The position numbers and the translations under genes are program-made. Below the pieces are notes generated by a model. It saw only the letters and a list, made by a program, of their open reading frames with translations, did not search any database and had not been told where the DNA came from. Of a stretch of DNA of 64,000 nucleotides, positions 1-64,000 are shown one piece after another (positions within the stretch are counted from its first letter, which is position 1; every line of letters begins with the position of its first letter). The stretch lies in contig CAJQMR010000009.1 of NCBI GenBank assembly GCA_905479495.1, forward strand, positions 124,001 to 188,000, given 5' to 3'. Origin of the DNA: an uncultured Anaerolineae bacterium. GTDB taxonomy: Bacteria; Chloroflexota; Anaerolineae; Promineifilales; Promineifilaceae.

Positions 1-426
1 CATGAACCAGGCGAAGGGGATAAGAATAGGTACGTGAGCAATCTGCGGCTGCATCAGGTTCGTGTAGGTGTAGCTGCCAAAGGGAAACCCGGTGGTGGAG
101 CCCAGCCATTCGATGAACAGGGTGAGGGCGGCGATGAGAACGGCCGTAACCAGCGTCTTTTGCCAGCCCCACTGTTCGCGCAAAATGAGGAAAACGGCCG
201 TTGCTTGCAAAACAACTCCCAGCGTCAGCCCCAGCGGCAGCAGCCCTTCGCCCCAAATCCAGTTCAAAATGGGCAGGCTGATCATGGCAAATATCCAGCT
301 AATGATAAACGTGGTGGCGAGAGACGGCCGTTGCCAGTAAGCCGTTAAGATGAAACGGTACTGCTGCCAGGCAACCGCTTGGCGAATGGTATTCAGGAAA
401 GGGTTTTCTACTCTTTCACTTTTCAC
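1..426 (-). CDS. cruF: Carotenoid biosynthesis membrane protein (CruF-like), 3' part cut by the window edge
   Basis: Reading the minus strand from a GTG at 426 gives an open frame to the window edge (142 codons visible). It contains several hydrophobic segments and the stretch EWLGSTTGFPFGSYTYT followed by PQIAHVPILIPFAWFM. That pattern is typical of the CruF / bisanhydrobacterioruberin-hydratase family (carotenoid 1',2'-hydratase, integral membrane). The GTG lies two bases after the stop of the lycopene cyclase gene, and a GAGAAG sequence inside that gene's end can serve as ribosome binding site, so the two are probably translationally coupled. The first codons come from a dispersed repeat (AAAAGTGAAAG), so the exact start is uncertain. 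The last gene of the crt operon visible here; family assignment is by motif memory. Confidence 0.72.
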   Translation of the reverse strand, partial: MKSERVENPFLNTIRQAVAWQQYRFILTAYWQRPSLATTFIISWIFAMISLPILNWIWGEGLLPLGLTLGVVLQATAVFLILREQWGWQKTLVTAVLIAALTLFIEWLGSTTGFPFGSYTYTNLMQPQIAHVPILIPFAWFM

Positions 427-428
427 GT

Positions 429-1259
429 TTACTTCTCACTTGCTACCTGCAACCGCTTTGACTGCCAACGGGTAACAGTTTCTTTTACTTGAGCCAGGCG
501 CTCCTGGCTTTCAGCAGAAAGAAAGAGTGTCATGCCAAAGACGACCAGAGTATTGGTCACCAAAAAAAAGAGGAACTCTTCAAAGGGAAGCATACCACCA
601 ATGAGCCAATTGAGCGTTTGATCCGGGTCGATGGTCCAGATGCCGTCGTAAATAGCCAGGGTGTCGGCGGCGGCGAGAAAGAGAGTGATGGGCAGTAGCC
701 CCAGCAGGATGACGCGGCGGTGCTGCCACAAAATATCGCCGCCAAAGCCCACTTGCAACATGATGGGCAGCAGTGCCCAGGCCAGAATCAGGGCCAGGTA
801 GGTGCCGGGTGCCCAGCCTGTGATTAGGATAGCAACCATGCTTAACCAGAGGAGGCTTAGAAGGCGTAGGGGGAGGGTGCGGAAACGGCCGTTTGCCCAC
901 CCCGGTTCCACCACATCCGGCTGCCGCCGCAGCCAAAACAGCAGCCACAGCCCCGTCAAAATTGGCTGCACCAAAAAGAAAGTGTACTCCTCGATGGGCA
1001 CATAGCCGAACACAAGGCCCGTCACTTTGGCCTGGTCGTACCACCAAACCGAAGTGGCTACCAGATAGTTATCCCAGGGCGTGGTGTACATCAGCGCCAG
1101 CGCCAAATGCAGCCCCAAAATGGCCCAGGGTGAATAGTTGGCAAAGCGGCGGGGCAGCCTGCGCCCTTGCCGCCCGTCCCACCAGGTGCCAGCCAACATG
1201 ATCATAATTGGAATGCCCAGGAAAAGGGCAAGGAAGGAGAAGTAGGTCATTCTTGTCAA
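429..1259 (-). CDS. Membrane lycopene cyclase, fused CrtYc/CrtYd (CarR) type
   Basis: 276-aa integral membrane protein made of two related halves, each with three or so membrane spans. Each half carries a Pro-x-Glu-Glu motif: VPIEE at residues 87-91 and LPFEE at 224-228. A related pair of motifs, TPWDNYL (60-66) and ADTLAIYDGIW in the second half, supports the internal duplication. This is the architecture of fused heterodimer-type lycopene cyclases, which convert lycopene ends to rings. It follows crtI in the operon and precedes a cruF-like gene. The last residues (LQVASEK and stop) are encoded by a dispersed repeat found elsewhere between genes in this window, so the C-terminal tail may be a repeat-derived end. 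Whether it makes one or two rings cannot be told from sequence. Confidence 0.85.
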   Translation of the reverse strand: MTRMTYFSFLALFLGIPIMIMLAGTWWDGRQGRRLPRRFANYSPWAILGLHLALALMYTTPWDNYLVATSVWWYDQAKVTGLVFGYVPIEEYTFFLVQPILTGLWLLFWLRRQPDVVEPGWANGRFRTLPLRLLSLLWLSMVAILITGWAPGTYLALILAWALLPIMLQVGFGGDILWQHRRVILLGLLPITLFLAAADTLAIYDGIWTIDPDQTLNWLIGGMLPFEEFLFFLVTNTLVVFGMTLFLSAESQERLAQVKETVTRWQSKRLQVASEK

Positions 1260-1260
1260 C

Positions 1261-1329
1261 CGTTATCGGTATTTGGTAAGCCGTAATCGGTAAATGATTC
1301 AACCGATTACCGACCACCGTTTACCGAAT
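1261..1329. repeat. Dispersed palindromic repeat, family A (CGGTAATCGGT type)
   Basis: Contains GTAATCGGTaaatgattcACCGATTAC, an inverted repeat built of CGGTAATCGGT units. Similar units occur at 28796-28872, 32417-32478 and 55055-55110. This copy fills the gap between crtI and the lycopene cyclase gene and supplies the TAA stop of crtI. Confidence 0.7.
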
Positions 1330-2838
1330 TCCCGCTGTTACCGGTGCGCCCATGATCAAATCCTCGGCAATTTTGCTGGAGGAGAGGACGCCGGGCAGGC
1401 CTGCGCCGGGATGAGTACCCGCGCCCACAAAGTAAAGATTGTCGATGTCTTCGGAGCGGTTGTGCGGGCGGAACCAGGCGGATTGGGTCAAAATCGGTTC
1501 TACTGAAAAGGCGGAGCCGAGATGGCTGTTGAGCGTGCCTTTGAAGTGTCGTGGGTCGATAAAATGCTCGGTGACGAGATTTTCCTGTAGATCGGGCAGA
1601 TAATTTTCCTCCAAAAATTGCATGATGGCGTCGCGGTACGGTTTGGCCGCTGTAGCCCAATCAATGCCAGAGCCAAGATGCGGCACGGGCGAAAGGACAT
1701 AGAATCCTTCGTGTCCCTCGGGCGCGATGCTGGGGTCTGTGAGGGTGGGCATGTGCAGATAAAGTGAGAAATCTTCTGCCAATTGTTTGTTGCTGAAGAT
1801 GTCTTTCAGTAACCCTTTGTACCGTTCGCTGAGGATGATGTTGTGGTGAGCCAGCTTGCCATCGTTGTACCGCTTTTTGGTGCCAAAGTAGATGACAAAC
1901 AGGGACATGCTGTAGCGCGTTAAATTGTTGTAGCGGAAATCCGAGTTGCGGAAGCTGCGATTTTTGCTGTCGATGAGCTGGGTGTAGGTGAAGGCCACAT
2001 CGGCATTGGAGATAACGTGGTCGGCGTAGTGCACCGTGCCATCCTTGAGCCGAATGCCGGTGGCGCGGCGGTTACGGCCGTTGCCCTCTACCAAAATTTC
2101 GTCCACTGCGGCGTTAAGGTGGAAACGGCCGTTTAATTCTTCTATCAGTCGTCCCAAAGCGCGTACCAGCGCGCCCGTGCCGCCCATCACGTAATGCACA
2201 CCCCATTCCCGCTCCAGGTAATGAATCATGGCGTAAATGGAAGTGGTGTCGAACGGGTTGCCGCCCACCAGCAGGGGGTGAAACGAAAAGCAGCGGCGCA
2301 AGAATTCATTCTCGATGAACTGGGAAGCATATTTGTACACTGTCTTATGTGATTGGAGGCGGAGCAGGTCAGGCACCACACGAAACATGTCCGTCACGGA
2401 GAGGAATGGCTTGTCGGCCAGTTCCACAAACCCTTTCTCGAAGATGGCTTTAGTGGTGGTCATAAACCGCTTATATCCTTCGCGGTCAGCCTGACTCCAC
2501 TGCTCAATCTGGTTGAGGATAAATTGTTCGTCGTTGTTGTAATCGAGGGAACGGCCGTTATGGTCAAAAATCCGGTAAAATGGGTCGCAAGCCACAAACT
2601 CCACGTAATCTTCCCGCTTGCGCCCGGCCAGTTCAAAAATGTCGTCAAACATAAAGGGCGCGGTGATCACCGTGGGGCCAGCGTCAAACTTGAAGCCATC
2701 CTGCTCAAATACGTAGGCCCGGCCACCAGGCTGGTCCAATTTCTCAAAAATATCGACCTGATAGCCTTGCGCTGCCAGCCGCGCTGCCGCTCCCAAACCG
2801 CCAAAACCGCTGCCAATGATGATTACTTTTTCTTTCAT
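1321..2838 (-). CDS. crtI: Phytoene desaturase
   Basis: 505-aa FAD-dependent desaturase/isomerase converting phytoene toward lycopene. The N-terminus [16 protein letters not shown] is a Rossmann dinucleotide-binding motif (GxGxxG from residue 9), and the C-terminus has the CrtI signature [19 protein letters not shown], which closes the FAD site. Length matches the family (about 500 aa). I chose the ATG at 2838 because it starts right at the Rossmann strand and follows CGAGAAAAA; an in-frame upstream start at 2889 would add 17 atypical residues. Second gene of the operon after crtB. The stop codon lies within a family A repeat. Confidence 0.95.
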
Positions 2839-2920
2839 TTTTTCTCGTTTCTGGGGCTGAATGCCCAGACTATTTCCTAAACTTTTCACTTTTCACTTGC
2901 TACTTTGTTACGCTAAAGGG

Positions 2921-3994
2921 TTACCCTTGCGGAACTGCATAAAAATTGTCTGCTTCAAAATTATCTGCCTCAATAGGCGATTCATGTGAACAGGCCACCA
3001 GGGTGGGCTGGGTGTGTACCGGTTTGTGAACCAAATGCACGTACTGGTTGGTTTTGGAACGCCACCAAATGCCAGGCAAGTTCAGTAATTTTTCCCGCTT
3101 GGTGGTGTGTGCCCGACGGCTGAATACGTCGTAATCGTGGGCTTCGATGTCGTCCAGGATGGCGCGGTACAGTTCGGCAGCGGCAGCAATGGCAAAACGG
3201 CCGCTTTTGCCCAACATGGCGACGCCCGGTAATGCTTCAGCATACAACTGCCGCGCCCGCCGAATTTGGAAGCGCATGAAGGCGCGCCAGCGGTGGTCAA
3301 TGGTGCCGTTGGCAATATCCGCTTCATCCAGGTTGAACATGCGTAATTCTTCGAGGGGGAGGTAGAGACGGCCGTTTGCCCAATCTTCCTGCACATCTCG
3401 CAAAATATTGCTGAGCTGCAAAGCAACCCCCAGTTTGATGGCATAGGGAATAGCTTTATGTCCCTCGTATCCCACAATGTGCATTGCCATCAGGCCCACG
3501 GTGGAAGCAACGCCATAGCAATATTGTGCCAGTTCGTTAAACGTTTCGTAGCGCGTATGTATCAAATCGGAGGTCACCCCGTCCAAAAGCTGCTCGGCGT
3601 AGCGGCGGGGGATGTTGAAGTTAGCCCGCGTGTCGGCCCAGGCCAGGGCTACCAGATTGTAAATGGGGGGATGATTGGCCAGACTTTCTTGCCGCCATTG
3701 CAAAATGTGTTGATGTTGATGTTCTTCTTCTTCATCGATCAAATCATCGCTGACGCGGCAGAAGGCATACAGGGCGCGCACCGCTTTGCGCTGTTCTTTG
3801 GGCAGCAGGCCAGATGCCAGATAAAACGTGCGGCTGTGCTGTTTGGTAATTGTCGCGCAATGTTCATAAGCCTGGACCAAATGCTCACGGCCGTTATGAA
3901 CTGGTTCATTGTCACTGTGATGATCAAGCGCGTGATGGGCTAATCGTAATAAACGGGTTTCCCAAAGAGGTGATTCAAATGATTCTAACGCCAT
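2921..3994 (-). CDS. crtB: Phytoene synthase
   Basis: 357-aa squalene/phytoene synthase family enzyme condensing two geranylgeranyl diphosphates to phytoene. Both Asp-rich substrate-Mg motifs are present: DDLIDE at residues 83-88 and DVQED at 199-203, the latter followed by WANGRLYLP. Start: ATG at 3994 with GGAGG seven bases upstream; the longer frame would use a TTG overlapping that ribosome binding site. First gene of the carotenoid operon, with an untranslated leader of about 90 nt behind the promoter at 4089-4117. A predicted operator of 11-bp repeats lies upstream, which suggests control by the CarH-like regulator at 24878. Confidence 0.95.
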   Translation of the reverse strand: MALESFESPLWETRLLRLAHHALDHHSDNEPVHNGREHLVQAYEHCATITKQHSRTFYLASGLLPKEQRKAVRALYAFCRVSDDLIDEEEEHQHQHILQWRQESLANHPPIYNLVALAWADTRANFNIPRRYAEQLLDGVTSDLIHTRYETFNELAQYCYGVASTVGLMAMHIVGYEGHKAIPYAIKLGVALQLSNILRDVQEDWANGRLYLPLEELRMFNLDEADIANGTIDHRWRAFMRFQIRRARQLYAEALPGVAMLGKSGRFAIAAAAELYRAILDDIEAHDYDVFSRRAHTTKREKLLNLPGIWWRSKTNQYVHLVHKPVHTQPTLVACSHESPIEADNFEADNFYAVPQG

Positions 3995-4088
3995 CAGTGC
4001 CTCCAATTAACTTAACCGCCAAATTATCGGCGGGCTCATACCTGAATGTCTGCACTTGTCAAGGTTTTGTTTACAGCAGACAGGGAGA

Positions 4089-4117
4089 AGCATATCGTAT
4101 TAGCCTAGATTTGTCAA
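4089..4117 (-). promoter_or_regulatory. Promoter of the carotenoid operon
   Basis: On the minus strand: TTGACA (4117-4112), a 17-bp spacer, then TATGCT (4094-4089), about 90 nt before the crtB start. Near-consensus sigma70 type. The -35 box is inside the last 11-bp repeat of the adjacent operator. Confidence 0.75.
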
Positions 4118-4149
4118 TATATTGTTTATATTTTGTTACTGTTTTGTTC
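4106..4149 (-). promoter_or_regulatory. Predicted CarH-type operator: four 11-bp direct repeats
   Basis: Minus strand reads GAACAAAACAG, TAACAAAATAT, AAACAATATAT, TGACAAATCTA: four head-to-tail 11-bp units with ACAA in the same position of each. The last overlaps the -35 box. The same units, in the same phase with the -35, lie before the MerR/B12 regulator gene (24800-24832). CarH-family tetramers are known to bind tandem 11-bp repeats over a -35 element, so this is a strong operator candidate, though unproven. Confidence 0.7.
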
Positions 4150-4171
4150 TATATTCAGCCGGGAACGGCAA

Positions 4172-4206
4172 AAAACCTGTTCAAACAACAAATTTGAACA
4201 GGTTTT
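4172..4206 (-). terminator. Intrinsic terminator of tex
   Basis: Perfect 14-bp stem AAAACCTGTTCAAA / TTTGAACAGGTTTT with a 7-nt loop, followed on the minus strand by T6. It lies 43 nt past the tex stop and separates tex from the crt promoter. Confidence 0.8.
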
Positions 4207-4248
4207 ATAAAAAAGGGGCTTGCCGGTTATGGAGGGGAGTTGTCTGGT

Positions 4249-6369
4249 TTATTTGACCCAGGTCAAGCCAATTCGCCCTCGTTCAGCATCAATGGATTGA
4301 ATAGAAACGGTGAGGATGTCGCCAACGGTGAGGGTTTCGCTGCGGGGAATCTGGCTGCGGTGCAGTAGGCCATCTTGCTTCACGCCGATGTCGATAAACG
4401 CGCCAAAATCGACAACGTTGCGTACCGTGCCTTTGAGCTGCATGCCGGGTTTGAGATCGCTGAGAGACAGCACGTCGCTGCGCAGGATCGGTTTGGGTAA
4501 ATCTTCGCGGGGATCGCGGCCGGGGCGCACCAGCTGTTCCAAAATATCGCTCAGAGTGGGCACGCCCGTGTTGAGCTGCTGGGCCAATTCGGCCACCGGC
4601 GGCAGCTGGTGGAGGGCTGGGGCACGTTCGGTGGGTGGGGTATTGGGGGCTAGGTGGACTTTTTTGAGTACGGCCGTTGCCACCCCATAACTTTCGGGAT
4701 GAATCGCACTGGCGTCCAGCGGATTGTCGCCGTCACGCACGCGCAAAAAACCGGCGGACTGTTCAAACGCTTTGGCCCCCAGGCCAGACACTTTTTTCAG
4801 GGTGGTGCGGTTGGGGAAACGGCCGTTTTCCTCCCGATACGCCACGATATTTTCTGCCAGCTTGGGGCCAATCCCGGCCACATGGGTTAGCAAAGCGGGG
4901 GAGGCGGTGTTCACGTCCACGCCCACCTGGTTCACCACCGATTCCACCACGCCATCCAGCGAGTCGGACAGCTGCTTTTGGTTCACATCGTGCTGATACA
5001 GCCCTACACCGATGGATTTGGGGTCGATTTTGACCAGCTCGGCCAGCGGGTCTTGCGCCCGGCGAGCAATGGAGACCGCCCCGCGCAGCGTGACGTCCAG
5101 CTCCGGCAGTTCGGCCTTAGCCAGCGGACTGGCGCTGTAGACGCTGGCGCCCGCCTCGTTGACGATGAGGTAATGCACGTTGTCCATTTGCCGCGTGAGT
5201 TCCGCCACCAGCTGCTCGGTTTCCCGCGAGGCGGTGCCGTTGCCAATGGTGATCAGGCTGATGTTGTGTTTTTGCACCAGTTCGGCCAATGTTTTGAGGG
5301 CTTCTTCGCGGCGGTTTTGTGGTTGATGAGGGTAAACGGCCGTTGTTGCCAAAACTTTTCCCGTCGCATCCACTACGGCTACTTTGCAGCCGGTGCGGTA
5401 AGCCGGGTCAATGCCCATGACGGTGTGCCCGGCCAGCGGCGGCTGGGTGAGCAGGCCGCGCGTATTTTCGGCAAACACCTGGATGGCGTGGGCTTCGGCC
5501 TGTTCGCTGAGGCTGCGGCGCACGTCCCGCTCGATGGCCGGAACGAGCAGCCGCTTGGCCGCGTCTTCCATCGCCAACTGAAGTTGTTCGGCCAAAGGCG
5601 AGCGGCGGTCCGGCCGATAGCTGGTGCGCACGGCCAAGATCCAATCCCGCTCGGCAATATCCACGCTGACGCGCAAAATTTTCTCAGCTTCACCCCGGTT
5701 GATAGCTAAAATTTGATGCGGCCGTAAGCGATCAATCCGCAGCTCAAACGCATAATACAGCTTGTAGACGGTTTTTTCGTCAACGGCATCTTTGATTTTC
5801 TCGCTGCGCAGCAGGCCAAACTGGAATGTTTTATCGCGTAGGGTTTGGCGCACCAGCGGCGTGTCGCTGATTTGCTCAGCGACGATGTCGCGTGCGCCTG
5901 CCAGAGCGTCGTCCGGCGTGGGAACTTCGTCGTTGAGGAAGGGGGTGGCAATTTGAACGGCCGTTTGCCGACTCAATAATTGTCCCAAAATTAGCTCAGC
6001 CAGCGGCTCCAGCCCCTTTTCGCGGGCCATCGTGGCCCGGGTGCGGCGTTTGGGCTTGTACGGCTGGTACAAATCTTCCAGCTCGGTCATCGTGCTGGCG
6101 GCCCGAATGGCGGTTTCCAATTCCGGCGTCAGCTTTTCCTGGCTGGCGATTGATTCCAAAATGGTGCCGCGCCGATCATCCAGGGCGCGAAGTTTGTTTA
6201 CCTGATCCTCGATCTGGCGAATTTGCTCCTCGTCCAGGCTGCCGGTGGCTTCCTTGCGGTAGCGAGAGATGAAGGGGATGGTGTTGCCATCGTCGAGCAG
6301 GGTGATTACGGCCGTTACTTGGCTAGGTTTGACATTGAGTGTGGAGGCAATTGTTTGAGCGTAGGTCAT
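4249..6369 (-). CDS. tex: Tex-family RNA-binding transcription accessory protein
   Basis: 706-aa protein of the Tex/Spt6-like family, a cytoplasmic nucleic-acid-binding factor. Order of parts: N-terminal helical Tex domain (IPFISRYRKEATGSLDEEQIR near residues 32-52), YqgF-like RNase H fold (GIDPAYRTGCKVAVVD, about residues 320-335), helix-hairpin-helix pair (VNTASPALLTHVAGIGPKLA, around 490-545) and a C-terminal S1 domain (GTVRNVVDFGAFIDIGVKQD, from about 635). Length is slightly under the usual 720-780. Monocistronic, with its own terminator. Start ATG 6369 matches the family N-terminus. Confidence 0.95.
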   Translation of the reverse strand: MTYAQTIASTLNVKPSQVTAVITLLDDGNTIPFISRYRKEATGSLDEEQIRQIEDQVNKLRALDDRRGTILESIASQEKLTPELETAIRAASTMTELEDLYQPYKPKRRTRATMAREKGLEPLAELILGQLLSRQTAVQIATPFLNDEVPTPDDALAGARDIVAEQISDTPLVRQTLRDKTFQFGLLRSEKIKDAVDEKTVYKLYYAFELRIDRLRPHQILAINRGEAEKILRVSVDIAERDWILAVRTSYRPDRRSPLAEQLQLAMEDAAKRLLVPAIERDVRRSLSEQAEAHAIQVFAENTRGLLTQPPLAGHTVMGIDPAYRTGCKVAVVDATGKVLATTAVYPHQPQNRREEALKTLAELVQKHNISLITIGNGTASRETEQLVAELTRQMDNVHYLIVNEAGASVYSASPLAKAELPELDVTLRGAVSIARRAQDPLAELVKIDPKSIGVGLYQHDVNQKQLSDSLDGVVESVVNQVGVDVNTASPALLTHVAGIGPKLAENIVAYREENGRFPNRTTLKKVSGLGAKAFEQSAGFLRVRDGDNPLDASAIHPESYGVATAVLKKVHLAPNTPPTERAPALHQLPPVAELAQQLNTGVPTLSDILEQLVRPGRDPREDLPKPILRSDVLSLSDLKPGMQLKGTVRNVVDFGAFIDIGVKQDGLLHRSQIPRSETLTVGDILTVSIQSIDAERGRIGLTWVK

Positions 6370-6419
6370 GATTTTGAGTTAAAAGTAAAAGTGGTAAGTA
6401 AAAAGTAATCGTTCACTTT

Positions 6420-7322
6420 TTACTTCATTATCTTCGGTAACAAATGTTCGATGACGTCTGCATCATTTTGCGGGATATACACGTCGGCGAAGAGCTGCCA
6501 CGTTTCTGTGTGGCTGATAGTGGCACCGGGTTCAAGCTGTACCAGTGGAGCCAGCGTTTCCAACTCCAGGATGCTGGCGTCGGTGTAGAGCTCGGTAGAG
6601 CTGTTGCGGTCTGGGTAGGTGGCGTGGGGATCATGCGGCGCGAACTGTTTGAGGAAGAAACGGCCGTCTCGCACATAACCCAGCCAGCCCGCCACATTAT
6701 TGTTGCCAATTTTCACTGGTGCCGTGGCGGTGGGGTCCTGGCGCAGCAGCACAAATTGTTCGCCCCAGGTCCAGCGCGGATCGCTCAGGTTGGTATAGGC
6801 CCAGGTGGTCAGGTTGCCGGAGGGCAGCAGATTTTCTGGGTGGCTGCCTGTTGGGGGAAGAGGCAGGACGGCCGTTCCGTCTGGAGCCATCACCGTAAGC
6901 GCCCAGGGAGCCAGTTCCACCGTCCACGGATTCAAGTTTTGTACCGTGTGGGTCACCGTCACTTTGGCTGCGTTGGGATCGAGGGCAATGTCGATTGTCT
7001 TTTGCATTCGTGTAGCCGTTTCTACCGGAGCGATGAAGCGGACAAAGGAACCGTGATCTTCTACGGTGACCGGGTGATTGTCCGGGTAGTAGGTGCGTGG
7101 CACAATCTCCGGGGCCAGCCAAAAGCGATGGCCGCCGTAGCTGTGCCATTCGGCATCGCCGGTTCGCCCTAGCTGGTCAGGGAAGGTGGCAAAAACGTTT
7201 TTGTCGCCCACAAAGCCAAAATGGATGATGCGCGGGCCAACATCGGCCGTGACGACAAGTTCGATTTGTGAATTGCTGAGCTGGATGCAGTTCTTCCAGC
7301 CGAGAAAAGGTATCTGTTTCAC
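6420..7322 (-). CDS. DUF4380-like protein, galactose-mutarotase-like fold
   Basis: 300-aa soluble protein, no signal peptide. The N-terminal pattern (LSNSQIELVVTADVGPRIIHFG, later GGHRFWLAPE) resembles DUF4380 and the aldose-epimerase-like beta-sandwich superfamily, where such a Gly-Gly-His-Arg stretch lines a sugar site. I recognise no catalytic residues with certainty. It lies downstream of the ABC exporter and APH-like genes, with a 155-nt gap, so it may be the end of that unit or separate. The stop codon is embedded in a dispersed AAGTAAAAAGTG repeat. Confidence 0.6.
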   Translation of the reverse strand: MKQIPFLGWKNCIQLSNSQIELVVTADVGPRIIHFGFVGDKNVFATFPDQLGRTGDAEWHSYGGHRFWLAPEIVPRTYYPDNHPVTVEDHGSFVRFIAPVETATRMQKTIDIALDPNAAKVTVTHTVQNLNPWTVELAPWALTVMAPDGTAVLPLPPTGSHPENLLPSGNLTTWAYTNLSDPRWTWGEQFVLLRQDPTATAPVKIGNNNVAGWLGYVRDGRFFLKQFAPHDPHATYPDRNSSTELYTDASILELETLAPLVQLEPGATISHTETWQLFADVYIPQNDADVIEHLLPKIMK

Positions 7323-7339
7323 ATGAGCTCCTTTAATTT

Positions 7340-7460
7340 ATAAAAAAAGCGGAACACAGAGTTTCGCAGAGTTGGCATAGAGTTCCACAGAGAAAAAGGT
7401 TGAAACTCGGCATGTATCTTCCTGAGCCAGATGGATTCTCGCCTGCGCGGGAATGACAAA
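7340..7460. repeat. Degenerate intergenic repeats (ACAGAG type and GATTCTCGCC type)
   Basis: Contains ACACAGAG...CGCAGAG...CCACAGAG and then ATTCTCGCCTGCGCGGGAATGAC. Related strings occur at 10081-10135, 10908-10930, 10970-11000 and 27712-27775. Looks like worn dispersed repeats; no gene seen. Confidence 0.5.
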
Positions 7461-7477
7461 TGGTCAAAGTCAAGATA

Positions 7478-8503
7478 TTAATCTGGAAAAAAGTTGAGTT
7501 TGGCCAGGGAAGCCAGATCCACGGCGGTTGGTTTGGCAGGCCAAGCTTGCGCTCGTGCCAGGTAGCGCCGCAGCTGAATATTAACGGGAATACGATTCGG
7601 CTGCCACTCTTTTATCGGTTTGCCCGACATGGCCCGATTGGCTCCGGAATTGAGCAGGAGCAGTAGCCAGAAAATGGGGAAAATGGCCAGGTAATGGTGG
7701 ACGCGCTCGTTGAAATTGGGATCGGTTTTAAGGCGTTTGGTGGTGTACGGCCGTAAAAAAGCGTCCCATTCCTCATCACGCAACAGATCTTCCTGGTTGG
7801 GGTGGGTGAGCAAATCGGCCGTGTCACGGGCCGGATCGCGTAGGCCACAATCTTCCCAATCGACCAGGGCGAGACGGCCATCTGGCCGTTGAATGACGTT
7901 GGCAAAGCGAGGATCAGAGCGGCAGAAAAGCAGCGTGGGATCAGGCAGTTGGGCAAATGAATCTAAAATGGTGGGCAGCCGATCAAGCACGCCTTGGCAG
8001 TGGGGCACGCCTTCTAGCCCCGCCTGGAAATGCTGCCTGGCCCATGCTTCATACCGGTTGAGGTAGTTGTGAAACATGGCCGACACATCTTGCATGGTGC
8101 GTTCCATGCCGCGTGAGAGCCAGAGGCCGTCGGAGGGTAGGTCGTTGAGGGTGAGCCATAGTTCGGCGAGTTGTTGCAATTGAACGGCCGTTGGCCGGGT
8201 GCGGTCCCACATGGTGCCCTCTAAAAATTCGTAAATCACCACGGGACCAAGGTCGGGATCATAAAAAACGGGCTGCGGGGCGATATCCAGGGGAGCCAGC
8301 AGTTGCAGCGCTTTAAATTCCCGGTGCGGAGCGTCGTTGAGTTCGTCGGTTTTGAGGTAATGCTTGGCGATGCAGTGACGGCCGTTTTGCCATACATCAA
8401 ACAGTTGGTTGCTTTGGAAGTTGAGTGGTATCCGTTCTTGCATGGATATGCCCGCGCCTAATGCTCGGGAAACGGCCGTCTGCACCAATTCTAAATGATT
8501 CAC
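7478..8503 (-). CDS. Aminoglycoside phosphotransferase (APH)-like kinase
   Basis: 341-aa protein with the choline/aminoglycoside kinase fold. The catalytic region reads FCRSDPRFANV then LALVDWEDCGLRDPARDTADLL: the second matches the metal-binding DWEDxGxGDP motif, whereas the first departs from the usual HGDxxxxN by having Ser-Asp-Pro with Asn kept. An N-terminal FLEGTMW element resembles the family's hinge. Substrate unknown; it need not be an antibiotic. It starts 3 bases after the stop of the Gld-type gene, so it is co-transcribed with the exporter. Confidence 0.72.
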   Translation of the reverse strand: MNHLELVQTAVSRALGAGISMQERIPLNFQSNQLFDVWQNGRHCIAKHYLKTDELNDAPHREFKALQLLAPLDIAPQPVFYDPDLGPVVIYEFLEGTMWDRTRPTAVQLQQLAELWLTLNDLPSDGLWLSRGMERTMQDVSAMFHNYLNRYEAWARQHFQAGLEGVPHCQGVLDRLPTILDSFAQLPDPTLLFCRSDPRFANVIQRPDGRLALVDWEDCGLRDPARDTADLLTHPNQEDLLRDEEWDAFLRPYTTKRLKTDPNFNERVHHYLAIFPIFWLLLLLNSGANRAMSGKPIKEWQPNRIPVNIQLRRYLARAQAWPAKPTAVDLASLAKLNFFPD

Positions 8504-8506
8504 CTT

Positions 8507-10072
8507 CTACTGCCTTTGGCGGCGGGAGTACCAAACAGCCATGCCAGCCAGGGCCAACAAGCCGGGCGCAAAGCAGACGCTGACCAATTGCAGCAGGCTG
8601 AGCTGGCTTTGGGTAATCGTCACCTGGCGCGGGATCGATTCGCGGGCGGAAAGCTCAATCGAGGCCACATCATTGACCAGCCAATTGGCGGCGTTTTCAA
8701 AGAGGAAGCTGTTGCCACCTTGTTGAATAAAGGAATTGGTGAGGAAATCGGTGTCGCCAAAGACGACGAGGCGCGCGCCGCTGGCCGTGTTTTGGGCGCT
8801 GAGGGCGACGGTGAGGCTGCCGGTGGCGTCTTCACCCTCGTCCGGGGCAACTTCCCCGGCAGTGACCATGCGCTCGAAGTTGGTTTCGCCCCAGGCCAAC
8901 TCGCTGGTGGTGATGAGGTTTACGGCCGTTACCTCCGGCGGCAGCTCGGTCGTAATAGATCGAGCCACGTTGAAAATCGTGCCAAACTGATCTAATCCTT
9001 GGGTGATGGGGCTGTTGCCATACTGTGCCCCCACAAACGTCAGGCCAATCGTTTGGCCTGCCTGGGCCAGCGAGGCGTCGATGATGAGATCATTGCGCAA
9101 GGTGATGCCCCAGCTTTCTTGCAGCCAGGGTAGCAGCCCATCGGCTTCCGCAGCGGCGCGGCCTTCGGTATCCACCGCGTCGCGGGCGATGAAGAGTGCC
9201 CCGCCATTGTCTACATAGCTGGCCAGCGCCTCAATTTCCTCGGCTGCCAGCGGGGCTTGCTGGTCGATCAAAAAGACGGCGCTGGCATCTTCTGGCACCT
9301 CGCCCGTAACAAACAGGTTGAGGGATTCGACAGTAAAGCCGGATTCTTCGATGAGGGTAACGGCCGTTCCGATGCCATCCGTGCCAAAATCTTCCCAATC
9401 GCGCTCGCCGTGGCCAGTGACAAAGTAGGCGGTTTTCACGGTGGGATTGATGGTGCGCACCAGGGCGGTGTGCAAATCCTGGTCGGTGAGCGTGGATGTT
9501 TTGGCAAAGGTGCCATCTTCGCGGGTGAAGACCAGCGTGCCAGCAAAGGAAAGATCGTACTGCTCGGCGAGCAGCGGGTTTTCGTTGGGATCAACAAATT
9601 CGTAGCTGAGCTGATCGGTGTAAGCCTGCATGGCTTGCAGGCTGGCTTCTGCCTCGCTGCGTTGGAAAGCGGTGTCGGCGGTGTAGAAGCCCACAACGTG
9701 AATCGGTTCATCAAGCGATTGCAGCAGGTCGATGGTTTCAGGCAGGGGGGTAAAGGCGTTGTCGGCGGTGGCATCGTAGCGCCAGTCGCTGTTTTGGTAA
9801 GCAAGGGTGTAGAGCAGGGCCAATACGGCCGTAAAAAACAAAATCAGCAGCAGCGTACCGCCATACCGCCCGCCACGGCCGCTCAGCCGGGCGCGAACGT
9901 TGTCGGGCCAAAAAATGGCAAAGAGGAGCAGCAGCAGGCCGCTGCCAGCCAGCAGCACATTGGGCAGCCAATCCCAGCGCCGCGTCACAAAATAAACCAC
10001 GCCCCCGCCAACGAGCAGGGCCAGGGCTAAAATTGGAAAAATAGGTGCAAATCGATCAAGTTTTTGCTTCAT
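8507..10072 (-). CDS. GldG-like ABC exporter auxiliary protein
   Basis: 521-aa membrane protein. Two hydrophobic segments near the N-terminus (about residues 8-50), a third near 75-95 (LLLILFFTAVLALLYTLAY), a large extracytoplasmic region, and a C-terminal span (LLQLVSVCFAPGLLALAGMAVWYSRR). The central part (VDNGGALFIARDAVD, ALSAQNTASGARLVVFGDTDF) matches the GldG / IFT-like domain of 'ABC-type transport system involved in gliding motility, auxiliary component'. Forms a unit with the permease and ATPase genes upstream. The name does not imply gliding; in many phyla these sets have unknown cargo. Confidence 0.82.
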   Translation of the reverse strand: MKQKLDRFAPIFPILALALLVGGGVVYFVTRRWDWLPNVLLAGSGLLLLLFAIFWPDNVRARLSGRGGRYGGTLLLILFFTAVLALLYTLAYQNSDWRYDATADNAFTPLPETIDLLQSLDEPIHVVGFYTADTAFQRSEAEASLQAMQAYTDQLSYEFVDPNENPLLAEQYDLSFAGTLVFTREDGTFAKTSTLTDQDLHTALVRTINPTVKTAYFVTGHGERDWEDFGTDGIGTAVTLIEESGFTVESLNLFVTGEVPEDASAVFLIDQQAPLAAEEIEALASYVDNGGALFIARDAVDTEGRAAAEADGLLPWLQESWGITLRNDLIIDASLAQAGQTIGLTFVGAQYGNSPITQGLDQFGTIFNVARSITTELPPEVTAVNLITTSELAWGETNFERMVTAGEVAPDEGEDATGSLTVALSAQNTASGARLVVFGDTDFLTNSFIQQGGNSFLFENAANWLVNDVASIELSARESIPRQVTITQSQLSLLQLVSVCFAPGLLALAGMAVWYSRRQRQ

Positions 10073-10148
10073 AATTCTTGTTTGCCACAGAGATCACAAA
10101 GGAAAAAGAGAAAAACCTCTAAATTCTCTATGTCCTCGGTGGCTAATC

Positions 10149-10883
10149 TTACCGCCAGCGGCGGCTTTCTAGAACACGAGTGGCGGCGAACAGGGTGATG
10201 GCTGTCACTGCCAGGTAATACACGATGTCCTTGGCTACAATCAGCCCACGGTAAAAGTTTTCCTGATGGTTGGATAGGGAAAGTTCGTTGAGGATGGTAA
10301 CGGCCGTATCGCCCAAGGAAAACGACTGGGCCGGAATTACCAACAAATAAAGCACCAGCGTCAGTCCCAAGGCCAAAATAAAAGCCACCATCTGGTTTTC
10401 TGACAGGGCCGAAGCCAGGATGCCAATCCCCAGCAGCGCGGCTCCGTACAAGATTACGCCCAGGTAGGCGGTCCATATCGGGCCAGGGTCGGGGTTGCCA
10501 AAAACAAACAAAATAGCGGGAAAGACGAGTGTCAGAGACGTAGTGACCAGATAAAAAATAAAGCCTGCCAGAAATTTGCCCAACACCACTTCACCGTCGC
10601 GCAGGGGCAGGGTCATGAGCAGCTCCATCGTGCCGCTGCGCTGCTCTTCAGACAGCAGGCGCATGGTTAGGGCGGGCATGGCAAACAGGTAGAGGAAGGT
10701 GTACAGGCCTAGCACGTTTTGCACGTCGATGGGCAGCGAACCGGGTTGGCTGGCCAGGAAAAACAGTTCGGAGGCAAAAATGTAGCCGGTCAGGGCAATA
10801 ATCACTACGCCAAAGATGTAGGCCAACGGCTGCACAAAAATCGCGCCCAGTTCACGCCGGGCAATTTGCCAGATGTTATGCAT
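10149..10883 (-). CDS. ABC-2 type permease (GldF-like)
   Basis: 244-aa protein with six membrane segments. The N-terminus MHNIWQIARRELGAIFVQPLAYIFG and the element MRLLSEEQRSGTMELLMTLPLRDGEVVLGKFLAG are typical of ABC-2 permeases of the GldF/NosY type. Lies between the ATPase gene (11022-12017) and the GldG-like gene, all in one direction, and would form the membrane channel of that exporter. Confidence 0.88.
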   Translation of the reverse strand: MHNIWQIARRELGAIFVQPLAYIFGVVIIALTGYIFASELFFLASQPGSLPIDVQNVLGLYTFLYLFAMPALTMRLLSEEQRSGTMELLMTLPLRDGEVVLGKFLAGFIFYLVTTSLTLVFPAILFVFGNPDPGPIWTAYLGVILYGAALLGIGILASALSENQMVAFILALGLTLVLYLLVIPAQSFSLGDTAVTILNELSLSNHQENFYRGLIVAKDIVYYLAVTAITLFAATRVLESRRWR

Positions 10884-11021
10884 GGGCCACCCCCACAGGT
10901 TTTTTTAACGCAAAGGCGCGGAGGCGCAGAGGGAACGTTATGGATGGCAGCGTACCCAGAAATACCATGCTGTCCTTCCTGCGAGAGCGGGAATCTACTT
11001 GTTGGCTTGTCAGCTTCTTAA

Positions 11022-12017
11022 TCATTGTTCAGCCTCCAATGTTTCTTCGGGTACTTCCAGTTCTTCGGGTTCGGGGCTGGTGGCTTGGGCTTCTTTGAGT
11101 TTTTCCAGGAAGAGGGTTTCCAGGCTGAGACGGTGTGGGCTGAGTTCGAGGAGTCCCCAACCTTGGGAAACGGCCGTTTCCGCCACCGCTATCTTTGTTT
11201 CATCCCGGCCATCTACCGAGAGGAGAAATTGGTTGGGACCGCTGCTGGCAACGGCCGTTATCCCTTCAATCGTGTGTAGAATCTCGCTGGTTTGCTCGGT
11301 TGGTTGGGCAAGTTGCAAGGAAAGCTGGTTGCCGCCCTGTTTGATCTGGCTCATGGGGAGGTCGGCGTAGATACGGCCGTTCATAATCATGATCACCCGG
11401 CTGCAAATTTGCTCCACCTCGGCCAGGATGTGGGTACTCAAGAGTACGGTGCGTTTGCGCCCCACGTCGGCAATGATTTGGCGGATTTCCACAATTTGGG
11501 CGGGGTCCAAGCCAATCGTTGGCTCATCCAGGATGAGCACGTCTGGGTCGTGCAGCAGCGCCTGGGCGATGCCCACTCGCTGGCGCATTCCTTTGGACAG
11601 GCTGCCGATGAAGCTTTCGGCACGATCCAGCAAATCGACAGCTTCCAGCACATCATCAACACGATCCCATACATTTTCCAGCCGTCGCACCTGGCCTATG
11701 AAGTGTAGATACCCCTCCACACTCATTTCTGGGTAGAGCGGCACCGTTTCCGGCAGGTAGCCCAACTGCTGCCGTGCCTGCAAACTTTCATCGACGGTGT
11801 GGAAGCCGGCGATGTAAGCATCCCCTTCGCTGGGCGGCATGTAGCCGGTGAGCATACGCATGGTACTGGTTTTGCCCGCACCGTTTGGCCCTAAAAAGCC
11901 CACAATTTCCCCCGGTTCGCAGGAGAAGGTGAGATTGGAAACGGCCGTATACGTCCCGTACCGCTTTGTTAAATTATCTGCTTCAATCATAAAAATTGGG
12001 TTGTCTGCTTCATTCAT
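11022..12017 (-). CDS. ABC transporter ATP-binding protein (GldA-like)
   Basis: About 331-aa ATPase. Walker A GPNGAGKTST, signature LSKGMRQRVG, Walker B DVLILDEPTIGLD and the switch His (LLSTHI) are all present. The C-terminal 100 residues are an acidic extension seen in GldA/CcmA-like exporters. ATG at 12017 is used here; a GTG at 12023 and an ATG at 11990 (MIEADNLTKRYG) are alternatives, and none has a clear ribosome binding site. First gene of the exporter unit with the permease, GldG-like protein and APH-like kinase. Confidence 0.9.
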   Translation of the reverse strand: MNEADNPIFMIEADNLTKRYGTYTAVSNLTFSCEPGEIVGFLGPNGAGKTSTMRMLTGYMPPSEGDAYIAGFHTVDESLQARQQLGYLPETVPLYPEMSVEGYLHFIGQVRRLENVWDRVDDVLEAVDLLDRAESFIGSLSKGMRQRVGIAQALLHDPDVLILDEPTIGLDPAQIVEIRQIIADVGRKRTVLLSTHILAEVEQICSRVIMIMNGRIYADLPMSQIKQGGNQLSLQLAQPTEQTSEILHTIEGITAVASSGPNQFLLSVDGRDETKIAVAETAVSQGWGLLELSPHRLSLETLFLEKLKEAQATSPEPEELEVPEETLEAEQ

Positions 12018-12171
12018 CTGCACGATTGCCTACCTTATAGACGCTATCGCGTAAATGATACCCAAGTTTGCTTGGCTGAAAAGTGATGAATGGATTGGTT
12101 ATTTAATCTTTAATATGAATGAGCAGTTGTTTAGATTATTAATGATGGCTGGCAACGGCCGTTTTCTCTAA

Positions 12172-12201
12172 TTCGACGCACCCCCGTCAGACTGATATAA
12201 T
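12172..12201 (+). promoter_or_regulatory. Candidate promoter of secG
   Basis: TTCGAC (12172-12177), 18 bp, TATAAT (12196-12201), about 70 nt before secG. Good -10, weak -35. Confidence 0.45.
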
Positions 12202-12273
12202 CCTCACTTGGTTTTTTGCTGGACACAGTGGGCAGTCCGCACTGCCTAAAAATAAATATAGAGGAAGAAATAG

Positions 12274-12528
12274 ATGAATTTGCAACCATGGGCTCCCTAT
12301 TTTGGGATTGCTGAAATTATATTGGCGATTGCTTTAACTGTTTTGGTTTTGCTGCAAACCAAGGGCTCAGATTTAGGTGGTTTCCTAGGCGGTGGCGGCG
12401 GTGGTGATAGCAGCTTCCGTACGCGCCGTGGTGTGGAAGCTACGATGCACAAAGTGACCATTGCCTGCTCCATCGCCTTTTTTGTCTGCACCGTATTTGC
12501 CTTTTTGGCCTGGGGTCAGGCTGCTTAA
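12274..12528 (+). CDS. secG: Preprotein translocase subunit SecG
   Basis: 84 aa with two membrane spans (residues about 10-28 and 60-80) separated by a Gly-rich loop: LLQTKGSDLGGFLGGGGGGDSSFRTRRG. The first span followed by Gly-rich loop and F(R/K)TRRG is characteristic of SecG, which supports SecYEG-mediated export. Ribosome binding site AGAGGAAG is 8 bases before ATG. Confidence 0.93.
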   Translation: MNLQPWAPYFGIAEIILAIALTVLVLLQTKGSDLGGFLGGGGGGDSSFRTRRGVEATMHKVTIACSIAFFVCTVFAFLAWGQAA

Positions 12529-12577
12529 GAAAGCTGCTGTTATAGAATTGTAAATCACGACGATTTAGTTTATGAAG

Positions 12578-12616
12578 ACGTGAAGCGTCAGGGCCTTTTG
12601 GCTCTGCGATTCACGT
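12578..12616 (+). terminator. Hairpin and T-rich tail after secG
   Basis: ACGTGAAGCGTCAGGGCC, TTTT loop, GGCTCTGCGATTCACGT with a few mismatches, followed by TTTATTGTTT. Reasonable intrinsic terminator; it ends only about 10 nt before the next start codon, so it could also act as an attenuator of that gene. Confidence 0.6.
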
Positions 12617-12626
12617 TTTATTGTTT

Positions 12627-14309
12627 ATGAAGCTGCATTTACGTTGGCAACTTTTACTGGCTGTGGTGGGATTTGGCCTTATTTTGGCCATACTTTCTTT
12701 TCAGGTACAGTCTGCCGGTTTATGTACCACTCGTGTTCCCGCTTCCGGCGGCGTGTTTGCTGAGGGGATGGTGGGTGCGCCGCAGCGCTTGAATCCGCTG
12801 TTCAGCGATCCGTTTCCGGTCGATCAAGAGTTGGTGAACCTGCTGTTTGATGGCCTGGTGCAGTATGATCATGCCGGGCGCTTTATTCCGGCCCTGGCTG
12901 AGAGCTGGACCGTGAGTGAAGACGGCCGTTCCCTGCAATTTACCTTACGCAGCGGTCTGGTCTGGCACGATGGGGAACCCATCACTACCGCCGATGTCGC
13001 TTTTACCTACGGCTTGCTCCAACAAGATGCTGTGCCTGCCGCAGATGCCGTTAAAGCGCTGTGGCAAACCATCACAATTAATCCGATTGACGAGCGCACC
13101 ATCGAATTTGTCCTGACTGAGCCGTATGCCCCATTTTTGGAAGCGACCATGCGGGGCATTCTGCCTGCCCATTTGCTGCAAGACGTGCCCGTTGCCGAAC
13201 TGGCGGACCATGCTTTTAATCAGCAGCCGGTGGGCAGCGGCCCCTGGCGCGTGGCACCAGGTCAGGATTGGGCCACCACGCGCAGCCTGCGCCTGACGCC
13301 CAATCCCCTGGACTGGCGGGAAGGCACCCAAATTCCGGCACTCGATTTCCGTTTTTACCCAGACGAAGAAAGTTTGCTGACAGCGTTTGCCAATGGGGAT
13401 ATTCAGGCGATTAATTCGGTGTCTGACGAGATGCTGCCGGGGGTAACGGCCGTTCCGCAGGCCCGCCTTTTCACGACTGTTGCCCCACAATACACCCAGC
13501 TTGTTTTCAACCAGAGCGACACTGGCTTTGCCCCGCTCCAGCAAGCGGCCGTGCGCCAGGCTTTGGCTGCTGGTCTAAATCGGGACCAGCTTATCGATCA
13601 GGCGCTGAACGGCCAGGGAGTGCCGCTTACCGGGCCCTATCTACCTGATTCGTGGGCCTCTGATCAGGCAATCTTTGCGGCTGCGGGTGTGAGTGCCGCC
13701 AATTCGGATGAGTTGCTGAACAATGCTGGCTGGGCGCTGTCAGATGGCAGTATGGTGCGTCAGCGAGAAGGTGAATCGTTCCAATTGCGACTGCTGATGT
13801 TGAACAGTGATGTTCAGCAGCGTCTGGCGCAGGCGGTGGCGACACAGTGGGAGAATTTAGGCGTAGCGGTTGTGGTGGAAACGGCCGTTTCCCTCACCGA
13901 TTTGCGTGAAAAACTGGCTGCGCGGGACTTTGATGTGGCCTTGGTAGACATTACGCCCTCGATAGATCCAGACCTGTACGATTTTTGGAGCCAGGAAGCG
14001 ATTATTCGCGGGCAAAATTATGGTGCCTGGAACAATCGTCGGGCCAGCGAGGCATTGGAAGCCGGACGGCAGGTGTGGGGGTTGGGGGAGAGACGGCCGT
14101 ATTACAACACCTTCCTCACCATTTATGCCGATCAGGTTCCCGCTATTACCCTGTACCAGCACGTTTATACCTATGCCCTGAGCAGCGAAGTGAATCAGGC
14201 AGAAATAGGCCCCATTTACGAGCCGCGTGATCGATACCAAACCTTTGCCAACTGGTTCTTACTCTACCGAGATGTTACTATTACCTGCCCAACAGAAGAA
14301 AATAGTTAA
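12627..14309 (+). CDS. ABC transporter substrate-binding protein, family 5 (oligopeptide type)
   Basis: 560 aa. N-terminal hydrophobic signal (MKLHLRWQLLLAVVGFGLILAILSF) without a clear lipobox, then GGVFAEGMVGAPQRLNPLFSDPFPVDQELVNLLFDGLVQYD, the typical start of SBP_bac_5 domains that bind peptides or similar solutes outside the cell. Further family marks: AESWTVSEDGRSLQFTLRSG, and VRQALAAGLNRDQLI near residue 310. No permease gene is nearby, so it is an orphan binding protein. I use the ATG at 12627; an upstream TTG at 12621 is less likely. Confidence 0.88.
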   Translation: MKLHLRWQLLLAVVGFGLILAILSFQVQSAGLCTTRVPASGGVFAEGMVGAPQRLNPLFSDPFPVDQELVNLLFDGLVQYDHAGRFIPALAESWTVSEDGRSLQFTLRSGLVWHDGEPITTADVAFTYGLLQQDAVPAADAVKALWQTITINPIDERTIEFVLTEPYAPFLEATMRGILPAHLLQDVPVAELADHAFNQQPVGSGPWRVAPGQDWATTRSLRLTPNPLDWREGTQIPALDFRFYPDEESLLTAFANGDIQAINSVSDEMLPGVTAVPQARLFTTVAPQYTQLVFNQSDTGFAPLQQAAVRQALAAGLNRDQLIDQALNGQGVPLTGPYLPDSWASDQAIFAAAGVSAANSDELLNNAGWALSDGSMVRQREGESFQLRLLMLNSDVQQRLAQAVATQWENLGVAVVVETAVSLTDLREKLAARDFDVALVDITPSIDPDLYDFWSQEAIIRGQNYGAWNNRRASEALEAGRQVWGLGERRPYYNTFLTIYADQVPAITLYQHVYTYALSSEVNQAEIGPIYEPRDRYQTFANWFLLYRDVTITCPTEENS

Positions 14310-14326
14310 TTTAGCTAGGAAGAATT

Positions 14327-14761
14327 ATGAGTCGAATTGTTCATGTAGATAGTCCCACCAAAATTCGCAACCGTCATATGCGCAGCATTGCCGAAATGCT
14401 GCGGAAGCTGATGCAAAAGCCACAGATGGACGCCGAGGCCCGTGATATGGCAGCCATGATCACTTTGCTGCTGTGGGAGATTGCTGATGGCGTGGAGCAG
14501 TCGGCCAAGGCGTGGGAGAAGCGGGATTATTGGATGAAGGCAGAGCGCTTTATCCGTGACTGGAAATGGACGGCCGAAATTGCCGCCAATATGGAAGATG
14601 TCATTCGCAATGATGCGTGGGACCTGGTTCCCGAGCTGATGGCTGAACTGTACCCGAACTTTACCGGCATTCAAATCAAAACGATGACTCGCAAAGCGTC
14701 ATTGTGGCAGGGTGCCCTGAAGAAACTGTTGTCTGATCCCCCTCGTGAATATCCCTGGTAG
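14327..14761 (+). CDS. Conserved hypothetical protein, helical
   Basis: 144 aa, no signal or membrane span, predicted mostly helical and rich in Met, Trp and charged residues (WAKRDYWMKAERFIRDWKW-like segments). I do not recognise the family. It starts 17 nt after the binding-protein stop with a GGAAG ribosome binding site and ends 6 nt before the esterase, so the three are likely one transcript. Confidence 0.7.
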   Translation: MSRIVHVDSPTKIRNRHMRSIAEMLRKLMQKPQMDAEARDMAAMITLLLWEIADGVEQSAKAWEKRDYWMKAERFIRDWKWTAEIAANMEDVIRNDAWDLVPELMAELYPNFTGIQIKTMTRKASLWQGALKKLLSDPPREYPW

Positions 14762-14767
14762 ACGCAG

Positions 14768-15736
14768 ATGGCTCGTTGGTGGCTGGCAATTGGGTTAACG
14801 TTGTTTTTTGCCATTGCCGCTGGCTGTACTTCGGTTGAACTGCCGCCAACGGCCGTTCAACCACTTGTTCTCCCCACACCCATAAAAACCCCTGTCGCCA
14901 ACACAGTCACGGCCACTGTTTCTTTGGTGGAAACGGCCGTTCCCACGCCACAACCCACCGCTACGCCACCTCCCTCACCAACTCCCTGCGCTTCACCGGG
15001 TCGCATCGAAATGGGCACCTTTCCCAGCCTCACTGCTGGCCCAATGGCCTACCGGATTTATTTGCCGCCCTGTTATGGCATAGACGGCCGTACCTACCCC
15101 ACGCTGTATTTGCTGCCCGGTAATATCCACACCGAGGCAATTTGGGATAGTTTAGGGATCGATGAAGCCGCCGAGGCAGGCATTTTGGCCGAAAGTTGGC
15201 CACCTTTTCTTATTGTGCTGCCAGCTGGGGGTCAGATTGCCAATTACAGTTCCGGTGGTCCTGGCTCGTACGAAAGTGTCATCATGAACGATCTGATACC
15301 CTTTGTGGAGCAGACTTATTGTGCCTGGGCCGATCCGGCGGGGCGGGCCATTGGCGGTCTGTCACGCGGCGGGTATTGGGCTTTGGAAGTTGCCTTTCGT
15401 TTTCCCGAAGAATTTGCCAGCGTAGGTGGGCACAGTGCAGCCCTGCTGGATCAATTTGCTGGGCCTGCAGTGAATCCACAATACACAGGCTTGAGCCAAA
15501 ATTTAGGTGATTTACGCATTTATCTGGACATTGGGGCAAGCGACTATGTGATTAACAACATTCGCCAACTGCATGAGGATATGGAAACGGCCGTTCCGCC
15601 CATCCCGCACACCTGGGTGCTTAACGAAGGCAGCCATGAGGAGAGCTATTGGCAAGCCCACATTCCCGATTATATCACCTGGTACACTGATCCCTGGCCA
15701 CAGCTGCGCGATGCCTATCCAGCTTGTTCGCCCTAG
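14768..15736 (+). CDS. Lipoprotein esterase, alpha/beta hydrolase (Esterase D / enterochelin-esterase-like)
   Basis: 322 aa. Signal peptide with lipobox IAAGC at residues 17-21, then a Thr/Pro-rich linker. The hydrolase domain starts about residue 80 (YRIYLPPCYGIDGRTYPTLYLLPG); nucleophile elbow GLSRGG (Ser about residue 198); candidate Asp in LDIGASDY and His in NEGSHEESYW near the end. The pattern fits PF00756 putative esterases. Probably anchored outside the membrane. Substrate unknown. Confidence 0.85.
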   Translation: MARWWLAIGLTLFFAIAAGCTSVELPPTAVQPLVLPTPIKTPVANTVTATVSLVETAVPTPQPTATPPPSPTPCASPGRIEMGTFPSLTAGPMAYRIYLPPCYGIDGRTYPTLYLLPGNIHTEAIWDSLGIDEAAEAGILAESWPPFLIVLPAGGQIANYSSGGPGSYESVIMNDLIPFVEQTYCAWADPAGRAIGGLSRGGYWALEVAFRFPEEFASVGGHSAALLDQFAGPAVNPQYTGLSQNLGDLRIYLDIGASDYVINNIRQLHEDMETAVPPIPHTWVLNEGSHEESYWQAHIPDYITWYTDPWPQLRDAYPACSP

Positions 15737-15743
15737 ATCAAAA

Positions 15744-15766
15744 AAGCCAGGCACATCGCCTGGCTT
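15744..15766 (+). terminator. Intrinsic terminator after the esterase
   Basis: AAGCCAGGC, loop ACATC, GCCTGGCTT, then a T-rich tail (CTTGCTTTTTCC). A-run on the left side lets it work in both directions, serving the convergent small gene at 15800 as well. Confidence 0.75.
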
Positions 15767-15799
15767 CTTGCTTTTTCCAATGAGTGTAAAACTTAACGG

Positions 15800-15985
15800 T
15801 TATTCTAGCTCTTTCAATTTTTGGCTGATTAATGAATCCAGCTTGGAGGATTCATTGGCTTTCATACGTCGCAAGACAACGCGTAAATTTTCAATTTGGC
15901 GGGATAACATTTCTGGATTGGGTAACTCTTTGAAATCAAATGGGCCTTTAAAACCATTTGAGGCATTGATCGAATTTGTTTTCAT
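15800..15985 (-). CDS. Small hypothetical protein
   Basis: 61-aa frame with the only convincing signals in a 380-bp gap: AAGGA about ten bases before the ATG, and a bidirectional terminator past its stop. Charged, helical sequence (MLSRQIENLRVVLRRMKANESS, no more than a coiled segment). No recognised family; coding status is moderate. Confidence 0.45.
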   Translation of the reverse strand: MKTNSINASNGFKGPFDFKELPNPEMLSRQIENLRVVLRRMKANESSKLDSLISQKLKELE

Positions 15986-16118
15986 CTTAGGTATCTTCCT
16001 TAAACTTCCACGTTACTGCACACAACTTAATAGTACTAAAGAACTATAACCAGTATATCTATCAAAAATGATTACACTGTAAGTCGTTCCGCGCAAGTTG
16101 TGTAAATCTGACTACATT

Positions 16119-17222
16119 TTACTCATCTGCTTCGGCAGCAGGCAAGGTGAGATTAGTACGGGCCGAAAGCCAAACAAGTAAAATGATAACGGCCGTTGCC
16201 AGCAGCAGCCACAGCCCAATTTTTAGCAGGCGATTGGCTACAAAAATGGCAACCAGCCCAAAAGCAATTGCCACGGCATAATAGCCTAGCACGATGCCCC
16301 GCACGGGTAATCCCCGGTCCAACAGGCGGAAATGCAAATGCCGCCGGTCTCCCTGAAAGGGATGTTGCCCCCGACGCAGGCGAGTTACTATGAGCCAGGC
16401 GACGTCCAAAATAGGGACGGCCATCACCAGCAGCGCCGTGGACAGCTTGGCTGGGGCCAGAATAGAGAGCGTCGCCAGATTGTAGCCAAGCACCCAGGCA
16501 CCCGTTGTCCCCAAGAAAATTGAGGCGGGGGCAAAGTTAAAGAGCAAAAAACCAACCAGAGCACCAGCCAAGGCCAGGGGGAAAAGCGTGACGGCCGTTT
16601 GTCCCGTATCGGCCAGCAAATTGTAACTGTGCAAGGCAAACATGAGTGCCGCAATGGTGCCGACACCCCCGGCCAGTCCGTCTAATCCGTCGAGAAAATT
16701 GACGGCATTTATCATCCCCATGACCCAAAAGAGTGAGATGATATAGACGAGAAACGGCCGTATCACAACAATATTGTTCTCATCCAGGCTAAAAAAGAGA
16801 GAAACAACCCCACCCTGCCAAAAATCGGTTGTGGGCAGCGGGTTGGTGAACCGCTCGATAAAAACGGTGTGGCTGATGGCAATCACCGCCGCTGTGATCT
16901 GGAAAACGAGCTGCCAACGAGGTGCCAAATCGAGTCGGTCGTCTAGAGCGGCACCAATAAAGATGACAACGGTGCCTAAAATGACGCCTTGCAGCCGTAG
17001 AGAATCATCGCCTTGAGGTGGCAGCAGCAGGTAGATAAGGCCAATGCTGAGGAGGTATCCGGCCATAATGGGGACACCGCCGAGCTTAGGCACCAGCCCG
17101 GCATGCTGGCGGCGTCCACCTGGGGCGGCGACCAGGCCCCAGCGAAAGGCTAGCTGACGGATGGGTGGTGTTAGCAGAACGGCCGTTGCCAGTGCCACAC
17201 CAAAAACCAAAAGATAGTTCAT
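16119..17222 (-). CDS. Polyprenyl-phosphate sugar-1-phosphate transferase (MraY/WecA/TagO family)
   Basis: 367-aa polytopic membrane enzyme with about ten spans. Family motifs: PKLGGVPIMAGYL near residue 50, DDRLDLAPRWQL near 91, NAVNFLDGLDGLAGG near 176 (catalytic Asp region), and the His-rich cytoplasmic loop FQGDRRHLHFRLLDRG near 293. This set points to the WecA/TagO branch rather than MraY, so it probably starts an undecaprenyl-linked surface glycan. Its ATG directly follows the TAA of upp. Confidence 0.88.
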   Translation of the reverse strand: MNYLLVFGVALATAVLLTPPIRQLAFRWGLVAAPGGRRQHAGLVPKLGGVPIMAGYLLSIGLIYLLLPPQGDDSLRLQGVILGTVVIFIGAALDDRLDLAPRWQLVFQITAAVIAISHTVFIERFTNPLPTTDFWQGGVVSLFFSLDENNIVVIRPFLVYIISLFWVMGMINAVNFLDGLDGLAGGVGTIAALMFALHSYNLLADTGQTAVTLFPLALAGALVGFLLFNFAPASIFLGTTGAWVLGYNLATLSILAPAKLSTALLVMAVPILDVAWLIVTRLRRGQHPFQGDRRHLHFRLLDRGLPVRGIVLGYYAVAIAFGLVAIFVANRLLKIGLWLLLATAVIILLVWLSARTNLTLPAAEADE

Positions 17223-17843
17223 TTAGCCGGTGCCAAACTGACGATCCCCGGCGTCGCCCAGGCCTGGCACGATAAAACCGATGTCGTTGAGGTGAGAATC
17301 AATTTGGGCAATGTGAATGGGCACGTCGGGATGCGCTTTTTGTAGGGCGGCGATGCCTTCTGGTGCGGCCAGCAAGCCTACAAATTTGATGCGCTTGGCA
17401 CCCCATCGCTTCAAAATATCCACGGTGGCAATCGCGGAACCGCCAGTGGCCAGCATGGGGTCCAGCACCAGGCAAACCTGCACGGTGGGGAAGGTGGGCA
17501 GCTTGTTGTAATAAGAGACGGGCTGCAATGTTTCCTCGTCCCGATAGAGACCGATATGCCACACTTCGGCACCGGGCATCATTTCCCAAATGCCATCGAC
17601 CATGCCCAAACCGGCGCGCAGGATGGGAATTAGCCCAATTTTTTCGCTTAAGTCCCGGCCGGTGGCGGTGCCCATTGGGGTTTTTATTTCAATTTCGGCC
17701 GTCTTTAAATCGGCTGTGGCTTCGTAACAAAGCAGCATTGCCACTTCCCGAATGAGTTCCCGAAATTTCTTTGGCTTGGTATCGACACTGCGCATCAGCG
17801 ACAGTTTGTGTTTGACCAGGGGGTGTGTTGACTCAAAAACCAT
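17223..17843 (-). CDS. upp: Uracil phosphoribosyltransferase
   Basis: 206 aa, the usual length. Makes UMP from uracil and PRPP in pyrimidine salvage. Motifs: [17 protein letters not shown] at the start, [13 protein letters not shown], the PRPP-binding [13 protein letters not shown] near 130, and the C-terminal [14 protein letters not shown] uracil-binding segment. GGAGGAG ribosome binding site precedes the ATG. Co-transcribed with the polyprenyl transferase. Confidence 0.97.
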
Positions 17844-17930
17844 GCATCTCCTCCTCAGAATGAAGCGCGCTGCGTGAAACGAGATTCCATTCTATCCACG
17901 CATCTTTTAATGAGTGTACCTGGTGCGTTT

Positions 17931-18039
17931 AGTGAAAGCGCAAAAGTTATTTGAGCTAACAAGTAACCATTTCTACGCTTTCACTCAAGTAATTCACAAA
18001 CTCTGACTTGTTTTAGTCAAAATACTTTTTGTGAATTAC
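17931..18039. other. Two adjacent inverted repeats between upp and ruvB
   Basis: AGTGAAAGCG (17931-17940) pairs with CGCTTTCACT (17976-17985); right after, GTAATTCACAAA (17989-18000) pairs perfectly with TTTGTGAATTAC (18028-18039). They fill the divergent spacer. No gene seen. Could be protein-binding sites or structured leaders. Confidence 0.6.
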
Positions 18040-18128
18040 ATAAGGGTCTGGTTGGTTACGGCCGTTACGCAATCAGGCTCAGTTATCGTATAATCCCACG
18101 CATACAGTTTGTTGGCAACAGATAACTT

Positions 18129-19217
18129 ATGAATGACAAAACATCGAGCAATCGACATATCTCACCGGGTAAAAAGCGAGAAGACGGCCGTTTAGATGGC
18201 CTCCTTCGTCCGCAGCAGCTAGCCGATTTTACCGGACAGGAACGGCTCAAGGCCAATTTGTCTATTTTGATCGAAGCTGCCAAAGGGCGTGAGGAGCCGC
18301 TGGACCATGTATTGTTCCACGGCCCGCCCGGCCTTGGCAAAACCACGCTGGCGCATGTGGTGGCCAACGAGATGAACGTCAACATTCGTATTACCGCTGG
18401 GCCAGCTATTGAGCGCGCCGGTGATTTGGCTGCCATTCTCACCAACATGCGCGCGGGTGACATTTTGTTTATTGATGAGGTGCATCGCCTGGGCCGCGCC
18501 GTGGAAGAGATTTTGTATCCGGCCATGGAAGATTTTGTGTTGGACATCGTGGTGGGCAAGGGGCCAGGGGCAAAAAATGTGCGCCTGAAGCTGCCTCGCT
18601 TTACCGTCATTGGGGCGACAACTCGTTTGGCTCTGTTAACCGCCCCGCTGCGGGCCCGTTTTGGCGCGCTGTATCGCATGGATTTTTATGAGCAAGCCGC
18701 CATTGAGTCGATTGTACAGCGTGGCGCCGGTATCTTGCGGGTGCCGATTGAACCTGCAGGGGCAGCGGAAATTGCGCTCCGTTCACGGGGCACACCGCGT
18801 GTGGCGCTGCGCTTGCTGCGTCGGGTACGCGATTTTGCTGAGGTGCGGGCGGATGGAGAGATTACGGGAGAAACGGCCGTTGCCGCCCTCAACCTCCTGG
18901 AAATTGACAGTTTAGGTTTGGATGATCTGGATCGGCGCGTTTTGCGTGCCATCATCGAGAAATTTGGTGGGGGACCGGTAGGGTTAGACACAATTGGTGC
19001 ATCCATCAGCGAAGAGTCAGACACCATTATGGATGTGGTGGAACCGTACTTGCTGCAATTGGGCTTTTTAGAGCGTACGGCACGGGGACGTATGGCGACG
19101 CCCCATGCTTATGCTCATCTTGATTTGCCACTACCGCAACATGCCGTGCCAGATAAGCCGAACCAGCGCAGCTTGTTTTCGTCACCGGCGGAAGACGCGG
19201 GTGATGAATTGGAATAA
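18129..19217 (+). CDS. ruvB: Holliday junction branch migration ATPase RuvB
   Basis: 362 aa. Walker [19 protein letters not shown], Walker [11 protein letters not shown], sensor region [22 protein letters not shown], and C-terminal winged helix [16 protein letters not shown]. Works with RuvA and RuvC in recombination; neither is nearby. The C-terminus has a short extension (about 20 residues). A TATAAT at 18089-18094 is a likely -10. Confidence 0.97.
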
Positions 19218-19228
19218 GGGGTAGAGAG

Positions 19229-19456
19229 ATGGTTGAATTCGGCCGTTTGTTGCTGATTATTGGCGGAACCATTGCCCTGGCTGGCATACTCGTGCTGATA
19301 GCTGCAAAGTATTTTCCTTGGATGGGTAATTTGCCTGGTGATTTTGAAATTGAAGGGGAAAATTTTCGTATCTACTTCCCTTTGGCAACGATGATTTTGG
19401 TCAGTTTGCTGGGAACCATTTTGCTCAATATTGTCATCCGCATTTTTCGGCGGTGA
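19229..19456 (+). CDS. DUF2905 small membrane protein
   Basis: 75 aa, two membrane spans (about 5-27 and 52-72) around the conserved FPWMGNLPGDFEIEGEN loop that defines DUF2905. Function unknown. Begins 11 nt after ruvB with a GAGAG ribosome binding site; pairing with ruvB is common in bacteria. Confidence 0.88.
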   Translation: MVEFGRLLLIIGGTIALAGILVLIAAKYFPWMGNLPGDFEIEGENFRIYFPLATMILVSLLGTILLNIVIRIFRR

Positions 19457-19599
19457 CAAGGGATTTTGGGACCCCTTTCTAGTTTGACCATTCCCCCCCG
19501 CTGTTCTATAATTTTTGTGAGTATATTTTGAGAAAATTTCGATGCAACTGTTATTTGATGTAGAAAACTCCACAACAACTCTTTTTAGTCAAATAAACC

Positions 19600-19771
19600 G
19601 ACAATCCCGAGAGGTTTTTCTGTTGCGGGGGCTATTTGTCAGGTTGCAACCTTCGTTTGCCAAGAGGGGGGCAAGTTGACCGACTCTAATTCTGAGCCGC
19701 CTGACCCTCACCCTAGTTCCCTGGTGTGTTTTAGCAATTTATTATTGGAAGCCAACCTGATAAGGTTGGCT
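19600..19771 (+). other. Structured non-coding stretch upstream of the CNNM transporter genes
   Basis: The 356-bp gap between DUF2905 and the next gene has several hairpins: AGGTTGCAACCT, TTGCC...GGCAA (about 19658-19676), and a perfect stem AGCCAACCT-GATA-AGGTTGGCT (19750-19771) about 40 nt before the start codon. It does not match any riboswitch I know; it may be a leader with an attenuator-like final hairpin, or a terminator for ruvB-DUF2905. Confidence 0.35.
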
Positions 19772-19812
19772 ATTTGTGCATTTGGTATTGGTCCAAAAAG
19801 TAAAAATAACTG

Positions 19813-21219
19813 ATGTTAACGTTCCTTACGATTGTGGCTGTTGTAGCCATCATGATTTTTTTTAATGCTCTGTACGTAGCGGCTGAATTTGCCACAGTTT
19901 CCTCGCGGCGCACGCGGATTAGCCAGCTCGCGGGCCAGGGCAACCGGATGGCGCAGCTGCTGTTGCCCATCATGCAAGACAGCAAAAAATTGGATACGTA
20001 TGTAGCCACCTGCCAGATCGGCATTACGATTTCGTCATTGGTGGTGGGTGCTTATGGCCAAAGTGTGATTGCTCAGCTGCTAATACAGCCATTTGCCCGG
20101 CTATTGACGTTGTTGGAACCTGCCCTGGCCTCGATTGGGGTGGAGTCGGCTGCAGGTTGGGCGGAACCGGCAGCGGCGTCAATTGCCGTGACGTTGGTTT
20201 TGGTTGCCATCACCATTTTGCAGGTGATCATGGGTGAACTGTTCCCTAAATCTGTTGCCATTCAGTATCCAGAATCTGTGGCCCTGGCCGTGACTGTTCC
20301 CATGCGGATTACCCAATTTATTATTAAGTACACCGGCTTGATTGCCTTGTTCAATGGCAGTGGTACTTTGCTCCTGCGGCTGTTAGGACAGAGCCAGAAG
20401 GAGAAGAATGGGCACGCTCATTCGCCAGAAGAGATTGAGCTGCTAGTCACAGAAAGTCACGAGCAAGATTTACTAAGTGACGAGGAGCGCCGTCTATTGC
20501 GCAATACATTCCGTTTGCGTGATCTGACGGCCAAACAGGTGATGCTGCATCGTACCCGGCTTATTGCCGCGCCTCTAGAAAGCACTGTTAAGGAGCTGAT
20601 GGGGATTTCGCTGGCTGCTGGCTTTTCCCGTATTCCGCTTTTCAAAGAATCGATTGATGACATTGTGGGCTTTGTTCACGTCAAGGATCTGTTTCGCCTG
20701 CATAATCTGAATAGTGAAGATATTTCTTCTATTTTGCGCGAGGTAGTTTTTGTCCCAGAGACAATGCCGGTGTCTGATTTGTGGAAGCGGTTGAACAGTC
20801 GTCGTAAATATTTGGCGGTGGTGTTTGATGAATATGGCGGCACGGTTGGCTTGATTACGTTTGAAGATCTCATCGAGGAAATTTTTGGTGAGCTGCAAGA
20901 TGAGTTTGATAATGAAACAGCGCTGATTGCTAAGGATAAAGACGGCCGTATCTACTTGCGGGCCGACTTGCTTGTGTCAGATGTTAACGAATATCTGGAA
21001 CTGCAACTGCCAGAAGAAAATGCCGATACGTTGGGCGGACTAGTGTTTAGCGAACTCGGCCGTTTGCCTGCTGTGGGAGACAAAGTGACCTTTGGCGACA
21101 TCATCATCCGGGTGGAAGCAATGTCTGATCCCGGAGTATCTGAAGTTTCGCTGAAGCTGCCGCCAACCGAGGGTGCTGAAGAACCCTTTATCGAGTGGGA
21201 GGTTGCGGATCATGACTAA
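19813..21219 (+). CDS. CNNM/CorC-type transporter with CBS domains (first copy)
   Basis: 468 aa. DUF21 (CNNM) membrane domain with four or so spans over residues 1-195, two CBS domains about 215-335 (VMLHRTRLIAAPLEST; VFDEYGGTVGLITFEDLIEEI) and a CorC_HlyC domain to the end. Family members are tied to Mg/Co efflux; the older 'hemolysin' label is not informative. Overlaps the next, paralogous gene by 8 nt, which implies translational coupling and possibly a heteromer. Confidence 0.9.
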   Translation: MLTFLTIVAVVAIMIFFNALYVAAEFATVSSRRTRISQLAGQGNRMAQLLLPIMQDSKKLDTYVATCQIGITISSLVVGAYGQSVIAQLLIQPFARLLTLLEPALASIGVESAAGWAEPAAASIAVTLVLVAITILQVIMGELFPKSVAIQYPESVALAVTVPMRITQFIIKYTGLIALFNGSGTLLLRLLGQSQKEKNGHAHSPEEIELLVTESHEQDLLSDEERRLLRNTFRLRDLTAKQVMLHRTRLIAAPLESTVKELMGISLAAGFSRIPLFKESIDDIVGFVHVKDLFRLHNLNSEDISSILREVVFVPETMPVSDLWKRLNSRRKYLAVVFDEYGGTVGLITFEDLIEEIFGELQDEFDNETALIAKDKDGRIYLRADLLVSDVNEYLELQLPEENADTLGGLVFSELGRLPAVGDKVTFGDIIIRVEAMSDPGVSEVSLKLPPTEGAEEPFIEWEVADHD

Positions 21220-22675
21220 ATACCTCCTGCTGGCGATAACACTGCCTGGTTTTGGCATATTGGCTACAGCCGCAGCCCAAGAAGCGGCTGAATCGACCGC
21301 TAGCTCTTTGCTGGTGGCGTTGGTTGTCATCTTTTTGTTGGTCTTATTGAACGGCTTGTTTGTCATGGCCGAGTTTTCTATTATCGGCGTCCGTCCCACG
21401 CAGCTTGAGCAAATGGTTGACGAGGGTGTCAGTCGTGCTGAAGGTGTCCTGGCAATTGTGGAATCCCGCCAAAAACAAGACCAGTACATTGCCACGGCTC
21501 AGTTGGGCATCACGATTGCTTCTTTGGGTTTGGCTATGTACGGGGAACCCCAAATTGCCCATTTTATTGAACCTTATTTGGAAAATTTGTGGTTTGAGCC
21601 ATCACATGAACTGGTGCAAAGCATTGGTTACGTGCTTGGGTTAGGGTTGTTGACTTATTTGCATGTGGTTGTTGGCGAAATGGTGCCTAAATCGTTGGCC
21701 TTATCCGATGCGCCGCGCATGGTGCTGTTACTTAGCCGACCTATGACTGCAGCCCGCTGGGTTTTGTCCTACCCGGTGAAGATTCTGAATCGCATTGGCG
21801 TTTCTATGTTGAGGCTGTTTCGCGTTCCACCTGCAGAGGGACACGAACGCGTGCTTTCCCCCGAAGAATTAGAGCTGATTGTGACGGAAAGCACCGAAGA
21901 CGGGCTGCTCAATGCGGAAGAACAGGAGATGATCCTGAATATTTTTGATTTCAGTGATCGCACGGTCTCGCAGGTAATGACACCCCGGACCAAGGTAGAG
22001 GCCATTCCGCTGGATGTTTCCCGGCAAGAGATTCTGAATATCGTGACAGACAGCCGTCACAGCCGTTTCCCTGTTTATGACGGAGATCGGGATCACATTG
22101 TGGGCATTTTGCACCTGAAAGATTTGGTAAAACAGACTTTGCGTTCGGAAAGCAGGTTTGACCTGCGCCTCATTTTACGTTCTGCACCAGCTGTGCCGGA
22201 AGATTTACCTGTGCAAACCTTGCTGGCGGCTTTTAAGCGCCAGAAGCTGCACATGGCCATTGTGCTGGATGAGTTTGGCGGCATGGATGGCATTGTGACG
22301 CTTGAAGATTTGGTGGAAGAGGTTGTTGGCGAGGTGCGAGACGAGTTTGACCAGGAAAAGGAGCCTTTCGTGGAGCTAGGCCCTGGCCTGATTGAAGCAG
22401 AGGGTGAATATCTAGTTGATGATTTTGATGACGGCTTCTGGGGGAATGAAGAAGATTTACCGGACGTGGAAACGGTTGGTGGGTTAGTAATCTCCAAGCT
22501 AGGGCGTCCACCTGCCGTGGGTGATGAAGTCATCTATAATGAAAAGATTCAAATTCGGGTTTTGGCTGTTGAGGGGCGGGCTGTGTCACGGGTTCTCGTT
22601 GAGTTCCCGGACCCCAATAAGCTAGCTGAGGCAGCTGATGAGGATACGGCCGTTCCTCCCCAAACCGATCAGTAA
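21212..22675 (+). CDS. CNNM/CorC-type transporter with CBS domains (second copy)
   Basis: 487 aa, same layout as its upstream neighbour: N-terminal signal-like span, DUF21 domain, CBS pair (VMTPRTKVEAIPLDVS; VLDEFGGMDGIVTLEDLVEEVVG) and CorC_HlyC domain. ATG at 21212 overlaps the upstream stop (ATGACTAA) and has GGGAGG 12 bases before. The two proteins are clear paralogues from a tandem duplication that has diverged. Confidence 0.9.
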   Translation: MTKYLLLAITLPGFGILATAAAQEAAESTASSLLVALVVIFLLVLLNGLFVMAEFSIIGVRPTQLEQMVDEGVSRAEGVLAIVESRQKQDQYIATAQLGITIASLGLAMYGEPQIAHFIEPYLENLWFEPSHELVQSIGYVLGLGLLTYLHVVVGEMVPKSLALSDAPRMVLLLSRPMTAARWVLSYPVKILNRIGVSMLRLFRVPPAEGHERVLSPEELELIVTESTEDGLLNAEEQEMILNIFDFSDRTVSQVMTPRTKVEAIPLDVSRQEILNIVTDSRHSRFPVYDGDRDHIVGILHLKDLVKQTLRSESRFDLRLILRSAPAVPEDLPVQTLLAAFKRQKLHMAIVLDEFGGMDGIVTLEDLVEEVVGEVRDEFDQEKEPFVELGPGLIEAEGEYLVDDFDDGFWGNEEDLPDVETVGGLVISKLGRPPAVGDEVIYNEKIQIRVLAVEGRAVSRVLVEFPDPNKLAEAADEDTAVPPQTDQ

Positions 22676-22693
22676 ATAAAAAAGGAGAAATTT

Positions 22694-23080
22694 GTGGATA
22701 TTGTTCGCACGATTCATGGTGAGGTGCGCTGGCTTGTGGCCATCGTCGCCATTGTAGTCATTGTAAAATTTGCCCTGGGGTTGATTCAGAAGTCGAAATA
22801 TGGGCCGATGGATCGCGGGTTGATGTCTGGCCTGGTTGGCTTGATAGACATCAACTTTTTGCTTGGCTTAATTTTGCTCATTTCGCTGGGCTTTGACAGC
22901 CGGGCACGGGTAGAACATGCAGGCACGATGTTTGTTGCCGTATTGTTGGCTCACAGCAACGCCGCCTGGCGCAAGTCCGAAGACAGCGCCAAGAAGTTCC
23001 GCAACAATCTTATTTTGGTTCTTGTGGTTTTGGCACTTGTGTTTTTAGGCGTTACACGGCTCCGGGGTGGTTTTTTCTAA
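22694..23080 (+). CDS. Small integral membrane protein
   Basis: 128 aa, about four membrane spans, starting at GTG with a strong AAAGGAG site 8 bases before. The core GPMDRGLMSGLVGLIDINFLLG and a conserved-looking His in the third span (RVEHAGTMFVAVLLAHS) suggest a conserved family, which I cannot name. Follows the CNNM genes by 18 nt, so same transcript. Confidence 0.7.
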   Translation: MDIVRTIHGEVRWLVAIVAIVVIVKFALGLIQKSKYGPMDRGLMSGLVGLIDINFLLGLILLISLGFDSRARVEHAGTMFVAVLLAHSNAAWRKSEDSAKKFRNNLILVLVVLALVFLGVTRLRGGFF

Positions 23081-23090
23081 AGTTGTTTTT

Positions 23091-23150
23091 AGGACTGGCA
23101 GTCCTTCATTTGCAGAGCCTTGACGTTGCTCAGGCAGGATTGCCAGTCCT
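23091..23150. terminator. Long hairpin between convergent genes
   Basis: AGGACTGGCAGTCCT (23091-23105) pairs with AGGATTGCCAGTCCT (23136-23150) over 15 positions with one G-T. Each arm is also nearly self-complementary. Lies between the membrane protein gene and the convergent carboxypeptidase gene and likely ends both transcripts, though it lacks a strong T-run. Confidence 0.5.
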
Positions 23151-23169
23151 CGCGTTTCATTAATTTCCT

Positions 23170-24675
23170 CTAAAGTTCGTAAATTTCACTAAACTTTTGG
23201 CTAACATAGCGCATGAATGGTTTGTGCGTGAGTGGGCTGCCTGTGGCTTTTTGTACCAGTTCGGCTGGCGTGAATTTACGGCCGTGTTGATGAATATTCT
23301 CGCGCAGCCAGGTCAGCAGGGCATCGGTTTTGCCCTGGGCCATTTCTTCGGCGATGATGGGATTTTGGGAAACGGCCGCTTCGTAAAATTGGGCAGCATA
23401 CAAATTACCCAGCGCATAGGTGGGGAAATAACCAAATCCAGGCCGTGACCAATGAATATCCTGCAAACAACCTTCTGAATCGGTGGGGGGCACCACCCCC
23501 AGAAGCTCCTGCATTTTGTCGTTCCAGGCTGTGGGTAAGTCTGCCACGACCAGATCCCCATTGAGCATCGCTTGCTCCAATTCAAAACGCAAAATAATGT
23601 GGAAGTTGTAGGTCAACTCATCTGCCTCAACCCGAATGTAGGAGGGCTGCACTTTGTTGACGGCTCGATAGAAAGTCATCACATCTCGTCCGCTTAGCTG
23701 TTCCGGGAACAGCGCTTGCAGTTTGGCATAATGTGCCTGCCAGAAGCCCAGACTGCGCCCCACAATATTTTCAATCATGCGGGATTGCGATTCGTGGATG
23801 CCGCTGGAAGTGCCGCGCGCCAGCGGCGTGCGGGCCAGGTCAGGATGGGTGCCTTGCTCGTACATGGCGTGCCCAGATTCGTGTAGCGTGCCAAACAGCG
23901 CGGGATTGAGGAAGTTGGGATTCCAACGGGTGGTGATGCGGGCATCGTTGCGGCTGAAGCTGGTGGCAAAGGGATGCACCACCGTGCCCAGATGCCCCCG
24001 GCTAAAATCGTAGCCCACCGCATCGGCAATGTAGTGGGCAAATTCTTTCTGCTTATTGATGGGGTAGGGTTGGTGCACGATGCTGTCATCTACCGTTGTG
24101 CCGCGTTCTTCAATGGCCTGTCGCAGGGGAATGAGCTCTTCCTTGACTGCATTGAAGATGGCGCGAACTTCGGCCGTTTTCATGCCGTGTTCAAATTTAT
24201 CCAGCAGCGGATCGTATTTTTCATCTTCGTAACCATACAGTTCCGCCATTTCCTGCACCAGTTTGATGACTTCTTCTAGATGGGGCTGGAAGTGGGCAAA
24301 GTTGTTGTTCTCACGGGCTTCAACCCAGGCGGGATGGGCTTTACCGCTTACTTCGCTGACCCGCCGGACAAATTCTGGCGGCAGCTGGCGCGATTCTGCA
24401 TAGCTGCGACGCAGGTAACGAATCAGGCTGGCTTCGTTGCTTTCATAGGGTGCATCTTTTATCTCGGCAGCGGCCGTTTCAATCAGCTCACCCATTTCGT
24501 CCGACGTAAACAGGGTATGGCTGATGCGGCGCAGCGTGGTCATCTGCTGGATGCGCGCCTGGGTGCCTGCCTTGGGCATGTTGGTTTCCTTGTCCCAACC
24601 CAAGACCCCCATTGCTTTTTCAATATCGTGAATTTCATAAACTTTTTCGAGTAATTTTTGATAGGTTGAACTCAT
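23170..24675 (-). CDS. Carboxypeptidase, peptidase family M32
   Basis: 501 aa, family length. Zinc motif HESGH (in GTLHESGHAMYEQG, about residue 265) with the family segments GIHESQSRMIENIVGRS and RVEADELTYNFHIILRFELE, which supply the other active-site groups. Cytoplasmic metallocarboxypeptidase removing C-terminal residues. AAGGAC ribosome binding site 8 bases before ATG. Monocistronic and divergent from the CarH-like gene. Confidence 0.95.
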   Translation of the reverse strand: MSSTYQKLLEKVYEIHDIEKAMGVLGWDKETNMPKAGTQARIQQMTTLRRISHTLFTSDEMGELIETAAAEIKDAPYESNEASLIRYLRRSYAESRQLPPEFVRRVSEVSGKAHPAWVEARENNNFAHFQPHLEEVIKLVQEMAELYGYEDEKYDPLLDKFEHGMKTAEVRAIFNAVKEELIPLRQAIEERGTTVDDSIVHQPYPINKQKEFAHYIADAVGYDFSRGHLGTVVHPFATSFSRNDARITTRWNPNFLNPALFGTLHESGHAMYEQGTHPDLARTPLARGTSSGIHESQSRMIENIVGRSLGFWQAHYAKLQALFPEQLSGRDVMTFYRAVNKVQPSYIRVEADELTYNFHIILRFELEQAMLNGDLVVADLPTAWNDKMQELLGVVPPTDSEGCLQDIHWSRPGFGYFPTYALGNLYAAQFYEAAVSQNPIIAEEMAQGKTDALLTWLRENIHQHGRKFTPAELVQKATGSPLTHKPFMRYVSQKFSEIYEL

Positions 24676-24799
24676 GTGTACCGTCCTTTGTGGGAATGTA
24701 AAGGGAGTGTAGCGAAAAACGGCCGTTTATCCAAAGTAGATTATCATGACCAGACAATCGACTGGGCTGAACAAAAGTAGGTAAACTTGTTCCAATATA

Positions 24800-24832
24800 A
24801 TACAAATAATGTGCAAAACATTGACAAAACAT
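24800..24832 (+). promoter_or_regulatory. Predicted CarH-type operator: three 11-bp direct repeats
   Basis: ATACAAATAAT, GTGCAAAACAT, TGACAAAACAT in tandem with 11-bp period; a weaker fourth CAATATA lies upstream one base out of phase. The last unit overlaps the -35 of the regulator's own promoter exactly as at the crt operon (4106-4149). Confidence 0.7.
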
Positions 24833-24849
24833 CGTCTCGTGACTATACT
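24821..24849 (+). promoter_or_regulatory. Promoter of the carH-like/photolyase unit
   Basis: TTGACA (24821-24826), 17-bp spacer, TATACT (24844-24849). Near-perfect sigma70 promoter about 28 nt before the first ATG. Confidence 0.78.
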
Positions 24850-24877
24850 GACCGATGAATAAGATGTTATTACCGAT

Positions 24878-26266
24878 ATGAATATATGTAAACCGACTCA
24901 ATTAGGGTTAGAGGGTGTCTTTGATATTATGACCTCATTCAATGAAAATTCAGCCTACAATTTAAAAGTTGTAGTCAACGAAACAGGCATTAAGCCGGAT
25001 ACACTACGTGCCTGGGAGCGTCGCTATGGGTTGCCAGCACCGGATCGAACGGATGGTGGACACCGCCTGTATTCAGACAAAGATATCGCTACCATTAAAT
25101 GGCTCATGGCTCGTCAGGAGGAAGGGCTCAGCATTAGCCGAGCTGTAAAATTGTGGCGCAGTTTAATTGCTGAAGGAAAATTGCCACTGATTGCTCCTGA
25201 ATTTCAGGCGTCGCCGCCAGCCTTTGCCGAAACGATTACCCATACCAAGTTAGATGACATCCGAGCTGCCTGGATTGGGGCTTGTTTAGAATTCAATGAA
25301 GCAGCAGCCGAACATATTTTGTCTCAGGCATTTGCCCTGTATCAACCAGAAATGGTGCTTACCCAGCTGTTGCAAAAAGGGTTAGCCGAGATTGGCGAAC
25401 TGTGGTTTAACGATGAAGTGTCTGTACAACAAGAACATTTTGCTTCTGCGCTGGCTATGCGCCGTTTGAATACCATGCTGGCGGCAGCACCCGCCCCGAC
25501 ACGCTCTGGTCGCATTCTTATCGGTTGCCCTCCCCATGAAGATCATACCTTTGCCCCGCTTGCCCTTACCATTTTGCTGCGCTATCGTGGCTGGGACATG
25601 ATCTATTTGGGTGCCAACGTGCCCTTGGGCCGTTTTATCAGTACGGTGGAATCAATTAAGCCAAACCTGATTATTATGACGGCGCAGCAATTATTTACCG
25701 CAGCGAAGCTAAGCGAAATTGCCCAAAATGTTGCTGCAGAGAATCAGGCGATGTTAGCCTTTGGCGGCCGTATTTTTAATATGGTCCCCCGCTTGCGCCA
25801 ATGTATTCCAGGTTATTTCTTAGGTGAAACAATGGAAGAAGCAACGCAAATGGTGGATCGGTTACTAACGGTTGCCGTTCCAGCACCCACAACGAAGCGT
25901 ATTCCCGATTTTTACCTCAAGGCGCTGGCCGCTTTCCGAGAAAACCAGGCGCTCATTGAGGCCCATGCCTGGAGCCTGCTTAAATCAGCAGGGATTTCTT
26001 ACGAGCATTACACCAATGCCAATTTACATCTGTCGCGCGATATTTATGCAGCCTTGACGTTTGGGGACATTGCGTTTTTGGGGGCTGAGATTGCCTGGGC
26101 TGAAAAGCTGCTGCTTAATTACCGTATGCCAGTCGAGATGCTACGACATTACTTACACGCGTATCACGAGGCAGCTGCGGAGCATGTGTCTGGCGCGGCA
26201 AGGTTGGTGGTGGATTGGCTGGCAGAGGCTTCGCATAACCTTGACCTGGTCGCTGATTCCAACTGA
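24878..26266 (+). CDS. MerR-family regulator with B12-binding domain (CarH/LitR-like photoreceptor), extended C-terminus
   Basis: 462 aa. MerR-type winged helix at about residues 28-97 (TGIKPDTLRAWERRYGLP, GGHRLYS). Then the B12 cap domain (EIGELWFNDEVSVQQEHFAS, about 170-190, keeping the Glu-His pair) and the Rossmann B12 domain with CPPHEDHTFAPLAL near 217, which keeps the axial His of the E/DxHxxG motif although the last Gly is Ala. CarH proteins repress carotenoid genes in the dark with adenosyl-B12 and let go in light. About 120 further residues (from about 340) are not part of standard CarH and are unrecognised. ATG at 24929 is an alternative start. Followed by photolyase. Confidence 0.85.
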   Translation: MNICKPTQLGLEGVFDIMTSFNENSAYNLKVVVNETGIKPDTLRAWERRYGLPAPDRTDGGHRLYSDKDIATIKWLMARQEEGLSISRAVKLWRSLIAEGKLPLIAPEFQASPPAFAETITHTKLDDIRAAWIGACLEFNEAAAEHILSQAFALYQPEMVLTQLLQKGLAEIGELWFNDEVSVQQEHFASALAMRRLNTMLAAAPAPTRSGRILIGCPPHEDHTFAPLALTILLRYRGWDMIYLGANVPLGRFISTVESIKPNLIIMTAQQLFTAAKLSEIAQNVAAENQAMLAFGGRIFNMVPRLRQCIPGYFLGETMEEATQMVDRLLTVAVPAPTTKRIPDFYLKALAAFRENQALIEAHAWSLLKSAGISYEHYTNANLHLSRDIYAALTFGDIAFLGAEIAWAEKLLLNYRMPVEMLRHYLHAYHEAAAEHVSGAARLVVDWLAEASHNLDLVADSN

Positions 26267-26296
26267 CCCTTACATTTTATGGACAAAGGACGCATG

Positions 26297-27709
26297 ATGA
26301 AAACGGCCGTCTGGTGGATTCGTCGTGACTTGCGCCTGGCAGACAACCAGGCGTTAATGGCAGCATGCCAAGCTGCTGACCAGGTGGTTCCGCTCTTTAT
26401 TGTCGATCCCTTTTTTGAGAAATCTGATTATGTGGGCGACAAGCGTCGGGCCTTTTTATGGGCTGGGCTGCGCCAGTTGGATGCCGATTTGCGTGAGCGA
26501 GGTAGTCGGCTCATTGTCCGGTACGGCCGTCCCGCACAAATTCTCGCTGCAATCCTGCAAGAAACAGAAGCCGAAGCCATTTTTGCCGAAGAAGATTTCA
26601 CCAGCTACGCGCAGCGACGCGACAGCCATATTGCCCATCACTTGCCGCTTCACCTTGAAGCCGGTCTGGTTGTGCATCCACCCGGCACCGTCCTCAAACA
26701 GGATGGCAACCCTTACACGGTGTTCACCCCGTTTAAGAAAAATGCCTGGCTGGAACGGCCGTTACCCCAACAATCTGATATTTTACCCGCCCCAAACACG
26801 CTCAACATGCCAGAGACAGTCCATTCCGATGAGCTGCCCACCGCATTGGCACTGCCTAAGGATGTTCCATTTTCCCCTGGCGAAGCGGAGGCGCAGCGCC
26901 GCCTAAAACAGTTTGCTCGGGACGCCATCGACAAGTATGCACAAGAGCGGGACATGGTTTCTGTGGCTGGTACGTCGCAGCTGTCGCCTTATTTGCGATT
27001 TGGCATGATTTCAGCACGGCAGGCGGTGGTTACGGCCGTAACCGCCATGCAGCAAGCGGAAAGCAAAGAAGCTCGCCAAGGTGCCGAAACATGGCTTAGC
27101 GAACTCATCTGGCGCGAATTCTACATGCACGTTCTCTATCATTTTCCCCATGTGTTGCAGCGCAGCTTTCGCCCTGAATACGACAAAATTGAGTGGCGTA
27201 ATCGAGAAGATGAATTTGCGGCCTGGTGTAACGGCCGTACCGGTTACCCGCTGGTTGATGCCGCCATGCGCCAGCTGATCACCAGTGGCTGGATGCACAA
27301 TCGTGCCCGCATGGTTGTGGCTTCATTTTTGGTCAAGGATTTGCTAATCGATTGGCGCTGGGGTGAAAAATTCTTCATGCAGCATTTGGTGGATGGCGAT
27401 CCGGCGGCCAACAATGGCGGCTGGCAATGGACCGCAGGCACGGGTACTGATGCCGCCCCTTACTTCCGCATCTTCAATCCAACCTCCCAAGCTAAAAAGT
27501 TTGATCCCGATGGGGCGTTTATTCGTCGCTGGCTGCCTGAACTGGCTGATGTGCCCAATGGCTACCTTCACGAGCCGTGGATGATGCCGCCGAACGTACA
27601 AAAATCCGCCAACTGCCAGATTGGCAAAGATTATCCAGCCCCCATCGTGGATCATCACGAAGCGCGGGAGTGGACGCTAGCTGCCTACAAAAATGCCCGC
27701 GAGGCATAA
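26297..27709 (+). CDS. phr: Deoxyribodipyrimidine photolyase, class I CPD type
   Basis: 470 aa. Repairs UV pyrimidine dimers with blue light using FAD. N-terminal antenna domain from MKTAVWWIRRDLRLADN; C-terminal FAD domain with LSPYLRFGMISARQ, WLSELIWREFYMHVLYHFP, GYPLVDAAMRQLITSGWMHNRARMVVASFLVKDLL and the Trp/Asn-rich DPAANNGGWQWTAGTGTD. Start: ATG at 26297 has AGGA six bases before; ATGs at 26279 and 26294 are less well placed. Same transcript as the CarH-like gene (30-nt gap), giving light control of a light-driven repair enzyme. Confidence 0.95.
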   Translation: MKTAVWWIRRDLRLADNQALMAACQAADQVVPLFIVDPFFEKSDYVGDKRRAFLWAGLRQLDADLRERGSRLIVRYGRPAQILAAILQETEAEAIFAEEDFTSYAQRRDSHIAHHLPLHLEAGLVVHPPGTVLKQDGNPYTVFTPFKKNAWLERPLPQQSDILPAPNTLNMPETVHSDELPTALALPKDVPFSPGEAEAQRRLKQFARDAIDKYAQERDMVSVAGTSQLSPYLRFGMISARQAVVTAVTAMQQAESKEARQGAETWLSELIWREFYMHVLYHFPHVLQRSFRPEYDKIEWRNREDEFAAWCNGRTGYPLVDAAMRQLITSGWMHNRARMVVASFLVKDLLIDWRWGEKFFMQHLVDGDPAANNGGWQWTAGTGTDAAPYFRIFNPTSQAKKFDPDGAFIRRWLPELADVPNGYLHEPWMMPPNVQKSANCQIGKDYPAPIVDHHEAREWTLAAYKNAREA

Positions 27710-27711
27710 GG

Positions 27712-27780
27712 ACGCAGAGATTTTTGAGATAAATAACTTCTATTTCTCTGTGCATCTCTGTGCCTTCTCTGCGTAGCTCT
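27712..27780. repeat. Degenerate CTCTGTG/CACAGAG repeat
   Basis: Five or so copies of CTCTGTG/CTCTGCG in about 65 bp between photolyase and the RING-like gene. Similar CAGAG strings lie at 7340-7400, 10084-10135 and 10908-10930. It separates two convergent units and may be a worn dispersed repeat. Confidence 0.5.
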
Positions 27781-27824
27781 GTGTACCGCTTTTTATCTTT
27801 TTTTAAGAGGAGACGACACGGTAT

Positions 27825-28304
27825 TTACAAGGAAAGCAAAAGCGCAATTTGGGGCAAAATAAGGCCAGCTCCGGGGACGCGGTACTGCCAGCCCAGCACT
27901 TCCAGCATGATGTAGTCGGCAATCGCCCACAGCCCAAAACAGCCAATCGAGAAGAAGATAATAGCGATGGAAATGCCCACAAGCAGGCAGCCCTGCCCAC
28001 AGCCAAGTCGAGAAGCGGTTTGTTGGATGCGGCCGTTTGGATTAGCGGCTGGTGGCTGGTTTGCTGGTGGAGAAGCTGTTGGTACCTCTGGGATCGCGGT
28101 TTCTGGTGTTTCAATCTCGCCATGCCCGCGACAGCCATACGCGGCACATTTGTTGCCATTGGCCCGCCAGCAGTGCGTGTGGTGGCGGCTGCTGTCTTCT
28201 GGACAAATAATAATCTCATCCCCTGGGGCAAACGGATTCTTGCACACGACACATTCGTCGCCCAAAAATGGGGATTGTTTGGTAACAGTAATGGGGGAAA
28301 GCAT
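27825..28304 (-). CDS. RING-like zinc-finger protein with C-terminal membrane segment (Prok-RING type)
   Basis: 159 aa. N-terminal treble-clef pattern: Cys18-x2-Cys21, Cys34, His42/His44 with Cys45, Cys53 and Cys58 (CVVCKNPFAPGDEIIICPED ... HTHCW ... CAAYGC). Then a Pro-rich linker and one or two membrane spans (about 103-135). Resembles the prokaryotic RING fingers described beside bacterial E1/E2/JAB genes. Last gene of the ubiquitin-like locus. As a possible membrane-bound E3 or adaptor, its role is inference; no ribosome binding site is evident for this start. Confidence 0.7.
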   Translation of the reverse strand: MLSPITVTKQSPFLGDECVVCKNPFAPGDEIIICPEDSSRHHTHCWRANGNKCAAYGCRGHGEIETPETAIPEVPTASPPANQPPAANPNGRIQQTASRLGCGQGCLLVGISIAIIFFSIGCFGLWAIADYIMLEVLGWQYRVPGAGLILPQIALLLSL

Positions 28305-28310
28305 AGAAGA

Positions 28311-28355
28311 GGGGATTGGGGATTGGAGATTAATCTCTACGAATCTCCAGTCTCC
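28311..28355. repeat. Dispersed repeat, family B (GGAGATT type)
   Basis: GGGGATTGGGGATTGGAGAT then ATCTCTACGAATCTCCAGTC, an imperfect palindrome of GGAGATT units between the two RING-like genes. Further copies at 31902-31950 and, inside a gene, 34625-34652. Confidence 0.7.
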
Positions 28356-28358
28356 GTT

Positions 28359-28790
28359 TTAGCCGATTCTAATTTGATCTAACAGCCATTTAAACAAGCG
28401 TTGCAGCAGGCTGGGACGGCGCAGTTGCTCCACCTGGCGGCGCTGTTCTTCTTTGAGTCGTTTGGTCTGAGCCGAACGGCCGTTTGCCGATGGCCGTGGC
28501 AAGTCTGTGTATTTAATGCTTAACACTGGACTGACAGGGGTGCCATGGATTTTGAATTTGTCATGAGCGCAGCCAAGCACAGCACATTTGCCGCCACCCT
28601 GTTCCCAGCAGATTTTATGGTACAGCGTACCGCATTTGGCGCACACAACTGGCTGCAGCTCGCGGTCTTCGACAAATTTTTCGACCGGGTTGGCACAAAT
28701 GGGGCAGTGCAGGCTTAGCTGATTCGCCTCCTGAATGTCGTTATTCGTGATGGTGAGGGGTGGCATTTCTTGTTCGTCCATTTTGAGCAT
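28359..28790 (-). CDS. RING-like zinc-finger protein (Prok-RING type)
   Basis: 143 aa, no membrane span. Eight zinc ligands in RING order: Cys29-x2-Cys32, Cys50-x2-Cys53, His58-x2-Cys61, Cys69-x4-Cys74 (CPIC ... CAKCGTLYHKICW ... CAVLGC). The second half of the finger is close to that of the neighbouring gene (CW...GGKCAVLGC versus CW...GNKCAAYGC), so the two are related. The rest is charged and helical. Candidate E3 or zinc adaptor in the ubiquitin-like pathway. ATG at 28781 is an alternative start; neither has a clear ribosome binding site. Confidence 0.72.
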   Translation of the reverse strand: MLKMDEQEMPPLTITNNDIQEANQLSLHCPICANPVEKFVEDRELQPVVCAKCGTLYHKICWEQGGGKCAVLGCAHDKFKIHGTPVSPVLSIKYTDLPRPSANGRSAQTKRLKEEQRRQVEQLRRPSLLQRLFKWLLDQIRIG

Positions 28791-28795
28791 TATAG

Positions 28796-28872
28796 CAGTA
28801 ATCGGTTATCGGTAAACGGTAATCGGCTGATTTGTTAATGATTACTGGTTACTGCCCCGATTACCGAATTAC
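28796..28872. repeat. Dispersed palindromic repeat, family A
   Basis: GCAGTAATCGGTTATCGG ... CGGTAATCGG ... CCGATTACCG, able to fold on itself. It fills the space between the JAB gene and the RING gene and overlaps the JAB stop codon. Confidence 0.7.
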
Positions 28873-30059
28873 CAACTGCCAGCGGCCCATTCTGGCCAAT
28901 AAAAATTGTGCCGTGAGACCTGTGTTTTCTGCCGGTCCCAGCTAAAAAAGCCGCTGGTTTTGGCGCGCGGGTCTAGCACAAAGGCTACGTGCCAGATCTG
29001 CGTAAAAAAGTTCTGGTGAATAAATAAATCCATCCCCGACAAAAAGATGCCAAAACCGGGATGGGTATGGTACCAGCCAACGATAACGGCCGTTTCATCC
29101 GGGTACCGTTCGTGCAGCTTGTCGGTCATGTAGCGCCAGCTTTCTGGCGTGTAAGTTACGCTGGCCCCATGCATCACCGTGTATTTGGCGATGATCGTGT
29201 CTAGAATGTGTACCCGGTAACGGCCGTCTGGCTGTTTCTCCGGGCGCGGGCCAATGAGCACCCCGGCCACTTCACGGTTCATGCTGCTCAGTGCATGGGC
29301 TTGGGCGGCGCGCAGAGATGGCTCCTCAATGGTAATGTCCACGGCTGCTGGTGTGGGATCGCCTACCGGCAAATACCGTCCCGCCAGACGCACCCGTGCC
29401 TGGCTAGGGGCAATGACCGTGTCGCTAGTGTCAGCATCTGGCTGCGCTTCCCGCTCTTCATGCACCGGTTCCGGCTCAGATACGATGATGTTGTCAACCT
29501 CATCGTCGGCTTCGACTGCTGGCTCGGTCAGCTCCGGCATTGGCTCAGGTTCTGGTTCGGGTTCAACGGCCGTTTCTTCCGAAACTTCAGCTTCCACTAC
29601 AGCAGGTTCTGCTGTTTCAGCCTCAGTGGCAGGTGCTTCTACTGCCTCATCAATCTGAGGTGTGACTGTGACCTCAATTCCTGAGGCAGGTTCTTCTGTT
29701 GATGGCTCTTCTACCACGGCGGAAACGGCCGTTTCCACCACCATTTTGGCCAGCCACTCGCGGGATGGAGCCACCGGTTCACCGGCTGCGTCCACCACAT
29801 CCATTGCCATTTGTACAGTGTTGTCTTTTACCAGCTCTGCCAGCTTGATTTCACCGTAGGTCTGCCAGATATCAGCTTCGGTCTGGTCGGCGAACGCTTG
29901 CAGCTCGGCCAGGGTACATTCGTGCAGCGTCTTGTAGCTGCCTTCCACCGGCACCAGTTCGGTTGGGGTCAGGCGGATGTTGGCGGAAATGGCCGTTTCT
30001 TGCCCTGGTAAATGTATTTGAATAATCGCCACGTAATGGGTCGTTGTTGATTCAGTCAT
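28869..30059 (-). CDS. JAB/MPN (JAMM) metalloprotease with long acidic linker
   Basis: 396 aa. N-terminal domain (about 1-95) of unknown type, then about 120 residues rich in Glu, Ala and Pro, then a C-terminal JAB domain (about 245-396). The JAMM zinc site is intact: Glu in NREVAGVLIG (near 261) and HTHPGFGIFLSGMD (near 331). JAMM enzymes remove ubiquitin-like proteins from targets. ATG at 30059 is used; an upstream TTG frame is less likely. Second JAB of the locus; the two copies share the core but not the flanking parts. Confidence 0.85.
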   Translation of the reverse strand: MTESTTTHYVAIIQIHLPGQETAISANIRLTPTELVPVEGSYKTLHECTLAELQAFADQTEADIWQTYGEIKLAELVKDNTVQMAMDVVDAAGEPVAPSREWLAKMVVETAVSAVVEEPSTEEPASGIEVTVTPQIDEAVEAPATEAETAEPAVVEAEVSEETAVEPEPEPEPMPELTEPAVEADDEVDNIIVSEPEPVHEEREAQPDADTSDTVIAPSQARVRLAGRYLPVGDPTPAAVDITIEEPSLRAAQAHALSSMNREVAGVLIGPRPEKQPDGRYRVHILDTIIAKYTVMHGASVTYTPESWRYMTDKLHERYPDETAVIVGWYHTHPGFGIFLSGMDLFIHQNFFTQIWHVAFVLDPRAKTSGFFSWDRQKTQVSRHNFYWPEWAAGSW

Positions 30060-30156
30060 AAAATAAAAGTCCAAAGAAGATAGTACGCTGATCTTCCTGA
30101 TTTACCTGATAAAAAAGATCAGAAAAATCAGGGGAATCAGCTGAATCTGCGCCCTA

Positions 30157-31377
30157 TTAAGGAAGTAATTCCACGGCAATAAGGCAGCTGGCTACGCCGG
30201 GCAGAGGGATATTTTGCCGGTCAACGGCCGTTAGCCGAAGTTCGTAACGACCAAACGGTAGTTCACTGGTATCCCACTTGGTGAGTAAGCCCAAATCGGT
30301 TTGGCGGCGCTGCACACCAGCCAGCTCCCAACTCTCGCCATCGGCTGGCCTGTATTCAATCTGATAACGGGCTGCTTCAGGCTGAACGGCCGTGCCCAAA
30401 ATGGCCACATCTTCCCCCAGGGATACACGACTTTCTGCCACCGGAGCCACAATGCGCAGCTGCGCATCGACACAGCTTACCGCATTAATTGATGTTTCAC
30501 CTGCCAGGCTAGCGACGACGCTTTCTAAGCTGTTGACCTGCCGGTTGAGCGCCACCACCCAGCCAAAAAGCAAAAAAAACCCCAGGACAAACCCCAGAAT
30601 CCCCAGCATCGTGCTGTTGGACAAGGTAAAAGATTGGCCTTGCTCAAACGCAGAATGCATCAATCCGGCTTCATCTGCCCCAGCTTCATACGAGGCATAA
30701 AATTGTTCCGTGGCACGCGTATGCCACACTTCCGTTTTGGCCACACGCCAGGGGGCAACAGGTGTTTCTTGCGCATCTAGCTGTTCATAATAGCCCGCGA
30801 TGGGCGCAAGCGTGCCCTCTTGCCAACCAAAGTAGCTGGCTTCATTGCCTAAGGGGTCCACGACCAGCCCCACATGCCATGGCAGCGTGAAAGCGGCCGT
30901 ATGCACTACCACATCATCGCTGGAGTAGAAAACGCCCAGCCCTGGATGGGTGTGGAACCAACCCACAATTTCTAAATTGGGATATTTTTCGGCCCGTTCG
31001 CTATGAATCTGGCTCCAGGCGTCGGCGGTGAAGGTAAAGTGGATGGGGCCATGATCGTCGTTGCGGGCGGGCAGGGCGGCGCTGACTTCTACGATCAGCT
31101 GCTCACCGTCGCGGTAGGCATGGCCGAGCAGCACACCGCCCAGCTCCGAGCGCAGGTTGCTGATGCTGTGCGCCCGAATCTGGCTAAGCGCCTGCTGGCT
31201 GTGGCTGACAACTACCTGGTTGGCAGCGGGTCTTTGGCCATGCAGATGGGCATTGGCGGTGAATGTCGCCAACGGCCGTTCTGGCAAACTGTCAATTTCT
31301 GGTTGGCCAATCATAGGTTCGGTTTCTTCTGGGTGGCGGGTGGAACGGCCGTTAGAGAATGTTGATGCCGAGTTCAT
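30157..31377 (-). CDS. JAB/MPN (JAMM) metalloprotease with membrane anchor and C-terminal beta domain
   Basis: 406 aa. JAB domain about 50-200 with intact JAMM: SELGGVLLG and HTHPGLGVFYSSDD (near 140). One membrane span follows (ILGFVLGFFLLFGWVVAL, about 256-276), then a beta-sandwich-like region (VAPVAESRVSLGEDVAILG ... GRYELRLTAVD). With the JAB domain inside the cell, the C-terminal part would be outside. ATG at 31377 has GGGGAGG 9 bases before and lies inside the E2 gene end (26-nt overlap), implying coupled translation with E2. Confidence 0.85.
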   Translation of the reverse strand: MNSASTFSNGRSTRHPEETEPMIGQPEIDSLPERPLATFTANAHLHGQRPAANQVVVSHSQQALSQIRAHSISNLRSELGGVLLGHAYRDGEQLIVEVSAALPARNDDHGPIHFTFTADAWSQIHSERAEKYPNLEIVGWFHTHPGLGVFYSSDDVVVHTAAFTLPWHVGLVVDPLGNEASYFGWQEGTLAPIAGYYEQLDAQETPVAPWRVAKTEVWHTRATEQFYASYEAGADEAGLMHSAFEQGQSFTLSNSTMLGILGFVLGFFLLFGWVVALNRQVNSLESVVASLAGETSINAVSCVDAQLRIVAPVAESRVSLGEDVAILGTAVQPEAARYQIEYRPADGESWELAGVQRRQTDLGLLTKWDTSELPFGRYELRLTAVDRQNIPLPGVASCLIAVELLP

Positions 31378-31885
31378 CCGATTCTTCCTCCCCAAGCACA
31401 ATCAAATCTTCCAGCGATTGCCCTTTCAGGCTACGCCGGTCGATGGGAAAGAGTTGCTTGTGACGCAGCGCCCAGGCAGCTGCCTTCGAGTTCATCGGGT
31501 CCTTGGGATCAAAATTCTTGTATTGGATCATCTCACCCAAAGTGAGCAGCAGTTCATCTAGCGTTTTGGCAGGCCACCACGCCCCAATGCACACCGCCCC
31601 TGTCACATGAATGTTGGGGTGAAAGATGGGCGTTTGCCACTTTAGCTGCGGCTGCTTTAAGGGGTATTCAGCATGAAGGTAAATGCTCACCTCATGCGAT
31701 TCCCTTAGCAGCGGTTTGCCCGCAGAATTGATCTTTTCCACGCCTTTACAGGTGAACTGGATCAAATATTTTTCGACCGGATCACCGTCAGTAGTAAGGA
31801 TATGGATAAACTCACTGCGATTAACCAGCGCCCGAATCCGCTCGTGGTCGTTGCGCAATCTGGTTTCACGAATATCAAAGGACAT
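31352..31885 (-). CDS. E2-like ubiquitin-conjugating enzyme (UBC fold)
   Basis: 177 aa. UBC-fold landmarks in order: beta-strand segment VEKYLIQFTCKGV, hydrophobic YPLKQPQLKWQTPIF, HPN at residues 89-91, catalytic Cys99 eight residues on (HPNIHVTGAVCIGAWWPA), and the Trp-x-Pro-x2-Thr-Leu-x-Glu-Leu turn typical of E2s. So the thiol-transfer residues are kept. Sits between the ubiquitin-like gene and the membrane JAB gene, overlapping the latter. Confidence 0.88.
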   Translation of the reverse strand: MSFDIRETRLRNDHERIRALVNRSEFIHILTTDGDPVEKYLIQFTCKGVEKINSAGKPLLRESHEVSIYLHAEYPLKQPQLKWQTPIFHPNIHVTGAVCIGAWWPAKTLDELLLTLGEMIQYKNFDPKDPMNSKAAAWALRHKQLFPIDRRSLKGQSLEDLIVLGEEESDELGINIL

Positions 31886-31901
31886 AGTTTTGCCAATTTT
31901 A

Positions 31902-31950
31902 GAGACTGGAGATTAGAGATTGGAGATACCATCTCCAGTCTCCAGTCTCG
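31902..31950. repeat. Dispersed repeat, family B, palindromic copy
   Basis: GAGACTGGAGATTAGAGATT ... ATCTCCAGTCTCCAGTCTC, a palindrome of GGAGATT/GGAGACT units in the short gap between E2 and the ubiquitin-like gene. Confidence 0.7.
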
Positions 31951-31990
31951 TAGCCTCCAACAAAAAACAGAAAAGTTATTTAAATTAGGA

Positions 31991-32257
31991 TTAGCCAGCT
32001 GTTACTTCTGGGAACAGGCTCAGAATATCATCCTCAACCACGCCAGCGTCAGACAGTGATTCATCTTCACTGAGCCGCTTGCCGGAAGAACGATGGTCCA
32101 GGCGGTAGGTGATGGGATTAGCACCTTGGCTGGTGGGGAGTCCCATTTTGCTAACCAGTGCAGGGATCAAACGCCGCATCGGTACGTCGTCTGGTAGTTC
32201 AACCGGGGTCTTTTTTGAGCCGGTGGGATCATAGATGATTGTTTTTATGCTTGCCAT
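31991..32257 (-). CDS. Ubiquitin-like modifier (YukD-like beta-grasp protein)
   Basis: 88 aa. Beta-grasp layout: beta hairpin (KTIIYDPTGSKKTPVELPDD), helix (RRLIPALVSKMG), then the YRLDHRSSGKRLSEDESL element equivalent to the ubiquitin 'leaGkqLedgrtLsDY' region, and VEDDILSLFPEV. It ends in Thr-Ala-Gly, a single C-terminal Gly and no Gly-Gly, with no tail to trim. Flanked by E1 and E2 genes, which makes it the likely conjugated protein. GGAGG lies 11 bases before the ATG. Confidence 0.88.
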   Translation of the reverse strand: MASIKTIIYDPTGSKKTPVELPDDVPMRRLIPALVSKMGLPTSQGANPITYRLDHRSSGKRLSEDESLSDAGVVEDDILSLFPEVTAG

Positions 32258-32416
32258 TTTATAATAGCCTCCATTCGTTTTGGTTGAATTGCTTCTCGGG
32301 CCACACGCCAGGTTATACGGTGGATTTGGATCAAGTCAACTTGATAATACACTTTATAATACGTAGTTTGCCGCTGGGGGTTGCACCCTTTTTGTCAGTT
32401 TTCAGTCAGCAGTTAT

Positions 32417-32478
32417 CGGTAATCAGCAAAGCTTTTTTTAGCCAGACTGAACAACGATTACTAACTTGCTGATTACCG
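32417..32478. repeat. Family A inverted repeat between E1 and ubiquitin-like genes
   Basis: CGGTAATCAGCAA (32417-32429) pairs with TTGCTGATTACCG (32466-32478), perfect 13-bp arms. It occupies the 220-nt gap inside the operon next to the E1 stop codon. Could reduce read-through into the downstream genes. Confidence 0.65.
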
Positions 32479-32481
32479 GCG

Positions 32482-33672
32482 TCAGGCAAACTGTAAAAAC
32501 GTTTCTTTATCGCCTGTCAGCTCCAGATAGATGCTTTCATTTTTGCTGGCGCTGCGGGCGCGAATAATGCCCAAAGGCGGCACGTCCATCTCCGCTAGGG
32601 TGCGGTCCAGGAAAGCTTCACTGCCGTCAATGCGGTGGGTCATGTTCATTTCCCGCCGCCCGCCACAGTTGGGGCAGGTGGATTCATTTTCATACAGCCG
32701 GGCCATCTTACGGAATATGGGAAACACTTCCCCGCAATCCAGACAGTGCATGGTGGTGACGATCTCGCCGTCAAATTCCAGTACGGCATCGTCGGCCAGC
32801 TTTTCTTTGGCGATGGTTAATAGTTCGGCGAGCGTGGTGGCAACGGCCGTACCACTCTCAACCTCCACAATCGGCTCCAGCCGCGCATGGCTCATGCAGC
32901 TCTCTTTAACAGGGTATTCTGTGGTGTAGATATCATTGGTCAGGCCGTTGATCATGACCGCTTTGCCTGGCTGTACTTCCATATTGTGGATTAATTTTAG
33001 CGCTTCCTGCGTCTGCATGGCGGCCACAATCGAGGCGCTGGTGGGTGTAGTGGGTACTTTGCCCTGCAAAATATTTTCTCGCGCCAGCAGCGGGCAGGAG
33101 TAGCGCAGATTGATAATCTGGTAATCCAGGTCAGTGAGGGTGCATTCGTAGCAGGCTCCCTGGCCCGGCCAAAAAACGCGCACAATGCCCATCAGCTCCT
33201 GAATGGCTCCATCGACCCACGGCCGATTGATTTGCCAGCTAAAGCGATTGATAGAAAGTCGCGCCTCGCGGTTGTCCAGGCAGCCGATGATGGCGTCTAC
33301 GTGCCGGAACACGCCCAGACCCATCTCGAAGTTGATGTTGCCGTGCCACGTTTTCACGTTGACGTCCGGGTTAAGCTCCTTCACGCGCTCGGCAGCGGCA
33401 TCTACCTTGCGGCGGCCGCGATCCGAGGCGCGGAACAGGACGGAGCGGCTCAGATTGCTGTCTTCGATGGTGTCGAAGTCGGCAATGAGAAGGTTGCCAA
33501 TACCCATGAGGGCCAAGTTTTTGAGCACTTCGTTTCCGAGTGCCCCCGCCCCAACGACCAGGATGGTGGCGTTGCGCACCACTTCCTGCTGCCACCAGCT
33601 AATGTAGCCGAAGGTATGGTACCGGTCGCTGTCGGGATCGGTGATGATGATTGGTTCAGTTGTTTCAGTCAT
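32482..33672 (-). CDS. E1-like ubiquitin-activating enzyme (ThiF/MoeB fold) with zinc ribbon
   Basis: 396 aa. ThiF adenylation domain: GAGALG at 41-46, DFDTIEDSNLSR (ATP/Mg contacts) around 67-78, and the DAIIGCLDNREARLSIN segment. CYEC (near 180) is the first half of the usual structural zinc site. The normal catalytic Cys position is not obvious; RYSCPLL near 196 is a candidate. An added C-terminal region has CLDC ... CPNC, a zinc ribbon (about 313-340). It would adenylate the C-terminal Gly of the neighbouring ubiquitin-like protein and pass it to E2. Confidence 0.88.
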   Translation of the reverse strand: MTETTEPIIITDPDSDRYHTFGYISWWQQEVVRNATILVVGAGALGNEVLKNLALMGIGNLLIADFDTIEDSNLSRSVLFRASDRGRRKVDAAAERVKELNPDVNVKTWHGNINFEMGLGVFRHVDAIIGCLDNREARLSINRFSWQINRPWVDGAIQELMGIVRVFWPGQGACYECTLTDLDYQIINLRYSCPLLARENILQGKVPTTPTSASIVAAMQTQEALKLIHNMEVQPGKAVMINGLTNDIYTTEYPVKESCMSHARLEPIVEVESGTAVATTLAELLTIAKEKLADDAVLEFDGEIVTTMHCLDCGEVFPIFRKMARLYENESTCPNCGGRREMNMTHRIDGSEAFLDRTLAEMDVPPLGIIRARSASKNESIYLELTGDKETFLQFA

Positions 33673-33694
33673 GTTTCTTCACAGTTGGTTGAGG

Positions 33695-33762
33695 TGGCAA
33701 GTTGCAGGTAGCAGGTCGCAAGTAGTTTCCACTTGCCACTTGCAACGTCTTACTTGCTACCA
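33695..33762. repeat. Dispersed repeat, family C (TTGCAGGTAGCAAG type)
   Basis: GGCAAGTTGCAGGTAGCAGG ... CACTTGCCACTTGCAACG ... CTTGCTACC, palindromic. The same string forms the tail of the lycopene cyclase gene (429-455), and CTTGCTAC is found near 2897. Lies between E1 and the 398-aa gene. Confidence 0.65.
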
Positions 33763-33769
33763 GTCGTTT

Positions 33770-34966
33770 TTAGGAAAGACGCCGGAAAAAGGGCAGCTTA
33801 AATTCGGTGCGGTCCACGTTTAGCGTGACCGATTTGCGCTCGACTTCGCCGCCCAGGTCGCGGGGCCAGGTGATGTCCACGTCGTAGGTGAGGCCGGAGC
33901 GGACACGAACGGGCAGTTCACACAAGAAGACGCCCTCGCGGTTGGTGGTGCCAGCCACATGGGCGTTGATCCCTTTGCAGCGCACTTGCACCTGAATGCC
34001 GTAAAGTCCGGGGCCATCCTGCACATCCTGCACGATGACGCGGAGCTTGGTGCTGCGTAAAGGCTCTTTGTCGCGGCTGAAGCGTTGGCGTACGGCCGTT
34101 CCCAAATTCCCCCCGCTGCTGTTACTTGGCTGTGGTCGAGATTGGCGCGGTTGAGACGGCCGTCTTGGCGGCACCTGGTCAGCACGAATGCGAATCTCCG
34201 GCATACGTACAGGCCGCTGATTTGCTGGCGCAATATCGTCGCTGGTGATGGTGAGTGGGGCGTTGCGCGTTACAGAATTCTGCTCATTGCGCCGCTCACT
34301 TTCATCAACGTGCAGCGTTTCCCGCGCTACCTCGGGGTAGCGCACCGGAATCGGTGGGCGGAAGTGGGGTGGCACCGGGGCGATGGGTTGGCCATCCGGC
34401 ATGGTTTCCAGTGAAGGCGTGCCATCGCCTGGGTTAAAGGCCAGTTTTTTGCCCAGCTTGTCCCGCTCGGTGGCGCTGCGCTGAATTTGCTGCCGCAAAA
34501 AAGTCGCGGTCCGCTTGATGAGCTGCCCGGCCGGACTGTATTCTCCCGGCGGTGAGGCCGGATCGAGCTGGTAGAGCGGATAGCCGCTTTTCCAGGCGTG
34601 GGCAGCGATGCTGAGGGATAGCCAGGAGATTGGAGATTGGAGATTGGAGATTGCGACGCTGGCGGTAACCAGAGCGTGCACTTCTTCGTCTTCAACTAGT
34701 CCAGTTTCTTGCAGCAAATCGTGGATGGCGAGGCGAACGGCCGTCCCACTTCCCTCAACTAATCGGGCAAAATCATGCAGGGTGGGGTCATCCACCACCG
34801 CTGCGGCACGCAGCAGCGCCTTGGCTCGTGATTCTGTGAAATCTGGTACGGGTTCCTCGCTCTGGTTCAGATCGGTAATCAGCCATTCAGTCAGTCGCAC
34901 CGCAAAAATGGGTAGATGGGCGTCATCGAGCTGTTTGAGCAAGGGTATTGTTGAAAGGTCTGTCAT
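33770..34966 (-). CDS. Uncharacterised protein of the ubiquitin-like locus with C-terminal beta-sandwich domain
   Basis: 398 aa, soluble. N-terminal helical region (about 1-150), a low-complexity Arg/Pro/Gln middle (about 185-300), and a C-terminal domain (LRVIVQDVQDGPGLYGIQVQ ... GTTNREGVFLCELPV) with the 'GxxxTdxxGxf' look of carboxypeptidase-regulatory/prealbumin-like folds. Start ATG 34966 with AAGGAA 8 bases before. Residues around 112-121 (ISNLQSPIS) come from an in-frame family B repeat (34625-34652). Between the dynamin-like and E1 genes, so probably a partner or target of the pathway. Family not recognised. Confidence 0.7.
   Translation of the reverse strand: MTDLSTIPLLKQLDDAHLPIFAVRLTEWLITDLNQSEEPVPDFTESRAKALLRAAAVVDDPTLHDFARLVEGSGTAVRLAIHDLLQETGLVEDEEVHALVTASVAISNLQSPISWLSLSIAAHAWKSGYPLYQLDPASPPGEYSPAGQLIKRTATFLRQQIQRSATERDKLGKKLAFNPGDGTPSLETMPDGQPIAPVPPHFRPPIPVRYPEVARETLHVDESERRNEQNSVTRNAPLTITSDDIAPANQRPVRMPEIRIRADQVPPRRPSQPRQSRPQPSNSSGGNLGTAVRQRFSRDKEPLRSTKLRVIVQDVQDGPGLYGIQVQVRCKGINAHVAGTTNREGVFLCELPVRVRSGLTYDVDITWPRDLGGEVERKSVTLNVDRTEFKLPFFRRLS
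34625..34652. repeat. Family B repeat inside a coding region: four GGAGATT units
   Basis: Exactly four tandem GGAGATT units (28 bp). In the gene's frame they read ISNLQSPIS without a stop. The same unit is otherwise seen between genes at 28311 and 31902. Confidence 0.85.
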
Positions 34967-34985
34967 GAGACGTTCCTTAAATATA

Positions 34986-35016
34986 GATTGGTCCAATCTT
35001 CAAGATTGGACCAATC
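34986..35016. repeat. Perfect 15-bp inverted repeat between the dynamin-like gene and its neighbour
   Basis: GATTGGTCCAATCTT, one C, AAGATTGGACCAATC. Each arm is partly palindromic (ATTGGTCCAAT). It nearly fills the 58-nt gap; may be a dispersed repeat or an mRNA processing or stability hairpin. Confidence 0.75.
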
Positions 35017-35024
35017 TTGGTCGT

Positions 35025-37682
35025 TTAGATTGCCAGGCTGGTTTCCAGCTTGTGCAGGCCGTCCCAGACGCGCATCAGCTCTTCCAGATCGGACACATTT
35101 TCCAAGTCCATTTCCATTGCTTCGCGCAGTTCTGGTTTTTGCAAGTTGCGGTCATGCTGCTTCAGCATCGGCTTGACGATGTGGGTGTTGAAGTCCCGCT
35201 CGGCCTTGGTGGCTTCCAGCCAGAAGAGGCGGCGCAGTCGGGGCAGCAGGTCGTCGTCGTTGAACAGGTCATTCAGGATTTCGCCAAAGATGCGGTTGAC
35301 CTTGACGGCGACGTTGTCCAGCTTGTCGGCGTAGCTCATCTCCAGATCGGCTTGCGGCGCTTCCATCCCGGTTTCGCCAATCAGGCTGATGCCCAGATCG
35401 TCGGCAGGTTGGGCCGGTTCATCCAGGATGGCAATATTGATTTCGGGTTCGTCAGCAACGGCTGTTGCTTCGGCCACTTGCTGGGTGTTGTTGGCGGCGG
35501 GTAGGTTGGTCGCCATTTCGCGACGGACTGATTCCACACCGTTCAGCGCGACATCCAGCAGCCGTTCGTTGGTGTTCAACGACAGTTCGCGTTCGCCCTC
35601 TTCCAGTCGATGATGCACGGAGCGTTCTGGCTTCATCAGCTCGTACATCGTCGCTTGCTGGCAAACGTGGCGGAAGTTGCGCCCGACGCGTTCTACCAGC
35701 ACGTTGAATGCTTCGTCTAGAGCCAGACCATCGGCCGTTTCACCGGGGATGGCGTAGCTGTATTCCTGGTTATAGGTAGCGCGTTGCAAACGGCCGTAAA
35801 TTTCATGTGCCTCCAGCGTACGTTCCAGTTCGGCGGCAATCACATCTGCTGCCTGGGGCATGAATTTGGAGATGGAATCCTGCAAAATCAGCTCCACCTG
35901 GAACAGAATGCGCTTGATCGGAATTTCGATGCCGCTGGTACCCCAGATGAGATTGTCATAGGTGACGTCACGGTCGTCCCAATATTCGGTGCCGTAATTT
36001 TCTAGCAAAGTTTCCACTTCGCGCTGCACGGCGTCTTGTACCATGCCTTTAACGCCATTCAACGTGGGGCGTAAAATGTTGCGGAAACGAGCGTCGCTGT
36101 TGGTACGATTGTTCAGCTCCAACAGGGCGTTGTGGAAAGCACGCGGCAGCTCTTTTTGCTGACGGATAATCACGTTTTCAAAGCGGCGTTCTTGCAATTG
36201 TTCCCAGCTGTTGGCAAAGGGCGGGTGTACGCCGCGATGGGCCAGCTGTTTTTCGTAGTAGAAGCGTAGCGCTTGCAGACTGTTACGAATGCGGGTTGCT
36301 GCTTCGCGCAGCTGGCTGCGGACGCGTTCCGTTTTGATGAAAGCGATTAGCTTTTCGCGGAGCAGGGGTACTTCGCTGAGTTTAAGCAGGGCTTCGGCCG
36401 TATCCGGGTCGAGCGGGTCGGTCGCGTTGACCTGGCCTAGCTGGTCACGGAACACCTTTAGAATGCGTTCAGTTTCGCTGGCGAACTCGTCCGGGGCGTT
36501 GTCCGGGTCTTGCACGTACAGCGCGGGAGGGGCCATCACCAGGAAATACGGCCGATTGTGGCCGCGATCGCGGTACCGCTCCCAATAGTTGGGGGCGATG
36601 TAGCGGGTCACTTCTTTGACTTCCAGCTCTGCTTCTGGCAGGCCAGAGTTGAGGCGGTCGAATGCCTGGCGGATGTTGCCGCCGTTGACGGCCAGGAAGA
36701 TTTTGCTGGCAGCTTCGTCCAAATCGCCGCCGCTCAGGCCGAAGAGGCGATTTTCTTTGATCCAGTTGACGGCGGAGAGGGATTTCAGCTCATCTACGCG
36801 TTGGCGACCGGCATCGGTTACGAGGACGATCATGGCGTCTTCGCGCTTCATTTCTTCCAGGGTAATCGCTTCGTGCAGCTTCATGCCTGCGCCCAAACCG
36901 GGCACATCCACAATGCGCAGATAGCCGTTCATGAGCAGGTTTTCCTGCCCAGCCCGTGGTTGAATTTTGAAGGTAGCAGACTTGATGAGCCGAATCTGAC
37001 GCTGCTGGCTGCCCTTGAAGCCGTCTTCACGCAGGTGACGTAAAGAATCTTCATTTTCCAGGGCGAGGCTGCGGGGTGCGGGCGGGCCTTCGGCGTACAT
37101 GGATTTGTTGTGTTCATAGGAGTCGAGACAGTCGATGAGGATTTCTAAATATTCATCCCGCTCGGTCTTGGCGTTTTCGGCTCCATCGGTCATGATTTGC
37201 TGGATAGCTTCACGAGCCTGTTCACGCTCGCCGTCGTTGATGATGTCGAACCCGTCCATTTCGGCCAGTTGGCAAAGACGGCGCACACGTTGGGCAAACT
37301 CATCCTGCGTCCAGTAGGTGAGGACGAGGGATTCAGCTTCGCCTTCTTCTGCTTGTTCTATATAGACGATGGTGCCGGTAACGGCCGTTACGGCCCCGGT
37401 TGGCAGCAAATTGCGTCCCAGCAAGCCATTGATGAGGGTGCTTTTGCCGACGCCCGTGCCGCCAAAAAAGACGAGGGTGTAGGTGCGCTGGGCTAGAATT
37501 TTTTGCGCTTCATCGACGCTTTGCTGTGCCTGGGGCACGGCGCGAATGAGGTAATCGCGCGTTTGGTCGATGACTTGTTGCATGTGAATCCAATGTTCAA
37601 CTTGCGCGGGACTAATGTGGGGGAGTGTTTCCAGGGATGTTTTGAGTTCCTGATATTTATCAGTTTGCTTTTTCGGGCTCAT
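35025..37682 (-). CDS. Dynamin-like large GTPase
   Basis: 885 aa. GTPase domain near the N-terminus: G1 GGTGVGKSTL (about 74-83), G2 Thr in TAVTGT, G3 DVPGLGAG (about 257). A clear NKxD is not seen; LAVNGGN may stand in for G4. A long helical stalk follows (RNSLQALRFYYEKQLAHRG ...), ending in a charged helix. The layout fits bacterial dynamin-like proteins, which bind and remodel membranes. No membrane span. ATG at 37682 has AAGGAAGG 11 bases before. First gene of the ubiquitin-like locus, same strand and close spacing throughout. Confidence 0.8.
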   Translation of the reverse strand: MSPKKQTDKYQELKTSLETLPHISPAQVEHWIHMQQVIDQTRDYLIRAVPQAQQSVDEAQKILAQRTYTLVFFGGTGVGKSTLINGLLGRNLLPTGAVTAVTGTIVYIEQAEEGEAESLVLTYWTQDEFAQRVRRLCQLAEMDGFDIINDGEREQAREAIQQIMTDGAENAKTERDEYLEILIDCLDSYEHNKSMYAEGPPAPRSLALENEDSLRHLREDGFKGSQQRQIRLIKSATFKIQPRAGQENLLMNGYLRIVDVPGLGAGMKLHEAITLEEMKREDAMIVLVTDAGRQRVDELKSLSAVNWIKENRLFGLSGGDLDEAASKIFLAVNGGNIRQAFDRLNSGLPEAELEVKEVTRYIAPNYWERYRDRGHNRPYFLVMAPPALYVQDPDNAPDEFASETERILKVFRDQLGQVNATDPLDPDTAEALLKLSEVPLLREKLIAFIKTERVRSQLREAATRIRNSLQALRFYYEKQLAHRGVHPPFANSWEQLQERRFENVIIRQQKELPRAFHNALLELNNRTNSDARFRNILRPTLNGVKGMVQDAVQREVETLLENYGTEYWDDRDVTYDNLIWGTSGIEIPIKRILFQVELILQDSISKFMPQAADVIAAELERTLEAHEIYGRLQRATYNQEYSYAIPGETADGLALDEAFNVLVERVGRNFRHVCQQATMYELMKPERSVHHRLEEGERELSLNTNERLLDVALNGVESVRREMATNLPAANNTQQVAEATAVADEPEINIAILDEPAQPADDLGISLIGETGMEAPQADLEMSYADKLDNVAVKVNRIFGEILNDLFNDDDLLPRLRRLFWLEATKAERDFNTHIVKPMLKQHDRNLQKPELREAMEMDLENVSDLEELMRVWDGLHKLETSLAI

Positions 37683-37984
37683 TATTCCGTATACCTTCCT
37701 TGCAAAATTTAGATGACGATTTTGATCGTCCTGGTTCATAAAGTTGGTTGCCACAGTTTCAGAATCGCCTTTGTTGTGACGATACACTGGTTTATACGCA
37801 TGGGTTTGGGAAAGGTTGCAGGGTTGGAGGGAAACAGTATTTCAACAGGTGAAAAGGGGCGTTTTAGGATAAATTTCCCTAAATGAGAGTTTGGATTTTT
37901 ACATCTTGATTATTGATCTTATCGCTTTTCTATGCTAACCTTCTCTTTTATAACGCGGTGCGTTATGAGTAATGGAGGCAAATT

Positions 37985-38560
37985 GTGATTATGGGAGCTA
38001 CACAATTAGCAAAACGATTCAAGGCCAAAGATGGTATCGCTGTCTGGGTGCGAATGTTGCGCCAGAAAGATGCTCATTATTTGGTTGATCTGTTTGAGCA
38101 TATGGGGCCAGAGAGCCGATACCGTCGCTTTCATCAGGTGGCAGATAATGTGCCAGCGTCACAGGTGTGGGCGGAGGCAGAGCGAATTGCTACGGCCGTT
38201 CCTGATGAGCAACTGGGCTTGATAGCTTTTTCTACGCTGCCAGGTGAAGGGGAAGTGGCTGTGGGCGTGGCTCGTATTGTTTGGCTTTCTGACACAACAG
38301 CCGAAGTGGCGATGTCTGTGCGGGATGACCGACAAGGACAGGGGATTGGCAAGCGGCTGTTAACGATGGTACTGGAATTGGCACAAATATCAGGGGCAGA
38401 AACGGTGGTTGGTACGATTCAAAATGACAATGAGCCCATGTGGTATTTATTTGATCAACTGCCATATCCAATACTGCGAACCATTGACGGGACTGAGTCT
38501 GAGATTGAGATTGATTTGACGCGAGAGAAAGAGGGGGTGGGGCTGGCAACGGCCGTTTAG
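37985..38560 (+). CDS. GNAT-family N-acetyltransferase
   Basis: 191 aa, GTG start with GGAGG six bases before (ATG at 37991 is an alternative). Acetyl-CoA loop VRDDRQGQGIGKRLLTMVLELA near 115-136, preceded by the strand TTAEVAMSV and with RIVWLS. The N-terminal RMLRQKDAHYLVDLFEHMGPESRYRRF resembles the GNAT domain of PatZ-type protein acetyltransferases. Single gene, divergent from the dynamin-like gene. The last codons form a 13-bp hairpin with sequence past the stop (GGGCTGGCAA / TTGCCAGCCC). Confidence 0.85.
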   Translation: MIMGATQLAKRFKAKDGIAVWVRMLRQKDAHYLVDLFEHMGPESRYRRFHQVADNVPASQVWAEAERIATAVPDEQLGLIAFSTLPGEGEVAVGVARIVWLSDTTAEVAMSVRDDRQGQGIGKRLLTMVLELAQISGAETVVGTIQNDNEPMWYLFDQLPYPILRTIDGTESEIEIDLTREKEGVGLATAV

Positions 38561-38610
38561 CCATTGCCAGCCCGTTGCGGTACCAGACAAAATCTAGAAC
38601 CGCAGTTTTG

Positions 38611-39945
38611 TTATGATTTTACAACCAACGGTAAATAGATAGGCTTTAGATCATCTAAATAAAACTCGTAAGCGCCAATATCACAGAAACTTTGACTGTC
38701 TCCGTTACCATCATTAGGGCGGATGGCACCACGCTGGTCAATAGAGGGACAAAACGCATTAACACCGTTATCTATCGCTGGGCTATTTGGTAAAAGCGTA
38801 AATACCGGAGCGGCAGTTCCAAAGATAAATAACTTATCCACAAGGGGATCAATATTGTTTTGGTCGCTTAATTGATCAAAATTGCAATCATTACGATCTT
38901 CTAAATTACCACCTCCTGAAATTAACGTGAAGAAATTAAGATCGCTGCAATTGGATTCAAGATTGTTGGCAATAATTGTGTTGTAAACCCAAACTGTCCC
39001 ATCTTGGCTGGCAAGGCCACTGGTTGTTGTAATTGTTGCCGAGTTGTTGGCGATTGTGCTGTTAGTAATTGTCAATACCGGGCTTGGTGTTGTCCCAGAG
39101 TAGTTCCAAATCCCTCCACCAATACCACCAAAGTCTCCTGGTGTTGTTTTGCTTTCATTTCCAGCAATAGTGCTATTAGTTATGGCCATTGAACCAGCAT
39201 TATTTATTCCGCCACCAAACCCAGTAATAAAAGCTTCATTGTCTAAGATTGCACTATTGCTAATTGTCATTGTAGAGTTGGTTGTAACATTCCGAAGACC
39301 GCCACCACCATAGGCGGTTCTATTATTTATAATTGTGCTGTTGGCGATTGTAAATGTGCCATAGTTAGCTATGCCAGCTCCACCATCTGTTGAGTAATTA
39401 TTTCGGATTAATATGTTGTCTGCATAAACGGTTCCAAAGCTTGTACAATTGCAGACTGCACCACCATATGTATCGCCGACATTTGAGGAGCCACTCCCAT
39501 TTTGTAATGTAAGATTTGTCAAGGTAATTGCTTGGCTTGTTGATGGTTGAATATCAAAAATACGCTCTATTGAATTGGCGTCAATGATTGTAGTTACTTT
39601 GTCTTCACCCACTATTGCAACAGAGCTTGTAATATCGATATCGCCTGTTGCCCCAGCTTCTTCAAGGGTCCCGCTTATTGTAAATGTATAGATACCAGAT
39701 GGTAGATTAATTGTTGTGCTATCAGCAGAGGAATTGGCTTCCATAACGGCAGCTCTCAAGGTACAGATGTTATTGTCCACGGCCGTTTCACACACCCCAT
39801 CTCCCGGATTTACATCTACTGCATCTATTGTGCTGTTAACGGTAAAGGTCGCACTGGGACTGGCCTTGGTTTGCAGTGAAGTTATGAATAGGGCAAGAAG
39901 AATAACTGGAACCATAATTGCTAGAAGTAGACGCGAATATTTCAT
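38611..39945 (-). CDS. Secreted beta-helix protein with CSLREA motif (paralogue 1)
   Basis: 444 aa. Signal peptide MKYSRLLLAIMVPVILLALF; then the CSLREA-type segment TVNSTIDAVDVNPGDGVCET ... CTLRAAVMEAN; then right-handed parallel beta-helix repeats (ITNSTIANNSATI, MTISNSAILDNEA) and a final CDIGAYEFYLDD, ending IYLPLVVKS. Start ATG 39945 is preceded by GGAGGGTTCA. Extracellular, possibly polysaccharide-binding or surface protein; no catalytic residues recognised. Close paralogue of the next gene, including the upstream region. Confidence 0.85.
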   Translation of the reverse strand: MKYSRLLLAIMVPVILLALFITSLQTKASPSATFTVNSTIDAVDVNPGDGVCETAVDNNICTLRAAVMEANSSADSTTINLPSGIYTFTISGTLEEAGATGDIDITSSVAIVGEDKVTTIIDANSIERIFDIQPSTSQAITLTNLTLQNGSGSSNVGDTYGGAVCNCTSFGTVYADNILIRNNYSTDGGAGIANYGTFTIANSTIINNRTAYGGGGLRNVTTNSTMTISNSAILDNEAFITGFGGGINNAGSMAITNSTIAGNESKTTPGDFGGIGGGIWNYSGTTPSPVLTITNSTIANNSATITTTSGLASQDGTVWVYNTIIANNLESNCSDLNFFTLISGGGNLEDRNDCNFDQLSDQNNIDPLVDKLFIFGTAAPVFTLLPNSPAIDNGVNAFCPSIDQRGAIRPNDGNGDSQSFCDIGAYEFYLDDLKPIYLPLVVKS

Positions 39946-40036
39946 TGAACCCTCCATGTTTGAGATGATGATTTGAAAATATGTTGCGAAACGGCCGTTC
40001 CTTTTCAACTGGCAAGAACCGCCCGACACGGGAAGG

Positions 40037-40065
40037 ATTATAATTTGGGGGCTGAATGTGAACAA
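40037..40065 (-). promoter_or_regulatory. Promoter of beta-helix paralogue 1
   Basis: Minus strand TTGTTC (40065-40060), 17 bp, TATAAT (40042-40037). Sequence from here to the start codon is almost identical to that before paralogue 2. Confidence 0.65.
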
Positions 40066-40090
40066 TTGACAAAAGTCATTTATTTACAAA

Positions 40091-40120
40091 AAAAACGCGC
40101 CCAGTAATGGGCGCGTTTTT
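40091..40120 (-). terminator. Terminator of beta-helix paralogue 2
   Basis: AAAAACGCGCCC, loop of 6, GGGCGCGTTTTT, directly after the stop at 40122; T8 follows on the minus strand. Confidence 0.85.
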
Positions 40121-40121
40121 A

Positions 40122-42191
40122 TTATGGTTTTAGGATCACGGGTAAGTAAATGTACAGCAATGTGGATGCTCCATATTCCACAGCACCAATGTCGCAAACG
40201 GCCGTTTCATCACTATCGCCATCAAACGGCCGTGGTGCTCCACGTTGATCTAGGGCTGGACAATTGGCGTTATCTCCGGCATCTATGGCAGGGCTATTGG
40301 CCAGAAGGGCATATGTCAGGGTTGAGCCACCATTGTCTGCTAACGGACCCAACAAGGGATTTGTATTAGTGATGTCTCCCGCATTGTTCAAACCGCAGTC
40401 GTTACTATTTTCTAAACTGAAGTAGGTGGTGGTCAAAGGCAAGTTACAGTTTTCTGTGCCATTATTGGCGATAATCGTATTTGTTATAGAGATCGTAGAA
40501 CCGGTATGATAGATACCAGCCCCACTTGGGGCAATGTTTTCGGCCAAAGTAACATTTTCAAGAAATGTGCCGTTGCTTGCTTCACTCCAAATGCCACCTC
40601 CTTGCAACGACGCCGTATTGTTGCTTACCGTCGAGTTGATACTGTCTAGTTGGCCGTAATTCAGGACGCCACCCCCAGTAGCGGCTGAATTGCTATAAAT
40701 TGTGGAGGCAGTTACTTGGGATGTTGAGTTAAGATCAATCAATATTCCACCACCTTCTGTTAGGGCACTATTGTATGAGACGGTGGAATTTTGCATATTT
40801 AGAAGGCTGGAATTGTAAAGACCAATGCCCGCCGCTTCATTAGCTTGATTGTTTTGAATGGTGCTTGTTGTGACGGTTAAAGCAGACCCATCCATATAGA
40901 TACCGCCCCCTTCTTGTGCCAGGTTATCAATAATATTGCTCGTTTCTATTGAAAGTGGCCTTTCACTGTAGATGCCTCCACCTAATGTATTGGCTACATT
41001 GCCCGAAATAATATTGTTGCTTAAGAGTAGTTCGCCATTTATGTAGTAAATTCCTCCACCAACGCCAGCACTGTTGCTATAAATGGTTGAGTCTTTAATA
41101 TCTAAGACCCCATCATCTACATAGATGCCACCTCCGATGGCAAATCCTGATACGGCCGTATTATCGTGAATTGTGCTACTGATCACATGGAAGTTGCCAC
41201 CTTTATTGGCAATGCCGCCACCGCTAAAGGAATTGGTTTTATTAGCATAGATAGCACTATTGGTAACTGTGATAATGCCAAAATTGAACACACCCCCACC
41301 TTCAAGGTACACACTGTTGCTGTAAATGCTGACATTATTTAGGGTTGCTATGCCAGTGGAGGCGTTATCGATACCAGCCCCCGCATAAGAATAATTTCGG
41401 TAAAAATGAGTGCCTTCCACAAAAAGAGTGCCCTGGTTAAGGAGAGTTCCTCCACCTGCAGTGCCCACACTATTAAATGCAATGTCGCCTCCGATGACGA
41501 TTGTGTTTCCCTCATTAAAAATACCATGCCCTGAAGGGCTGGAATTAGTAAGAATATCTGTATTGCTTATTTGCAACGATCCGGCATTATAAATGCCTCC
41601 ACCGCCACTAGGATTATCAGAAATGGAGTTAAAGGATTGATTATGTAACACAATGGAGTCTGAAATAAGTAGGCTGGCTCCCGGAAGGGCATTATAAATA
41701 CCCCCACCTTTGGGGTCTGCTACATCTGAATCTATTTCAAAGCCACCATTCTGTATGGTGAGATTGCTCAGTGAAACAGTTAAATTGGTTGTGCCTGTAA
41801 TATGGAAAACTCGATCAAGTGACGAGCCATCAACAATTGTTGTTGTGGCACCTGCTCCATTAATCGTGAGATCATCAAGAATATCAATATCACCAGAAGC
41901 AGTGGCATCTTCTTCTCGTCCAGCAATCGTCAGAACATAAGTGTTTGCCGGTAAGGAAATGATATCGTTGCCGTTGAGGGCATTGGCCTCCATAACGGCC
42001 GCACGCAATGTACACTGGTTCGCCACGGCCGTTTCACACACACCATCTCCCGGATTTACATCTACTGCATCTATTGTGCTGTTAACGGTAAAGGTAGCAG
42101 TGGGGCTGGCCTTGGTTTGCAGCGAAGTGATGAATAGGGCAAGAAGAATAACTGGAACCATAATTGCTAGAAGTAGACGTGAATATTTCAT
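40122..42191 (-). CDS. Secreted beta-helix protein with CSLREA motif (paralogue 2)
   Basis: 689 aa. Same signal peptide and CSLREA segment as paralogue 1 (TVNSTIDAVDVNPGDGVCET ... CTLRAAVMEAN), with a longer parallel beta-helix made of Asn/Ser/Gly-rich rungs (GGGIYN..., TSTIQNNQANEAAG). Ends CDIGAVEYGASTLLYIYLPVILKP. Start ATG 42191 follows GGAGGGTTTA. The pair arose by tandem duplication covering the promoter, leader and 5' coding part; the helix regions differ in length, as rungs are easily gained or lost. Confidence 0.87.
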   Translation of the reverse strand: MKYSRLLLAIMVPVILLALFITSLQTKASPTATFTVNSTIDAVDVNPGDGVCETAVANQCTLRAAVMEANALNGNDIISLPANTYVLTIAGREEDATASGDIDILDDLTINGAGATTTIVDGSSLDRVFHITGTTNLTVSLSNLTIQNGGFEIDSDVADPKGGGIYNALPGASLLISDSIVLHNQSFNSISDNPSGGGGIYNAGSLQISNTDILTNSSPSGHGIFNEGNTIVIGGDIAFNSVGTAGGGTLLNQGTLFVEGTHFYRNYSYAGAGIDNASTGIATLNNVSIYSNSVYLEGGGVFNFGIITVTNSAIYANKTNSFSGGGIANKGGNFHVISSTIHDNTAVSGFAIGGGIYVDDGVLDIKDSTIYSNSAGVGGGIYYINGELLLSNNIISGNVANTLGGGIYSERPLSIETSNIIDNLAQEGGGIYMDGSALTVTTSTIQNNQANEAAGIGLYNSSLLNMQNSTVSYNSALTEGGGILIDLNSTSQVTASTIYSNSAATGGGVLNYGQLDSINSTVSNNTASLQGGGIWSEASNGTFLENVTLAENIAPSGAGIYHTGSTISITNTIIANNGTENCNLPLTTTYFSLENSNDCGLNNAGDITNTNPLLGPLADNGGSTLTYALLANSPAIDAGDNANCPALDQRGAPRPFDGDSDETAVCDIGAVEYGASTLLYIYLPVILKP

Positions 42192-42282
42192 TAAACCCTC
42201 CAAGTTTGAGATGATGATTTGACAATATGTTGCGAAACGGCCGTTCCTTTTCCACTGGCAAGAACCGCCCGACACGGGAAGA

Positions 42283-42311
42283 ATTATAATTTGGGGGCTG
42301 AATGTGAACAA
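42283..42311 (-). promoter_or_regulatory. Promoter of beta-helix paralogue 2
   Basis: Minus strand TTGTTC (42311-42306), 17 bp, TATAAT (42288-42283), same as for paralogue 1. Confidence 0.65.
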
Positions 42312-42330
42312 TTGACAAAAGTCATTTATT

Positions 42331-42370
42331 TACCAAAAAGCGCGCTCACTGCTGAGCGCGCTTTTTGGTA
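42331..42370 (-). terminator. Terminator of the giant repeat protein gene
   Basis: Perfect 18-bp stem TACCAAAAAGCGCGCTCA / TGAGCGCGCTTTTTGGTA with loop CTGC, 57 nt past the stop at 42427. Confidence 0.85.
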
Positions 42371-42426
42371 AGTCTGTTGTAAATTTGTCTTACAATCAGT
42401 TGTAGATTTGTTGTGAAAGGAATTCG

Positions 42427-45400
42427 TTATTTGATCACGATTGGGATAAACAGTTGATACGAATTAACTGTAACTGTGACTGTGCCGGTGACGGCATCCG
42501 TGCCATCTGACAGCGTGTAGGTGAAGGTTTCAGTGCCGACAAAGCCCGTATTTGGCTTATAGGTGATGGTTGTGCCGTTTGTGGTGGCTGTACCATGCGC
42601 TGGATTGGCTACTGAAGTAATGGTTAAGCGGCTGCCTTCGATGGGATCGCTGTCGTTGTCTAACACCCGGATGATGACTCTGACACCTGCTGTTGTAGCG
42701 GCAGAATCCAAAACCGCCTGTGGCATATCGTTGACAGAAACGATGGTGATATGGACTGTGGCCACATCGGTGAATTCCCCATCGCCCACGGTGTAGGTGA
42801 AGCTGTCTGAGCCATGAAAATTGGGGTCTGGCGTGTATTGAATGGTGCTGCCTTGAATAACGGCCGTGCCATGCCCTGCCTGGCCAACCTGAAGAATTGA
42901 GAGCGAATCATTGTCCGGATCGTCGTCGTTGTTTAAGACATCAATGGTGATAGGTGCATCTTCAACCGTTTCTGGGAAGTCATCATACGCATTGGGTGCG
43001 GCATTGCTGCTGCTTACAGAGATTGTGATGGTGACCTGGGCAGAATCAGTTCCCCCATGCCCATCGCTGATGGTGTAAGTAAAAGTTTCGGTACCGACGA
43101 AGGTGAGGGCCGCTGTGTAGTCGATTTGGTTGTTGTTGATAACGGCCGTTCCCCCATTATCTGGCGTGCTAACTTCAATGATAGAAAGGACATCGTTAGC
43201 ATCTGGATCGGTATCGTTTGCTAAAACATCAATGTGAATTGTTCCTCCGTTTTCGGGAATGGAATCGCTGTCCTGGTTGGCGGTTGGCGTATCGTTAACG
43301 GCGGTTACTTCGATGGTGACCGTAGCGGTGTCGCTGCCCCCGTTGCCATCGCTGATGGTGTAGGTGAAGGTTTCACTGCCGAAAAAGTTAGGGGCGGGCG
43401 TGTAGTCGATTTGATTGTTGTTGATGACGGCCGTTCCGCCATTCCCAGGTGTGCCAACTTGCGTGATGGATAAAACATCAAATGCTTCTGGATCTGTATC
43501 GTTTGCCAGAACATCAATTTGAATCGTGCTGCTATCTTCGGCAATGATCCCGGTATCTTCATTGGCCGTTGGCGCATCATTGACTGCGGTTACGCTGATG
43601 GATACGGTTGCGGTGTGGCTGCCACCGTGGTCATCGCTAACAGTGTAGGTGAAGGTCTCGCTGCCAAAAAAGTTAGGGGCTGGTGTATAGTCGATTTGGT
43701 CGTTGTTGACGACGGCCGTTCCGCCGTTATCCGTTGCGCTCACAGCGGTGATTGAGAGCACATCACCCGCATCTAAATCAGTGTCATTGGCTAAGACGTC
43801 AATTTGGATAGGCCCATTGTCTTCTAACATAGAGGTGCTGTCATCATTGGCAACGGGTGCGTCATTAACGGCCGTTACGCTCACAGTTACCGTTGCAGTT
43901 GCTGTGCCGCCGTGGCCATCGCTCACGGTGTAGGTGAAGACTTCTGTGCCGAAGAAATTAGCTGTTGGCGTGTAGTCGATCTGGTTACTGTTGATGACGG
44001 CCGTTCCGCCATTATCAGGTGTTCCGACTGTGGTAACAACAAGCGTATCTCCGGCATTTGGGTCTGTATCATTAGCCAAAACATCGATCTGAATGGTGCT
44101 GCTATCTTCAGTGACTGTCTCACTGTCATTGTTAGCGGTTGGTGCGTCATTGATTTCGGTCACGGTGATGGTTACAAGGCCGATAGCCGTGCCGCCGTGG
44201 CCATCGCTCACGGTGTAAGTGAAGGTTTCCGTGCCGAAGAAGTTGGTTGCTGGCGTGTAATCGATTTGGTTGCTGTTGAGAACGGCCGTTCCCCCATTGT
44301 CTGTTGTGCCAACAGAATCGATAGAGAGAACATCACCTGTATCTGGATCGTCGTCATTGGCCAGGACATCTATTTGAATGGTGCTGCTGTTTTCTATAAC
44401 CGTGTCGTTATCGTCATTGGCCACTGGGGTATCGTTTACGGCCGTTACGTCAATCGTCACCGTGGCGCTGTCGCTGCCGCCGTTGCCGTCGCTGATGGTG
44501 TACGTGAAGGTTTCCGTACCGAAGAAGTTGAAGGCTGGCGTGTAATCGATCTGATTGCTGTTGATGATGGCGCTTCCGCCATTATCCGGTGTGCCAACGG
44601 AAGTGATTGTCAAAACATCGCTTGTGTCGAGGTCAGTGTCGTTGGCCAGCACGTCAAATGAAGTTGTGCCGCTGTCTTCAGCCACGGTTTTGTTGTCATC
44701 GTTGGCGGCGGGGGCGTCGTTGACGGCCGTTACGTTAATGGTCACAGTGGCAGTGTCAGTGCCGCCGTTGCCGTCGCTGATGGTGTAAGTGAAGGTTTCC
44801 GTACCGAAGAAGTTGAGGGCTGGGGTGTAATCGATCTGGTTATTGTTGAGAACGGCCGTTCCGCCATTATCTGGTGTGTTAACGGAAGTGATTGTCAAAA
44901 CATCGCTTGTGTCGAGGTCAGTGTCATTGGCCAAAACGTCCAGTGAAGTTGTACCATTATCTTCGGCTAAGGTCTGGTTGTCATCGTTGGCAGTTGGGGC
45001 ATCGTTCATTGCGGTGACGTCAATCGTTACAGTGGCGCTGTCGCTGCCACCGTTGCCATCGCTGATGGTGTAAGTAAAGATTTCCGTACCGAAGAAGTTG
45101 TCTGCTGGGGTGTAGTCGATCTGGTTGTTGTTGAGTACGGCCGTTCCGCCATTATCCGTTGAACCAACGATGGTGATGGCAAGCGTATCCCCGGAATTAG
45201 GGTCCGTGTCGTTGGCTAAAACGTCAAAGGAAGTTGTGCCACTGTCCTCGGCTACGGTTGGGTTATCATCGTTGGCGGTTGGGGCGTCATTCACTTCGGT
45301 GATAGTAATGGTCACCATGCCGGTGTCTGTGCCGCCATTGCCATCGCTGACAATGTAGGTGAAGATTTCGGTGCCAAAGAAGTTAGCCGCCGGGGTGTAG

Positions 45401-47751
45401 TCGATTTGGTTACTGTTGATGACGGCCGTTCCGCCATTATCTGTCGCCCCAACCGAATCGATGGAGAGAGTATCACCACTATCTGGGTCGGAGTCATTGG
45501 CCAGGACATCTATTTGAATGGTGCTGCTGTTTTCAATAACTGTGTCGCTGTCATCGTTGGCTGTGGGGGTGTCATTGACAGATGTCACCGTAATGCTAAC
45601 GGTTGCGGAGCTGCTGTCGCCATTGCCATCACTCATGGTGTAAGTGAAGGTTTCCGTGCCGAAGAAGTTGAGGGCTGGCGTGTAGTCGATTTGGTTGCTG
45701 TTGAGTACGGCCGTTCCGCCATTGTCCGTTGTCCCTACAGCAATAATGGAGAGTGTGTCTGCTGTGTCGGGGTCAGTGTCGTTGGCCAGCACATCAAAAG
45801 AGGTTGTGCCGCTGTCTTCCGCCACGGTTTTGTTGTCATCGTTGGCGGCTGGGGTGTCGTTAACGGCCGTTACGTCAATGGTCACGGTGGCGGTGTCGCT
45901 GCCGCCGTTGCCGTCGCTGATGGTGTAAGTGAAGGTTTCCGTACCGAAGAAGTTGAGGGCTGGCGTGTAGTCGATTTGGTTGCTGTTGAGAACGGCCGTT
46001 CCGCCATTATCCGGTGTGCCAACGGAAGTGATTGTCAAAACATCGCTTGTGTCGGGGTCAGTGTCGTTGGCCAGGACATTAAATGAAGTTGTGCCGCTGT
46101 CTTCAGCCACGGTTTTGTTGTCATCAGTGGCGGTTGGGGCGTCGTTGACGGCCGTTACGTCAATGGTCACGGTGGCGGTGTCGCTGCCGCCGTTGCCGTC
46201 GCTGATGGTGTATGTGAAGGTTTCCGTACCGAAGAAGTTGTCTGCTGGGGTGTAGTCGATCTGGTTGCTGTTGAGAACGGCCGTTCCGCCATTGTCAGTC
46301 GTACCAACAGCAGAGATAGTAAGCGTGTCTCCTGTATCTGGATCGGTGTCGTTGGCCAGCACATCAAATGAAGTGGTGCCGCTGTCTTCGGCCACTGTCT
46401 CATTGTCGTTGTTGGCTGCCGGAGCTGTGTTGATGTGCAGCGTCGTGAAATTTCGCGTAGACGATTGGCTGCTGCCGGTTGTGTTACTGGCAATAATTGC
46501 CCAATAATAAATTGTGTCTGAGGTCAACCCGCTGGCATCATAAGTTGTTGAAACGATGCCGGATTGGTCGATGAGCGGGGCGCTTAAATCCGAATTTTCT
46601 GAGACGAGCAGCTGATAAGAATCTGCTCCCGTCGTCGCCTGCCAGGAAAAAGTCGGCGACAAAGCAACATCAGCTTCATCCTGAACTGGTGAAGTGAGCA
46701 AAGGTGTGTCTGGTAGCGGTATTGGCTGATTGCTGCTGGTAGTGAATGTCCATTGCTCAGACCAGTTGCTGTCATTCGTGTTATGGGCAATCACAATCCA
46801 GAAGTAAGTATCCTCTGGCAGTTGTGCGCTGGGTGTAAATGAGGTTTCTGTAATGCCGGTTGGGTTTAGAACCAGGGAGCCCATCGCGGCATCGTTGCCA
46901 ACGCGCAGTTCATAATAATCTGCATTGGCGGAAGCTTCCCAGGAAAACGTGGGCGTTTGCGATACGGTTGAACCGTTAAGCGGAGCCGTTTGCACTGGAA
47001 TGTCTGGCGAGGTTGTGGCTCCTGCACCAAGCAAAATGCCTGCGTAAGGTGCTGTACCAATATCGTAATTGCTTCCGTTGGGCGTAAACAGAATCACCTG
47101 TTCGCTGGAGAGCGACTCGGTATCAAAGGAAAACTTGGTGCCTTGCTTGCCATTACTGTTTTCTAATCCAACGGTTGCTGATGCGCCGTGCGTCTGGGGA
47201 TTACTACCAACGAGATAGCGATATTGAAACTGAATCGTATTGCTGCTCTCATTTAAGATGACAAAAAATGTTCCCAAAGGTGATGGATCATTCCAAAAGC
47301 CAACATTTGTAAACTGCACAACCAACTGGCGATTGGGTGCGGTTCCAATGGTTTGATAATAGATATATTCACCTGAGGAATTGTAGACAGTTAAGTCATC
47401 CCAGAATGGGGCGATGTAGTTGTCTGGATTTGTCGTATCATCAATATCATCATTCGTGTAGTCGGCGAGATCGCGACCGTCGAAAGAGATATACCCATTG
47501 GAGGAAACGTAAAATTCACTATATGAATTCCCAAAAAATGTGAAATCAAAGCCAATGGGTAAGGCTGCTGAACCCACGTCGTCACCGTTTACACCCGTAT
47601 CGATGCCTTGATAATAGGTTTCTGGTGGCAAGTCTGCACGTGCGGCCGGTACGGCCGTATAAGCAAAAACCAATGCCAGGAGGAAGATAACCAAAATCAG
47701 TTTAGAATATGTGAGGATAACTTCTTTTAATTTAAAATTTAATGTTTTCAT
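42427..47751 (-). CDS. Giant secreted repeat protein with 14 cadherin/Ig-like (tandem-95) repeats
   Basis: 1774 aa. Signal peptide ending near residue 39 (AVPAARA). A NIDO-like N-terminal domain (FDFTFFGNSYSEFYVSSNGY, PFWDDL) is followed by two fibronectin III-like domains (PTFSWEASANADYYELRVGN; PTFSWQATTGADSYQLLVSE) and 14 repeats of about 95 aa starting NDAPTANDD...VAEDSGTTSFDVLANDTD and ending GTETFTYTISDGNGGSDTATVTI. Asp/Asn-rich loops suggest calcium binding. The tail is YQLFIPIVIK. Likely a surface adhesin or matrix protein. Several repeats are nearly identical in DNA, so repeat number may vary or be misassembled. Confidence 0.9.
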   Translation of the reverse strand: MKTLNFKLKEVILTYSKLILVIFLLALVFAYTAVPAARADLPPETYYQGIDTGVNGDDVGSAALPIGFDFTFFGNSYSEFYVSSNGYISFDGRDLADYTNDDIDDTTNPDNYIAPFWDDLTVYNSSGEYIYYQTIGTAPNRQLVVQFTNVGFWNDPSPLGTFFVILNESSNTIQFQYRYLVGSNPQTHGASATVGLENSNGKQGTKFSFDTESLSSEQVILFTPNGSNYDIGTAPYAGILLGAGATTSPDIPVQTAPLNGSTVSQTPTFSWEASANADYYELRVGNDAAMGSLVLNPTGITETSFTPSAQLPEDTYFWIVIAHNTNDSNWSEQWTFTTSSNQPIPLPDTPLLTSPVQDEADVALSPTFSWQATTGADSYQLLVSENSDLSAPLIDQSGIVSTTYDASGLTSDTIYYWAIIASNTTGSSQSSTRNFTTLHINTAPAANNDNETVAEDSGTTSFDVLANDTDPDTGDTLTISAVGTTDNGGTAVLNSNQIDYTPADNFFGTETFTYTISDGNGGSDTATVTIDVTAVNDAPTATDDNKTVAEDSGTTSFNVLANDTDPDTSDVLTITSVGTPDNGGTAVLNSNQIDYTPALNFFGTETFTYTISDGNGGSDTATVTIDVTAVNDTPAANDDNKTVAEDSGTTSFDVLANDTDPDTADTLSIIAVGTTDNGGTAVLNSNQIDYTPALNFFGTETFTYTMSDGNGDSSSATVSITVTSVNDTPTANDDSDTVIENSSTIQIDVLANDSDPDSGDTLSIDSVGATDNGGTAVINSNQIDYTPAANFFGTEIFTYIVSDGNGGTDTGMVTITITEVNDAPTANDDNPTVAEDSGTTSFDVLANDTDPNSGDTLAITIVGSTDNGGTAVLNNNQIDYTPADNFFGTEIFTYTISDGNGGSDSATVTIDVTAMNDAPTANDDNQTLAEDNGTTSLDVLANDTDLDTSDVLTITSVNTPDNGGTAVLNNNQIDYTPALNFFGTETFTYTISDGNGGTDTATVTINVTAVNDAPAANDDNKTVAEDSGTTSFDVLANDTDLDTSDVLTITSVGTPDNGGSAIINSNQIDYTPAFNFFGTETFTYTISDGNGGSDSATVTIDVTAVNDTPVANDDNDTVIENSSTIQIDVLANDDDPDTGDVLSIDSVGTTDNGGTAVLNSNQIDYTPATNFFGTETFTYTVSDGHGGTAIGLVTITVTEINDAPTANNDSETVTEDSSTIQIDVLANDTDPNAGDTLVVTTVGTPDNGGTAVINSNQIDYTPTANFFGTEVFTYTVSDGHGGTATATVTVSVTAVNDAPVANDDSTSMLEDNGPIQIDVLANDTDLDAGDVLSITAVSATDNGGTAVVNNDQIDYTPAPNFFGSETFTYTVSDDHGGSHTATVSISVTAVNDAPTANEDTGIIAEDSSTIQIDVLANDTDPEAFDVLSITQVGTPGNGGTAVINNNQIDYTPAPNFFGSETFTYTISDGNGGSDTATVTIEVTAVNDTPTANQDSDSIPENGGTIHIDVLANDTDPDANDVLSIIEVSTPDNGGTAVINNNQIDYTAALTFVGTETFTYTISDGHGGTDSAQVTITISVSSSNAAPNAYDDFPETVEDAPITIDVLNNDDDPDNDSLSILQVGQAGHGTAVIQGSTIQYTPDPNFHGSDSFTYTVGDGEFTDVATVHITIVSVNDMPQAVLDSAATTAGVRVIIRVLDNDSDPIEGSRLTITSVANPAHGTATTNGTTITYKPNTGFVGTETFTYTLSDGTDAVTGTVTVTVNSYQLFIPIVIK
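42900..46430. repeat. Tandem array of about 285-bp coding repeats
   Basis: Repeats of 95 codons within the giant gene. The string ACGGCCGTTCC recurs with 285-bp spacing (about 43997, 44282, 44852, 45137, 45422, 45707, 45992, 46277), encoding the TAV of GGTAVLNSNQ. Units between 44.2 and 46.4 kb are the most alike, pointing to recent unequal exchange or gene conversion there. Confidence 0.9.
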
Positions 47752-47941
47752 GACATCCCCTGATAAAACTTCCTATACAACTTCTTAATCAATAAAACTA
47801 CCTATACAACTCGTAATAAATTAACTCTTAAGGGTGATCTTAAGAATGGTCGCTTGCAGAAATTGTTACATATCGGTTTTTTGAAACCAAAGTACTATCC
47901 TTACATTGGACTGGCATTTTCTCGAACAAAGAAAACAAAAA

Positions 47942-47977
47942 ACCCTTTGCCTTATAAAAGATTATGGGGCAAAGGGT
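47942..47977 (-). terminator. Terminator past the beta-helix remnant
   Basis: ACCCTTTGCC ... GGCAAAGGGT with a 16-nt loop, followed on the minus strand by a T-rich run (GGGTTTTTTGTTTTC). Confidence 0.75.
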
Positions 47978-48029
47978 CTTGAGTTTCTTGTGGGTGTTTT
48001 ACCACGTATTCTGTTGTAGCGAGCCTGGT

Positions 48030-48221
48030 TTATGGTTTTGCAACTATTGGCAAATAGATGTACGTGATAGGCAAAGCACCGTATTCAACTGCACCAATAT
48101 CGCAAACGGCCGTTTCGTCACCATCGCCATTCATGATCGGTTTTGGATCGATTGCTGGATATACTGCAAAATGGTTGACGCCAACGGCCGTTCCATAGAA
48201 AATGTCCCCAGGCGACAACAC
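48030..48221 (-). pseudogene. C-terminal remnant of a third beta-helix/CSLREA paralogue
   Basis: 63 codons ending DGDETAVCDIGAVEYGALPITYIYLPIVAKP, almost the same as the end of paralogue 2 (DSDETAVCDIGAVEYGASTLLYIYLPVILKP). No signal peptide, CSLREA segment or beta-helix rungs upstream; the PrsW-like gene begins just beyond. A terminator is still present downstream. I read it as what is left after deletion of a third copy; it could be a very short expressed peptide but no ribosome binding site is clear. Confidence 0.7.
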
Positions 48222-48241
48222 AACATTTAGGAGGTGGCTTT

Positions 48242-49084
48242 ATGCGTGGACCCTGGCAACAGCGCAGCAGTTTGTGGCAAGCAGACATTGCGTCTATCGT
48301 GCTGCTCATCTTGTTTGTACTGGCCATTTTTGGCCTGGAAGCGTGGCTTCAACCCCAATTTACCCCCACAACACTTGTGTTAACTGGCATTCTTATCACC
48401 CTGGTACCGGCCATCGTCTGGCTGGCATTTTTTTACCGGCGAGATCGATTGGAACCGGAACCAAAGCATCTCATTGTGCAAATGGTGATTTTGGGTGGCC
48501 TTTTGGCCAGTGCCATTGGTATTCCGGTGGTAGAAGGCTTGTTTGCCGTACCCAACTGGTTAAGCGATAGTCCCGCCTGGGCCCAGTTGTTGGGTGGCTT
48601 CCTTATTGTGGGCATGACCCAAGAATTCCTGAAATATGCGGCCGTTCGCTTTTCGGTCTATTATGCGGCCGATTTTGATGAAGCGATTGACGGCATTATT
48701 TACACAACGGCCGTTGCCGTTGGGTTTGCCGTGGTGCTCAACATTAACTTTGTGGTTAGTTCAGGCGGCGTAAATTTAGGCTCTGGGGCGATTCGCATTG
48801 TGCTTACCACATTGGCACAGGCCAGCTTTGCCGGGGTGGTGGGCTACTTCCTGGGACGAATGAAGTTTGAGAAACGGCCGCTTTGGTGGATGCCGCTTGG
48901 GCTAACCATTGCCGCTGCGCTCAACAGTCTTTTCTACTTCTTGCGCGGTACCTTAAGCCAGGGCGGCTTGGGCGCTGTCAACAGTTGGGTAGGCTTGGTG
49001 CTGGCCGCGCTGCTGGCCGGTGGAATCACCTGGTTTCTCTCCCGCTCCATCCAGCACGATCTGGTTATGCACGGAGGTGATTGA
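48242..49084 (+). CDS. PrsW-like intramembrane protease family protein, divergent motifs
   Basis: 280 aa, about eight membrane spans. The PrsW signature is present but altered: MTQEFLKYAAV in place of EExxK (one Glu missing) and DEAIDGIIYTTAVAVGFAVVLN in place of the DGxxYGxxxGxGFAxxEN pattern (Glu-Asn lost). So it may not be proteolytic, unlike the intact paralogue at 55743. AGGAGG lies 7 bases before the ATG. First of three closely spaced genes with a membrane protein and a secreted protease. Confidence 0.72.
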   Translation: MRGPWQQRSSLWQADIASIVLLILFVLAIFGLEAWLQPQFTPTTLVLTGILITLVPAIVWLAFFYRRDRLEPEPKHLIVQMVILGGLLASAIGIPVVEGLFAVPNWLSDSPAWAQLLGGFLIVGMTQEFLKYAAVRFSVYYAADFDEAIDGIIYTTAVAVGFAVVLNINFVVSSGGVNLGSGAIRIVLTTLAQASFAGVVGYFLGRMKFEKRPLWWMPLGLTIAAALNSLFYFLRGTLSQGGLGAVNSWVGLVLAALLAGGITWFLSRSIQHDLVMHGGD

Positions 49085-49085
49085 T

Positions 49086-49658
49086 ATGACGCCTATCACT
49101 GTTCCCCAAACTGATTTGGCCCAAGAGCGGCGTTCGGCCCTCATAACCATCCTTTTGGTCGTGGTGGCATTGCTGTTGGGCTGGTGGGTAAAAACGGCCG
49201 TACAAAGCGCCACCCGCGCAGTGAACTTAGATGGTTATACGGCTGCCGTGCCGGATGGCTGGCTGGTGCAAGAAGGTGCTGGCGACCTCGTCTTTGTTGC
49301 CCGAAATCCGCAAGCATTGGATGAACTTTACCGTTTAAGTCGATTGCCAGCCGCAACGGATTTAGCTGCTGTGGCTGAAAATCGCAGTCTGTCTCGCGCT
49401 CAATTGGATGATACCTTCCGTGTATTGGCTGCCTCGCCGATTGTTTTTGCCGGTCAGGATGCCTACAAAGTTAGCTTTGCCCGGGCGGATGTCGATGCAC
49501 CGGGTTTGCCCAACGTGATCGAAGGGATCGATTACTACTTTGCCCTGGATGATCAGGTAATGGTTTTGTCCTTGGAAGCAAAGGCCGCAACCTTTGCCGA
49601 TGCCGTATCCGCTTTTCAACAATTTGTTCAATCAGTTTCCTACAATGGAGGAGAGTAA
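49086..49658 (+). CDS. Membrane-anchored hypothetical protein
   Basis: 190 aa: short cytoplasmic start, one membrane span (about 19-38), then an extracytoplasmic domain (YTAAVPDGWLVQEGAGDLVF ... FADAVSAFQQFVQSV) with the look of PsbP/Mog1-like small folds. Function unknown. ATG 49086 is one base after the upstream TGA and has GGAGGTG 7 bases before, giving tight coupling to the PrsW-like gene and then to the protease gene. Confidence 0.72.
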   Translation: MTPITVPQTDLAQERRSALITILLVVVALLLGWWVKTAVQSATRAVNLDGYTAAVPDGWLVQEGAGDLVFVARNPQALDELYRLSRLPAATDLAAVAENRSLSRAQLDDTFRVLAASPIVFAGQDAYKVSFARADVDAPGLPNVIEGIDYYFALDDQVMVLSLEAKAATFADAVSAFQQFVQSVSYNGGE

Positions 49659-49661
49659 GGA

Positions 49662-51326
49662 ATGAAACGACTCCAAAACTCCCCTTTACAAATGCTCTTT
49701 TTGCTGCTGTTGCTCTTTGCGTTTACCTCGATGGCTTGCCAGCTGGGGGCGGCCCTGGAAGCGACCCCAACGCCCCGGACGCGGGAAGATAATGACGAAG
49801 GTGACGAACCGACGCCGACCGCAGAACCAGAAACACCGCCCGTGGCTCCGGAACCAACCCCGGAGCCGGATGAGACTGCCAGCAGCACTGGCGGTGAAGC
49901 GGCTCCCATCGAACGGTTACAGGCGGCGACGGTACAAATTTTTGCCAAGCAGGTGATAAACGGCCGTCTCCAAACCATCTGGACTGGCTCTGGCACTATT
50001 ATTTCGCCTGAGGGGGTCATTTTGACCAACGCCCACGTGGCGGCCCCTACATCGCCTGGCCTGGCTACGCTGTACAACGACCCGGAACTGCTCTTTGGCG
50101 ACGAACCAGATCAACTTGTAGTGGCGCTCAGCTCGGCAGCCGATCAACCACCCACCGAAACCTATGTGGCTGAACTGGCCGCTGCGGATGGCTCACTTGA
50201 TCTGGCCGTCATTAAAATTACGGCCGATTTAGACGGCAAAGAGCTAGACCCTAGCACGCTCGATTTGCCCTTTGTGGAAGTGGGCGACTCAGACAGCATC
50301 CAGCTGGGCGAAGAAATTCGCATCTTGGGTTATCCTGGAGCTGGCGGGGAAACCATCACCTTTACCCGAGGCAACGTGGCTGGGTTCGAGAGCCAAAATC
50401 GGGTGGGCAACCGCGCCTGGATCAAAACGGATGCGACCATTTCGCCCGGTAACTCTGGTGGGCTGGGTGTAAACGCCGCTGGCCAGATCATCGGCGTGCC
50501 GTCATTTGGGCAAGAGGCCATTGGTGGGGCCATTAACCGGCTGCGGGCCATCAATTATGCGCTGCCCTTGCTGGAGGCCGCCGAGGTCAACAGTGGCTAC
50601 AAAAGCCCATTTGTGGTGGCCAGCACGGGTCAGGAAACGTTCACGCACATCACCTGGGCCGATGATTACAGTGATGCCGATCAATGTGCCGTTGGGCCAA
50701 GAGAGAGTTATCCCAGCAATACCACCTTTGCCGTGGCTATTTTTGCATACAGTGGCATGGCCAATGGCGAACAGGTTGTTGTGGCCTGGTGGCTGGATGA
50801 TGAAATCTTGAGCACCAACGTGTTTGAATGGAGTGAGGGCAAATCTGGTGACTGCACACCGTTTTACTTCCACAATTACGGCGATCCGATTGCCAACGGG
50901 AATTATACGGTGGAGATTTATGTTGGTGGCGATTTAGAGTTTGTGGGTGCGGCAGAAACGGCCGTTGGCAGCACAACAGCCAATAGCGGCAGCAACAATA
51001 GTGCTAACACCACCAAGGATGGCGTGCAGATTGAAGGTGAAATCCTGGATGCTGACAGCGGCAAACCGCTCAGAGGGGCCGTCATCTTTATCTTGCAGCC
51101 CGGCACTGATTTGGATGCCTGGTTAGACAATCCAACCGATGCTGAAGTGTACGCTTTTGCCGAGACTGACCAAAAAGGGTATTTTTTCTTACCCCAACCG
51201 TTGCAGCGCGGCGTGGAATATCCAGGCGTGGCTGGGATGACTGGCTACCGCAACAACGAAGGCTTCCTGGAATTCTCTGCCGACGATCCCGATAAGCTGT
51301 TCCTCACGTTGGAGTTAAGTAAATAG
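49662..51326 (+). CDS. Secreted trypsin-like serine protease, lipoprotein
   Basis: 554 aa. Signal peptide with lipobox TSMAC, then a Thr/Pro/Glu-rich linker. Protease domain about 95-300 with the triad His (LTNAHVA, about 124), Asp (SLDLAVIKI, about 183) and Ser (SPGNSGGLGV, about 264), as in DegP/HtrA-type S1C proteases; no PDZ domain. The C-terminal half has a beta domain and a carboxypeptidase-regulatory-like segment (IEGEILDADSGKPLRGAVIF). Anchored outside the membrane. Third gene of the unit with the PrsW-like protein, suggesting an envelope proteolysis module. Confidence 0.88.
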   Translation: MKRLQNSPLQMLFLLLLLFAFTSMACQLGAALEATPTPRTREDNDEGDEPTPTAEPETPPVAPEPTPEPDETASSTGGEAAPIERLQAATVQIFAKQVINGRLQTIWTGSGTIISPEGVILTNAHVAAPTSPGLATLYNDPELLFGDEPDQLVVALSSAADQPPTETYVAELAAADGSLDLAVIKITADLDGKELDPSTLDLPFVEVGDSDSIQLGEEIRILGYPGAGGETITFTRGNVAGFESQNRVGNRAWIKTDATISPGNSGGLGVNAAGQIIGVPSFGQEAIGGAINRLRAINYALPLLEAAEVNSGYKSPFVVASTGQETFTHITWADDYSDADQCAVGPRESYPSNTTFAVAIFAYSGMANGEQVVVAWWLDDEILSTNVFEWSEGKSGDCTPFYFHNYGDPIANGNYTVEIYVGGDLEFVGAAETAVGSTTANSGSNNSANTTKDGVQIEGEILDADSGKPLRGAVIFILQPGTDLDAWLDNPTDAEVYAFAETDQKGYFFLPQPLQRGVEYPGVAGMTGYRNNEGFLEFSADDPDKLFLTLELSK

Positions 51327-51337
51327 TTTGCGAGTGA

Positions 51338-51381
51338 CGAGTCGGCAGATGAGCTGGTTTTTCAGTTTATTTGCCGACTCG
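51338..51381 (+). terminator. Hairpin after the protease gene
   Basis: CGAGTCGGCA (51338-51347) pairs with TGCCGACTCG (51372-51381), 24-nt loop containing T5; no T-run after the stem, so termination is uncertain. Confidence 0.4.
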
Positions 51382-51583
51382 CAACCTTCTTAAGTTGCAA
51401 CCCCTTCCTCAAAGTGACGTATAATCAAACGTATCATTAAAGTAAACCGAAAAAACATTTCGGAAGATTTAACTGTCAAAATGGTTTACTTTCAGGAGAA
51501 AAGAAAGCTCGAATGAGACTTTTTATTTTTGAAGACTGTCTTTTCTTCACTAATATAGTGACTAAATATTGTTAGGAGAACTT

Positions 51584-52771
51584 ATGCGTATCATTTTATA
51601 TTTGGGGAAGGGGGGTGTTGGCAAGACAACGGTGGCGGCGGCAACGGCCGTTCGCAGTGCCGAGTTAGGCTACAAAACCCTGGTTGCCAGCACCGACATC
51701 GCCCACAGTCTGGCCGATTCACTTAATGTACCGTTAGGTGCCGCGCCTGTTGAAGTTGCGCCCAACCTGTGGGCGCAAGAAATTAGCGTGGTGGCCGATA
51801 TTCACAATTATTGGGGTACGCTGCAAGATTTTGTCTCCGGTATGCTGCGCGATGGCAATAAGGTCAATAACGTTGTGGCTGATGAGCTATCGGCTTTCCC
51901 TGGCATGGATGAGATTGTCAGCCTGCTGCATATCAACAAGCAGGCCAAAGAGCGCAGCTTCGACCGGGTTATCATCGACGCAGCGCCCACTGGTGAGACC
52001 ATTCGTTTGCTGACGATGCCGGACACGTTCCGCTGGTATGCCGGGCATTTGAGTCGGGGGCGCAGCAAAGTGGTGAATGCGCTACGGCCGTTTGCCAGCC
52101 GCTTCTTACAAGGCCCCGCCGAAGTATTGGAAGCATTAGAAAAGTTAGACGCTGCTACGGGCGAACTGCGCGAAACGCTCAGTAATCCAGAAATTAGCAG
52201 CTACCGTGTGGTGCTGCAACCAGAAAAAATGGTGGTGCGTGAGGCAGAACGGGCCGTGAGCTATCTGGGATTGTTCAATTATCCGGTGGACAGCATCGTC
52301 ATCAACCGTATCTTGCCCGATTCAGAAACGGAAGGACCGTTTTATGCCCAGCGCCGGGAGCTGCAAGCCAAATATTTGGAGATGATTGAGAATAACTTCA
52401 AGCCTTTGCCAATGTGGCGCGCACCCTATTATGCCCACGAAGTTGTGGGTGTGGAAACGCTTTCGCAGTTAGCCAATGACTGTTTTGGCGACGCCGATCC
52501 AGGAGATGTCTTTTATCGTGGGACTTTGCAGGAGATTATGGAGCAGGAAGACGGCCGTTACCTTCTGCGCATCCCCATGCCTTTTGTAACTGGCGGCGAT
52601 GTGAAGCTGCGCAAGCGGGGCGATGAGATGTTTATCACCATTGGTAACTTCAAGCGTGAGATGATCTTGCCTACCGTGTTGGCCAAACGGCGTGCGGGTA
52701 GCGGTTCGCTGCAAAATGGCATGCTGGAAATCACCTTCTTGCCACCAGAACCGGTGGTGGAAGCAGTTTAG
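51584..52771 (+). CDS. ArsA/GET3-family ATPase with C-terminal HSP20-like domain
   Basis: 395 aa. Deviant Walker A GKGGVGKTTVAAATAV at residues 8-23, switch DIAHSLADS, and RVIIDAAPTGETIRLL (Walker B/switch II). The last 80 residues (GDVKLRKRGDEMFITIGNFK) match the ArsA HSP20-like C-terminal domain. No arsenic operon nearby, so a role in protein targeting or chaperoning is as likely as arsenite export. ATG at 51584 has AGGAG 6 bases before; the upstream TTG frame is rejected. Confidence 0.9.
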   Translation: MRIILYLGKGGVGKTTVAAATAVRSAELGYKTLVASTDIAHSLADSLNVPLGAAPVEVAPNLWAQEISVVADIHNYWGTLQDFVSGMLRDGNKVNNVVADELSAFPGMDEIVSLLHINKQAKERSFDRVIIDAAPTGETIRLLTMPDTFRWYAGHLSRGRSKVVNALRPFASRFLQGPAEVLEALEKLDAATGELRETLSNPEISSYRVVLQPEKMVVREAERAVSYLGLFNYPVDSIVINRILPDSETEGPFYAQRRELQAKYLEMIENNFKPLPMWRAPYYAHEVVGVETLSQLANDCFGDADPGDVFYRGTLQEIMEQEDGRYLLRIPMPFVTGGDVKLRKRGDEMFITIGNFKREMILPTVLAKRRAGSGSLQNGMLEITFLPPEPVVEAV

Positions 52772-52810
52772 AAAATCGAAATAACCCTGATGGGTTTTGA
52801 GAAGGCATAA

Positions 52811-52845
52811 AAAGGCGTCCGTGGGATTTTCCAGCGGACGCCTTT
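52811..52845 (+). terminator. Intrinsic terminator after the ArsA-type gene
   Basis: AAAGGCGTCCG, 13-nt loop, CGGACGCCTTT then TTCGTTTTTTC. Confidence 0.88.
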
Positions 52846-52919
52846 TTCGTTTTTTCAGAACTTCTTATCGCTTAAAAATTTTAGCAAATATTGTTTGCTG
52901 TTTACTGACTGAATACTGC

Positions 52920-54083
52920 TTAGTTTGCCGTAACGCCAACAGATCCCGCCGGAACCGAGACGTCGCCTAGATTGGTCAGGCTGCCATCGGCGGCAATGTG
53001 GAAGGCGGTGACGGTGCTGGTTCCGCCGCTCAGCACGTACAGTGTTGCCCCGTCGCTGCTGATGATAGCATCGATCGGTCTGCTGCCCTCGCTCGTTTCG
53101 CCAGTACGGCCGTTAGCATCCAACAGTTCCAAACTACCATTGGAGCCAATCTGGAAGCCGGACACGGAGCTGCTGCCGGTGTTGGTCGTGTAGGCATAGT
53201 TGCCGTCTGGGGTTACGATGAGCCAGCAAGCGGCCGTTTGGTTGGTGGCGACCGTGCTGCTGATCACTTCCAATTGGCCGTGGCTAAAGCCATAGGAGGA
53301 AGCCGTGCTGGCATTTTCTGCGCCGCCAAACGCTTCGCTGACGAGCAGCGCCCCGTCTGGGGTAAAGTCAAAGCCAAAGGGCGTTATTCCTTCGGAAGCG
53401 TTTACGACTGGCGCTGTTGCCTGCCCGGAGCGACGCACGTCGTAGGTAAGAATTTGGTTGGTCGCTTTTTCCGTGACAACGAGCTGACGGCCGTCTGGTC
53501 GGAAGGACACTTGTGCCGGACCAGGCGCATCCCCCACGCCGTCGTTGCTGAGGTGTTGGGTGGAATAGGGGATGGGGTTTAAACGGCCGTTTCGGCTCAG
53601 GTAAAAACCGGTGATGTTGCCGCCGCCGTCTGCATTCAGAACGTACAGCCAGTTACCATGAACCGTCAGGCTAATGGGCCGCTCACCGCCGGAGGCGACG
53701 ATGTCTGTCAGGTGCAGGTTATGACCATCAGCGGCGAAAACCGAGATTTCATCACTACCGGCATTGACAGCAAAAAGCCAACGGCCGTTGTCGCTCAAGA
53801 CAAGAGCGCCCTGTGAGCCAAGTCCGCCGCCGGTGCCTAAACCATCAGTAAGATAGGATCCGGCTTCCGACAGCGTGCCGTCAGCAGCGCGGTCAAATAC
53901 TAGAATGGCATTGGCGTCAGCATCATTATTCATGACGTAGACGGCGTCTGCTGCATGACCATCGGCAAAAACCTGTCCGCTGCCGCCCAGAATGAGCAAA
54001 GCCAACAGCAAAAAAAGGGCTAGAAAACGTGTTTTATTGCGTGGTGTAAAGGTTCGACTAGATAAAAATTGAGAAAGTTGCAT
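52920..54083 (-). CDS. Secreted seven-bladed beta-propeller protein (lactonase/YncE-like)
   Basis: 387 aa. Signal peptide (FLALFLLLALLILGGSGQVFA) then WD/YVTN-like blades: AVYVMNNDADANAILVFDRA, WLYVLNADGGGNITGFYLSR, PDGNYAYTTNTGSSSVSGFQ, GATLYVLSGGTSTVTAFHIA. Resembles the lactonase (PF10282) family; secreted members usually have unknown substrates, so no enzyme name is given. ATG at 54083 sits 9 bases after AAAGGAG; the ATG at 54092 overlaps that site and is less likely. Confidence 0.85.
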   Translation of the reverse strand: MQLSQFLSSRTFTPRNKTRFLALFLLLALLILGGSGQVFADGHAADAVYVMNNDADANAILVFDRAADGTLSEAGSYLTDGLGTGGGLGSQGALVLSDNGRWLFAVNAGSDEISVFAADGHNLHLTDIVASGGERPISLTVHGNWLYVLNADGGGNITGFYLSRNGRLNPIPYSTQHLSNDGVGDAPGPAQVSFRPDGRQLVVTEKATNQILTYDVRRSGQATAPVVNASEGITPFGFDFTPDGALLVSEAFGGAENASTASSYGFSHGQLEVISSTVATNQTAACWLIVTPDGNYAYTTNTGSSSVSGFQIGSNGSLELLDANGRTGETSEGSRPIDAIISSDGATLYVLSGGTSTVTAFHIAADGSLTNLGDVSVPAGSVGVTAN

Positions 54084-54412
54084 GTTTTGCATCTCCTTTT
54101 ATATGTAGGGGATTGACTTTTGTTTCCCCTAAGTTCTGAACCAACATGGCAAATGTAGAGGAAAAGCCTTACCTGCCGATTTCATTTGAATTACGTTTAG
54201 GTTACGCAATTCTTAAGATGCTTGGTTGTTGCGGAAAGAAGACGATTTGAGCGACTGATGTGAGATTTCTGAAAGGTTTCACACCATAATCAGCGGCTAT
54301 TGCCGTAGATCAATTGATTTGTGTAGAGAATGTGTAGGTTTTGTAAAAGCCAGTTAAAAATCACTAATTACTGCAACTCACCTCTAGGGAGTGCGTAGAG
54401 TGGGCACATCGA

Positions 54413-54477
54413 CTGATTCCAAATTAGCTTTCTGCCCCCAGCTTATTCATAGCCACGGTAGATAATTTGGGAATCAG
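54413..54477 (+). other. Inverted repeat in the leader of the next gene; otherwise empty 418-bp gap
   Basis: CTGATTCCAAATTA (54413-54426) pairs with TAATTTGGGAATCAG (54463-54477), one bulged G, ending 24 nt before the start codon at 54502. The rest of the gap from 54084 shows no gene, tRNA or recognised RNA. Confidence 0.5.
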
Positions 54478-54501
54478 ATACCATGATAAGGAGAGTGAGA
54501 G

Positions 54502-55059
54502 ATGTCAAAAGAATCTGTGTTAAAAGTTGAGGAAACACGCAAGCTTCAGCACAACCAGGCGTTGCCTGCTTATGGTGTCATTGCCATTGGCGTGGCCTTG
54601 TTGGTAAGCAATTTATTTGGCTTTCAGCTGATTGAGGTGTTGTGGCCTGGCTTTGTGCTGGCTCCTGGCTTGATGCTGCTGTGGCCCGCCTACAAGGCTA
54701 CGCCGGAGCGCCCCAGTCGGGTTGGCTTTTTGGCTGTTCCCGGTGCGATGCTGCTTACCGTCAGCATTTTGCTGTTTGTAATGAACTTGACCAATCATTT
54801 TGAAGCATGGGCCTACAGCTGGCCGCTGGTCATTGCTTCGGTGGCTTGGGGGCTTATGTATATCCGACGGTACGAGCCAGACCATCGCGTGCATCACAAC
54901 GGCTACAACTTTATGCGATTGATGGTGCTGCTGGCCATGGGCTTGGCGGTTTTCTTTGAGTTAATCATTTTTGGCAGCTTTAATCCGCTGCTGCCGTTGG
55001 GGGTTATCGCTTTTGGCGTGTATCTGCTCATCAAAGAGCGACGGGCTAGCAAGCAGTAA
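54502..55059 (+). CDS. Polytopic membrane protein, LiaF/DUF5668-like
   Basis: 185 aa, six membrane spans in pairs (AYGVIAIGVALLVSNLFGFQ; VLWPGFVLAPGLMLLWPAY; VPGAMLLTVSILLFVMNLT). The repeated 'G-hhhhG...lhWPhhhh hG' style is common in small LiaF-like or DUF5668 membrane domains; I am not sure of the family. AAGGAG lies about 12 bases before the ATG. Its stop codon is the TAA inside a family A repeat (GCAGTAATCGG). Confidence 0.65.
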   Translation: MSKESVLKVEETRKLQHNQALPAYGVIAIGVALLVSNLFGFQLIEVLWPGFVLAPGLMLLWPAYKATPERPSRVGFLAVPGAMLLTVSILLFVMNLTNHFEAWAYSWPLVIASVAWGLMYIRRYEPDHRVHHNGYNFMRLMVLLAMGLAVFFELIIFGSFNPLLPLGVIAFGVYLLIKERRASKQ

Positions 55060-55110
55060 TCGGTAAACAGTAATCAGTGCTCAGTTAAATACCTGAGTTA
55101 CCAATTGTTA
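55055..55110. repeat. Family A repeat overlapping a stop codon
   Basis: CAGTAATCGGTAAACAGTAATC, split here as CAGTAATCGGTAAA and CAGTAATCAGTG, then ACTGAG-like and TTACCAATTG complements. The first TAA is the stop of the preceding gene. Confidence 0.6.
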
Positions 55111-55231
55111 TTACTTCGGCAAGCTCAGTATAAGCTTGAACGAAGTGAAAATCTCTCTAAACTGCAATCTTAAAGGAGATGGCAGCATAGGGTAGTTATT
55201 GTGAAAAATTAAATTATAAGGAGCATTTTCA

Positions 55232-55597
55232 ATGGCTAAGAAAAAAGAAGAACAGGTAGAAGAAGTAGAAATGGCAGAAGAAGTTGTCATTAATGAAGAA
55301 GATTTAGCGGAAGAAGGCGAATCCTGGACGGAAGAATTTGTAGCTGCTGGTGAGGATTTGGTGAACATGGTGAAGGATCTGGTGCATGAAACGGCCGTTC
55401 GCCGCGTAGTCATCAAAAACGAGGCGCGCAACATTCACCTTTCTGTGCCGTTGGCTGTTGGTGTACCGGGGATTGTCTTCGGGATTTTGTGGGCACCGTT
55501 CATTGCCGCTTTAAGTTTGGTGGCCGCCCTGATGGTGGATTGCACCATCACCGTTGAGCGCGTGGCTGAAAAAGAACCAACCGCAGTTACCGAGTAG
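55232..55597 (+). CDS. DUF4342 protein
   Basis: 121 aa. Acidic N-terminal 30 residues, then the DUF4342 core: EEFVAAGEDLVNMVKDLVHETAVRRVVIKNE, followed by a Gly/Pro hinge and a hydrophobic span (VPGIVFGILWAPFIAALSLVAALM) and DCTITVERV. Usually a helical UBA-like start plus membrane-associated tail; function unknown. AAGGAGC lies 9 bases before ATG. Single gene. Confidence 0.85.
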   Translation: MAKKKEEQVEEVEMAEEVVINEEDLAEEGESWTEEFVAAGEDLVNMVKDLVHETAVRRVVIKNEARNIHLSVPLAVGVPGIVFGILWAPFIAALSLVAALMVDCTITVERVAEKEPTAVTE

Positions 55598-55615
55598 GAT
55601 TTTAACCGTAGTACC

Positions 55616-55714
55616 AAAACCTGACAGGTTTGCAGCAGAATTTAGCTAAAAATGGTTCTTTGCACTGCAAAATTGGCTTGACATAAGGCTCGTTTTGAAA
55701 ACCTGTCAGGTTTT
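55616..55714. repeat. 16-bp inverted repeat flanking a 67-bp core
   Basis: AAAACCTGACAGGTTT (55616-55631) and its exact reverse complement AAACCTGTCAGGTTTT (55699-55714). The right arm ends in T5 and could terminate the DUF4342 transcript; the left arm could do so for the convergent PrsW gene. The pair with matching ends also looks like a small mobile-like element. Confidence 0.6.
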
Positions 55715-55742
55715 TCCCTCTCCGCGTTTTCTGCGGTTTTTA

Positions 55743-56735
55743 TTACCGCATGTGGCTCCCCAACGCAACAATTTCCTGGCGTAACATGGCAATTTCTTGG
55801 GCCGATTTTTCATCCTGGAACAGTTTCCAATGATGCTTGGCGTAGGCTAACTGGCTGCACTGCAAGAAGAAATGAGCCGCCCGCCGGTTGGCCCGAACCC
55901 CCTGCTCCAAGAATGTTTGTATGAGATAGTAGGTGCGTTTACGGCCAGAGCTGGCTCTGAGGAACTGGTGTGAGGTGAGCGTGCCCAGCGCGACTTCTTC
56001 GGCTAAATATTGGCGCAGCCAGCGCCGCTCTTGCAGCACCGCCCAGAGGATGATGGCCAAAATCAGCACAACCCCGCCCCAATCGAACAGCAGCGCCAGT
56101 AAAATAAAGACATTTCCCAAAGTGACGGTGAAATTGTGCAAAAAATGGAGGAAAACGGCCGTTGCCCAGCCCAAGATCGGCAAACCAATCTGAATTTGTC
56201 GGTTGGTTGAAAGCCGGGCAATGGCAATGCTCAGGCCGGCAAAGCTGCTGAACAAGGCGTGGTTCAGCCCAAAGACCAGCGCCCGCAAAACAATGTTGAC
56301 GCCCCAGGCCTCAACACCCCCCTGGTTAAACGTATCCACAAAGTAGAAAACGTTTTCCACCATCGCAAAGCCCATTCCCACGATTGCCCCGTAAATGATG
56401 CCGTCTAGCGGGCTGTCGATTTCGCTGCGCCAAAAAATGAAGATGGCCAGCAAAGCGATCCCTTTAATAGATTCTTCCACAGGGGGGCCAATTAACCAGG
56501 GGGCCGTTGCCATGCCCAAATCGCTGCCTAACAGAGCCAACAGTGGGGCACTCAGTAATCTGTTGAAAAAGAGGGCGATTAAAATACCCGGAACCGCTCC
56601 CCACAAAAAGGCAGCGACTAGCAGCCACCAGGGTTCCTTTTCGTACCGATCCACCCAGTAAATGATGCCGACGTACAGCAAGGTTGGCACCGCAGCAGCA
56701 AGGATGGAAAGGAGGAGAATGGCCAGGTCACTCAT
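55743..56735 (-). CDS. PrsW-family intramembrane protease
   Basis: 330 aa, about eight membrane spans in the first 240 residues. Complete PrsW signature: PPVEESIKGIALL (EExxK), DGIIYGAIVGMGFAMVENVFYF, and GLNHALFSSFAGL with the later conserved His. PrsW proteases cut membrane-bound regulators such as anti-sigma factors; the target here is unknown. The C-terminal 100 residues are cytoplasmic and charged. Three bases downstream of queA, so co-transcribed with it. Confidence 0.88.
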   Translation of the reverse strand: MSDLAILLLSILAAAVPTLLYVGIIYWVDRYEKEPWWLLVAAFLWGAVPGILIALFFNRLLSAPLLALLGSDLGMATAPWLIGPPVEESIKGIALLAIFIFWRSEIDSPLDGIIYGAIVGMGFAMVENVFYFVDTFNQGGVEAWGVNIVLRALVFGLNHALFSSFAGLSIAIARLSTNRQIQIGLPILGWATAVFLHFLHNFTVTLGNVFILLALLFDWGGVVLILAIILWAVLQERRWLRQYLAEEVALGTLTSHQFLRASSGRKRTYYLIQTFLEQGVRANRRAAHFFLQCSQLAYAKHHWKLFQDEKSAQEIAMLRQEIVALGSHMR

Positions 56736-56738
56736 GGA

Positions 56739-57842
56739 TTACAAGATCAACATCGCATCGCCAAAGGAGAAGAAGCGATATTTTTCGGCAACGGCCGTTT
56801 CATACGCGTGCAGTATAAATTCTCGACCGGCAAAAGCAGACACGAGCATGAGCAGGCTGGAATGGGGCAAGTGAAAGTTGGTGATCATGGCGTCTACCGC
56901 GCGGAATTTGTAACCGGGGTAGATGAACAAATCGGTGGGGGTGGTGAAGGCGGAAACGGGTTTCCAAGGGCAAAAGCCGCTCGTCTCGCCGCTGGCGTCC
57001 CGGGCGCTGATGGTTTGTAGCGTGCCATTGATGCCCGCAGAACGCAGTGCGGCCGTTTCCAGCGTGCGTACCGATGTGGTGCCCACGGCAATGAGGCGAC
57101 CGCCAGCCAGTTTGGCTTCGTTGATTCGTTTGGCGCTTTCCGGCGTCAGGCTGGCCCATTCGCTGTGGATGGTGTGGGCCGCAACGTGCTCGGCCGCAAC
57201 GGGCTTGAAGGTGTCTAACCCTACATGCAGCGTCACCGTCTCAAAAATGACCCCTTTTTCACGCAGTGCCAGCAGTAAGTCGCCCGTGAAGTGCAGCCCC
57301 GCCGTTGGTGCAGCTGCCGAACCAGCCGGGCGAGAATAAACGGTTTGGTATCGCTCTGGCTCATCTAGCTGTTCGTGAATGTAGGGCGGGAGTGGCGTGT
57401 GGCCGATGGTTTCCAACCAATCCTCCAGCGGCTGGTTAAAGTTGAGTTCGCGCTGGGGGCCATCGAGAACGGCCGTCACTGTGGCGACCAGGTCCGTCTC
57501 ATTTTCGTTGTCATCTAGCAAGTGAATCTGGCTTCCTTCGCCCAGCCGTTTGCCGCCCACCATCGCCTGCCAGTTTCCGTTTTCTTGCTGGCTAAGGAGC
57601 AAGATTTCTACTTTTCCACCAGTGGGCTTACGTCCGTACAGCCGGGCGGGAATGACGCGGCTGTTGTTGGCCACCAAAACATCGCCTGGCTGAAAATAGT
57701 CGAGGATGTTGCTAAATGTTTGATGGACGATAGATTGTTCTGCCCGATTTACCACCATCAGGCGAGAAGCATCTCTTTGGGGTAACGGCCGTTGGGCAAT
57801 CAACGCCTGTGGGAGTGTGTAATTAAAATCAGCTGTGTTCAT
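56739..57842 (-). CDS. queA: tRNA preQ1(34) S-adenosylmethionine ribosyltransferase-isomerase
   Basis: 367 aa. Adds the cyclopentenediol-type ring to preQ1 in tRNA during queuosine synthesis. Family marks: FNYTLPQALIAQRPLPQRDASRLMVV at the start, LVANNSRVIPARLYGRK, GSAAAPTAGLHFT, and the C-terminal FIYPGYKFRAVDAMITNFHLPHSSLLMLVSAFAG. Start ATG 57842 fits the family N-terminus; there is no ribosome binding site, but TACAAT lies 6 nt before it, so the mRNA may be leaderless. No tgt gene in the window. Confidence 0.96.
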   Translation of the reverse strand: MNTADFNYTLPQALIAQRPLPQRDASRLMVVNRAEQSIVHQTFSNILDYFQPGDVLVANNSRVIPARLYGRKPTGGKVEILLLSQQENGNWQAMVGGKRLGEGSQIHLLDDNENETDLVATVTAVLDGPQRELNFNQPLEDWLETIGHTPLPPYIHEQLDEPERYQTVYSRPAGSAAAPTAGLHFTGDLLLALREKGVIFETVTLHVGLDTFKPVAAEHVAAHTIHSEWASLTPESAKRINEAKLAGGRLIAVGTTSVRTLETAALRSAGINGTLQTISARDASGETSGFCPWKPVSAFTTPTDLFIYPGYKFRAVDAMITNFHLPHSSLLMLVSAFAGREFILHAYETAVAEKYRFFSFGDAMLIL

Positions 57843-58079
57843 GATGGTATTGTAGCCGTGTCTGCACAGGAGGGGCAACCGTGAAGTCAATACATTTGTA
57901 GGCAAATTGGGTCGTTTTAGCTATGTTTTTTTTTGCTGTGCGGCCACATTTGAGGGGTAGTTGATGTTATAATGATGGGGTTGTGCCAGTTGTTCGGTGT
58001 CAACGTTGCCGTGTTATCGGCAGTTGGTATTTATCTTTGCATCAAAATCAGCGTTGAGATTGGGATTTGGAGCGAGAAA

Positions 58080-61000
58080 ATGAAACTGGATCAGGAAAAC
58101 AGAAAAGAGCTGGTGGGTATGATACCACGATGGTGGTTGTTGGCCCTGATAGGCTCATTGCTGTTCCTGATAATTGGTAGCCTCTTGTTTTATCGTGCTC
58201 AGGAACAGCATCTGCAGCAAGATGTAGAGGAAAACTTAACGGCTATTGCCCGTCTGAAAGTGGACCAGATTGTTGCCTGGCGCGAAGATCAGCTGGATGA
58301 TGCTATGACACTGGCAAACAGTGCGTTTTTTCACCGGACAATCACACATTATTTGGCCTCACCCCATACAGAACCAGACCCCGAATTAGAAGATCTCTTT
58401 TCCCTCGTCAAGCAGGAGAACGGTTATCTTAGCCTGGCACTGTTAAATATGGATGGTGCAATTGTTGTGGGGTCTCAGGATGCTATTGGGTTGCCTGAAC
58501 AATATTACACAGCAATAGAAACGGCCGTACAGGAAAATCGGCCTGTGCTCATTGACTTGCATCGACATGCAGATTCCCCTACGGAAAGCATTCACATTTC
58601 TGTCGTTGCCCCGGTCTATGCTGACGCCAGTCAGGGGGCTCAGCCTTTAGGCACCCTGCTTTTGGTTACGGATGCGGCAAAGTTGCTTTATCCTCTGGTA
58701 AGCAGCTGGCCGGTATCCAGTAGGAGCGCAGAAACCCTGCTTATTCGCCAGGAAGGGGATGAAGTTCTCTTCCTCAACGATCTGCGTCATCAGCCTGATA
58801 CGGCACTTTCTCTGTATCTGCCGTTAAGTCAGGATGATTTGCCAGCAGTGATGGCGATACAAGGTCAGACTGGCTTCGTGCGTGGCTATGATTATCGGGG
58901 TGTGGAAGTTGCGGCCGTTCTTCTGCCTGTACCCGACTCTCCATGGTATATGGTTTCAAAAGTGGATGCCGCCGAGGCGTTTGCCGCCTGGCGAGTCCGC
59001 GCCGGGGTGATCTTGGCCACTGCGCTGGGATTGGTGACAATGATCTTTAGTGTTGGGCTATTTTTATGGCAGCGTAGCCGCAAAGTTTACTACCAAGCAC
59101 TGTATCAGGCGGAAGCAGATTTGCGGCGCAGCATCAGACGTCATGACATCACCTTGAATGCTATTGGTGATGGTGTCATAGTCACCAACGCGCACGGTGA
59201 GGTTGAACTACTGAACCCTGTGGCCGAGATTTTAACTGGTTGGAACAAAGATGAAGCGGTGGGGAAACCGCTAACCCAGGTCTTTAAAATTTTGCATGAG
59301 GAAACACGAACGGCCGTTGAAAATCCAGTCACCCGCGTCTTGCAAATGGGTAAGATTCAAGGATTGGCCAATTACACCCTGTTGATTACCCGTGATGGTC
59401 AGGAACGGCCGATTGCTGATAGTGCCGCACCCATCCTTGATGAAGATGGGCAAATTACCGGTGTCGTTCTCGTTTTTCGTGATCAGACTGAAGAGAGATT
59501 GGCCCAGCGCCTCACTCAACTGCGTCTTGATCTCAACAGCTTTGCTACTGACCACACGTTGGATGAGCTGCTAACCTGGACTCTTGATGCTGCTGGGGAT
59601 TTGGTGCATAGTCCCCTTGGTTTCTATCATTTTATTGCCGCTGACCAGAAGACGATCCTGTTACAGCAATGGTCCACGCGCACAATCGAGGAGTTTTGTC
59701 GGGTGAAGGTGGATGACCAACATTACCCTCTTTTCAAAGCCGGTGTTTGGGCCGATTGCATGCGCCAAAAGAAGCCTATCATACACAATGATTTTGCCAC
59801 ATTAGAAAACAAAAAAGGCATGCCGGCGGGACACGCTGAGGTGATTCGTGAGTTGATAGTTCCTATCATGCGTGGTGACCGCGTGATGGCTATTATAGGT
59901 GTGGGCAATAAACCCACGCCTTATACCGATCACGATATAGAGCTGGTTTCCTTCATGGCTGACCTTTCCTGGCAAATTGTGGAAAGCAAACAGTCTCAAG
60001 AAGAGCTGCGTGAAAGCGAGGAAATCCTGGCGACGGCCGAAGCCGTAGCCGAAATGGGCAGCTGGAAATGGGATCTCCAGACCCAAAAAGTTACCTGGTC
60101 TGAGGGTATGTATCGCCTCTTCGCCCTTTCTCCAGATAGTTTTAACGGTGATTTAAACCAGATTGTTTCCGACCGTATCCATCCCGACGATATTGCCGCT
60201 GTTCAAGCATCTAACAACCGGGTGTTGATGGCAAATAATCCCGCCCCAATATCTTATCGTATTGTTTGGCCTGATGGCACCGAGCGGACCGTGTGGGCCC
60301 AAGGTGAGCTTGTTCTAAACGAACATAATGAGCCTATCGCTCTATCTGGGTACGTGCAGGACATCACTTCACGGCAACAGGCGGAGCAAGAGCGGGATCG
60401 GCTGCTTACTCGGATTCAACAGCAGGCTCGACAGCTGAAAAAGGTGATGGAAGCGGCTCCGGAAGGCATCATTTTATTAGACAGCCAGTATCGTGTTCTT
60501 CAGGCGAACGCGGTTGCCCGACAGGCGCTGACTGTGCTAACCAATGGTGCTAACAACGAAACGATCGCTCGCCTTGGTGACCGTGGGGTGGAAATGCTGT
60601 TGACCTCACCGCCCAAGGGATTGTGGCACGAAGTGGCGGCCGACGAGCGCCTCTTTGAAATTAGTGCCCGGCAATTGGAACACGCCCCAGACCGGCAAGG
60701 TTGGGTATTGGTGCTGCGGGAAACCACGAAGCAGCGGGAAATTGAGGAGCAGTTGCAGCGTCAGGAGCGATTGGCCGCCGTGGGCAAATTGGCCGCCGGT
60801 ATTGCGCACGATTTCAACAATCTTTTGGCTGTTATTGTTCTTTATGCACAGCTGTTGGAAGTAAAATTAGACCTGGAACCAAAAGAAAAAGGGCAGTTGG
60901 AGACAATTGTACAGCAGGCCAACCGTGCATCTCGCTTGATTCAGCAGATTTTGGACTTTAGCCGCCGCTCTACGATAACAAAGGAACCGTTGGAGCTGCG

Positions 61001-61889
61001 CGTATTACTAAAGGAAGAGGTGGGGTTATTAAAACGCACGTTGCCCGAAAACATCGAGATTGAATTGGTGGCTGAGCCGGAAGAGTATCTGATTAATGCT
61101 GATTTGACGCGTATCCAGCAGGTGATCATGAATCTGGCGGTTAACGCCCGAGATGCTCTGCCTGACGGAGGGCATTTAACGCTAACGCTAGAAAGTCTTG
61201 ATCTGGATGATACCAAAGAGTTGCCGCTGCCGAATATGCTTCCGGGAAGCTGGATTCACCTTTCAATTGCAGATACTGGCGTTGGCATTGCGCCTGACAT
61301 TATTGATCATATTTTTGATCCTTTCTTCACTACGAAAGAGATAGGGGATGGCACAGGCCTGGGTTTATCCCAGGTACATGGCATTGTCGGACAGCATGAT
61401 GGTTTTATTGACGTTTCCAGCGAACTGGGGCAGGGGACGACGTTTGATATCTATCTACCTTGGCTAGACACAGATGTCCGCTTTTCTCTTGAGCCACAGA
61501 TGAAGGATCTGCAATACGGCCGTGGTCAGCGCATTCTGATTGTGGAAGATGAAACGGCCCTGCGCGAGGTACTGGCTGAGGCCCTGACGGAGTGGCAATA
61601 CGATGTGCTGCAAGCTGGTGATGGTGAGCAGGCCATCACTTTACTAACCGAAAATGGAGTGGGTGTCGATTTAGTTATTAGCGACCTGGTGATGCCCAGG
61701 ATGGGCGGGACTGCTTTTGTACAGGCGCTGCGCCAACATGGGTGGCACATGCCGATCCTGATCATGTCGGGCCATCCGCTAAATCTTGATATGGACTTGT
61801 TGCAAGCGGCCAGTGTGTTTCGGGTATTGTCCAAGCCGCTGAATCCGTTGATGCTTAACCAAGTTATTGCTGAGGCGCTGTCAGGGTAA
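58080..61889 (+). CDS. Hybrid sensor histidine kinase with PAS, GAF and receiver domains
   Basis: 1269 aa. Membrane span (about 18-37), an extracytoplasmic sensor region (to about 305), second span (about 308-330). Then PAS (about 353-465), GAF (about 492-637), PAS (about 645-763), PAS (about 785-885), HisKA with GIAHDFNNLLAV (phospho-His near 905), ATPase domain with NLAVNARDAL and DTGVGI...DPFFTTKEIGDGTGLGL, and a C-terminal receiver (ILIVEDETAL, VISDLVMPRMGG, phospho-Asp near 1201). I use ATG 58080, with GGAG 8 bases before. The upstream ATG at 57972 overlaps a TATAAT and is unlikely. No output regulator gene next to it. Confidence 0.93.
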   Translation: MKLDQENRKELVGMIPRWWLLALIGSLLFLIIGSLLFYRAQEQHLQQDVEENLTAIARLKVDQIVAWREDQLDDAMTLANSAFFHRTITHYLASPHTEPDPELEDLFSLVKQENGYLSLALLNMDGAIVVGSQDAIGLPEQYYTAIETAVQENRPVLIDLHRHADSPTESIHISVVAPVYADASQGAQPLGTLLLVTDAAKLLYPLVSSWPVSSRSAETLLIRQEGDEVLFLNDLRHQPDTALSLYLPLSQDDLPAVMAIQGQTGFVRGYDYRGVEVAAVLLPVPDSPWYMVSKVDAAEAFAAWRVRAGVILATALGLVTMIFSVGLFLWQRSRKVYYQALYQAEADLRRSIRRHDITLNAIGDGVIVTNAHGEVELLNPVAEILTGWNKDEAVGKPLTQVFKILHEETRTAVENPVTRVLQMGKIQGLANYTLLITRDGQERPIADSAAPILDEDGQITGVVLVFRDQTEERLAQRLTQLRLDLNSFATDHTLDELLTWTLDAAGDLVHSPLGFYHFIAADQKTILLQQWSTRTIEEFCRVKVDDQHYPLFKAGVWADCMRQKKPIIHNDFATLENKKGMPAGHAEVIRELIVPIMRGDRVMAIIGVGNKPTPYTDHDIELVSFMADLSWQIVESKQSQEELRESEEILATAEAVAEMGSWKWDLQTQKVTWSEGMYRLFALSPDSFNGDLNQIVSDRIHPDDIAAVQASNNRVLMANNPAPISYRIVWPDGTERTVWAQGELVLNEHNEPIALSGYVQDITSRQQAEQERDRLLTRIQQQARQLKKVMEAAPEGIILLDSQYRVLQANAVARQALTVLTNGANNETIARLGDRGVEMLLTSPPKGLWHEVAADERLFEISARQLEHAPDRQGWVLVLRETTKQREIEEQLQRQERLAAVGKLAAGIAHDFNNLLAVIVLYAQLLEVKLDLEPKEKGQLETIVQQANRASRLIQQILDFSRRSTITKEPLELRVLLKEEVGLLKRTLPENIEIELVAEPEEYLINADLTRIQQVIMNLAVNARDALPDGGHLTLTLESLDLDDTKELPLPNMLPGSWIHLSIADTGVGIAPDIIDHIFDPFFTTKEIGDGTGLGLSQVHGIVGQHDGFIDVSSELGQGTTFDIYLPWLDTDVRFSLEPQMKDLQYGRGQRILIVEDETALREVLAEALTEWQYDVLQAGDGEQAITLLTENGVGVDLVISDLVMPRMGGTAFVQALRQHGWHMPILIMSGHPLNLDMDLLQAASVFRVLSKPLNPLMLNQVIAEALSG

Positions 61890-61903
61890 ACGGCCTAACA
61901 ACT

Positions 61904-62347
61904 TTAGGGCTGTCTAAAAACAGGTTGGAACCGGCTCAGCCAGATTTGCTCTTCAACGATAATCTCTTTATCGTGGGCGAGTTGGCTGAGCCGGTTTTCT
62001 ATTTGCATCGCGACCAAGTCTTCTATCCAGGCGTCTTGCCAATTTTGGCGGAGATGTTCGCGCAATGTTGCTAAATCGGTGGTGTAGGTGGCAAAGGTAA
62101 TGAGCTGCCGCTGCGCCGGGTGGAACCAGCCGCGCTGCACTGCCTCGCGTAACGCGTCTTCTGCCTGCGCGTAGCTGATGTAATCGCTCTCCTCTTGAAT
62201 CCAGCCCACAAGGTGGCGCTCATTTTCCAGGCGGACGTAGATGGGGGATGGCTCACCGTTGGGGTGGATGTCGAGCAGACGGCCGTTTCCCACTTCCAAC
62301 ACTCCCTGAATTTGTTTTAGAGCATGAACCATGCTCTCGGGGGCCAT
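61904..62347 (-). CDS. C-terminal part of a SAM-dependent methyltransferase, in frame with the part upstream
   Basis: 147 codons from ATG 62347. It continues what the upstream frame begins: ESMVHALKQIQGVLEVGNGRLLDIHP is what normally follows the FDMVLLSWSL strand in class I methyltransferases (the 'hRVLkPGGrLl' region). It is in the same reading frame, with only two TGA codons (62353-62348) between. Read through, the two make a 247-residue protein of normal length. So this is either the second half of a selenoprotein, of a pseudogene, or a separately translated piece; the ATG has no good ribosome binding site. Confidence 0.7.
   Translation of the reverse strand: MAPESMVHALKQIQGVLEVGNGRLLDIHPNGEPSPIYVRLENERHLVGWIQEESDYISYAQAEDALREAVQRGWFHPAQRQLITFATYTTDLATLREHLRQNWQDAWIEDLVAMQIENRLSQLAHDKEIIVEEQIWLSRFQPVFRQP
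62319..62337 (-). promoter_or_regulatory. Candidate bacterial SECIS hairpin
   Basis: Minus-strand RNA AGAGCAUG, loop GUU, CAUGCUCU: perfect 8-bp stem. The loop begins 21 nt after the first TGA and 18 nt after the second, and its first base is G, which fits the general form of bacterial SECIS elements (short stem-loop 16-37 nt downstream, G early in the loop). Confidence 0.5.
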
Positions 62348-62350
62348 TCA

Positions 62351-62647
62351 TCACAAGGACCAGCTGAGCAGCACCATGTCAAATTTTTTGCCGGGGGGCA
62401 AATCTTCCAGGGCAAGCGGGTGGTAGCTGATCTTGTGGGCCAGTTCTGGGGGCAGGTTGGCTTTGGCTACTGCTATGCGATCCCCGTTGGGGTCGATGGC
62501 GGTAATGTGGGCGGCGTGGGGGGCAAGGTGGGTGGTGATACGGCCGTTGCCGCAGCCCACTTCCAACACCCGCTGCCCAGTTAAATCCCCTGCCAACGCG
62601 AGCAGTGCTTCAAATTCTCTCTCTTCTGGATCAATTCGTATAGACAT
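62351..62647 (-). CDS. N-terminal part of a SAM-dependent methyltransferase, ends at two in-frame TGA codons
   Basis: 98 codons. Motif I is VLEVGCGNGRITTHLA (about 27-42), motif II AIDPNGDRIAVAKANLP, and motif III-IV region KFDMVLLSWSL, after which come TGA TGA. A Rossmann methyltransferase cannot be complete at this point: half of the sheet is missing. The rest is encoded without a frame change in 62347-61904. TGA serves as an ordinary stop for other genes here (for example those ending at 19456, 26266 and 49084), so the two codons could be nonsense mutations or selenocysteine sites. Confidence 0.75.
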   Translation of the reverse strand: MSIRIDPEEREFEALLALAGDLTGQRVLEVGCGNGRITTHLAPHAAHITAIDPNGDRIAVAKANLPPELAHKISYHPLALEDLPPGKKFDMVLLSWSL

Positions 62648-62693
62648 TGTTCTTTGCTGTCACCTATTGGTTTTACAAGAAACCTTTACCTGT

Positions 62694-62811
62694 CATGCTG
62701 AGGTCCCCCGAAGCATCCCTCAAACGGTAGCCTGACCAAAACTTCATCTCGCGGATATTGGTTTTTTCGGGCGCAGGTTAGAGGGATTTTTCGCTGCGCT
62801 CAAAATGACAA
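62694..62811. repeat. Dispersed element with TGTCATGCTGAG-like inverted ends
   Basis: Starts CTGTCATGCTGAGGTCCCCC and ends TTCGCTGCGCTCAAAATGACA, whose ends are imperfect inverted complements (TGTCATnnTGAG). A style of intergenic repeat common in environmental bacteria; a shorter relative may lie at 55114-55150. No gene. Confidence 0.5.
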
Positions 62812-64000
62812 TTAGGGGTGTTTATTGCCCCACTGGATTGTTTGCCCTCCAGCAAAGTCGGGCAGTTGGTGGCTGCCTGTTTGCTGCAAGGTTTCCAGCA
62901 GCGCCTGCATCTGGCTGGCGCTGAGTTGATCTTCCCAAGTTTCCAGCAGTGAAGGATTGCCTGGCAAGTTGTCCATATTGTAGGCGATGGCGGCTTTGAT
63001 TAACGTCTCCAGATGAAAGGCGCGCAGCATATCGTCGATGGTTTCCCGCAGTCGGTTGCGTGGCGCGAGCAGCCGTGTGCCGCTGGCGGTGAGGCGGAAC
63101 TCGCTGCTGGCGGGCACGGTGATTGATGCAGTTTGCCAGCTTTCAGTAGATTCGTCATAGGTGGTTTTTAGTGTAATCGATTGGCCATCGAGCCAGGCGG
63201 TGAGCGTGGCGTTGGGGCTAATGCCGCGCAGGTGGATGCGGTAGCTGCGCTTGGCAGGGATGTGGTTGACGTCGCCGCTGGCTGGATGAATTGTGATGCT
63301 CATGACGTTATCTAACCAGTCCTGCTGGAACCTGGTGAGTACGTAGCTGCCATTTTTATAAGCTAGCGATTCGCCATCGTCTTCGTAAAGCGTAAATTCC
63401 CCATCTGCCCCGGCAAAGCAGTGCAGATCGATTCGTTCGGGGTTGTCGATGCCGCCCCAGCCGACTTTTGGCCCCAGCGGGACAATCGCCCCGGCTTTGG
63501 CAAAGAGGGGGATGTCGTGGAGACGGCCGTACTGCACCAGCCATCTATCACCTTGAAACTGCTCTCCGGTAAAAAAGTGATGCCACGTCCCCGGCGGCAG
63601 CCAGACCACCTGGCGGCTGAGCTGCGTGCCGGGGTCGGCAGGGGTGGTGTAGGGGGCAGCGATGAGCTCGGGGCCGAAGGTGTACTGCTGCGGGCAGAGG
63701 TACGCTTCGTCGCGCGTGGGAAAGTCGTGATACATGGGGCGAATCATTGCCTGGTGCTGGGTGGCGTTGCGCCAGGACAGCGTGTACAGGTAAGGGATAA
63801 GCGCGTGGCGCAGCTGCATGGCGTCACGGGTGATGGCAAACGTTTCAGCATTGTAGCCCCAGGGACGGCGTTCGTGAAAAGGGTTATTGGTGCTGTGCAG
63901 GCGAAAGATAGGACTAAAGACGCCAAACTGCACCCAGCGTGTGTACAGTTCGGCTTCCTCCACGCCAAACATGTGGCCGCCAATGTCATGGCTCCACCAA
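62812..64000 (-). CDS. Glycoside hydrolase family 31 (alpha-glucosidase type), 5' end outside the window
   Basis: The frame is open to the right edge (396 codons visible). The first visible residues WWSHDIGGHMFG are the GH31 segment downstream of the catalytic nucleophile region, followed by YTRWVQFGVFSPIFRLHSTN and RHALIPYLYTL, then beta domains (ELIAAPYTTP, VWLPPGTWHHFFTGE, IPLFAKAGAIVPLGP). GH31 enzymes cleave alpha-glucosides or alpha-xylosides. The catalytic Asp residues lie upstream and cannot be checked here. The internal ATG at 63972 is not the start. Confidence 0.92.
   Translation of the reverse strand, partial: WWSHDIGGHMFGVEEAELYTRWVQFGVFSPIFRLHSTNNPFHERRPWGYNAETFAITRDAMQLRHALIPYLYTLSWRNATQHQAMIRPMYHDFPTRDEAYLCPQQYTFGPELIAAPYTTPADPGTQLSRQVVWLPPGTWHHFFTGEQFQGDRWLVQYGRLHDIPLFAKAGAIVPLGPKVGWGGIDNPERIDLHCFAGADGEFTLYEDDGESLAYKNGSYVLTRFQQDWLDNVMSITIHPASGDVNHIPAKRSYRIHLRGISPNATLTAWLDGQSITLKTTYDESTESWQTASITVPASSEFRLTASGTRLLAPRNRLRETIDDMLRAFHLETLIKAAIAYNMDNLPGNPSLLETWEDQLSASQMQALLETLQQTGSHQLPDFAGGQTIQWGNKHP

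Follow-up and report, generated by a model that had tools for sequence, protein, structure and literature searches.

The well-studied ubiquitin-like (Ubl) systems of bacteria are accessory defence operons, and we know of no dynamin in the bacterial Bub operons. Burroughs, Iyer and Aravind reportedly described, in 2011, prokaryotic neighbourhoods of E1, E2, JAB, RING and YukD-like Ubl genes and predicted the Ubl to be conjugated; an E1/E2/Ubl/JAB/RING core of this kind is already known from comparative genomics. The archaeon Caldiarchaeum subterraneum harbours a compact Ub-E1-E2-RING-JAMM operon with a di-glycine ubiquitin carrying a nine-residue tail, whose precursor is trimmed by the JAMM enzyme, and the system has been reconstituted in vitro (PMC5654768). 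Bil (BilABCD) and CBASS Cap2/Cap3 are mobile defence operons that combine E1, E2, JAB and Ubl or Ubl-like transfer, Bil as described having a two-domain Ubl (PMC11354881) and no RING, while PMC13373217 (citing Gong 2025 and Ye 2026) describes the Bub operons as ubiquitination-like, many with the stress regulators CapW, CapH+P or CapK+S. Large dynamin-type GTPases also occur in bacteria, such as SynDLP (Slr0869), for which Ubl partners are not reported (PMC10104851). Bacterial homologues of human E2 catalytic domains were given in a 2024 review as single cases in four phyla, without Chloroflexota (PMC11354881).

Here, we followed up an earlier note on a 64,000-nucleotide stretch of DNA (the window) from a member of the Chloroflexota family Promineifilaceae, which had claimed a complete Ubl-conjugation locus of nine genes on one strand. 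All nine genes were found in the claimed order on the minus strand (37787-27825), with every catalytic residue present and conserved across orthologues:

35025..37787, minus strand: dynamin-like GTPase (Pfam Dynamin_N), 920 aa from GTG, likely 885 aa from ATG 37682
33770..34996, minus strand: orphan partner X408 (no Pfam family, no PDB sequence match), 398 aa from ATG 34966
32482..33672, minus strand: E1-like enzyme with ThiF/MoeB adenylation domain (Pfam ThiF) and beta-grasp C-terminus
31991..32257, minus strand: YukD-type Ubl (Pfam YukD), 88 aa, C-terminus PEVTAG
31352..31885, minus strand: E2-like conjugating enzyme (Pfam UQ_con), HPN 89-91, Cys99
30157..31401, minus strand: JAB-TM, JAMM peptidase with one transmembrane (TM) helix (Pfam Prok-JAB)
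28869..30074, minus strand: JAB2, soluble JAMM peptidase (Pfam JAB)
28359..28790, minus strand: RING-1, soluble Prok-RING_1 protein (Pfam PF14446)
27825..28304, minus strand: RING-2, Prok-RING_1 protein with C-terminal TM helix (Pfam PF14446)

The note's ATG starts for the GTPase and the orphan match those of orthologues and look right. The genes are spaced by 28-224 bp, the only overlap being that of E2 and JAB-TM, and the unit is bordered by a divergent GNAT gene (37985-38560, plus strand) and a convergent photolyase gene (26279-27709, plus strand), with peptidase M32 and transporter genes also flanking the locus. Since the identical one-strand order was found again in around 20 separately assembled contigs, the arrangement is far beyond chance.

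With the 2011 class, the locus shares the YukD-like Ubl, the E2 with HPN and Cys, JAB, Prok-RING and an E1 whose C-terminus may be UFD-like, while the dynamin-like GTPase, X408, an additional CAP-domain protein (encoded in about half of the loci), the second JAB, the second, membrane RING and a candidate docking motif go beyond that class, as does the fixation across one family; the GTPase-X408 module and this fixation look new. In contrast to the locus described here, neither a GTPase, X408 nor membrane-anchored JAB or RING proteins are described for C. subterraneum (PMC5654768). The locus further differs from Bil and CBASS in its vertical inheritance, from Bil in its single-domain YukD Ubl and its RINGs, and from many Bub operons in that none of the above regulators lies beside it.

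The E1 (ThiF, 9e-54) resembles ThiF/MoeB by sequence, but combines the nucleotide-binding domain with an acceptor cysteine, Cys193 (RYSCPL), as in Ubl-conjugation E1s, which is invariant in 41/41 orthologues, and matches eukaryotic E1s better. In the PDB, its model is matched best by UBA3 from the trapped NEDD8-E1-Ubc12 complex (465 aligned columns in a full-length Foldseek alignment with a large rmsd); together with the beta-grasp order of the modelled C-terminus, this suggests a UFD-like domain. The note had described this E1 as ThiF plus zinc ribbon, and both are present, the ribbon being inserted in the beta-grasp domain; however, its four cysteines are kept in only 31 of the 41 orthologues and missing from the other 10, and the ribbon is therefore rejected as an essential part of the E1.

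The Ubl (YukD, 7e-12) is the most conserved component, with a mean pairwise identity of 0.89 vs 0.46-0.75 for the other proteins, as one would expect if many partners read the modifier. It has the C-terminal glycine of conjugated Ubls: conservation stops exactly at the retained VTAG, and TAG is terminal or at most six residues from the end in 40/41 orthologues, the remaining one ending in VAG; four orthologues carry tails of 1-6 residues after TAG. Ubl and E2 are naturally fused in the wider phylum, and this links the Ubl described here with its E2. The latter (UQ_con, 4e-14) has the fold, HPN and catalytic cysteine of conjugating enzymes, at the residues named in the note and conserved in 51/51 orthologues, with eukaryotic E2s as its best PDB matches.

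Both peptidases match the Prok-JAB/JAB families (JAB-TM 9e-10, JAB2 5e-10) and carry the catalytic JAMM motif seen in Ubl-conjugation systems. JAB-TM is a cytoplasmic peptidase (E..HTHx7SxxD, conserved in 38/38 orthologues) with one TM helix near residue 265 (37/38) and a C-terminal domain past the membrane, while in JAB2 the complete motif lies in the C-terminal domain (Glu 34/35, His 35/35, Asp 34/35). RING-1 and RING-2 exceed the family cut-off of Prok-RING_1 (5e-9 and 2e-7) and both are C4HC3 E3 candidates of the YukD/RING Ubl class. The former, soluble and with an N-terminal LTITNNDIQEANQ motif, retains its C4HC3 ligands in 30/30 orthologues; in the latter, zinc ligands and C-terminal TM helix are each found in 20/20. 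The TM segments of JAB-TM and RING-2 support the membrane location proposed earlier.

The GTPase (Dynamin_N, 8.7e-12) has the G domain of the dynamin superfamily, its P-loop GGTGVGKST and switch motif DVPGLG being kept in 24/24 orthologues. Its nearest solved structure is SynDLP, with a match confined to the G domain (5e-9). Hydropathy gave no TM helix in the GTPase; we assume that it binds to the membrane. The AlphaFold model of X408 (pLDDT 80) and Foldseek suggest an N-terminal helical domain, a linker with LTITxxDI and a C-terminal transthyretin/CnaB-like beta sandwich; its likeness to HIUase is one of fold only. A weak Pfam match to fumarylacetoacetase (0.009) is not supported by this model.

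A short motif, which looks new, is common to RING-1 (24/30), X408 (27/37) and the CAP protein (15/16) vs 21/972 other ORFs. Relatives carry FHA proteins and kinases, and an FHA-binding pTxxD was therefore considered; it is disfavoured because several CAP proteins have Arg at position 4, and we favour a beta-augmentation (SIM-like) candidate instead.

Among 35 genomes of Promineifilaceae-like Chloroflexota, the GTPase and X408 genes are each found in 34, vs 0/24 genomes outside the family, although the family genomes all form one clade and these counts are therefore not independent. The two genes are adjacent in 29/33 genomes and X408 adjoins E1 in 25/33, so that the conservation called for in the note was found in relatives; the pair is not beside E1 in 7-8/33 genomes, and in several genera both genes stay together after relocation away from the E1-E2 core, which supports them as true partners. 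GTPase and E2 distances correlate with each other (rho 0.81) and with those of recA (rho 0.59 and 0.52, respectively), the recA values being probably underestimates because most genomes have two paralogues, of which one sequence per genome was used unsorted. On balance, the locus is probably a core membrane-associated Ubl-conjugation system of this family, with the dynamin-like GTPase module as client or effector.

The note had also suggested phage defence, i.e. that, as in Bil or CBASS Cap2, phage or defence proteins are tagged while the dynamin would either seal the membrane or sacrifice it, in the way proposed for DynA of Bacillus. Related bacterial E1/E2/JAB sets do act in defence (PMC10097602; Bil in PMC11354881), phage protection by a Bacillus dynamin is cited in PMC10104851, and parts of the proteins give weak PADLOC matches (E1-E2 1e-19, LeoBC 1e-9). 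However, the distribution is not patchy, the locus being carried by almost every genome of the family and following recA in its inheritance, and its components are highly conserved rather than fast-evolving. In the flanks, PADLOC matched nothing but the HTH of a MerR regulator, which speaks against a defence island, and an E2 profile search found no copy among 2.9 million viral contigs, so a viral or mobile origin is rejected. The suggestion was thus not borne out and defence is an unlikely role; its presence in almost every member of the family, its tree-like inheritance and the housekeeping genes around it point to a core function at the membrane instead.

It is somewhat less likely still that two separate systems are neighbours, the GTPase-X408 membrane machine lying merely upstream of a Ubl-conjugation operon. 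The pair is located elsewhere in several genera, and related E1/E2 systems of other families in the phylum have neither this GTPase nor X408, so the core can work without the GTPase. Yet adjacency persists in most genera although E1-E2 and GTPase-X408 can each relocate, co-occurrence is 34/35 vs 0/24, and the linker of X408 carries the motif of RING-1, encoded at the opposite end of the operon. Outside the family, at one locus (L131, G273), the gene for an E2-JAB-TM-LysM protein and that for another dynamin-like GTPase lie tail-to-tail at a distance of 85 bp; this pairing is a hint only, as it was not found again among 47 genomes of the same class.

We also consider it improbable that the Ubl is a proteolysis tag for a bacterial proteasome or AAA protease in general membrane protein quality control: degradation tags usually work with RING E3s and JAB peptidases and two components are membrane-anchored, but the cassette encodes no protease or AAA unfoldase and none is conserved next to it, and the dynamin would be left unexplained. 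Despite the Pfam YukD match and the ThiF/MoeB-like E1 sequence, a non-covalent type VII secretion function is rejected and a ThiS/MoaD-type sulphur-carrier pathway very improbable, since WXG100 proteins are absent from 9/16 Ubl-carrying genomes and encoded on another contig in the present one, with no WXG100/EssC linkage, the E1 is closer to eukaryotic E1s, and neither pathway has a role for a canonical E2, two JAMM peptidases and RINGs.

Sequence and structure comparison establishes which genes are there, their catalytic residues and folds, their conserved order and their joint inheritance. Beyond that, the most likely role of this core system would be reversible tagging as a control over a dynamin-type membrane machine, with conjugation predicted from sequence, although a related YukD, that of Bacillus, is reportedly not conjugated (PMC1779556). 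A JAB peptidase would trim the Ubl to VTAG where a tail is present; E1 would adenylate the Ubl and load it on Cys193, its UFD-like domain presenting it to E2; and E2 Cys99, with soluble RING-1 or membrane RING-2, would pass it to cytoplasmic-membrane proteins, from which JAB-TM and JAB2 would remove it. The regulated machine may consist of the GTPase and the beta-sandwich adaptor X408, and the shared motif may dock X408, RING-1 and, where encoded, the CAP protein to a single shared partner, which may be the Ubl. The output would be membrane remodelling or repair under reversible control, with a logic like that of ubiquitin control of eukaryotic mitofusin-type dynamins. It is tempting, if speculative, to regard the whole as a conserved ubiquitin-like code, i.e. 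a core process controlling the dynamin-type machine through RING E3 writers, two JAMM erasers and a SIM-like motif as reader.

In one family, a complete cascade that includes RING proteins is thus near-universal, with the modifier by far its most constrained part, which makes it testable whether ubiquitin-like signalling does housekeeping in bacteria. The locus connects a Ubl system with dynamins, a link otherwise thought to be eukaryotic, and, if our reading is true, would be a bacterial parallel to the ubiquitin/SUMO control of mitofusin and Drp1, suggesting that bacteria, too, may control their membranes through reversible protein tagging.

The cassette lies in a 7.28 Mb assembly (genome G000) and occupies one strand of the window:

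37787 to 27825, minus strand: nine-gene unit encoding, in order of transcription, a dynamin-like GTPase, the orphan protein X408, E1, a YukD-type ubiquitin-like modifier (Ubl), E2, a membrane JAB (JAB-TM), a soluble JAB (JAB2), and two Prok-RING_1 proteins, RING-1 (soluble) and RING-2 (membrane).

Gene identities follow Pfam except for X408, which has 398 aa counted from the likely ATG; intergenic gaps are 28-224 bp, and one divergent and one convergent gene flank the unit. The coordinates and residue calls of the earlier note proved correct when re-checked on the window. Among orthologues, E1 Cys193 (RYSCPL; 41/41) and E2 HPN 89-91 with Cys99 (51/51) are invariant, the JAMM signature HxHx7SxxD and the catalytic Glu are each found in 38/38 JAB-TM and 34/35 JAB2 proteins, the RING ligands are complete in 30/30 RING-1 and 20/20 RING-2 proteins, and the GTPase keeps its P-loop and DVPGLG in 24/24. 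The best sequence matches were UBA7/UBA1 for the E1 profile (1e-35) and yeast Ubc1 for E2. The AlphaFold model of E1 (pLDDT 85), with C-terminal strands in beta-grasp order and an inserted zinc ribbon, had UBA3 of the NEDD8-E1-Ubc12 complex as top Foldseek match (465 columns); its C-terminal domain is consistent with a UFD, a reading that is suggestive only because the rmsd is large. The window's genome also holds one further UBC-like match, distant at 23% identity, within a 553-aa frame (G000:C2:49438-49830).

An E2 scan yielded 48 loci, and tblastn with ORF maps revealed the identical single-strand gene order in around 20 separate contigs. In f1, the Chloroflexota family of the window's genome and most likely the Promineifilaceae, whole-genome searches recovered the GTPase, X408 and E1 in 34/35 genomes each and E2 in 32/35, with the pairs GTPase-X408, X408-E1 and E1-E2 adjacent in 29/33, 25/33 and 28/32, counts that are not independent trials since these genomes form one clade. 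The proposed conservation of the GTPase and the 398-aa gene beside E1/E2 holds in most f1 genomes; GTPase and X408 were found in none of the 24 genomes searched outside f1. Several absences fall at contig ends, e.g. in G010, where X408 reaches the end at the place where the GTPase would come next, and in G013, where the contig breaks within Ubl. A stronger argument than the counts is that adjacency was kept despite demonstrable reshuffling, i.e. the GTPase/X408 pair relocated as a unit in several genera (e.g. G024, G030 and G016) and E1 separated from the Ubl-E2-JAB-RING block in others. Immediately downstream of the GTPase, some genera carry a conserved gene of about 92 aa (L084 9416-9694, L096 18074-18463, L213 6645-6926); in loci L048, L049 and L059 this position is occupied by a different small membrane gene.

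Other Chloroflexota families harbour a related operon, i.e. E1, RING-TM, a Ubl::E2 fusion, Ubl, JAB, a TM-FHA protein and a VWA protein, whose E1 has an N-terminal GntR HTH domain (Pfam-confirmed in L097). The natural fusion, with its VTAG/ITAG junction retained, links this Ubl to this E2; a second Ubl gene, unfused, comes after it (L081, L097, L099-L103). In L097, L099-L101 and L103 this operon adjoins a secE-nusG-ribosomal protein cluster, identified by eye. The same-order relative G035 carries two Ser/Thr kinases, an FHA-like JAB and a TM-FHA protein near E1/RING/Ubl::E2 (L081 4305-15418), suggesting phospho-regulation of the related system. In a single case from another Chloroflexota family (G273, L131 1-4871), an E2-JAB-TM-LysM fusion lies 85 bp tail-to-tail from a dynamin-like GTPase that differs from the cassette GTPase and has an N-terminal zinc ribbon. 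A euryarchaeal MAG encodes a close E2 (43%) adjoining a MoxR-type AAA ATPase and a VWA-like protein (L079 9974-13057), with Ubl and E1 absent from the locus surroundings, and a Nitrospira MAG has a compact trio of Ubl (VVAG end), E2 and JAB (L078 880-2535).

The position of the other-family operon beside ribosomal protein genes and the correlations of protein distances (E2 vs recA, rho 0.52; GTPase vs recA, 0.59; E2 vs GTPase, 0.81), together with ordinary flanking genes and the lack of a viral relative of E2 when its profile was searched against 2.9 million viral contigs, favour a core function. Defence, which the earlier note named as one possibility, is less likely though possible, since a Bacillus dynamin, according to work cited in PMC10104851, protects against phage, but the flanks hold no defence genes except a generic MerR match, and both the recA correlation and the viral search speak against it. 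Most f1 genomes have two full-length RecA paralogues (here on G000:C28 and G000:C10). At 38611-47751 the window encodes three large exported, repeat-rich proteins, two of which (729 and 484 aa) have nearly identical N-termini, i.e. a recent duplication, and the third tandem cadherin-like repeats. A role of Ubl as a secretion component is ruled out, since WXG100 proteins are missing in 9/16 Ubl-carrying genomes. Seven clustered WXG100-family matches, some in large ORFs, occur at G000:C7:277472-294791; this region, which has no linkage to the Ubl cassette, is probably a type VII secretion/toxin locus.

Of the cassette proteins, Ubl shows the strongest conservation (mean pairwise identity 0.89), followed by E1 (0.75), E2 and the GTPase (0.74 each), and the JABs, RINGs and X408 (0.46-0.56). 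Nearly all orthologues end exactly in VTAG, and four carry 1-6 extra residues (TAGLF, TAGQGRRA, TAGRS, TAGA). Conservation thus stops at the glycine, as it should in a precursor whose tail a JAB cuts off; the Caldiarchaeum ubiquitin precursor is processed in this manner by its own JAMM enzyme (PMC5654768). YukD of Bacillus was reported as not conjugated (PMC1779556).

By its Pfam match the GTPase belongs to the dynamins; its nearest solved relative, SynDLP, matches over the G domain only, and no TM helix was found in it. X408, for which no sequence relative was found, has in its model a helical domain at residues 28-186 and a transthyretin/CnaB-like sandwich at 313-404, connected by a disordered linker. 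Roughly every second locus has an extra CAP-domain gene (PF00188) between X408 and E1; the window lacks this gene. The motif phi-[TRSK]-[IL]-[TRS]-x-x-[DE]-phi (SIM-like in the form phi-T-I-T-x-x-D-phi) is common to RING-1, the X408 linker and the CAP N-terminus, being present in 24/30, 27/37 and 15/16 proteins, respectively, vs 21/972 other ORFs; having been found by inspection, its P-values are descriptive only. It occurs in L045, L048-L052, L054, L057, L060, L062, L063, L082, L093 and L129, and in the window in the X408 linker (~34230) and at the RING-1 N-terminus (~28750). Its presence in three unrelated proteins of one locus suggests that they may dock to a common partner.

The earlier note knew of no described set combining a dynamin-like GTPase with two JABs and two RINGs, and in the part of the literature covered no paper connecting a bacterial Ubl system with a dynamin was found; the underlying E1/E2/JAB/RING/YukD class is reportedly already known from Burroughs 2011, which is cited in PMC11354881. 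As far as could be checked, the novel elements are the module of dynamin, X408 and CAP, the occurrence of JABs and RINGs in pairs that each include a membrane form, the fixation of the system in one family, the Ubl precursor tails and the motif common to RING-1, X408 and CAP.

Parts, motifs, folds, gene order and co-inheritance are established, and a working conjugation cascade is very probable. In the proposed mechanism, Ubl would be activated at E1 C193, passed on to E2 C99, transferred at the membrane with RING assistance and taken off by the two JABs. A functional link of GTPase and X408 to the Ubl system is only slightly less probable, and this machine would be regulated via the shared motif; tentatively, and with chances close to even, the output so controlled may be membrane remodelling.

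Follow-up and report, generated by a model that had tools for sequence, protein, structure and literature searches.

Why do several secreted proteins, encoded close together in the genome of an uncultured Anaerolineae bacterium, end in almost the same few residues? Across the window (the whole stretch of DNA analysed here, 64 kb in length), the pattern [YF][LI]P-hhh-K stands at the end of three intact genes and one remnant. The four tails, IYLPLVVKS, IYLPVILKP, LFIPIVIK and IYLPIVAKP, are present on the minus strand just as a preliminary description of this DNA had reported them. When a looser version of the motif was run over the whole window as a regular expression, it ended nine frames; these four are the clear cases, and the other five are frames of 21-39 aa. 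The features are the following.

38611..39945, minus strand: secreted beta-helix protein with a signal peptide, a CSLREA-like start and a choice_anch_Q end (reading frame open to 40065; ATG likely at 39945)
38614..38640, minus strand: YLP-box tail IYLPLVVKS of the preceding protein (read from the sequence; NF053834, 12.2 bits)
40122..42191, minus strand: secreted beta-helix protein, paralogue of 38611, with a choice_anch_Q end (frame 40122-42311; ATG likely at 42191)
40125..40151, minus strand: YLP-box tail IYLPVILKP (regular expression and context)
42427..47751, minus strand: secreted tandem-95/Big_9 repeat protein of 1774 aa (family matches)
42430..42453, minus strand: YLP-box-like tail LFIPIVIK of this giant repeat protein (regular expression and context; unstructured coil in AlphaFold2)
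48030..48239, minus strand: remnant of a third choice_anch_Q-type protein, a 69-aa frame without a start codon whose end is nearly identical to that of 40122-42311
48033..48059, minus strand: tail IYLPIVAKP of the remnant (regular expression and context)

Genes 38611 and 40122 are paralogues that have in common a CSLREA-type N-terminus, a beta-helix-like middle and a choice_anch_Q C-terminus, and both score over the cut-off of 25 of the choice_anch_Q model NF041518 (58.6 and 88.3 bits, respectively). In profile searches the remnant gave no family match, and the choice_anch_Q domain was absent from the giant protein. As 38611, 40122 and the remnant are related, these three tails partly reflect shared ancestry, and within the window the unrelated kinds of protein having the tail are two only, the choice_anch_Q type and the tandem-95/Big_9 type. 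The preliminary description had called the proteins otherwise different and had set shared ancestry aside. The first statement is right for the tandem-95/Big_9 protein but not for the three related sequences; the second is borne out by the unrelated folds of the wider survey described below. It is this survey, rather than the window alone, that demonstrates the fold independence of the tag. The near-identical starts of the tandem paralogues (38611-42311), together with the remnant beyond the giant gene, look like recent duplication and decay.

The window tails are assigned to a kind that is already catalogued, the 38611 tail by model score and the other three by regular expression and context. 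NCBIfam 20.0 holds two models of the motif, NF053834 (ultrashort_CTERM) and NF050076 (sort_motif_YLP, 'YLP-box putative sorting motif'). The 38611 tail lies over the NF053834 cut-off of 10 and, at 12.0 bits, under the NF050076 cut-off of 15; the tails of 40122, 42427 and the remnant gave no match to either model at E <= 10, in a program (HMMER) whose filters drop weak matches. Of 14 control genomes searched in six frames, 11 had matches over the NF053834 cut-off, so that a value of 10 is permissive, and 2 had matches over that of NF050076. A literature search on the motif, on the NCBI names and on Chloroflexi sorting signals, covering few subscription journals, found no paper. What is new beyond the catalogue is the N-terminal use of the motif, its lack of a helix, the lack of matching enzymes and its swap with other anchors.

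We then asked which proteins carry the tail in the bacterium's own genome (7.28 Mb, 52 contigs; listed completeness 95%, contamination 7.4%). A strict DNA pattern matched seven times, and six of the matches end long, varied frames that read as secreted. The motif ends 19 of the 657 called genes of a first sample of 864 kb (sample 1), compared with 0-5 genes for each of five altered motifs; in an independent sample of 800 kb (sample 2), searched with the regular expression unchanged, it ends 9 of 618 called genes, the altered motifs giving 0-2 each. Protein classes, which were set by simple custom rules and not by SignalP, divide these tails very unevenly. Secreted-type proteins carry them in 17/67 cases in sample 1 and 7/57 in sample 2, lipoproteins in 1/40 and 0/35, cytoplasmic proteins (those without an N-terminal hydrophobic stretch) in 1/368 and 0/317, membrane proteins with at least two later helices in 0/100 and 1/122, proteins with one later helix in 0/65 and 0/67, and proteins with an N-terminal helix or of other kinds in 0/17 and 1/20. 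In sample 1 the secreted class differs from lipoproteins (Fisher, p=0.0024) and from cytoplasmic proteins (p=4e-14). The genome scan proposed in the preliminary description thus finds the motif on other exported proteins and does not find it equally in cytoplasmic ones.

Among proteins of at least 300 aa in sample 1, 17 of 38 secreted-type proteins and 1 of 25 lipoproteins carry the tail. Roughly one in two large proteins of the secreted type is thus without the tag, which counts against the anchoring reading, and its scarcity on lipoproteins may reflect protein type, since lipoproteins are often another kind of protein (solute-binding). The one tail in the lipoprotein class, C6:30831, fits a loose lipobox rule, but its cysteine lies within a long hydrophobic stretch and it may be misclassed; the sole cytoplasmic match, C10:307748 in sample 1, reads as chance. 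Genome-wide there are about 40 candidate copies, a generous count that includes weak matches to NF050076 and NF053834. One very small secreted protein (G000:C5:309960-310181, L331), 73 aa as called, has the tail at its end and might be a subunit or a partner.

Beyond this genome, the exact-end DNA pattern is present in 68 of 301 Chloroflexota genomes, with a summed count of 148 vs 71 for a reversed-pattern control. Six Chloroflexota families account for 95 vs 16 of these and the rest of the 301 genomes for 53 vs 55, a split made after the counts were seen. In 15 Chloroflexota genomes, mostly chosen for a tail-bearing record, the pattern outnumbered the control by 79 to 5, and in 35 genomes of other phyla it stood at 40 vs 30, near background; these 50 genomes were reached via named records and their totals summed by hand. 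The tail is enriched in Chloroflexota and near background elsewhere. Small samples of other genomes gave five tails in G238 (300 kb), one in G168 (300 kb) and none in G005 or G068 (100 kb each). Two of the five in G238 look like chance, two are of the secreted class and one is on a 3836-aa protein called as membrane; in G168 the tail ended one gene vs five for an altered motif, with no excess over the control.

In 60 fetched stretches the pattern matched 66 times, 13 times in frames of <100 aa and 8 times in frames that run off. By our custom rules the remaining 45 long closed frames comprise 35 with a secretory signal, three that fit the lipobox rule only, four with another N-terminal hydrophobic stretch and three with none. 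One possibility is mere shared ancestry, the tail being what remains of a C-terminal domain once held in common, or of gene fusion. The window's two beta-helix proteins and the remnant are indeed paralogues, but tandem-95, BNR-like, PLD, FG-GAP and CAP proteins, among others, have the same tag, and it occurs at either end. Its distribution over unrelated folds contradicts this explanation, which is hardly tenable.

The motif itself consists of an aromatic residue, L/I/V/M, P, three hydrophobic residues and usually K or R. In the window the tails stop 0-1 residues past the K, without a membrane helix or a basic cluster, and the same is true of the wider set. Among 53 frames whose composition was analysed, the last position is R in 42, K in 11 and Q in none, though the pattern permitted Q. 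Only 4 of these 53 tails come after a linker rich in P/T/S/A, such as would span a wall, which counts against the anchoring reading. In an AlphaFold2 model of the last two repeats and tail of the giant protein (mean pLDDT 80, 11 rows), the final strand extends to residue 180; residues 181-192 are coil, with 187-191 at pLDDT <50. As modelled, the tail is an appendage, detached from that strand of the repeat domain. The model of the 38611 protein has pLDDT <50 from about residue 333 on, too weak near the C-terminus to inform on the tail.

The motif is not confined to the C-terminus. An NF050076 search of the own genome gave 43 matches at E <= 10, and the best 30 of them comprise 21 C-terminal copies, 6 N-terminal copies lying within 34-69 aa of the start of a signal peptide (L308, L313, L322, L328, L329 and L332) and 3 others, namely one labelled N-terminal by the automatic rule but lying 27 residues from the end of an apparent sensor-kinase frame (L318) and two in frames of <100 aa (L326, L333). 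In two proteins of the own genome, a regular-expression scan away from the C-terminus likewise found copies just behind the signal peptide. Visual selection among 30 rows, mostly membrane segments or chance frames, added further N-terminal copies in L130 and L168 and a pair in L215. Wherever the end of an N-tagged protein could be read (L308, L322, L328, L332, L130, L168 and L030, the last being the full copy of L329), the C-terminal tail was absent; the L313 frame runs off, and the ends of L215 were left out. The folds that follow an N-terminal tag include FG-GAP and CAP and, by eye, expansin-like and glycoside-hydrolase-like proteins. In C3:94539 (L290) the copy is internal, with a repeat region on one side and another domain, some 175 residues long, on the other. 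About 1.5 kb past the end of the window, L308 (G000:C9:189478) is an expansin-like secreted protein, as judged by eye, with an N-terminal YLP-box.

The NCBIfam YLP-box is the same motif as the one described here, and several own-genome tails and N-terminal copies exceed a curated cut-off; it differs in that one model name says C-terminal, whereas N-terminal copies make up about one fifth of the best matches in the own genome. This N-terminal use appears previously undescribed. It means that a free C-terminus cannot be required for recognition, and that removal of a tail from the C-terminus cannot be how the tag works in general. The proposal that the tail is a sorting or anchoring signal fits its presence on secreted proteins of unrelated folds and the NCBI wording 'putative sorting motif', but has to be widened, as the signal is not strictly C-terminal.

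Could the tail be the substrate of a dedicated enzyme, whether sortase-like, exosortase-like or of a new type, which would cleave it and attach the protein to the envelope? Like the tags of LPXTG/sortase, PEP-CTERM/exosortase, GlyGly-CTERM/rhombosortase and MYXO-CTERM/myxosortase, the YLP-box stands at the ends of many secreted proteins without kinship, with several such proteins in a genome, and it too is swapped after the same domain (choice_anch_Q). Its order of LP, hydrophobic residues and a basic residue resembles a miniature LPXTG or PEP-CTERM signal, and one NCBIfam name is ultrashort_CTERM. Unlike those tags, it is without a helix and also occurs at the N-terminus. In the accessible text of PMC1569441 and PMC11980579, LPXTG, PEP-CTERM and their kin combine a motif, a membrane helix and a basic cluster, so that the YLP-box lacks a part common to these known tags. 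Copies at the N-terminus, moreover, could not be joined via a new C-terminus without loss of the protein body.

We surveyed the machinery in 16 tail-rich and 20 tail-poor genomes. Sortase genes occur in 14/16 tail-rich genomes, as an enzyme substrate would lead one to expect, yet also in 16/20 tail-poor genomes, and they are absent from G168, which has the most pattern matches of the 301 genomes, and from G200; the 16 tail-rich genomes are listed as at least 92% complete, at which level absence from a single genome is not proof. Exosortase was detected in only 1/16 tail-rich genomes and SLH in 0/16. Omp85 (PF01103) was detected in 0/36 genomes, with 7 of 14 controls positive. The distribution of SLH, exosortase, sortase or Omp85 does not track the tail, and neither an outer membrane nor the tested C-terminal tag enzymes (exosortase, sortase) account for the motif. 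Taken together, an enzyme substrate seems to us unlikely.

A recurrent partner was also absent from the called genes that flank the tail genes of sample 1 (two per side, read by eye). In the window a PrsW-family intramembrane protease gene (48242-49084) adjoins the remnant in divergent orientation and looks unrelated to the tail; no PrsW-family gene was seen by tail genes outside the window, in the same two called genes per side. A partner protease or anchor co-occurring with the tail, which the preliminary description had suggested looking for, was thus not found among PrsW-family proteins, exosortase, sortase, SLH or Omp85.

Other anchors take the place of the motif in relatives of tagged proteins. 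The domain of the N-tagged protein C6:191856 recurs in three other matches, each with another device as read by eye: a lipobox on C10, LysM-like repeats in G144, and a LysM-like repeat with a C-terminal membrane helix on C5. For choice_anch_Q proteins, 28 closed, unmasked Chloroflexota frames (excluding L081, which is masked at its end, and 8 frames not closed within their locus) comprise 10 with the tail by the strict regular expression, 1 SLH-like, 2 with a helix and 15 others, some of which look like near tail variants (L086, L089, L130).

The YLP-box is a linear peptide of 7-9 residues at one free end of mature secreted Chloroflexota proteins. With a probability of roughly 0.45, we propose that it is a docking peptide, usable from either end, that holds secreted proteins at the monoderm envelope. 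A tagged protein would first leave the cell via Sec export; the peptide would then dock non-covalently on a putative envelope receptor (a wall or surface-layer protein), perhaps by strand addition to a beta-sheet. The protein would thereby be kept at the surface of a cell without an outer membrane, the YLP-box taking the role held elsewhere by a lipid, LysM or SLH domains or a membrane helix. SLH and LysM provide non-covalent retention at the wall through folded domains of about 40-60 residues. They are the alternative devices in relatives of tagged proteins, and the YLP-box differs from them in having only 7-9 residues.

A tag that is found almost only on secreted, non-lipidated proteins, enzyme-like ones included, could also be an export or release signal for some other secretion machine, with the tagged proteins leaving the cell. 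Yet these proteins already have Sec-type signal peptides by our custom rule, their relatives have retention devices in the same place, and the Omp85 survey gives no indication of an outer membrane that they would have to pass; we regard such a role as distinctly unlikely. The type IX secretion C-terminal domain and the outer-membrane beta-signal also present a hydrophobic C-terminal strand, but both need an outer membrane. Alternatively, the hydrophobic strand could be a self-association element, the tags pairing mutually or with a fibre to form an extracellular matrix. Its beta-prone sequence at flexible ends would suit this, and the tagged 73-aa mini-protein could be a subunit; the strict P and the terminal K/R, by comparison, look like specific recognition, and we judge self-association improbable.

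Returning to the docking peptide, it is conceivable, though we hold this more tentatively, that the Chloroflexota possess a separate envelope-retention system with one short peptide at either end, a dedicated receptor and a non-covalent hold. To our knowledge, no short, helix-free, position-free surface tag is known from other monoderm bacteria. If true, the docking tag would offer a way into the question of how a one-membrane phylum retains large proteins at the cell surface. The existence of N-terminal copies restricts the possible mechanisms and permits a simple test, by moving the tag between ends.

In other groups choice_anch_Q proteins carry the tail at none of 30 closed frames (13 more run off). 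Four of the 30 end in a C-terminal helix, among them ends that we take to be of the IPTL-CTERM type. G112, of the same class as our genome, has 51 SLH matches, several in choice_anch_Q match regions, and no exact-end tail match. The choice_anch_Q proteins of L129, L117 and L100 (Dokdonella, a Proteobacteria MAG and Marinicella) end in or near short helix-free sequences such as RIFADGFE, RIFDNGFD and IFIDGFE, and such ends are perhaps a second ultrashort end tag.
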